Virus record (IMG/VR): IMGVR_UViG_3300037343_000142 | Location: 1 to 27,441 of that record | Source of the DNA: a virus | Direction: 5' to 3' (one strand) | Length of the DNA: 27,441 nt | Part shown: positions 1 through 27,441 of the stretch, piece by piece | How the letters are laid out: every line of letters begins with the position of its first letter | How positions within the stretch are numbered: position 1 is the first letter of the stretch | The notes under the pieces: generated by a model | Seen by the model: the letters and a program-made list of their open reading frames with translations, nothing else | What the model was told of the DNA's origin: nothing | Databases searched by the model: none | Translations under genes and position numbers: made by a program

Positions 1-127
1 AAAAGCTGCTGCTACTTGGCAGTATATCTACATCATAATAGCTCTTACTAAGCTCATTTTTTAGCTGCCCCTTTATGAGTTTTTGCATTTTTCTTAGTAA
101 TTGCTAAAGCCTTTTTATCCGCATCAT
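1..127. repeat. Terminal redundancy of a circular assembly (left copy)
   Basis: These 127 bases are identical to positions 27315-27441. The length equals a common maximum assembly k-mer (127), so the overlap most likely marks a closed circular or circularly permuted molecule and not a biological terminal repeat. The left copy holds the first 29 codons of the portal gene (1-88, minus strand), whose complete copy is 25360-27402. The unique genome is 27,314 bp. Confidence 0.95.
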
Positions 128-233
128 ACTTACTAGCTGCCATAATCGTAAGCCCTAGATCCGGATAGTAGTAACTAGTAAGGGCTTTATTATTGATGGG
201 CCTCATCATCTTATCGTTATAGTTTTTAAGCAT
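48..233 (-). CDS. Small hypothetical protein before the portal gene
   Basis: A 61-residue protein from ATG at 231-233 to a TAG stop at 48-50, with one TGA read as Gly two codons before the end. The second half is lysine- and alanine-rich and strongly basic (AITKKNAKTHKGAAKK). It starts five bases after the tail terminator gene stops, and its last 41 bases overlap the start of the portal gene, so the three genes look translationally linked. No family recognised. A truncated second copy is present at the right edge of the window because of the terminal redundancy. Confidence 0.6.
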
Positions 234-237
234 CTTA

Positions 238-663
238 TTAAGTTATATCTATTAAAGTTTTACATACCAGGCGTATAGTACAAATAAGCACCGGCCCAAC
301 TTCATTATCTGCCGTGGCAAATTCTCCGGGTACCGCATCTATACCCCCCGTGCATAATCATCATAGCGTATAATCTGTATCAAAAGCGTTTAATATACTG
401 GAAAAAGCCGCAATAATAGTATTTAACGCGGTTGCTCTATCGGTATTACTCAGCTCGTGGGCTAGTAGCAACTCAAAGTTATACGCCCTTTGGTTATATT
501 TTGTATCGATATACTCACTCGGTACGGTCGTAGGCTCAAACATAACGCAAGGGTAACCCTCTATATCCTTTTTATAATAATCATAAGCAAAAGCTAACGG
601 CTGGCCTTCACCGGTTAGCGTTTCTAGTTTTTCCAGGATCCTGGCGCGTACTTGCTCTAACAT
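238..663 (-). CDS. Putative tail terminator / tail completion protein
   Basis: 141 residues if started at the ATG at 661-663, four bases after the gp10-like gene ends. In-frame ATGs at 727-729, 733-735, 787-789 and 790-792 would lengthen it by up to 43 residues but overlap the preceding gene. Two consecutive TGA codons (358-363) are read as Gly-Gly; the stop is TAA at 238-240. The fold cues fit tail terminator or minor tail U-like proteins: an N-terminal helix, then a strand with YDYYKKDIEGYPCVMFEP, then YNQRAYNFELLL. These proteins cap the tail tube and join it to the head. Position after the gp10-like gene supports this. The start is uncertain. Confidence 0.6.
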
Positions 664-667
664 ATTG

Positions 668-1051
668 TTATAAGTCTCAGTTATAAAGGCGGTTAAGGCT
701 ACTTTTAAATCATCTAATAACTCTACCATAGGCATTATCCCTAGCCCTATCCATATAGGGGTTACCTTTAATACCTCTAGTGGTTCCATCATGTACCCAT
801 ACGGCGTACTCCCTTACGTTGGTTAATACTGCCTCGTATCACCTAGCGCTAATAGGGTACTTAGTCCTATATCCTTGGCGCAGCGCTCCAGTATCTACCG
901 GAGTCTCTTTTTTTGCCTCACGCTCTACTACTGTCATTGCAAGGCTTAAGGATCTCTTAACTACCTTAAAGTATTCGTTAACGTCTAGCTTACTTAAGGC
1001 ATCCTGGATACCCATAACCTCTAAATCCAATATTATACCTTTATCCGTCAT
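668..1051 (-). CDS. HK97 gp10-like head-tail/tail component
   Basis: 127 residues with two TGA codons read as Gly: one after the PISAR segment, and one near the C-terminus. The stop is TAA at 668-670. The central TPVDTGALRQG motif and the later YAVWVHDGTTRG...PIMDRARDNA segment match the HK97 gp10 family (VDTG...YA.yvE.Gt...pf). Stopping at the first TGA would remove the second, diagnostic half. Its ATG overlaps the TAA of the head closure gene (TAATG), giving translational coupling. The role is at the head-tail interface during siphovirus tail completion. Confidence 0.78.
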
Positions 1052-1356
1052 TAGTCTACCTTAGTTATAGATAATACCTTAACCTTAACCATACCTATAT
1101 TTTTATTAGCTATAACCTCGCTAACCTTAAAAACTTGCTCGCCAATAGTTAGCTGGTCGGTTTCTATTATATCCGCAGTACTAGGCGTAGTAAATCTATA
1201 CTCCTTACCATATCTACTAGCGCCTATATCCGCTATGTTAATTGCGTTAAGGTATCCCTTATAACTAACTCCGGATATTGCAACGTAAGCACTTTTACCG
1301 CTCACCGTGGTTAGCCTGGATACCGTGGCCGTATCTTTAAAGAGTCTAAAAGTCAT
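1051..1356 (-). CDS. Putative head closure / head-tail joining protein
   Basis: 101 residues, no internal TGA, stop TAA overlapping the next start. It is small and beta-rich, with GYLNAINIAD, Y.F.TPSTADIIETDQLTIGEQVFKVSEV and a final strand. This layout resembles phage head closure proteins (SPP1 gp16 / HK97 gp9 type), which form the ring between the adaptor and the tail. It lies between the adaptor gene (11-bp overlap) and the gp10-like gene, the expected place. The assignment is from size, strand pattern and position; sequence identity to any one family is not certain. Confidence 0.62.
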   Translation of the reverse strand: MTFRLFKDTATVSRLTTVSGKSAYVAISGVSYKGYLNAINIADIGASRYGKEYRFTTPSTADIIETDQLTIGEQVFKVSEVIANKNIGMVKVKVLSITKVD

Positions 1357-1894
1357 AGCTCATATATTTAGATAATAGGGCCTTGGTACTTAGTTGCATC
1401 TCATTTTTAGAGTATGTTAAACTAGCGCCGTCTACACTTTCCGCACTTATACCGGCCGTCATTGATTGCGTTCTAATTTCACTAATAAGCGCAAAACATG
1501 CTAACTTTAGATCCGGGGGGCAGCTATTAGCATTATACCCAGCGGTTACGTTAATCTTAATATTTCTGCGGCCCCTAGGCAACCCCATCTCTAAATAGAT
1601 AATACCGCTATCCGGATCTACGGCATAATCCGCATCCGCAAAATCTACCCGCTCCCCCTTTCATAGGTTACTATGGTTATATTGGAAACTATGCAATATG
1701 GTTACCGGGTAGGCATCTATAACTAGGCTTTTAGATCACTCACCGGAATAGTAAAAATCCTTAGCGGATACTAAGGATAATTGCCTCCCGGTTGCTTGCT
1801 CTACTATACTATCTATAGCGTTTACGTATTTGGTTAACTCCTCATCATTACCATCTATACCAAACGCCTTAAGCTCCGCTAGTGTTATAAGCAT
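1346..1894 (-). CDS. Head-tail adaptor (gp6-like connector)
   Basis: 182 residues from ATG 1892-1894 to TAG 1346-1348, with two TGA codons read as Gly (1736 and 1661). It begins with MLITLAELKAFGID, then a helix and IVEQATGRQL, then PVTILHSFQY and a DFADADYAVDPDSGIIYL stretch before a Leu/Ala-rich C-terminal helix. This is the usual pattern of gp6/YqbG-type connectors that dock below the portal and form the first neck ring. It sits just after the capsid operon and overlaps the head closure gene by 11 bp. Confidence 0.75.
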
Positions 1895-1924
1895 ATCCGT
1901 AGGGCTATAATATAAAATATGGTA

Positions 1925-2347
1925 TTAGTCCGCTTTTTTTACTTTAACCTTTGGCAACTTATCCAGCCCGTTAAGATCCAGGTAAACTTTACCAAAATTA
2001 GCAGCATTAGAGGGCGTAAGTTGGATATATGGCAGCGCATCACGGTAGTTAACTCCGTTAATGGTACCTTTTACCACCTTGTAATATTTAAACTCCTCTG
2101 CCTCGTTTTCATCCTCATTAATAGGGGCTTTAGTCTCTTCTTTAGGATCATTAGGCTCCTCTGGCTCCTTTTTAGCATCCTCTTTAGCCTCCTCTATCTT
2201 TCACTCCATCCATTCTACATTATTTTTATATCATGCCGCTATATCTTTACCGGTAGCCTCCTTATAAGCATCACGTACTAACTGCCTCTCCTCCTCTAGT
2301 TTTTGCTCATCTGCCGGAGTTAATCCATCTTTTATTACCTTTACCAT
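1925..2347 (-). CDS. Acidic hypothetical protein between capsid and adaptor
   Basis: 140 residues, ATG 2345-2347 to TAA 1925-1927, with TGA-Gly at about residues 39 and 50. The first 85 residues are a highly charged, Glu/Lys-rich helical region including EEAKEDAKKEPEEPNDPKEE; the C-terminal part is more ordered (YYKVVKGTINGVNYRDALPYI). Short acidic proteins often follow the major capsid gene in HK97-type modules, but I do not recognise the family. Upstream is AT-rich (TATACTATAATAACT before the ATG), which could hold a -10 box, and there is no Shine-Dalgarno sequence. Confidence 0.7.
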
Positions 2348-2437
2348 AGTTATTATAGTATAATGTTAAAATGGCTATCCATAGCCCGGCGCGTGTCCGC
2401 CCGGCCATAGATAGAGTATTTTAGCATTAAGCCAGGC

Positions 2438-3592
2438 TTAAGCTGCTGCCGTTACAATCTTACCAAACGCAGCCCCGTATATCATACGACCAGCCACCCT
2501 AGATACAATCTTTAGGCTTTGTATATCTTTTGCAAAGTTATCATCTACGTAACCAGTTTCAGCGGTTACCGCCTTACGGTCTCACATAGCGTAATATTTA
2601 AGATCTCAAAAGATAATAAAATCCGTAGCCGCCGTATCTGCTTGCCCAAAAGTATCAGTAATCTCTACTTCATACCCCATAAGCACGTATTTATTCGGAG
2701 CCGTTAGATCTCTAAGTAGTAGCGGCTGCCCTGTACTGTCCTTAAGTTTTTGGATTGCTCCAAAAGCTAACTGGCTCATTACAAATACTGGCTTTTTACC
2801 TCTCTTATATCTAATAAGCACGCTATTAACTAGATCCACTATTTTTTCAAAAGTGATAGAGGCAATAGATACAGTAGCAAGAGTAGTTACGTTAACATCC
2901 CCGTTTTCTACGATACCCTCAAAATTAGTACCCGTACCATCTCAAATAAATACTTGCGTATCCTCTAAAATAGCAAAAGCATCACCCGCTAGCTCTATTA
3001 CTAGATCAAATACATCTTTATTTGTTGCATTATCATCTAATAGCTCAGCTCGCGCGTGTACCAATACTGCAAATTTTCTAGCAGTAAGAGTAAGCGTTTC
3101 AAAAGTAGGATTACTAGGCGTAATAGCCACTCATCCACCTACAATATATGCCGTTACGGATCCCGTAAGGCTAGGTATAGATTTTACGTTTGCACTCATA
3201 GGGATGATCCTACATAGTCTACGCGCAATACCTCATTTCTCTACCTCCATCATAAGAGTACGATAGAATTCAATAGGTAGTAACGCCCCACCCGTAGCAT
3301 CTACGGTATTAGTTAGGGTTTTCTTACCATTTTCATCTACACTATCCGCATCCATAAGCCCCTTAAAGATCTTACCCGCTACCTCTATTTGCTCAGCTTT
3401 AGCGGCATCTTTACCGCTATCAGTAAACTTAGACTCGGATAAAATCTTAGTAAATTGTTCCTGGATAGCTTTAAAGTTATCGGATAGCTCTAGTGTTTTT
3501 GCCTCTACGGCATCCGCTACTACTCCCGGTGCCGTCTCTTGTACGGCGTTTTTAATTGCTCCCTTAAGGGCCTCTAGTTGTTTTTCATTCAT
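2438..3592 (-). CDS. HK97-fold major capsid protein
   Basis: 384 residues, ATG 3590-3592 to TAA 2438-2440. Residues 1-100 form a charged helical region typical of the scaffolding delta domain removed by the prohead protease. The mature part begins near DATGGALLPIEF (about 98-109). Five TGA codons encode Gly at residues 120, 154, 217, 329 and 337. Three lie in conserved motifs: VGGGVAITPSNPTF (154), FIGDGTG (217) and FIIFGDLKYY (329). These positions are the best evidence that TGA is Gly: the same proteins in other phages carry WVGEGA, F.GDGTG and FGDF. The protein builds the icosahedral shell and follows the protease gene by 26 bp. Confidence 0.95.
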
Positions 3593-3618
3593 TTGTATTA
3601 AAAAAAGTAATTAAAAGG

Positions 3619-4404
3619 TTAATTTAACTTTAGATCACGTAAAGCCTCAGCACTTAAGCGGTTAACCTCTTGTAAGGTTTCCTTACTTATATGCTCTTTA
3701 CTCTTAGCTTTGCCATCAGCCGTATTTTTAATATTTTTAACATCATCTATCACGCCATCTATTTTACTGCCCATTTGGTTAATCATTTCTATAATAGTAT
3801 CTAATCACTTAGCAACCTCCGGAGCATCACCATTACCCTTAGCGCTATCGTTACCTATAAGGTACGTAGCGTAATAAATAGTATTAGCATCCTTAGTAGC
3901 ATCTCATATAGCAGTTTCCATATAAGACTTAACGCCCTTGCCCATTCCTAACGCCTCCGGGTTAGCCGGCACCGTTACAAAAGAGTACTCTAGTAACTCC
4001 GCCTCCTCTATAATATAGCGGTTATCCGGGTTACGCTTAATAACTTTAAATCATACGCTAACGGCGTTAATAAATCATCACTCGTATAGCTTACGTATCT
4101 GCTGCCCCATAGGGTTAGCATCTGCCGGAGCAAAAACCCCGGTGCTTATAACTTGGCCATCTTTAACGCTTAGCCCAGTTGCCTTAGCTACGGGCAGATC
4201 ATAATATCTATGCCCTCGCAATACTACGGGGTTTTTCATAAAGTTTTCAAAATCCCAACCGCCTAGGCGTATAATCTCACCATCTCTATCTACTACCTCG
4301 CTAGTTATTACTACCTTAAAGGTACCGCTATCTTTATCATCCGCTTTAGTATCAAATACCTTAGTATTAATAATTGCGTTAGCTATTGCCTCTTGTAAGT
4401 TCAT
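3619..4404 (-). CDS. HK97-type prohead serine protease
   Basis: 261 residues, ATG 4402-4404 to TAA 3619-3621. The catalytic His is in VLRGHRYYDLPV (H65) and the nucleophile is Ser116 in NAVSVGFK. Glycines 109-110 (EGGF) and 118 (SVGF) are TGA-coded; SVGF is nearly invariant in this family. Next comes ELLEYSFVTVPANPEAL, the usual motif after the active Ser. The C-terminal third (residues 185-261) is an Asp/Lys-rich coiled-coil-like tail. The protein cleaves the capsid delta domain during head maturation. There is no Shine-Dalgarno; the start is preceded by TTTTTTTGATCCA. Confidence 0.93.
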
Positions 4405-4435
4405 TGGATCAAAAAAATAATATAAATAATAGCGG

Positions 4436-5407
4436 TTACGCTACGTAATCACTAACGGTATTAATTAGCTCTACGTTAAGTAACTCCGCATCATCTCTAC
4501 TATATAGCCCCTTAAAGTTAAGCGTTTGCTTAACTATCTCATCATTTGCGCGGTTAGGGTTCCAATCTTTAAATTTAAGCCTTGCTAAGTTAAGCTCTAA
4601 CGTGGGGTTTTCGGAGGTTCCTATAGTTACGTTAGGATCTATAACTTGTACGCGCATTGCTCTAGCGGTACCGTTAAACTCATAATCCTTAAAGGTTTCC
4701 GCATCATATAGCATTGTAATAGTTCACTCCGCTACAAAAAACGTATTATATATATCATCCGGCTCCGGATCTCATATTACATAATCCATCTCCAAATTTT
4801 TAGAAATTGTTAAGCTCATACTTTTTATACTAGCAGCATTAGCAGCATCTAACCCGGCTAGGTTTTCCGCAAGGTATACTTTTGCGTGTCTTGCTAGTAA
4901 TCAGTAATCCGCGCTATAACTTACGGTATGAGTTGCCGCCGCTCATTTCTTACCCATAAAGGTAGTAGCTATAGCCACCTCGTTACCGTTCTCTATTGTT
5001 ATGGTTACGCTTTGGATCATACATAAGGCGTAACTTTTAGCTAAGTTAGGATCCTTTAACCCTATCGTAAGTGACTGGTGCGTATTGCTAGCAGCTAGGG
5101 CAAATATATGCTTAAAAGCTCCACCGGTTGCGCTGGTAGTTTTTCCGCCTAGTAAATTAAGGAATAGGTAACCCATACCATTAATATAAGCCCTATGCTC
5201 TATGTTTCACTCGCTCCACTCTTTAACTTTATCCATATCGGAGGCATCCGTAATATTACCGGAGCTGGCCCCGTCTACTATATGCTCCGCCTTGTCTTGT
5301 ACTGTTAACGTGTTTTTAGGTTGTCGGTGCTGGATTGCCGCAGCCGTTCACCTCGTAGCCTCTATACCAAATCATACGTTAACTAACCTACCTATATGCT
5401 TGGCCAT
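4436..5407 (-). CDS. Major tail tube protein
   Basis: 323 residues, ATG 5405-5407 to TAA 4436-4438, with several TGA-Gly codons (for example at 5372, 5348, 5207, 4943, 4901, 4772 and 4724). The N-terminus has GRLVNVGFGIEATRGTAA, typical of tube proteins starting with G.E...GT. The central part has HIFALAASNTHQSLTIGL, then SVTITIENGNEVAIATTFMGKK, and late on AEGTITMLYD; these are tube-type beta strands. It should polymerise into the tail tube around the tape measure. It lies between terminase and the prohead protease, where the portal gene normally is, and not next to the chaperones G/GT. Confidence 0.75.
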
Positions 5408-5478
5408 AATGAAAAAATAATATAAGTAAATGGATATACTTATACTATAAGGTTATATATTAACTATTTCTACGCGTT

Positions 5479-5697
5479 TTATTCACTACTTGCCAACTTG
5501 GCTTGTATAATACAATCTATGGCCCTTGCTTTCCACCTTACTCGGGTGCGGTCGCTTTCAATATAAAAGCGGCTCATAAGCTCGGGCTTAGTAAATTTGC
5601 CACTAACTAAGGATAGTAAAAAGTCTTGCTCCATACGGCGTAACGCCTGGAATTTATCCGGATCAATATGGTTAGGCAGCTTTATTTTATTGCTCAT
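5479..5697 (-). CDS. Small hypothetical protein, helical
   Basis: 72 residues from ATG 5695-5697 to TAA 5479-5481; a GTG two codons upstream (5701-5703) is an alternative start. It contains a helix-turn-helix-like run (LLSLVSGKFTKPELMSRFYIESDRTRV) followed by a basic segment (RWKARAIDCI), suggesting possible nucleic acid contact. The family is not recognised. It overlaps the preceding gene by 11 bp and is followed by a 71-bp AT-rich gap before the tail tube gene, which may carry a promoter. Confidence 0.6.
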   Translation of the reverse strand: MSNKIKLPNHIDPDKFQALRRMEQDFLLSLVSGKFTKPELMSRFYIESDRTRVRWKARAIDCIIQAKLASSE

Positions 5698-6037
5698 TTT
5701 CACGGGTTAACTGGTTAAGTATAGATTTAATAACTCACGGCCCAAAATCACCGCATATAATACGGCTACCGTTAGTAGCTACCTCATCACCGTTAAGCAA
5801 GTGATAGGCTTGCTTAGGCGTAATAGCGATACGTACTATATCGGTGCTTTTAAGTCACGTTACCAACCTAACTAGGTAACTCCATATAAATTTAGGTATA
5901 TATTTAGGTTTCGGCCTGGTATAATGCTTAGCAAAATAACTAGGCGTAAGGCTTTCCATATACTCATTTGCCATAACTCTAGCCTCACGGCGCGCCGCTT
6001 GCTTTGCCTTTTTAAGTAGTTGGTTAGTACTTGCCAT
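5687..6037 (-). CDS. Hypothetical protein downstream of terminase
   Basis: 116 residues, ATG 6035-6037 to TAA 5687-5689, with two TGA-Gly codons (5855 and one in GDFGPG). The N-terminal half is very basic and helical (LLKKAKQAARREARVMANEYMES), then KPKYIPKFIWSYLVRLVTG, then a beta-like segment with TPKQAYHLLNGDEV. It overlaps both neighbours by 11-14 bp. No family recognised. The 5' half is intact under either code; only the TGA-Gly reading gives the C-terminal half. Confidence 0.6.
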
Positions 6038-6329
6038 TATTTAATTTGCTAGGGTATAAATCTACACTCAGTACCTCCGCTATATCTTTTTGCCCGGTAG
6101 CTTTCATACGATCTACCAGCAATACCGTTAGATCCTGTAAGCCGTCTATTATCTCTTGCTTACGGTCCAGCCTTGTACGCCAATCCTTTATATTGCCCGC
6201 ATCCTCTCGCGTTGCTATCCGCTGCGCTATATCATCATCATCATAGTTATACTGGTTAAGTTTATTAATTAGGGCGTTATACTTAATATTTACCTCCCCC
6301 ATTTCGTTAAGCGGTTGCTCCCTCAGCAT
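6024..6329 (-). CDS. Hypothetical coiled-coil-like protein
   Basis: 101 residues, ATG 6327-6329 to TAA 6024-6026, no internal TGA. It is largely helical: YNALINKLNQYNYDDDDIAQRIA, then RTRLDRKQEIIDGLQDLTVLLVDRMKATGQKDIAEVL. It overlaps the preceding gene by 23 bp and the following one by 14 bp, typical of tightly packed phage genes. It lies between terminase and the tail tube. I cannot assign a function. Confidence 0.6.
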   Translation of the reverse strand: MLREQPLNEMGEVNIKYNALINKLNQYNYDDDDIAQRIATREDAGNIKDWRTRLDRKQEIIDGLQDLTVLLVDRMKATGQKDIAEVLSVDLYPSKLNNGKY

Positions 6330-6528
6330 TTCTATTATATGTAATATGAGTAAAAGTTATTATATATCCGTTAACTCCTTTGCTGCCTAAATAATTAAAC
6401 TCTCTTTTTGTATTTATGCTACACGTGTCCACGTTAAACTTAGTAAGTAAGTTTTTAAATAATCAATTTTTAACCGCATCTAATCACCCGATAGCCTTAA
6501 CTAACTCATCTGCTATAAATACTTGCAT
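6307..6528 (-). CDS. Small hypothetical protein after terminase
   Basis: 73 residues, ATG 6526-6528 to TAA 6307-6309, with two TGA-Gly codons in its first 25 residues (AIGGLDAVKNGLF). The C-terminal half is beta-like (VNGYIITFTHITYN). The start is preceded by GATCCT directly before ATG, as in the endolysin gene (16660) and similar to the protease gene (4404). It begins 19 bp after the terminase stop. Family unknown. Confidence 0.55.
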
Positions 6529-6547
6529 AGGATCATAATATAATTAA

Positions 6548-7867
6548 TTAAAATATATCTGCCTCTTGCTCCTCTTGCGCTACTGGCTCCTCCTCTTGGC
6601 TGGTATCTCATACGTATACATCCGGTGCGGAGGTATATGATCACAGGGCATACGTTGCGCCGTATCTCGCCCCGTCTATGGCATGGTTATACTTATCTAT
6701 GGGCTTATTTGTAGGCTTTCCATCCTTGTCTACTTTCCGCTTATATTTGCGCATCTCACTTATTAGCCCTACGCTCCTGGCGGTTACTTCTATCTTATAA
6801 CGCTTAAGCAAATCTATACCGTTATTAATACTATCCGGACCTTTAGCGGCACCCTTTATATCCCGGCCAACATCATAAAGCTCCTGGATACTTTTAGGCT
6901 CGCTATTATCCGCTATAATCTCACTATACGCCCTACTTAATCACGCCTCCAGCATCCTACGATCTATACTATTACTGGATCATAGCTTAGCGCCCTCCTC
7001 AGTATAAATATCTATATTAGTTAATCCTGTCTCATATATAGGGCAATCCATAATAAGCGCCTTGTTATGCTTATATATTCTAACTAGGGCCGTAGGATCA
7101 TTAGTAAATCCAAAATCTAACCCATCAATTAACCGCGCAGCATCTTTAGGGATCTCCGGTATAACGCTCCAGTTAGTAAATACCGTACCAGTAACCCTAC
7201 CGTATTGCCCTAGGCCGTATACTTTCCGTAACTCTAAATCTATTTGCTTAGTATACTCTATCTCCTCTACTTGCGCCCTACTTAAAAACGCGTTATCCTT
7301 GTAAGTACTTACTAAAACTATTACATCCTTTTTAATCTGCGCCCTCTTTTGCTCTAATTCAGTATTAACCCATATATCCGGATCACTAGGGTTAAGATCA
7401 ATTAACGCCACTACTGCGGTACGTACTAACAGCTGGTAAAACTCCTTAGTATATGCCAGCTCGTTACCCTCGTTACAATACAATATATCACGCTTTCACC
7501 CTCTTAACTTTTGCTCATCATCCGCACCGATAAACTCTATTAACCTCCCTTTATATCGATAGGTACGATCCGTTTTATTTTCTTTAATCTTAACTTTAGG
7601 GGCAAGCGTTGCCCGGATCTCTAAGAAGTCACGTTGCACGGTACCCTTAAGGGTTACCTTGTATTTACGTACTATGCTACATACTCATTTTTTTATTACT
7701 CTTTTACCCAGCTTACCCGTAACCAACCGTATAAAAAGTAGCTGCATTATACTATACGTTTTGCTAGATCTCGTGCCTCATCTATTAATTATAATCTTAA
7801 TAGTTTTATCACTAACGGCATTATAGTTAGCATCAAATACCGGCGTGGCCTTAAGGTTTAATTTCAT
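6548..7867 (-). CDS. terL: Terminase large subunit
   Basis: 439 residues, ATG 7865-7867 (overlapping the small-subunit TAA as TAATG) to TAA 6548-6550. The ATPase P-loop is at residues 28-38 (NRGGTRSSKTY), with G30 coded by TGA. Walker B-like DILYCNEGNEL lies at about 127-137, preceded by TGA-coded Gly in LRGGKRD. The nuclease domain starts with GLDFGFTNDPTAL (D251 as a metal ligand), continues with the GSSNSID segment and ends with YNHAIDGARYG, as in PBSX/P22-type large terminases. The C-terminal tail is Glu/Gln-rich. It packages DNA into proheads using ATP and cuts the concatemer. Seven TGA codons fall inside; no piece ending at TGA would be functional. Confidence 0.95.
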
Positions 7868-8412
7868 TAGTTATACTGGTTATCATCTACGGTACTATTT
7901 ACTATAGTTACCTCTACCTCAGTTACGGTATCATCATCCTCCATATCTTGCTTAGTCGTGCTTTTAATTTCCACCTCTTGTACTCTTGTATTTAAAGCCC
8001 ATTGCTTAGTAAATTTACGCTCAAATATCCAGGCCCACTTTTGCCATTTATCCGCTATTATTAAATTACCTAATAGTAATAACTTCTCATCCCTTACCTT
8101 TTTATCTAACAACCGCCAAAATTGCTCTATAGCTATCTTAGTCTCCTCCGGCATATCATCTAAATCCTCTTGCGTTATATTCCTTATACGGTTCTTATAG
8201 CGCTCATAGCTACGCTTACTAATAGCATAGTTACCCATACCGTTACTATATAATCTATAATTAGTTTCGTTTACTATATCCGTATCAGTTCGGGCCGTAA
8301 TTACTGCCGGAGTCTCTAAAACAACTTTAGCCTGGTTAATCCGGGTATGGTTAAGCGCTACCGGCCTACCGGCATTGCTCTTTTTTTCCGTACCGTCTAA
8401 GTTCTTCTCCAT
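7867..8412 (-). CDS. terS: Putative terminase small subunit
   Basis: 181 residues, ATG 8410-8412 to TAA 7867-7869, no internal TGA. It starts with a basic segment (KKSNAGRPVALN), common in small terminases, and includes a helix-turn-helix-like NYAISKRSYERYKNRIR, then a helical core with KWQKWAWIFERKFTKQWALNT, and an acidic tail. It directly precedes and overlaps the large subunit, the standard arrangement. It would recognise the packaging site and load the large subunit. The family call rests on context and the RP-HTH layout. Confidence 0.65.
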   Translation of the reverse strand: MEKNLDGTEKKSNAGRPVALNHTRINQAKVVLETPAVITARTDTDIVNETNYRLYSNGMGNYAISKRSYERYKNRIRNITQEDLDDMPEETKIAIEQFWRLLDKKVRDEKLLLLGNLIIADKWQKWAWIFERKFTKQWALNTRVQEVEIKSTTKQDMEDDDTVTEVEVTIVNSTVDDNQYN

Positions 8413-8424
8413 AAAGTCAATATA

Positions 8425-8709
8425 CTAACTAAGCAAAAGCGTAAAAGCGGTAATAATCCATAATATTACGGATCATCCACGTATCACCTCCCGGCATCTA
8501 CTATAAAAGGCGTATTTACTCACTAATACTAACTCATAGCCTGGATCCAGTATAATATTATGCTCACCCTCTAACTCCATCCCCTTTTTTTCTTGAAAAT
8601 CGTAGGATTGATTTAAAAATAACATTAACTCGGTTAGATCATCATGCTTAAGTATTATCTTACCATTAACCTTAGTAGTTACCTCAGTTATAACCTTACT
8701 TTTTTCCAT
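8425..8709 (-). CDS. Small protein with hydrophobic C-terminus
   Basis: 94 residues, ATG 8707-8709 to TAG 8425-8427, with one TGA-Gly at 8473 followed by a hydrophobic tail (SVILWIITAFTLLLS) that could be a single C-terminal membrane anchor. The first 78 residues are soluble and mixed (TELMLFLNQSYDFQEKKG). It overlaps the previous gene by 14 bp and precedes terS. Function unknown. The membrane segment is seen only when TGA is read as Gly. Confidence 0.6.
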
Positions 8710-9001
8710 TAGATCTAATTATATGAGTTAAAGAGTCTATACCGTAAGCCTCTACGTACCTATTAAATAGATCCGTTAGTATTACATCCAATAACCGGTT
8801 AGGCACGTCATTAATAACCTCCTTAACCGTTTTTTTTCTTAGCTTACTACTATCCCGCCCGCTGGTTATTAAGCCAGCGTATATTGTGGGGGTAATCCTA
8901 CTACTACTTAGTATTTCCTTAACTTGCTCCGGGGTTAGCTTTCTAGGCTTTAATCCCCGTGCGTTAATAAGGGCTTTAATAGATCTATTTACCATCTCCA
9001 T
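8696..9001 (-). CDS. Hypothetical helical protein
   Basis: 101 residues from the ATG at 8999-9001; ATGs at 9014-9016 and 8993-8995 are alternatives, the last leaving the least overlap with the gene before. The stop is TAA 8696-8698; no TGA. It is basic and helical: INARGLKPRKLTPEQVKEILSS, then GRDSSKLRKKTVKEVIND, then LTDLFNRYVEAYG. This could be DNA-associated, but no family is recognised. It lies in the run of small genes ahead of the terminase. Confidence 0.6.
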   Translation of the reverse strand: MEMVNRSIKALINARGLKPRKLTPEQVKEILSSSRITPTIYAGLITSGRDSSKLRKKTVKEVINDVPNRLLDVILTDLFNRYVEAYGIDSLTHIIRSNGKK

Positions 9002-9389
9002 TAATAGTACTATCATCTATTAAATCACCCTTAGCCTTACCGGATAGATCTACTTTATCACCATCCTCCCAAAAGTTAACGTAATCATCACCGCTATATA
9101 ATACCATACCATCCGGTATAGTAATTTTATCCCGGCCTATAGTTTCTATTACCGCCTCTATCCATAGATCCTTAATTTTAAGCTGCGCGTTAAGTTCGTG
9201 TATAACCCTTATATTACGCTCAGCTCATACCGTAGCCTCCATAAGTATTAACTTAAGCGCATCTAAGGCCTCTACGCTCCTGGTTACCATTCCAATTAGT
9301 TCTTTTTTATTTTTTGACTGTAAAAGCTCCTCATCTATAACCTCTACTCTTGCCTCTACTAAAGGCTTTTTTTTGTCCTCCATAAGCAT
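8985..9389 (-). CDS. Hypothetical acidic protein
   Basis: 134 residues, ATG 9387-9389 (a second ATG lies two codons later) to TAG 8985-8987, one TGA-Gly in EATVGAERNI. The first 85 residues look like a long coiled helix (VEARVEVIDEELLQSKNKKELIGMV in part, then LNAQLKIKDLWIEAVI); the C-terminal segment is more beta-like (KITIPDGMVLYSGDDYVNFW) with an acidic tail. No recognised family. Its end overlaps the next gene. Confidence 0.62.
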
Positions 9390-9417
9390 CTATTATATAT
9401 AAAAAAACATATACGTA

Positions 9418-9693
9418 CTATAAGTATACATCTGGCTCTTGCAATGCCATACTGGCGTTATCTGTATCACTCTTAGCAGCTGCCAGTACTTTTTTTGGTA
9501 CTTTATCCACTTTAGGTTGGTCGCTTGCGCTATCATACTCACGGATCCGCCCGCTAATAATATGATAGGTTTTATAGTCTATAACGTAACCCTCTTGCCC
9601 TCACATTACGCGGGCGTGTAAGTTACTCATATTAAGGCCGGATACTTTAGATTGTAAATACTCTAGTAGTTTATCCGTTACTACTCTTGCCAT
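9418..9693 (-). CDS. Small hypothetical protein
   Basis: 91 residues, ATG 9691-9693 to TAG 9418-9420, one TGA-Gly in ARVMGGQEGY. The N-terminal part (LLEYLQSKVSGLNMSNLHARV) is helical, then a short YVIDYKTYHIISGRIREYD strand pair, then a low-complexity Lys/Ala/Asp-rich tail. It is separated by 54 bp from the upstream gene and 28 bp from the downstream one. Function unknown. Confidence 0.6.
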
Positions 9694-9747
9694 CAGTTAG
9701 GGTATATGGTAAATCTATTAGAGTAATACTTAATTATATACTATTTG

Positions 9748-10101
9748 TTAGTTTAAGTTATTAACCTCATCCCATACCATACTATAGTACTCTAAATCTA
9801 TATATACATCCTCAAAATAATCCGGCGGATATTTAAATAATACTTTGGCTCTAAAAAAATCATCTAATATACTACTAGATCTTATATTATTATTATTTTG
9901 CCTATCTATTACATCACTTATTAAATAATGTAAGATCCCCTCCCTTATAGCCCTATTAATCTGCGGCATTGTCTCATCATCCATAACCGCGTTACTACTA
10001 TGCAAATCCTCTAGGCTATCCCTTATATATTTATTAATACGTTTAGCGGTAGTTTGCATACAGTATAAGTTAATTGTCTCTTTAAGTGTTAATTTACTCA
10101 T
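9748..10101 (-). CDS. Hypothetical protein, Asn/Asp-rich
   Basis: 117 residues, ATG 10099-10101 to TAA 9748-9750, no TGA. Helical throughout (LKETINLYCMQTTAKRINKYI; INRAIREGILHYLISDVID), with a polar NNNN run and an acidic aromatic C-terminus (PDYFEDVYIDLEYYSMVWDEV). Its start overlaps the end of the preceding gene by 8 bp, the same spacing seen at several junctions here. No family recognised. Confidence 0.6.
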   Translation of the reverse strand: MSKLTLKETINLYCMQTTAKRINKYIRDSLEDLHSSNAVMDDETMPQINRAIREGILHYLISDVIDRQNNNNIRSSSILDDFFRAKVLFKYPPDYFEDVYIDLEYYSMVWDEVNNLN

Positions 10102-10378
10102 TATTAGTAGGGATATAAATAACGTAAGGGCCTTTACAGTACGGGTATAGAATTACCTGTCATTGCAAGGCTCAGTTAATAGCAGCTATTTTTTTATAGT
10201 CTCACCAGGATACTATTACTGTATTACCGTTAAAGATATTAGTACCTATATCCTCCTTAGTAATCTTAGCCCAGGCATCTATCTTACCCATAGTCCATAC
10301 TTTCACCTTATCCAGGATCCGGGCCGGTACGCTTTCCGGTTTCTTAGACTGTATTAGCTGCGCTTGTTTTGCCATCAT
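10094..10378 (-). CDS. Hypothetical protein
   Basis: 94 residues from the first of two tandem ATGs (10376-10378, 10373-10375) to TAA 10094-10096. Three TGA codons read as Gly lie in the C-terminal half (VSWGDYKK, INGALQGQVI), so under the standard code only a fragment would remain. The N-terminus is basic (KQAQLIQSKKPESVPARIL), followed by a compact Trp-containing domain ending YPYCKGPYVIYIPTNNE. Function unknown. Confidence 0.58.
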
Positions 10379-10763
10379 TGCTATCTAATTTTTTATAAAT
10401 GGCCTCTATATTACTTATCATCCTATTTTCATAGTACTCCTCAAAAGTCATATTATGCTTAAGCTCAGCGTTAGCGTTATATAATAAGTATAGCGCCTTA
10501 CGTTGCTTACTACTAAGGGATCCCTTACCGGTTTCCGCCATTTTCTTTTTAAGTGACTCACCAACTAGGCGGGGGATCTCATTAATTTTATCCTCACCTA
10601 CTACCACCCGTACCATTTTATTGCGGTATGCCAGTATATCGGCTATCTCGCCCCCTTGCATCTCTTGCGTAGTAAATTGTATCTTAATAGATCCATCTAC
10701 TAACGTCTCTACCTTACCCATCTGCCCTAGAAAATTTACTATATTATTTTCTACCTCTATCAT
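10344..10763 (-). CDS. Hypothetical protein of the replication region
   Basis: 139 residues, ATG 10761-10763 to TAA 10344-10346, no TGA. The N-terminal half is beta-rich (VETLVDGSIKIQFTTQEMQGG; NKMVRVVVGEDKINEIP); the C-terminal half is helical and basic (LSSKQRKALYLLYNANAELKH; FEEYYENRMISNIEAIYKKLD). It overlaps both neighbours (20 and 35 bp). No recognised family; a DNA-metabolism role would be a guess from position only. Confidence 0.6.
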   Translation of the reverse strand: MIEVENNIVNFLGQMGKVETLVDGSIKIQFTTQEMQGGEIADILAYRNKMVRVVVGEDKINEIPRLVGESLKKKMAETGKGSLSSKQRKALYLLYNANAELKHNMTFEEYYENRMISNIEAIYKKLDSNDGKTSAANTV

Positions 10764-10956
10764 TCTTTTTAGGTTTCTTAGGTGATAAATAACCGTTTTT
10801 TCTATTATACTTTTTAAGTTCTTTAATTAGGCACTCGTTACGCTCATCACTCTTAAAGCATATAGCGGATATTTCCAGTAACTCTATTACCTCTATGATC
10901 CTACCCTTTTTTGTTTTCCTGGTCTTTATTGGTACGTATCCTATATCGTAAGTCAT
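10744..10956 (-). CDS. Small basic hypothetical protein
   Basis: 70 residues, ATG 10954-10956 to TAA 10744-10746, no TGA. Very lysine- and arginine-rich, especially at the end (RKNGYLSPKKPKKNDRGRK), with a short central IIEVIELLEISAICF hydrophobic run. The high basic charge suggests binding to nucleic acid (inference). It overlaps the HNH-like gene by 16 bp and the next gene by 20 bp. Confidence 0.58.
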   Translation of the reverse strand: MTYDIGYVPIKTRKTKKGRIIEVIELLEISAICFKSDERNECLIKELKKYNRKNGYLSPKKPKKNDRGRK

Positions 10957-11303
10957 TTGGGCTTATTAAGCTGCTTAAGGTAATTAAAAGTTATTCTATT
11001 GCCCGCTAGTAACTCCTCCTCTATTTCCCCAAACTTTCACGCTCTAAGATCATCAATTACGCCGTGTAGTTGCATAGTACTTACCATAATTATATTATAA
11101 CTATCATACTTATAGTTAGGATATAATCACTTAGGCAGTACGTGGGCAAAGTAATAACTTAAAGGCTCCACTAACTCTTTACCGGTTACCTCGCACTTTT
11201 TCCCGCGCTCTAGTCGGATCTCAAAAAACATATCACGTTGGGGCCTGTCTCACTCCTTGGGATCACTAGGGTTAATTTTATACTTTTTATAATGCTTAAC
11301 CAT
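10941..11303 (-). CDS. HNH-like nuclease-family protein
   Basis: 120 residues, ATG 11301-11303 to TAG 10941-10943, with four TGA-Gly codons. The centre reads KKCEVTGKELVEPLSYYFAHVLPKG, then LYPNYKYDSYNIIMVSTMQLHG. This matches the beta-beta-alpha layout C-x-x-TGK...AH...N...H of HNH-type proteins encoded by many phages, with the His in FAH, Asn in YNI and His in QLH as candidate metal/catalytic residues. Only one Cys of a usual zinc-binding set is present, so the structural zinc site may be lost. In phages such proteins can aid packaging or recombination; here the role is open. Confidence 0.55.
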
Positions 11304-11308
11304 CTCTA

Positions 11309-11515
11309 TTAATCATCTACATAAATGCACTCCACCATATCCCAGTAATCCGCGTGGCTACCTTTAGGCTCATAGTGATCCTTTCGCCTTTTTAATAGGT
11401 ACTTACGCCGCCTAGCTTGCCGCTCAGTTTCGGTATACTTCTTTATATCCATCATACAAGAGGTAGGTAGCTTTTGCGTACCATCCCAGCCTTTAATTAT
11501 ATTTATAGCGCTCAT
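11309..11515 (-). CDS. Small hypothetical protein, Arg/Lys-rich
   Basis: 68 residues, ATG 11513-11515 to TAA 11309-11311, no TGA. A strongly basic centre (KYTETERQARRRKYLLKRRKD) is followed by an acidic aromatic tail (ADYWDMVECIYVDD). It ends five bases before the HNH-like gene starts. Family unknown. Confidence 0.58.
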   Translation of the reverse strand: MSAINIIKGWDGTQKLPTSCMMDIKKYTETERQARRRKYLLKRRKDHYEPKGSHADYWDMVECIYVDD

Positions 11516-11544
11516 AGTTAAGTTCTAATAAGTTTTAAAAGGTT

Positions 11545-11862
11545 TTAAGAGGCTTTAATTTCCTTGCTTTTAACTTGTAATCATAACTCCGCTACTAACC
11601 TTAAATCCTCCATCATTTCTTTACCCAAATACTCCAGTAAAGTAATTACTAGGTCCATTTTATCGTGGTCGGTTAAGTTGTCCTTTACTCACTCAGCTAG
11701 TACACTACTTACGGCCTTTAGCAAATGCTTAATTAACTCGCACCCTTTAACTCCTTTATTTTCTAAGGCTATAGATACATCTACTCCCCCGCAGTTGCAA
11801 GTACTATCTTTACACTCGTTACCCTCCATTAGTGTAATATAAATGCTTGCGGATTTTTTCAT
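11545..11862 (-). CDS. Hypothetical protein with N-terminal Cys cluster
   Basis: 105 residues, ATG 11860-11862 to TAA 11545-11547, two TGA-Gly codons (LAEGVKD, AELGLQV). Four cysteines lie within residues 17-41 (ECKDSTCNCGG...KGC), a possible metal site. The rest is helical (LIKHLLKAVSSVLAEGV; MDLVITLLEYLGKEMMEDL). It follows a 36-bp AT-rich gap after a small membrane-protein gene. The early-region location suggests a host-takeover or replication accessory role, but this is not shown by sequence. Confidence 0.6.
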
Positions 11863-11898
11863 AATTATATATTTAACAAATTTAAAACAATTATTTAA

Positions 11899-12060
11899 TT
11901 AGGCTATTATCAGTATTAGCAATAGTATTGCTCACGTTATAGCGTACTCACTTAGCAGCTCACGGGCTACCTTACAAATAATAGTTTTAACCGGCATACT
12001 CCTCATACTTTTATTATGTATTACGGCTTTATTAATCTCTTTATGGCTGCTATATATCAT
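11899..12060 (-). CDS. Small membrane-anchored peptide
   Basis: 53 residues, ATG 12058-12060 overlapping the TAA of the upstream annealing-protein gene (TAATG), stop TAA 11899-11901. The soluble part (SHKEINKAVIHNKSMRSMPVK) is followed, after a TGA-coded Gly, by a very hydrophobic C-terminus (AILLLILIIA) that could anchor it in the membrane. The tight stop-start overlap supports translation. Function unknown. Confidence 0.5.
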
Positions 12061-12806
12061 TACTTAGATACGTTAGGAGCTAAAATTTTCATAGCCTCTA
12101 TCAGTACCTTACCTTGCAATCCTTTACAGTTCTCTTTTGCTATCCCTTGCTCCTCTTGCGTTAAATACGCCCCATAGTTCTTTTTACTGTAAGCCGCTAC
12201 CGCTGCGGTTATTTGCTGCCTGCTAAAGTGGCTTAAAAACTTTGTCTCTATTTTCTTACCGGCCACCTCACCGCCTCACGTAGGGCGCTTAGCATCTTTA
12301 TCACCTAGGTAAATATCTGCGCTAAATCATAACATACTTAACGCTTTACTTATAGTATTCGTTTGGATCTTTTTATATAGATCCCCTATTACTTTTTTCT
12401 CGCCAGTATTCCTTTTTTGCCGTCTACCGTTATCATCCTGGTAACTTTCTTTAACATCCTCTAAAGCATCCATACTATTATATATGGGGAACTCAGCATT
12501 ATTAACTCTCTCGTACAATCCCTTATCATCACCCGAACACATAACATCTTTTTTAAGCCTTACAGTATCTGCGGGATAAAAAAAAGTAGCCTTAAGAACA
12601 CATAAGCCATTGTCTATATTAATATCCAGGGATTTAAACCCTCGAGTACTACCATAAGGCCCCCGCATTTCCGTAGCTACTTTAATACTATAGTAAGCAT
12701 CTATATTAGTATACTTATACTTTCATAACGTAACCTCTTTAGTATACGCCATATTAGTATTTTCTACCTTATTCCATAACTCTAAATTTTTAGTTGTATC
12801 TGCCAT
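12060..12806 (-). CDS. Putative Rad52/Sak-like single-strand annealing protein
   Basis: 248 residues, ATG 12804-12806 to TAA 12060-12062, with TGA-Gly at 12723, 12327 and 12276. An N-terminal beta domain (EVTLGKYKYTNIDAYYSIKVATEMRG in part; KSLDINIDNGLCVLKATFFYP) leads to a helix with LYKKIQTNTISKALSMLGFSADIYLG, similar to the conserved (t)KAls.LGF.aDvylG segment of phage annealing/recombination proteins of the Sak/ERF/Rad52-like group. The C-terminal part (residues 180-248) is basic and helical. It would pair single strands during phage recombination or replication. A promoter candidate (12835-12864) and the TGCTTTTATCA element (12821-12831) lie just upstream, after a terminator. The family call is tentative. 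Confidence 0.5.
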
Positions 12807-12820
12807 TAATATATAATATA

Positions 12821-12831
12821 TGATAAAAGCA
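12821..12831 (-). promoter_or_regulatory. TGCTTTTATCA element, 14 nt before the annealing-protein start
   Basis: On the minus strand the 11-mer TGCTTTTATCA lies exactly 14 nt upstream of the ATG. The same 11-mer occurs at 13893-13903 (again 14 nt before an ATG), at 15726-15736, and inverted at 15601-15611, all outside genes. It lies three bases downstream of the -10 candidate, about where transcription would start, so it could be an operator or a 5'-leader element. Confidence 0.5.
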
Positions 12832-12834
12832 TCT

Positions 12835-12864
12835 ATTATATAACCATCTATAACCACGTTACAA
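12835..12864 (-). promoter_or_regulatory. Candidate promoter for the recombination/late region
   Basis: On the minus strand TTGTAA (12859-12864) and TATAAT (12835-12840) are separated by 18 nt. Directly upstream lies the inverted repeat GCCAACTTGGC (12865-12875), a possible operator. The site sits between a terminator and the annealing-protein gene, where a promoter is needed. Confidence 0.5.
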
Positions 12865-12917
12865 GCCAACTTGGCATTTATGTACTACTTTACTTATAAT
12901 TATATTTATGGTATACT

Positions 12918-12942
12918 AAAAAAGCCCGGATATAATCCGAGC
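12918..12942 (-). terminator. Rho-independent terminator
   Basis: On the minus strand GCTCGGAT-TAT-ATCCGGGC forms an 8-bp stem (one G-U) with a tight loop, followed by TTTTTT. It ends the early transcript running from the initiator gene through 12966. Confidence 0.8.
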
Positions 12943-12965
12943 GGGGCGTAGGTAAAGCCTACTAA

Positions 12966-13082
12966 TTACTTACAATAGCGCCGTATTAGCTGCCTCAGCA
13001 TCTGCCTTAGCGTTCTCCTTTTGTTTCGCTTAATACGTTGCCTTTTGGTTACACGTGCCATACTATAATGGTTTTGGTTCAT
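12966..13082 (-). CDS. 38-residue arginine/lysine-rich peptide
   Basis: ATG 13080-13082 to TAA 12966-12968, no TGA. After MNQNHYSMARV, nearly half of the residues are Arg or Lys (TKRQRIKRNKRRTLRQMLRQ in the middle), giving an extreme positive charge similar to nucleic-acid-binding arginine-rich peptides. It starts 19 bp after the upstream gene ends and is followed within 24 bp by the terminator. An antiterminator- or RNA-binding-like role is only a guess. Short size leaves doubt that it is translated. Confidence 0.45.
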   Translation of the reverse strand: MNQNHYSMARVTKRQRIKRNKRRTLRQMLRQLIRRYCK

Positions 13083-13100
13083 TATTTGTATAGCCTTATA

Positions 13101-13775
13101 TTAATCACTTACAATAGCAGCCTGTAATACTTGCTGCTTTTTTAGGCTGGCAATTTCATTATCTAATCATCCCATACGATCTTTAGCAGCATTAATATCA
13201 TCATTATAACTAGCTATCTTAGTTTTATGGTTTTCCAGGGCAGCGGCCTTAATGCCTCTTATATCCTCCATATATTCTAACTCACCTATACGCTTGCCCT
13301 CTATAGCGGTTATTTGGTTTTGTATTAACTCATATTTACTAACTTGCTCCACCTCTATAGTTTCCGGGGCCGGATCACTTGCATTAGTAGGGGATAGCAA
13401 GGCCGCTAAAAATACGCACGCTATTATAATTAATCCGCTCAGTATATAAGGTACGTATCTTTTAAGCCTGGCGGTTAGTATTCACTTATTAAAATCATCT
13501 CTTACATCATCCTCATCAAATATATCCGGGATATTAACATCATCACCGTTAGCCTTTTGCATACCCACTAAATCACGTTGCATAGTCCTACCCTCGCCCA
13601 CATACATTTTAACCAGCTCTATAGTGTCGGCAAAACTCTTACCCTCTATTAGTTCGGCTGGCATAGTGATTTTAACACTCTTACCAAATCTACCGTTAGT
13701 TAGTTGCTCTTGTACCTGGAATTTATTCCCCTCTAAGTTAGTAACCTTGTAATCTTTTACGTTTACGTTTGCCAT
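13101..13775 (-). CDS. Membrane protein with coiled-coil tail
   Basis: 224 residues, ATG 13773-13775 to TAA 13101-13103; TGA-Gly at 13482 and 13167. Residues 1-97 form a soluble domain (KFQVQEQLTNGRFGKSVKIT; SFADTIELVKMYVGEG; acidic DIFDEDDVRDDF). Residues 108-127 are a transmembrane helix (YILSGLIIIACVFLAALL). Residues 135-224 are a coiled coil (VSKYELIQNQITAIEGKRI; NDDINAAKDRMGGLDNEIAS). One TM with a long coiled coil recalls spanin- or membrane-remodelling proteins, but the gene lies in the early region, so a role in replication at the membrane or in exclusion is equally possible. Function unknown. Confidence 0.65.
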
Positions 13776-13782
13776 TTTGTTT

Positions 13783-13878
13783 TTATTTAAGAAGTATAAA
13801 AAGCATCATAGGGATCAGCATACTTATAATAGTAATAGCAAAAGCTATTAGCAAATCAGTTAGCAAGCATTTAACCAT
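13783..13878 (-). CDS. 31-residue single-pass membrane peptide
   Basis: ATG 13876-13878 to TAA 13783-13785, seven bases before the next gene. MVKC-LLTDLLIAFAITIISMLIPMM-LFILLK is almost wholly hydrophobic. The TGCTTTTATCA element lies 14 nt upstream, as for the annealing-protein gene, which supports it as a translated gene. Small single-pass peptides in phages may be holins or accessory inhibitors; nothing more can be said. Confidence 0.42.
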   Translation of the reverse strand: MVKCLLTDLLIAFAITIISMLIPMMLFILLK

Positions 13879-14051
13879 CTTAATATTGGTAGTGATAAAA
13901 GCACTCCTCTACCCTACTGCCTTGGCTTGTTTTACCGCGGCGGTGCCGGCGTTAGCGGCGGGCGAGTAACTAGAGTATAGGGGAGGGGTGCCGTTACGTC
14001 AAATTATTATGATATACTTAGGGTATCACTACTACCGGTATGCTTTTTATA
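13879..14051. other. Noncoding gap with TGCTTTTATCA element and GC-rich block
   Basis: This 173-bp gap holds no convincing gene. It carries TGCTTTTATCA on the minus strand at 13893-13903 and a GC-rich block at about 13935-13965 (CCGCGGCGGTGCCGGC on the plus strand and onwards), very unlike the AT-rich surroundings. The block contains the palindromes CCGCGG and GCCGGC but no T-run follows, so it is not a normal terminator. Confidence 0.5.
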
Positions 14052-14318
14052 CTACTTACCCAGGCGCGTTACTGTATTCCGGGCCTTATTAAACTCAGTA
14101 GCTACGTGCTTAATTGCCTTATCAAATTCCATAGGCTCCGGGGTATCAAATATAACTACGACTCAGCTTGCGTAATAAGCCGACCGTAAGCCGTTAGACT
14201 TTACAATATTCAATATAAATTTTTTACCCTTATACTCTAGGGATCCCGGCAGTACATCTAATAGAGTCTTAACGTCTAAGTACTTAACTAGATCCCGGTT
14301 AATTTTCTTATTACTCAT
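14052..14318 (-). CDS. Hypothetical early protein
   Basis: 88 residues, ATG 14316-14318 to TAG 14052-14054, one TGA-Gly in YYASGVVVIFD. Mixed alpha/beta: DLVKYLDVKTLLDVLPGSLEY, then YKGKKFILNIVKSNGL, YYASGVVVIFDTPEPM, and a final basic helix (DKAIKHVATEFNKARN). It is the third gene after the initiator and overlaps the gene before it by 8 bp. Family not recognised. Confidence 0.6.
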
Positions 14319-14517
14319 TATTATCCTGGTTAATAATTAAACGGCGGGCCATATCGATATACTCGCTATAATCTGCGCGCTTAAGTACCATAGGGTAATG
14401 GATCCTCATTTTATGCTCTATTACTAAATCACTATACCCGGAATTAATCATATCTTTTATAATTGCTAGCGCATCCATATTAGCGTTTTTTCGTAGCGCC
14501 TTTTTTTTGTTAAGCAT
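14311..14517 (-). CDS. Small helical hypothetical protein
   Basis: 68 residues, ATG 14515-14517 to TAA 14311-14313; a second ATG 13 codons later is possible. Basic start (NKKKALRKN), then a helical body (MDALAIIKDMINSGYSDLVIE; YPMVLKRADYSEYIDMARRLI). It overlaps the initiator gene's end by 8 bp, so it may be a partner of the initiator (position only). No family recognised. Confidence 0.58.
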   Translation of the reverse strand: MLNKKKALRKNANMDALAIIKDMINSGYSDLVIEHKMRIHYPMVLKRADYSEYIDMARRLIINQDNNE

Positions 14518-15556
14518 TTTGCTTTAAGTGATTGAATAAATTATTTTTAGCCTTTTGCAATATGGCTAAATTCCTTGCCTTTTTTTCGGGATCATCTGCC
14601 GGCTCCACCGTTGCGGTTACTACATCTGCGGTACGCCTAGGGGTACCCGCTACGGGGGGACGCTTAGCGGATCATTTAGCTAGTAGCTCTTTTAGTAAAT
14701 GTTTTGCCTTAAATCATATAGTAGCATATAGGGCGTTATCCCTGGTACCTGTAAACTTATTAATCTTATCCATAAAATCTATAATACTCCGCTGGTATAT
14801 AGGATAGTAAAAATGGCGCTCTATACCATTATCTTTAACAAATTTAACCGCGGCGGCAAAAGTTTTTATATAACCGCTAATATCTATGCCCGGGCTAGTA
14901 GCTTGTATGGTAGCAATCTTTTTAACCAGCACATCCGTAGCCAACGCCTCCCCACCGGTTAACGCGGTCCATTGCTTAGAAACGTGGCGGGCTATAACCT
15001 CAGCGTTACGCTTTCCTTGCTGCCGGCGTAACCTATCATAATCCTCCCCGTTAGTCTCTTTTTGATCCGATTCTTTTTCTGTAAAATTATCTTTTTTTTG
15101 TGTTGGGGTTTCTTCTTCTACACATTCTTTACTTTCTTTACATTCTTTAGTAATGGTTAGCTCCTGGTTAGCTCCTGGTTGGTCGCTGGTTAGCTCCTGG
15201 TTAGTAACCGGGTTAATAGCCTGGTTAGTGTCACTAGGGGTATCCTGGTAATCCCCATATTTAACAACGGTAATAAGACTACCTCCCCCGGTTATATCAT
15301 TGGTTACCTCCCCGGTTAGTTTTAGCTTATTTAAAGAGGTACGTATATTTTGCCTACTTAAGTTAAGCTCATCCGCCAGTATTAATATACTGGTTAAGCG
15401 CTGCCCTCTTTTTATTAATCTCCCCCTATACTTTTTATCTTTTAGGTTAGCGGTTATAATTAAATGTAAAAATAGCCTAAAAGTTTTACCATCAGTATAC
15501 CGCTCCCGCTCAGTAATTCATCTATGCAATTTTACCCATCACCTACCTCATAGCAT
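14510..15556 (-). CDS. Replication initiator / replisome organiser (DnaD-like)
   Basis: 348 residues, ATG 15554-15556 to TAA 14510-14512, several TGA-Gly codons (15548, 15539, 15518, 14714 and one in LLAKGSAK). Residues 1-95 match the winged-helix N-domain of phage replisome organisers: WVKLHRGITERERYTDG, FRLFLHLIITANLKDKK, RLIKRGQRLTSILILADELN, LSRQNIRTSLNKLKLTGEVT, SLITVVKYGDYQ. A low-complexity linker (about 105-165) with repeated TNQELT / NQEL is encoded by the iteron DNA. The C-terminal domain (about 195-300) is helical and could load the host helicase. Many such proteins bind iterons inside their own gene, as appears here. It is the first gene after the main intergenic region. Confidence 0.78.
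15061..15154. other. AT-rich, pyrimidine-biased tract beside the iterons
   Basis: The plus strand is nearly all T/C with A (long runs such as CTTTTTTTTG and TTTCTTCTTC), encoding the Lys/Glu-rich linker of the initiator. It directly adjoins the repeats at 15155-15234, where a DNA-unwinding element would be expected. Inferred from composition and position. Confidence 0.45.
15155..15234. repeat. Iterons inside the initiator gene (candidate origin)
   Basis: Seven tandem units start with GGTT: three identical GGTTAGCTCCT (15155, 15166, 15188), one variant GGTTGGTCGCT (15177), and three 12-bp variants GGTTAGTAACCG, GGTTAATAGCCT and GGTTAGTGTCAC (15199, 15211, 15223). Four consecutive 11-bp units give helical phasing. 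As in lambda O and lactococcal phage organisers, repeats inside the initiator gene mark the probable replication origin. Confidence 0.65.
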
Positions 15557-15579
15557 ATAGCCTAAATTATTTAGACAAT

Positions 15580-15658
15580 AAAAAAAACGCCCTTGTCGGG
15601 TGCTTTTATCACTATACATATAGGCATATACCTTAATGAAGTAATCCCCAGGGCGTTT
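15580..15658 (-). terminator. Long stem-loop with T-run (terminator or regulatory RNA)
   Basis: On the minus strand ACGCCCT (15650-15656) pairs with AGGGCGT (15587-15593), followed by eight T (15580-15587 on the plus strand is A-rich). The loop of about 56 nt contains TGATAAAAGCA (15601-15611), the inverted copy of the intergenic 11-mer. It separates the endolysin gene from the initiator gene. The large loop is unusual for a simple terminator. Confidence 0.6.
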
Positions 15659-15823
15659 ATGTAATAGTATACTAGTTACCTAAATAACTATTACAAGGGA
15701 TCATATAAGATACGTATACCTATAATGATAAAAGCACGTATACTATATATCGTAGTATAACAAAAAAGCAATACATACTACTAAAGTATATACCGCCTTT
15801 TTTAACTTATATGATATAATATA
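15659..15823 (-). promoter_or_regulatory. AT-rich regulatory gap with a promoter candidate for the initiator
   Basis: No gene is seen. On the minus strand TTGCTT (15766-15771) and TATAGT (15742-15747) are 18 nt apart, and TGCTTTTATCA (15726-15736) follows five bases after the -10, the same arrangement as before the annealing-protein gene. With the stem-loop at 15580-15658 this is the largest noncoding region of the genome and the likely control point for early transcription. Confidence 0.5.
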
Positions 15824-16660
15824 TTATACTTTTAGGTTTCTATACATTCTACCCAGCATTATAGCCATCTCCTTACGGGTTATATTATCATCCATATTAT
15901 TACCGTTAGTAATTCCTAACGCTATCATAGCCTCTATATCCTTATTATCCTGGCGTATTTTTTCTTGCTTAATTTTATCTATATCTTTTTTATCAAATAG
16001 CGCATAACTAGTATATAATACATCCAACATATCGTAAGGGATACAAAAGGCCCCCGGCACTACTACGCCCTCAGTAGTTGTATAGCTATACTTATCCTCA
16101 CCGTAACTATTAGCATATATAAAACCTAGCCCATCATAACCAACCTTAATAAAAGCATGGCCATAGCTACGCCCCCTAACCGCTACTCCTCAGTTTTCAC
16201 GCGTAGCAGCTCGGTTAATCTCCCTGGATCCCGTGGCTATTAATTGATCTATACTTAAAGCATATTGCATATCGTACCTACTTTGGCATATAGCGTAACC
16301 GAATATATACCCGCGCGCCCTTGCTTGCTCTACAGATCCGCGGATACTACCCCCGGCCGTTATGATTGCCTCCCATTCCGCTAGCGCTATCCTCCGCTCC
16401 TCTACGTAGTCGTTAGTAACTCCGGATTGCTCTATATGGTTCATCTCATTAACTCAGCGGCTAACGCTTGCCCTGGTGCAAGCATAAGTAGTATCCGGAT
16501 CATTATTAAGCGCCTGGTTAAGTACTGCCGTGTTATTAAAGAGTACGCTAGCCGGTAAATACCTTAAATCACTAGTACCCATAATATCACTATAGAGGTA
16601 ATCCGTAGCAGCTCTAATATCTACCGCTCCATCTACCTCTAATATTTCCGTATTATTCAT
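15824..16660 (-). CDS. Papain-like cysteine peptidase endolysin with SLH-like C-terminus
   Basis: 278 residues, ATG 16658-16660 to TAA 15824-15826; TGA-Gly at 16454 and 16190. The proposed triad is Cys61 (TTYACTRASVSRG), His168 (SYGHAFIKVGYDG) and Asn184 (IYANSYGED), in the order and spacing of C1-type (papain-like) peptidases. Residues about 238-275 (DIEAMIALGITNGNNMDDNI, then TRKEMAIMLGRMY) match the S-layer homology pattern (lGI.nG....itR.ema..l.R). No signal peptide, as in holin-dependent endolysins. It follows the holin-like gene and terminator at the end of the tail region, so it probably cleaves peptide links or surface-layer protein of the host envelope for lysis or entry. Confidence 0.72.
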
Positions 16661-16679
16661 AGGATCAAAAAAAGAAACT

Positions 16680-16707
16680 AAAAACGCCCTGGATCATTTC
16701 CGGGGCG
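16680..16707 (-). terminator. Rho-independent terminator after the holin-like gene
   Basis: On the minus strand CGCCC-C-GG / CC-A-GGGCG forms a stem of seven pairs with one mismatch and a 7-nt loop, then TTTTT. It shares the GCCCTGG...GGGCG core with the 15580-15658 element. It lies between the holin-like and endolysin genes, so endolysin may need readthrough or its own promoter. Confidence 0.7.
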
Positions 16708-16715
16708 CTATGTAA

Positions 16716-17165
16716 TTAGTATTTACTACTCTTAAGGTTTTTACCCTCTATATAATTATATGCTATCATAGCAACGCTGGCCGTTACTCATACCTTACCT
16801 AATATGCTCTCTATTGTAGCAACATCCAGCAAGGCCGTAACTACTGTATAGATCACTCATAGTATAAGACATAGAATTAGTACCGCGTGTGTACCATTTA
16901 CCTTAAAGGTAGCCTTAATAAACTCAGTTAATAACGTAGCTACCGGACCGGCTACAATAGATAGCACTAATAGTATTGGCTCCGTGTAACCTCAGCTCGT
17001 AAATGGCAAGGCGGGTAATTGTTCCACTTGCTCCGGCATTTCCACCGTAGCGGTTAGGATCTCGCCAGTTATAGGGACCTCTACGCTGTCTACTGCGGTA
17101 ATTGTATCCTCAAAAGCCACCTCTAGTAATAACATCTCCCCAGTAGTTATATTTGATCCACTCAT
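16716..17165 (-). CDS. Holin-like membrane protein
   Basis: 149 residues, ATG 17163-17165 to TAA 16716-16718; TGA-Gly codons in FTSGGYTEP, LILGVIYT and GKVGVTAS. An acidic N-terminal region (about 1-57, VAFEDTITAVDSVEVPITGE) is followed by three likely transmembrane segments: EPILLVLSIVAGPVATLL, AVLILCLILGVIYTVVTAL and GVTASVAMIAYNYIEG, with a short basic tail. Position directly before the endolysin and the small multi-TM layout suggest a holin. The long acidic N-terminus is not typical. The start lacks a Shine-Dalgarno but shares TTTACTATTAC...TTATT before ATG with the next gene upstream. Confidence 0.58.
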
Positions 17166-17193
17166 AATAATTATAGTAATAGTAAAAACTTAA

Positions 17194-17505
17194 TTATACT
17201 ACTTGCTTAATATCCGGCATACTTTCTAGCTGCTCTTTACTCATTTGCTGCCTTGGCATTCAATTCCACGCCAGTACTACGCCTTTTACGTTAGTATTAT
17301 CAAACTCCACTATATCACCATCATTAGTAAGCACCGCGTAAGCTCAGTTATTAAGCACTACGGTACCCATTTCCTTACCATAAATAACCCCGTCTACCTC
17401 CGGAGCGCTGCTATCATGGTATATAATTGCTACTTTGTCGTTAAGACTTACCGGGAATACTTTAGTATTAGAGTATAAAAACTGCTCTTTAATTGGATTT
17501 TGCAT
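17194..17505 (-). CDS. Hypothetical protein of the lysis/tail-fibre region
   Basis: 103 residues, ATG 17503-17505 to TAA 17194-17196; two TGA-Gly codons (LNNGAYAV, AWNGMPRQ). A compact beta-rich protein (LNDKVAIIYHDSSAPEVDGV; GTVVLNNGAYAVLTNDGD; KGVVLAWNGMP) with a polar helical tail (QQMSKEQLESMPDI). Its leader is very like that of the holin-like gene. Function unknown; a virion accessory is possible from position. Confidence 0.6.
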
Positions 17506-17532
17506 AATAATAAGGGTAATAGTAAAGTATCT

Positions 17533-17823
17533 CTATCTTATAAAAAAATAATTGGATGGCAAGGTTTGCTTTTTGCATATACCCATATCACATACCTGTA
17601 TAGTAGCCCTTATATAACACTTAGCGGGAATATATTTACCTATAGGGTTTTGCGGCTTTTCTCATTCATAAAACCAGCTAGAAACTTCATTTTCTACTAC
17701 TTTAGGTGCGGGGTTGTTCCACTCTCTACTAGAAACTAGGCTATATAAACCATCACCATCTATATCGCATAGTAAAGTATCCTTACCAAATATTTTAAGT
17801 GTTTTTTTTAACTGTCCTATCAC
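17533..17823 (-). CDS. C-terminal half of a split gene (beta domain)
   Basis: 96 residues if started at GTG 17821-17823, stop TAG 17533-17535; one TGA-Gly (FYEGEKPQ). The sequence LKIFGKDTLLCDIDGDGLYSLVSSREW and, near the end, AKCYIRATIQVCDMGICKK...NYFFIR look like the core and final strands of one beta-sandwich. The first part of that fold (GEPIELYSDRTVK) is at the end of the upstream frame, which stops 29 bp into this one. A +1 shift in the A8 tract at 17802-17809 would fuse the two into one protein. No ATG start is available, which favours a split or frameshifted gene over two genes. Confidence 0.5.
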
Positions 17824-18046
17824 TATATAACTCTATAGGCTCACCTAAACCGTATACCTCTTTTTTGCTAGTGATTGCGCTATACTCAAAATAATACTCT
17901 CTTTGCCTCTCCTCTATTGCCTTAATCTTTTGGAATTCCGTAACCGTTGTAATTATATATATGGAAATACCTAATCATCATAAAATCACTACGGCATAGT
18001 ATATATATACTAATAATTCTACGGCTTTACTTTTTAGTACTGTCAT
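17795..18046 (-). CDS. Membrane-anchored N-terminal half of the split gene
   Basis: 83 residues, ATG 18044-18046 to TAA 17795-17797, two consecutive TGA-Gly codons in the membrane segment (YAVVILGGLGISIYIITT, about 17-34). A charged helix follows (FQKIKAIEERQREYYFEYSA), then KEVYGLGEPIELYSDRTVKKNT. The end reads like a beta domain cut short after its first strands, continued in the +1 frame by 17533-17823. It may be a 1-base error in a homopolymer, a true mutation or a programmed shift. It overlaps the preceding gene by 20 bp. Confidence 0.55.
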
Positions 18047-18278
18047 CTTTTGTAATAGATATATTAAAACTGGATAAATCTATTTTTTCTACTATTTTAT
18101 TTGCTACTTTCCTAGCTCCACCAGGCCCTATATATACTAATAATATATAAGCGGATATTATATAATAAACTACGTTATCTATAGGGTTATCCGCTGGATA
18201 GCGCCTATCTATTCGTATTACGGTAATCATTGCTATGATCCCTAGAAACGCAAATATAGATCTTATTATTTCTTCCAT
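18027..18278 (-). CDS. Small two-TM membrane protein
   Basis: 83 residues, ATG 18276-18278 to TAA 18027-18029, no TGA. Two hydrophobic segments (IIRSIFAFLGIIAMITVI, and NVVYYIISAYILLVYIGPGG) are joined by a short charged loop (RIDRRYPADNPID), followed by a soluble tail (VANKIVEKIDLSSF). This size and two-TM layout also fit a class II-type holin, so it competes with 16716-17165 for that role. Family not recognised. Confidence 0.58.
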   Translation of the reverse strand: MEEIIRSIFAFLGIIAMITVIRIDRRYPADNPIDNVVYYIISAYILLVYIGPGGARKVANKIVEKIDLSSFNISITKDDSTKK

Positions 18279-18303
18279 ACGAGCGCTATTAATGCTAAAT
18301 GTT

Positions 18304-18687
18304 TTACTTTTTTGCTCCCGGCTTAAATCCTAAGCTTTCCGCGTCTTCTACGGTCTCAAAATACATATCTCCCCTATCTTTATCCATCTCTATAGTATCA
18401 TACTCATCATCAGTAACCGTATAGTATAACTTAGACTCGTTAACTGCAATAATAGGAGCGTTACTTTTTTTTATTTCCGCCATAGCTGCCGCGTTTTTTC
18501 TAATCTCTCTGCGGAGCTTTATTTTTTCGGTTAACATACTATCCAGGGCAGCTATCTGCGCCTTAATAGTTTTAATATCTGCGGTAGTCTTTTGCAATAG
18601 TATAAGCGGGCTGGTAATAGTCTTTTTTTCCGTGTACTCCAATACCTCTACTTGCCCATCACTCTTAATATTAAATTTAGTATCCAT
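18304..18687 (-). CDS. Coiled-coil protein after the tail fibre
   Basis: 127 residues, ATG 18685-18687 to TAA 18304-18306, no TGA. A short N-terminal strand region (DGQVEVLEYTEKKTI) leads to a coiled coil (TADIKTIKAQIAALDSMLTE; RREIRKNAAAMAEIKKS), then a beta part (KLYYTVTDDEYDTIEMDKD) and DAESLGFKPG. It immediately follows the fibre gene (six bases), so it may be a fibre chaperone or virion accessory (position only). Confidence 0.58.
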   Translation of the reverse strand: MDTKFNIKSDGQVEVLEYTEKKTITSPLILLQKTTADIKTIKAQIAALDSMLTEKIKLRREIRKNAAAMAEIKKSNAPIIAVNESKLYYTVTDDEYDTIEMDKDRGDMYFETVEDAESLGFKPGAKK

Positions 18688-18692
18688 AGTAA

Positions 18693-19766
18693 TTATCCAA
18701 TAATGGTAAAAGTTACGCTATTAGTTTCATCCACGCTAAATCATCCAAATACGTTAATAGTAATATCCGTGCTATCTACGGCAGTAATTGTACCGCTTTT
18801 TGCATCACTTCTAGGGCTACCGCAAGCCGAGCTATAACCCTCATTATTATACCCTCATCCGGTACTATTTTGCGCTCCGCTAGTCCAAATACCTACCGCG
18901 GTACTAGTTCCATTACTAATCATCCTGGTATGGATCACCTCCGGCACTCTACCTAACGTATGGGGTACGGTTATAGTTCCGGTATTTCCGGAAAAAATAT
19001 TAATGCTGGCCGTTACTGCCTTTAAATCTACCTTAGCTATCTCACTCTTTAACTGCGCAGCATCTATAACCCTACCCGCAGTACCATCAGTAACAGCCGT
19101 ACTGTCCGCAAGTTGTGTAAGCCCAGCGGTTCACGTAGTAGCTAGCTTAGCAATATTGCTAACCTTAACCTTACGATTTACCCCGGCGCTTGCATCATAT
19201 ACTACCAGCTCATCATTATCTCTATCGATTGTTATAACTTCTACCAGGCCGTTAATATCACTAGTAGGGGTTATAAAAGCTAAAGCGCTCCCGGATATTC
19301 CTAGTACTTGCCCAGCGGATCAAAACGCTAGTAAGATCTCCCCACCGGATCCATTAGTATATGGTATACGGTTAGCAGTTAACCCAGCACGTAGGGAATC
19401 CGTATCTAACTTACCAGTTTCCAGGCTAACTATTGCATCTTGCATATCCTGTATTACTTTGCTTACTAAGTGTAGGCTAACCCTATCATCCGCACTAAAT
19501 CCATAACTAGTCGTACCGTTTTGGCCCCTCTCTATTGTCATTACCTCCCCCACTACGTTAGTTACTTTAACTTGCTCATACTTAACTATACTCTCTACCC
19601 CGTACTCACTTAGTAAGATCTCCTCCAGGGTTAAGAAAAAAGGATATACGCTAGGAAACTTAGCAGCATCCCCGGCCTTTACTTGCATACTTAGCGCGCC
19701 ACTACTAATAGGAGCATCTAATAACCCTTGGCCATAATCCTTTACTTGGAATTTTGTTAACGTCAT
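18693..19766 (-). CDS. Tail fibre / receptor-binding protein
   Basis: 357 residues, ATG 19764-19766 to TAA 18693-18695, TGA-Gly at 19320 and three later positions. The N-terminal domain (about 1-110) ends with MTIERGQNGTTSYGFSADDRV, a segment typical of phage fibre N-termini (ERGq.GT.a..f.ag). A repeat-like central part (SGSALAFITPTSDINGLVEV; GTAGRVIDAAQLKSEIAKVD) leads to a C-terminal beta domain beginning TVPHTLGRVPEVIHTRMISN, similar to fibre tips (HtLGr.P). It most likely contacts the host surface. It follows the hub protein and precedes small unknowns. Confidence 0.75.
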
Positions 19767-19773
19767 AGGTAAA

Positions 19774-22236
19774 TTATAATGCTAAAAGTTTCTTAATCTC
19801 ATCATTTACGCCCTCGCTATCATATAACTCTAATACTACACTATCCGGCTGGTACTTAACTTTTTTAATGTATTTAGTACCTATATTAGTAGGATCCCCT
19901 AAAACTTTAACAACATCCCCAGGCTTAATACTACTTAAGTTATACTTATTATTAACATATATTGCAATCACTTGCCTAGCATTTGCGTAACGCTCTAAGT
20001 AAGCCGCCGCAAATAGGGCAGCGGTAGGGGCATCTTTAATATCATTATTAACTATATCCCCATCCGACCTTTTTTTGGTATTATATAGCGCAATGCTAGC
20101 AGCATCCGTATCTACTACGCTACCGCCATCATATACTACCTTAATACTATTAACCAGCTCATCTATATCCTCTTGTAACTCTATACCGTTAATCTCATTA
20201 CCTAGCTTAAGTATATGGTCTGGCTCCGGATCCGCAACCTCACCAAAAAAGTAAACTTTACCCGTACCGCTATATACTATATGCCGGCCGGTAATATCTA
20301 AGATCTTACCAATAGCTTTAATACAGTTATCCGAGTCAAAAGATACGTTAATACTACTACCATAATCCGGTATACTTGCCCCATCATAACTAAAGTAACC
20401 GGGTAGTAAGTCTAGGATCTCTTTAAGTATTACCGCTGGATCCGCGTTTTTAGTAAACGCCTCTAATCCTCAGCTAGTGTATATGGTAGCAGCCAGGATT
20501 GACTGGTAACCAATGCAATCTATACTAAATATATCACTTTGGGGGGTTATATTCCTACCAACCCTACTAACTACCCCGGTATAGATACTAGTATCCTCTA
20601 TGGTTTTTTTAGAGTTATCCGGTAGGGCGTTTATTATTGTAGTAGGACTAGACGCAGTACCTGAGAACTTTTGCCCTGTGTATGATAGTACTAGTCAATC
20701 TGTTACGTATCATCAGTTGAATGTAGCGTTCCTTTCTGTTTCAGATAAATCAGTATGATAAAAAAGAATCTTTTCAACACTTCCTTTATAATCTCTACCA
20801 GGGTATGATGGCATTCTTCATAAATAAGCGTTTAATCAACTTGAGGTAATTACTCACGTAGTAGCCTCTTGTTTTATTATACTTCAATCACTATTGTAAA
20901 GAGTTGCGTTTATTCCATCATAAACAAATATAATCTCATAAGATACTCAATTTAAGAAAGTATTATTAGCAGTAGTAAAGAAATTGTCACTTAATCAAAA
21001 TAAGTTCGCTTGAAATTTTTGTCAACCAAAGATGAATCAAAGTCATGTACCACCACTTCTATTTGCTATTAATGTAGAAATTTGTGTTGTAGAGTCTCAA
21101 ATAACTCACTTAGCATACATAGAAAAACTTCAAGCAGGATTTAAAGCACTTGTGTCTCATATCGTAGCATATCCATCCACCCCATCAAACACTATAGCAT
21201 CATCCACAATAGTAACCCCACCGCTTACAGTACCATTATATGAAGAGTTTAATAATCTTTCATAGGTGCTTTCTGTTACTGTGTTTTGCGTAGGATCAAT
21301 AACCTTAATAATATCCCCGTTTATTATACCTAGGTTACTAGTGTATCCTCCTAAAGTTTTTTTAGAGTTATCCGGTAGGGCGTTTAATATTCTTATAGGA
21401 ATTCCTGATGCTCACAGTCTATCATACTTCCCACTGTAATAGTTTTCAATTCAATCTACTATTAGATTTCAATTAAATTGAGACTCTATCTCTTCTTTAC
21501 TAAAAAATTTATTCCAAAATCATGCTCGATAGATATCTTTATGACTACTACTTGCGTCACCGTTTCAAATAGCAGTGTCACCTATTCTTTGTGATTCAAA
21601 TGTGAAAGTAGGGCTTGCATTAAACCCTCAAGGCTGTATATCTATACCATCTAAGAAAGGATGATATGTTCAATCTAAAGCTCTATACCTTATTCCTGCA
21701 ATATAGGTTTCTCACTCAATCAATGCATTTGAATGCTGATAATTTATGACATTACTTCATCTTGCACTAAATATTAAAGTAGATCAGCTATGATAGATAG
21801 CAAAACGATATCATGATCAGAATATTCATGAGTAATATCATATTCTATCTACTATCTTGAATTTTACAGCAAGTGTGAAATTATCTGATTCAGTATAAGT
21901 TTTAGTATTATTTGCATATAAAGTAATGCTATCTCAAGTTCATCATCATATATCTTTATCTCATCTAAGTTGAATAACTCATTTGTTTGTTATATTTAAA
22001 CGATAATCTGTAAAGTCTACTGTATCTTGACATCTATAAGTAGGATCTAATAGCCTTTCATAAGTAGTGTCTGTAACGGCCAGGGTTTCCAGGGCAGCGT
22101 TAATATCTAGCGCCATACCTCAGTATCCACTATCTAAAACGCTGCTATATCAAATATCCCCATCTATAATAGCCCGGGGTATGGTGCGCTTAAACGCGTT
22201 ATCTTTATCGTATACCTTAATAACGTAATTAGACAT
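19774..22236 (-). CDS. Tail hub / baseplate protein with two LamG-like domains
   Basis: 820 residues, ATG 22234-22236 to TAA 19774-19776. The framework reads MSNYVIKVYDKDNAF...(1-65), INGDIIKVIDPTQN (about 301-314), SIYTGVVSRVGRN and IFSIDCIGYQSIL (about 550-580), and a C-terminal region to LKKLLAL-type end; the iYtG.V...l.c.Gy pattern fits Gp37-like/tail-hub proteins under the tail tip. Two concanavalin/LamG-like domains (about 66-278 and 333-531) are inserted, each followed by the motif NALPDNSKKT. In them Gly is mostly TGA (about 20 of 27 in one, about 16 of 26 in the other by hand count), far above the rest of the genome. Such domains bind carbohydrate, suggesting host-surface recognition. 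Confidence 0.75.
20604..20633. repeat. 30-bp direct repeat, copy 1 (encodes NALPDNSKK)
   Basis: Identical to 21357-21386 (30 of 30 bases); contains AGAGTTATCCGGTAGGGCGT. It follows the C-terminal-side LamG-like domain in the reading direction. The two copies are 753 bp (251 codons) apart. Confidence 0.85.
20644..21240 (-). other. LamG-like domain 1 of the hub protein
   Basis: Encodes about residues 333-531: VSGGVTIVDDAIVFDGVDGY, then GSFSMYAKGVIGD, LIANRSGGTGLGFIFGG, YEIIFVYDGINATLYNS, LNAYLGRMPSYPGRDYKGSV, EKILFYHTDLSETER. This is the standard LamG/concanavalin order (F.G...., fS.., i....g.., v.v.yDG....ly, iG......f.G.i..v.iY...LS..e). It is preceded by a TYERLLN segment also found before domain 2, and the DNA has heavier TGA-Gly use than neighbouring sequence. 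Confidence 0.75.
21357..21386. repeat. 30-bp direct repeat, copy 2 (encodes NALPDNSKK)
   Basis: Identical to 20604-20633. It follows LamG-like domain 2 in the reading direction and marks the junction between the two modules. Confidence 0.85.
21405..22040 (-). other. LamG-like domain 2 of the hub protein
   Basis: Encodes about residues 66-278: DIGGGTGDSITLYANNT, DNFTLAVKFKIVDRIGYYSG, IFGSGYRFAIYHSGSTLIFS, GETYIAGIRYRALDGTYHPF, FTFESQRIGDTAIG, KDIYRAGFWNKFFSKEEIE. Order and motifs match a LamG/concanavalin fold. By hand count about 20 of 27 glycines are TGA. It is preceded by TYERLLD (22056 area), matching TYERLLN before domain 1, which shows the modules arose by duplication or repeated acquisition. 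Confidence 0.75.
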
Positions 22237-23068
22237 AAGTTGGCTGCCATTGTATATAAATATCTGCGGACCGGATCCCGTCTATGAATACATCAAAAGT
22301 ATTAGCCCCTATATCGATAAACGCAAACGATCACGTAAAAAGCTGGTTACCAATACTATTAAGCTCTACATCTTTACGCTCCCCGTCAAATTCTACTATA
22401 TCCGCACTTACAAAATTGGTATCCGCTTGCGCACTTATATAATTACCATTAATACCAACGGTTACCGTTGTTACGTCTTGGCATCACGCCAATAATTGTA
22501 CTATGATCCTAGGCTTAGCCTTATAGTTACCTACTACGCTACTCACTACCTCGGTAAAGCTGCTAGACTTTCATAAAAAAGGATAAATTACGCTACTTAC
22601 TCAGTATAAAAACGGCTCTAACGTCTTAAACGTAACGGAATAAGGGCATATATTTAAATGGTAGTATTGGCGCGGTATGCTTAATGCCGTTACGGTTGCG
22701 GTTGTATTAACTTGCGTACCGTCACTTTTACGGTGCCTAAGCTCCCTATTAGGTAAAAATAGCGCTTGCTTAAATCACTCTATAACCTTTTGCAATCCGC
22801 TAGGGCTATCACTCTTAAGCGTTCCGGTAATCGTAATACTTTTAGTGTCTAAATTCCAATTAATAAAACCTTGACCATCCTCGCGGGCCGTCTTAAACGT
22901 ATTAAATGTATACTCATCTAAATTATCTATATTGCCAATAGTCTTAACGCGTACCGTACTAGTATCAAAATCAAAACCGTTATAAGACAAAATACCCGCG
23001 CTGGTTAGCATGCTTAACGCCTTACCCGTTCCTAGTAGTGTAGTACCTAACGTATTAAATCAAATCAT
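22229..23068 (-). CDS. Distal tail protein (Dit-like)
   Basis: 279 residues, ATG 23066-23068 overlapping the tape measure TAA (TAATG), stop TAA 22229-22231; TGA-Gly at 23060, 22775 and several later codons. The N-terminal half (GILSYNGFDFDTSTVRVKTI; REDGQGFINWNLDTKSITIT; GFKQALFLPNRELRHRKSDG) is the typical belt domain of siphovirus distal tail proteins; the C-terminal half is a beta domain (KPRIIVQLLAGCQDVTTVTV; DIVEFDGERKDVELN). It forms the hexameric hub linking tail tube to tip. Position right after the tape measure is canonical. Confidence 0.75.
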
Positions 23069-24810
23069 TAACCAGCATATCAAACGGATAAATCGCGCCT
23101 AGCCTCCCTTAGCGTATTTTTTAGCAACCTTACAAAATCATCCTTACTAGATCCATCACTTACGGTAATATTTTGGATGGTTAAATTAATCTCACCCCCT
23201 CCGGCTTTATCTCATTGGATCACCGTACCGGATCCGTTAGGGCGTATAAGCTCCGGCCCATTTTCACCAACTCGGTAAGGGCTGCCGGCCATAACCGCAC
23301 CTCATACACTACGGCGCTCAGCACCGCCAACGGTCGGGATAGATATACCCACCACGCTAGATACGCTATTAATTTTTTCTATTAGGTTATTAATCTTATT
23401 AAGTACCCGATCCACTACACTAGTAGCAGTATTTTTAATACCGTTAAAGATATTAGTAAACATATTACCAATACCAGTAACTATACTACCGGCCGTGCTG
23501 CTAAATAACTCTAGCCCGGTACTCCATACGGAATTAATACCATCTAATACGCTACCAACTACTCACTTAACCAAATCTAAGCCGGATTGCATAACTCCTT
23601 GTATAATTGCCAGCTTAGGCGTAATAAATCACGCTATAGCATCTAACGCCCCGGATATAGTAGCTTTAATGCTATCCCGGTTAGTAACTACGGCTATAAC
23701 CACCTCACTAAGTCCGCCCGTCATTACTCATAAAAAAACGCGTCCAAATATGGTACCATACTCCACTATTTTATCTAACGCTACTTTAGTAAAATCCTTA
23801 ATATTTTCTCGGATCTCACCCATACGGATCTTAATACTATCCCGGTGCCTATACATCTGTATACCAGCTGCCGCAACCGCCGCAACCGCTAGTATTGCAA
23901 GTCCTATAGGCCCAGTAAGCGCAGCAAATCCCGCACCTATCATAGGTAAGGCAAGCCCCAGGGTTCATACTACCGCTATGAGTCACGTAACCGCCCCAGC
24001 AACTAAAAAGATATTTTTAGTTAGCTCCGGGTTGGCGTTCATCCAGGTAGTTAGTTTATCCACCAACGGTACTAACCTCTCGGATAGCTCGGATATAATA
24101 GGTACTAATCACTTACCTAGCCCCTCGGCTAGATCCCCTAAAGAGTTATTAAGGGCTACACTTGCCCCCTCCCCGGTTGTCCTCATCATCTCATTAGTAA
24201 CCTTAAGGTTAGCATTCATAATATCTTGGATGGCCGCCACTTTTTCGGTTTCGGTACCCATCTCTAAAATAGCAGTTTGGTTATCACTCATTATAATACC
24301 TTGCTGCTTTAATGCTCATAAGTCTAGCCCGTTCATAAGTTTACCAAACGTATTAGCGGTACTATTCATTTGCTCAGAGGTTACATTAGCCCCGTACGTT
24401 GCTACGGCATAATCTTGCATAGTACTAGTAAGACTACCAATAGTATTAATAGAGGTACCAAACGTAGCAAGTTGGGCTTGGGCAGTCATTGTAACCTCAT
24501 CTCATATAACCCCTACGTTTTGTTGCGCTGCCGCTAGGTTTTTCATCTCTTGTACTTGCTCAGAGGTAGCCCCGGTAATCTTTACTAAGGCATTCTCTAA
24601 GATCATCTCGCTTTTTTCTTGCTCCTTATAAGCATCAGTAGCTAGCTTTGCCCCTCATACAATAGCCCCAAACGCAATACCTCCACCTATTGCCATCTTA
24701 CTAAAAGTAGCTTCGTGCTTTTTTCAAAAGCTGGTAATAGAGTTACCTACCTTAGTAAAGGTTTTGCTAGCCTGGTCCACGGCACTAACTATTATATCTA
24801 TTTTGCTCAT
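23068..24810 (-). CDS. Tape measure protein
   Basis: 580 residues, ATG 24808-24810 to TAA 23068-23070, many TGA-Gly codons. N-terminal coiled region (IVSAVDQASKTFTKVGNSIT; DAYKEQEKSEMILENALVKI), a central NSLGDLAEGLG and hydrophobic helices (ALPMIGAGFAALTGPIGLAI; LAVAAVAAAGIQMY), and a C-terminal MAGSPYRVGENGPELIRPNG segment typical of tape measures. It sets tail length: at about 0.15 nm per residue the tail would be near 90 nm (inference). It follows the G/GT chaperones by 24 bp. Confidence 0.92.
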
Positions 24811-24834
24811 AGTATAGGCTAACAAGGGTTAAAA

Positions 24835-25367
24835 CTATTTATTATCTTTAAGCTTTTTTAAGGCTTTGCCGTTCCGCTCCATCCTTAACTTAATATAATC
24901 TATAACATTTATAGGGGTACTCATATACTCCGCCCAACTCCGGCCCATATACTTACATACCTCTATTGCATTAAATATACTGTCTACGTTTTCCGGTTGC
25001 GTTTCATATATAAAAGCATCCTCGTACCGGTTGTTAACTATTTCGTTTTTTTTTCCGATTGTAGCTCCTCCATTTTTTGCTGGATATAATCGGTAAGCTC
25101 ATCTAATACCTCTACGCCTTGCTCCAAAATATGAGTTAATACATCTGGGATACTTGCAATACTTTTATCATTACCGGTATCCGGATCCGTTACAGATACT
25201 TTAGTAATAAAAATAGATAGTAGCTTATTAGTATACGCTACCTCATCTATTTTATCCTTTTGCAACTGTATCGTGGCGCGCTGGACCTCTTGGAATTTAT
25301 ACCCATTAAGCATATCGTATAAAGTATACGTATCCCCGTTAATTATAAGATCAATAGTACTAAGCAT
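24835..25367 (-). CDS. Tail assembly chaperone GT (-1 frameshift product)
   Basis: The G reading frame (25038-25367) slips -1 on an A9 tract and continues to TAG 24835-24837, giving 177 residues. The T part adds NEIVNNRYEDAFIYETQPEN, then IFNAIEVCKYMGRSWAEYM and VIDYIKLRMERNGKALKKLK. The T frame has no start codon of its own near the overlap and is open without stops, and the gene lies directly before the tape measure, as in lambda G/GT and most siphoviruses. The T domain binds the tape measure and recruits tube protein. Confidence 0.82.
25038..25367 (-). CDS. Tail assembly chaperone G
   Basis: 109 residues, ATG 25365-25367 (8-bp overlap with the end of the portal-MuF gene) to TAG 25038-25040, no TGA. 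The N-terminal beta part (DLIINGDTYTLYDMLNGYKF) is followed by helices (VQRATIQLQKDKIDEVAYTN; VLTHILEQGVEVLDELTDYI) and a Lys-rich end at the slippery site. Main product of the G/GT pair; a chaperone for the tape measure during tail assembly. Confidence 0.8.
   Translation of the reverse strand: MLSTIDLIINGDTYTLYDMLNGYKFQEVQRATIQLQKDKIDEVAYTNKLLSIFITKVSVTDPDTGNDKSIASIPDVLTHILEQGVEVLDELTDYIQQKMEELQSEKKTK
25046..25056 (-). promoter_or_regulatory. -1 ribosomal frameshift site
   Basis: On the minus strand GGAAAAAAAAAC (nine A) is read as GAA AAA AAA ACG in the G frame. A -1 slip on A-AAA-AAA gives AAC GAA ATA in the T frame, which stays open for 70 codons. The site lies three codons before the G stop, the usual place. 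Confidence 0.82.
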
Positions 25368-27402
25368 CTATATCATTAATTACTGGTAAAAGGGTGCATC
25401 TACAGTTAGGATGGATAGGCGGGCCTTTTACGCTCTCGTAATCCAGCTTAATAGTACCGGCTCCCGCAACTGTAAGCCTGTCTCACTTCTTAAAGAACGT
25501 ACCGCCTAAGCCTATTTTTTTCTTGTGCATACTATTACAGTATGGGCATACCCTCTCATCTATGGCAGTATATCGCTCTTTTTGATCCACTACCCCGGAT
25601 TGCTGCCGTGCCTGGTCCTGGGCATAGGATCATAGCTTAATGGTTTCGGTACGTACTATAACATTAATACGCTCCTTACTCATATCCGCAAACATATTAG
25701 CCATTTGCGTTTTTAGCTGCCTAATACTTACGCCTTGCTCCTCTGCCTTTAATATTAAAGTACTCACTTGGTCGGCCGTGTAAAGATCTACTCACCTACT
25801 AAGTATAGCTAAGTTTTTATCTTGCCATTTATTATAGCTAGGAGCCTCTAAGACAAAATTAGCATCACTAACCTCATCCATTGCCGCCTGGCCCTCTACT
25901 TCTATTAACTGGCGCTGCGGATTGCGCATAACCGTTAACCATAGGCTTAAATACTTATCTTTAGGCCACTTAGGAGGCTTTATTTTCTTTACCGCCTTAG
26001 CATCATCATCATCTAACGTATCTAAATAATCCATAACGTCCTTACGTTGTTTTTGGAATATCTTAAGCATTTGCTTTTTATAGCTAACCTCGTGCTTATC
26101 CATACGCTTAATTATAATGCCGTGTCTTTCTTCTAAGTCTTCATCAGTACCTTTAATGGTTCATAATGCAGCTTTAACTATTGCTTGGCTTAGTATCTCA
26201 TTTACTGGCGTATTTTCTAGCTGTTTTAGTAGCTTTTTATTAACTGTAAGTGTTGCCTTACTAGATTTTTCCGGTATTTCCGGATCTATTACCTCGCTAG
26301 TATCTATAAAATCATCCCCATAAAACATATCATCCCCTCACTTGCGGGGTTTTTCTCATAGTATACGGCGGTATTCGTTAAGCGTAATAGCTCTACTTAA
26401 TCGATCCTGGCGCGCCTGGTCCTTACTCTCCGGCACTACTCCGGTAAACTCTATAACCTCACCCGTATTAGCTAGGCCCTTAGTTAACGCCTCAGCAAAT
26501 TTAGTACATAGCGGCAATAGTACATTTTTAGCAAATATAATACTAAAGGCCTCTACATTACCTACGTTAACCCCCTCACCCATACCCAGCATAGCTTTAG
26601 GTACCTTAAATGCTGCTAGTATCTCATCACGGCTAAACCCGCGCTGCAAAACAAAATCCATCTCCTTTTGGCTAGGGTTAGCGTTAGCTATTGTAAGCCC
26701 ACCGTGCAATATTGCTAGCTTACCGCGGTTATTTACTCCTTTATGCTTATTTAGTCGTTTTTCCTCCACGCGTTCTAACTGGTCCTTATTCATTTTTTGC
26801 GCAGTCTGCAATACAGTACCGGCGCTTGCGTCATTTTCGTAATATTTCCAGTTCCACGTACTAGCCGCATTATCTGTATCAATTGCTATGGCTGCCGCTT
26901 GTATATCTCCATAAGTACCGCTCTTAGGGCTAAAGTTAGTAATAACTATAAGCTCCTCCGGCTTAAAGGTAGCCTTAACGGTACCATTACGGTACTCATA
27001 TCCCAGGATTCTTTTACCATTTACGCTATATTTAGGCTCCATTTTATCCGAGCGCAAGACTTGTAAGGCGGTAACCTCTTTACCTACTTGGATTTTCCAT
27101 ATATAAGCTACCCCGCTCAGCTTTAAGAAACTGGTAGCAGCCTCCAAAACGTCAAAAGTCACTATATCAGTAATATAATGATCCTCTACTTTTTTACCTC
27201 ACTTAGTAACCTGGATAGGTAAGCAAGCAACGCTACTAGCTATAATACTCACGCAATCAAATACCCAACCTTTATAACGGTCCAGGTATTGCGTAGCAGT
27301 TAGCGTATTTAATGAAAAGCTGCTGCTACTTGGCAGTATATCTACATCATAATAGCTCTTACTAAGCTCATTTTTTAGCTGCCCCTTTATGAGTTTTTGC
27401 AT
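25360..27402 (-). CDS. Portal protein fused to MuF-like head morphogenesis domain
   Basis: 680 residues, ATG 27400-27402 to TAG 25360-25362. Residues 1-350 form an HK97-type portal: TATQYLDRYKGWVFDCVSII, SGVAYIWKIQ, GYEYRNGTV, IVITNFSPKSGTYGD, KLAILHGGL, FVLQRGFSRDEILAAFKVPK, MLGMGEGVNVGNVEAF. A linker with TGA-Gly codons (EKPRKGGDD) leads to a MuF-like domain: helices about 395-560, the RTETIKLGS motif, DERVCPYCNSMHKKK and GPPIHPNCRCTLLP, which is a Cys/His metal-binding end typical of SPP1 gp7/MuF proteins. I traced every codon from 26376 to 25960 area and across 25792; no TAA or TAG breaks the fusion. The portal forms the dodecameric DNA channel; MuF proteins are few-copy head proteins. 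Confidence 0.9.
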
Positions 27403-27441
27403 TTTTCTTAGTAATTGCTAAAGCCTTTTTATCCGCATCAT
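27315..27441. repeat. Terminal redundancy of a circular assembly (right copy)
   Basis: Identical to 1-127. It contains the start of the portal gene and the last 80 bases (27362-27441) of the small gene fully present at 48-233, here truncated by the window edge. Confidence 0.95.

What the first reader, a model, noticed from the sequence alone, without database searches (positions are those of the whole stretch)
2438..7867. TGA is read as glycine throughout: a phage using genetic code 25
In-frame TGA falls on glycines that are nearly invariant in known families: prohead protease SVGF (Gly118) and EGGF, capsid FIGDGTG (217) and FIIFGD (329), terminase NRGGT P-loop (30). TGG is kept for Trp (for example KWQKWAWIF in the small terminase), so TGA is not Trp. 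TAA and TAG both end genes. Code 25 is known from Gracilibacteria and Absconditabacteria, so the host is probably one of these barely cultured CPR bacteria. Phages for them are poorly described.
Basis: partly seen in the sequence, partly recalled or inferred. Interest (0 to 1): 0.9.

Follow-up and report, generated by a model that had tools for sequence, protein, structure and literature searches.

The report
Phage with three reassigned codons
This small tailed phage reads the stop codon TGA as glycine and also reads two arginine codons, CGA and CGG, as tryptophan, which is the unusual genetic code published for the barely cultured bacteria called Absconditabacteria, so the code itself points to its host.

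Summary
The window is a circular 27.3-kb tailed-phage genome with all recognised genes on the minus strand. TGA occurs in frame about 140 times, in 30 of 43 genes, and TAA/TAG end every gene. An HMM test built only from standard-code homologues assigns TGA to glycine (+19.2 nats; all other residues negative).

"Genetic code 25" is incomplete. The same masked test assigns CGG (+18.4 nats) and CGA (+8.9) to tryptophan, not arginine. In related recoded IMG/VR contigs, CGA/CGG swap with TGG at conserved tryptophans and rarely with other arginine codons. TGA=Gly plus CGA=CGG=Trp is the code published for Absconditabacteria; for some Gracilibacteria only CGG=Trp is suggested. Neither the window nor the 13 relative loci scanned encode a tRNA, so the host presumably supplies the decoding tRNAs.

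TGA-recoded phages of these bacteria are already published. I found no report of a phage with CGA/CGG=Trp, so this is a new variant of a known kind. The host assignment rests on the code alone: I could not reach any Absconditabacteria genome with these tools, so no spacer or prophage link was tested.

The parts
1..27441 (-). Whole circular phage genome, about 27.3 kb; all recognised genes on the minus strand, TGA in frame throughout
   Evidence: 127-bp exact terminal overlap; gene and codon tables
2438..3592 (-). Major capsid protein, HK97 type; TGA=Gly at codon 217 (2942-2944) and codon 329 (2606-2608)
   Evidence: Phage_capsid PF05065 E=4.8e-45; phrog_10; Gly columns
3619..4404 (-). Prohead protease; TGA=Gly at codons 110 (4075-4077) and 118 (4051-4053)
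   Evidence: Peptidase_S78 PF04586 E=1.1e-5; phrog_80; Gly top in standard-code HMM
4436..5407 (-). Tail tube protein; seven TGA codons; CGA at codon 28 (5324-5326) sits in a Trp column
   Evidence: Phage_tube_2 PF18906 E=1.7e-20; CGA28 Trp +5.9 bits
6548..7867 (-). Terminase large subunit; TGA30 (7778-7780) in the P-loop; CGG214 (7226-7228) and CGG377 (6737-6739) in Trp columns
   Evidence: Terminase_3 and Terminase_3C; TGA30 G 38/38, CGG214 W 37/62, CGG377 W 59/66
7867..8412 (-). Probable terminase small subunit, no TGA
   Evidence: phrog_4102 E=7e-4
25360..27402 (-). Portal protein fused to MuF-like domain; CGA216, CGA334, CGG599, CGA610 read as Trp
   Evidence: Phage_portal PF04860 E=3.7e-52, Phage_Mu_F PF04233; codon swaps with TGG in relatives
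23068..24825 (-). Probable tape-measure protein; CGG328, CGA339, CGG383 in aromatic/Trp columns
   Evidence: homology to L065 and recoded relatives; HMM columns
22229..23083 (-). Distal tail (Dit-like) protein
   Evidence: phrog_202 E=9.8e-5
19774..22236 (-). Tail protein; conserved C-terminal part weakly related to prophage tail endopeptidase, with a TGA-rich insert (20557-21996) carrying a Laminin_G_3 lectin-like domain
   Evidence: Prophage_tail PF06605 E=0.0018, below cut-off; Laminin_G_3 PF13385 E=1.4e-6; TGA 36 of 62 Gly codons in the insert
18693..19766 (-). Tail fibre-like protein
   Evidence: phrog_8469 E=1.9e-7

Best explanation
A tailed phage of an Absconditabacteria host, translated entirely by host machinery with three reassigned codons: TGA=Gly, CGA=Trp, CGG=Trp. 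Shown here: the codon meanings, by alignment to standard-code homologues and by codon swaps among recoded relatives; and the absence of detectable phage tRNAs. Inferred: a host tRNA-Gly(UCA) and Trp-charged tRNAs for CGA/CGG do the decoding, RF2 is absent or does not act on UGA, and the host is therefore an Absconditabacterium. The phage does not appear to use recoding as a switch, because TGA takes about the same share of Gly codons in all the larger genes except one with an acquired-looking insert.
For: HMM inference from standard-code homologues only, with TGA, CGA and CGG masked as X: TGA to G +19.2 nats (n=34, runner-up C -2.0); CGG to W +18.4 (n=10); CGA to W +8.9 (n=9); TGG to W +21.5; CGT and AGA to R +17.5 and +16.1. 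53 of 62 codons came out at their standard meaning; apart from the three masked codons, those that did not scored at most 3.1 nats. Window against the first nine recoded relative loci: TGG/CGR swaps 26, CGR against other Arg codons 1, other-Arg against other-Arg 260, TGA/GGN swaps 559. Among eight recoded relatives: CGR/TGG 344, CGR/other-Arg 42, other-Arg/TGG 3. L079, a standard-code Patescibacteria prophage-like region, has TGG at portal 599 and 610 where the window has CGG and CGA. Pfam scores rise with CGR=W instead of R: portal 172.3 to 177.9 bits, MuF 49.2 to 51.9, terminase 50.5 to 51.9. No tRNA in the window or in the 13 relative loci scanned. Absconditabacteria are published with CGA+CGG=Trp and TGA=Gly (PMC8629427). 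TGA share is uniform among the larger genes once the insert-bearing gene is left out, p=0.79.
Against: The host is inferred from the code only: no spacer, no prophage in an Absconditabacteria genome. CGA rests on nine columns in the standard-code test, although relatives add swaps. ARAGORN can miss odd tRNAs. Some Gracilibacteria may read CGG as Trp (PMC8629427). The swap counts are not independent, because relatives are 81-99% alike, and 42 CGR/other-Arg pairings among relatives are unexplained beyond likely misalignment or spurious ORFs.
Confidence: 0.87

Rival explanations
1. Plain genetic code 25: TGA=Gly, with CGA and CGG still Arg, in a Gracilibacteria host.
For: TGA=Gly is very well supported; plain code 25 is the published code of many Gracilibacteria.
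Against: No conserved Arg column in the terminase uses CGA or CGG, while two of its four Trp columns use CGG; CGR swaps with TGG 26 times and with other Arg codons once; Trp content would be 0.53% instead of 1.2% (from counts).
Confidence: 0.04
2. Code with TGA=Gly and CGG=Trp but CGA=Arg, in one of the Gracilibacteria predicted to read CGG as Trp.
For: CGG evidence is stronger than CGA evidence; some Gracilibacteria are predicted to have CGG=Trp (PMC8629427).
Against: CGA is assigned to Trp by standard-code homologues (+8.9 nats), with Trp columns at tail tube 28 and portal 610; portal CGA216 and CGA334 swap with TGG; relatives swap CGA/TGG 214 times against CGA/other-Arg 25.
Confidence: 0.05
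3. A timing-type recoded phage in a standard-code host that switches code during infection, as described for TAG/TGA-recoded gut phages.
For: Such phages exist (background in PMC10746230).
Against: No suppressor tRNA found; TGA share does not differ among the larger genes apart from the insert-bearing one; two sense codons are reassigned as well, which a stop-codon suppressor does not explain.
Confidence: 0.02
4. TGA=Trp (code 4).
For: TGA to Trp is a common reassignment in bacteria.
Against: Trp is negative at nearly all TGA columns while Gly totals +19.2 nats; window TGA aligns to TGG in relatives once.
Confidence: 0.005

Closest known systems
Absconditabacteria genetic code (Shulgina and Eddy 2021, PMC8629427)
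   Same: TGA=Gly and CGA=CGG=Trp; the phage's Trp codon use (TGG 53, CGG 43, CGA 23 per 10,000) resembles the one Absconditabacteria genome in which CGA and CGG approach TGG (TGG 35, CGG 24, CGA 30)
   Different: Described there for bacterial genomes; the phages reported in that paper were AGG=Met phages linked to Bacilli. CGG exceeds CGA here
TGA-recoded phages and prophages of Absconditabacteria and Gracilibacteria (Liu et al. 2023, PMC10746230)
   Same: Phages with dense in-frame TGA read as Gly
   Different: Only codes 11 and 25 were compared; CGA and CGG are not mentioned in the main text. Whether this record is in their tables could not be checked
RSA-ATP1, Absconditicoccaceae tailed phage (Bouderka et al. 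2026, PMC13059738)
   Same: Circular tailed phage with TGA=Gly
   Different: 39 kb, encodes four tRNAs including tRNA-Gly(TCA); none was found in the window. CGA/CGG not mentioned in the main text. Sequence not compared
IMG/VR contigs behind L069-L077 and L080-L086 (3300021400_001077, 3300032038_000465 and others)
   Same: Same order of the main head and tail genes where checked, same three reassignments, no tRNA in the loci scanned; portal 37-38% identical over the alignment
   Different: Lower GC (0.29-0.35), TGA used for a larger share of Gly; the terminase of those checked did not match the window's
L079, prophage-like region in Patescibacteria MAG UBA926
   Same: Six related genes including portal, capsid and tape measure
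   Different: Standard code; about 25% identical portal

Membership tests
Genetic code 25 (SR1/Gracilibacteria) | TGA read as Gly | tested here: met
   +19.2 nats for Gly from standard-code homologues
Genetic code 25 (SR1/Gracilibacteria) | All other codons standard, CGA and CGG = Arg | tested here: not met
   CGG and CGA assigned to Trp; swaps with TGG, not with other Arg codons
Absconditabacteria code (TGA=Gly, CGA=CGG=Trp) | TGA=Gly | tested here: met
Absconditabacteria code (TGA=Gly, CGA=CGG=Trp) | CGG=Trp | tested here: met
   +18.4 nats, n=10; terminase 214 and 377
Absconditabacteria code (TGA=Gly, CGA=CGG=Trp) | CGA=Trp | tested here: met
   +8.9 nats, n=9; portal 216, 334, 610
Absconditabacteria code (TGA=Gly, CGA=CGG=Trp) | Decoding tRNAs supplied by the host | not testable with these tools
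   No phage tRNA found; no host genome reached
Phage of Absconditabacteria | CRISPR spacer match or prophage in such a genome | not testable with these tools
   No code-25 genome was recognised among 380 Patescibacteria genomes with a TGA-containing EF-Tu/IF2 motif; the one genome-contig scan found two standard-code MAGs
HK97-type tailed phage (Caudoviricetes) | Terminase, portal, protease, HK97 capsid, tail genes | tested here: met

The most novel reading that the evidence does not exclude
This phage lineage entered a recoded host from standard-code ancestors and is still adapting to its code. Outside one gene only 18% of Gly codons are TGA, and the terminase is closest to standard-code phages, while a lectin-like tail insert with 58% TGA was taken ready-made from a heavily recoded genome (host or phage). 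The genome would then be a layered record of a virus adapting to a host's changed code.
Probability: 0.3. Interest if true: 0.7.

Novelty: new variant of a known kind. Interest (0 to 1): 0.55.

Why it matters
Gene callers that treat such phages as code 25 write Arg at every Trp encoded by CGA or CGG: 57 positions in this genome, more than half of its Trp codons. The extra reassignment offers a sequence-only test that could separate Absconditabacteria phages from most Gracilibacteria phages where spacers are lacking. It is independent viral support for the CGA/CGG=Trp reassignment, which was proposed from rare codons in a few genomes. It also indicates that viruses can follow a host through sense-codon as well as stop-codon changes, which bears on whether code changes protect against viruses.

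Tried and rejected
TGA=Trp, plain code 25 and suppressor-tRNA switching were tested and rejected (see rivals). A capsid search of IMG/VR found nothing, and the lectin-like insert had no relatives in IMG/VR, phage records or solved structures by sequence. Reaching an Absconditabacteria host failed: the class of UBA926 gave only UBA926 itself, rpoB over 380 Patescibacteria genomes showed no TGA-interrupted gene among the listed matches, and a motif with TGA at an EF-Tu/IF2 glycine hit none of them. The sample therefore seems to lack code-25 genomes, and the absence of a host match carries no weight. The paper search for CGG=Trp in phages of this group gave only PMC8629427. The 127-bp terminal repeat was considered as a biological feature and set aside as a probable assembly overlap.

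Full report
OBSERVATION. The window is an IMG/VR virus record of 27,441 bases with a 127-bp exact terminal overlap, so it is a circular genome of about 27.3 kb. Read without TGA as stop, 43 full minus-strand genes cover 93% of it. They hold 140 in-frame TGA codons spread over 30 genes (141 with one ORF cut by the record's end), and all end in TAA or TAG. ARAGORN finds no tRNA.

WHAT TGA MEANS. I masked TGA, CGA and CGG as X, built HMMs only from homologues on standard-code contigs, and summed log-odds for each amino acid over the columns aligned to each codon, in the manner of Codetta. TGA gives Gly at +19.2 nats over 34 columns; every other residue is negative. As a control, 53 of 62 codons came out at their standard meaning, and apart from the three masked codons the ones that did not had scores of at most 3.1 nats. 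Terminase TGA30, in the ATP-binding loop, is Gly in 38 of 38 relatives.

THE SECOND REASSIGNMENT. The same test assigns CGG to Trp (+18.4 nats, 10 columns) and CGA to Trp (+8.9, 9 columns), while CGT and AGA come out as Arg. In the terminase, of four columns where standard-code relatives mostly have Trp, the window uses TGG at two and CGG at two (214: W 37 of 62; 377: W 59 of 66), and none of the five conserved Arg columns uses CGA or CGG. A portal search found relatives L069-L077, and a profile search added L080-L086; these loci open up only without TGA as stop (coding density 0.00-0.15 under code 11 against 0.80-0.99). Between the window and the first nine loci, TGG and CGA/CGG swap 26 times, CGA/CGG pair with another Arg codon once, and other Arg codons pair with each other 260 times. 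Among eight of the relatives the counts are 344, 42 and 1967. These counts are not independent, since some relatives are near-duplicates, but the direction is the same in groups that are only about 81% identical in DNA. A standard-code prophage-like region in a Patescibacteria MAG (L079) has TGG at portal positions 599 and 610, where the window has CGG and CGA. Reading CGA/CGG as Trp raises Pfam scores of portal (172.3 to 177.9 bits), MuF (49.2 to 51.9) and terminase (50.5 to 51.9). Trp then makes up 1.2% of residues instead of 0.53% (counts).

MECHANISM. Shown: the meanings of the three codons and the lack of detectable tRNA genes in this phage and in the 13 relative loci scanned. Inferred: the host decodes UGA with tRNA-Gly(UCA) and CGA/CGG with Trp-charged tRNAs. 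The phage does not seem to use TGA as a timing switch: leaving out gene 19774-22236, the TGA share of Gly is uniform among the larger genes (chi-square p = 0.79). By contrast RSA-ATP1 of Absconditicoccaceae carries its own tRNA-Gly(TCA) (PMC13059738).

HOST. The three reassignments together are published only for Absconditabacteria; some Gracilibacteria are predicted to have CGG=Trp (PMC8629427). I therefore put the host in Absconditabacteria, on the code alone. The genome collection scan found only two standard-code MAGs with related portals, one labelled Patescibacteria (L079, UBA926) and one unlabelled (L078), which places the wider phage lineage at least partly in Patescibacteria. Attempts to reach code-25 genomes failed, so spacers and prophages of the likely hosts were not examined.

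A TGA-RICH INSERT. In gene 19774-22236, residues 81-560 use TGA for 36 of 62 Gly codons, against 101 of 560 in the genome outside that gene (Fisher p = 6e-11), with GC3 0.20 against 0.36; the C-terminal part (residues 561 onward) has 1 of 20. The second half of the insert matches Laminin_G_3 (E = 1.4e-6). The simplest reading is that these lectin-like domains, perhaps for host binding, were acquired from a genome that uses TGA heavily. The boundary was chosen after looking at the data, so the p-value is flattering.

NOVELTY. Phages with TGA=Gly from these bacterial groups are known (PMC10746230, PMC13059738). Neither main text mentions CGA or CGG, and a full-text search for Absconditabacteria, CGG, tryptophan and phage returned only PMC8629427. 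A phage that follows a sense-codon reassignment has a precedent in the AGG=Met phages of PMC8629427. I therefore call it a new variant of a known kind. Subscription papers and preprints were not searched, and supplements were not available. From memory, NCBI has a later translation table for the Absconditabacteria code; this was not checked.

Noticed in passing
window 20557-21996: TGA-rich, AT-rich insert with a Laminin_G_3 domain inside a tail protein: 58% of Gly codons are TGA, against 18% outside that gene, suggesting acquisition from a heavily recoded genome.
   Followed up: partly
window 6548-7867: The terminase large subunit is closest (43%) to standard-code viral contigs, while head and tail genes are closest to recoded contigs, none of which gave a tblastn match to this terminase: a mosaic genome or terminase replacement.
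   Followed up: partly
L073 and L074 (IMGVR_UViG_3300028914_000087): One 63-kb contig holds two related portal genes about 29 kb apart, as if two phage genomes of about 30 kb lay in tandem.
   Followed up: no
L089 and L090 (from the L084 and L083 contigs): Tyrosine integrase with eight in-frame TGA codons, so some relatives are probably temperate; no match found in the window.
   Followed up: no
window 1-127 and 27315-27441: Exact 127-bp terminal repeat; the length equals a common assembler k-mer, so it is probably the overlap of a circular contig and not a packaged repeat.
   Followed up: partly
window 15824-16660: 278-aa protein of unknown family with only a weak S-layer-homology hit at its C-terminus (E=0.52).
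   Followed up: no
L078 (JAJYXM010000016.1): Related prophage-like region in an unlabelled bacterial MAG of GC 0.55 that appears to use the standard code.
   Followed up: no
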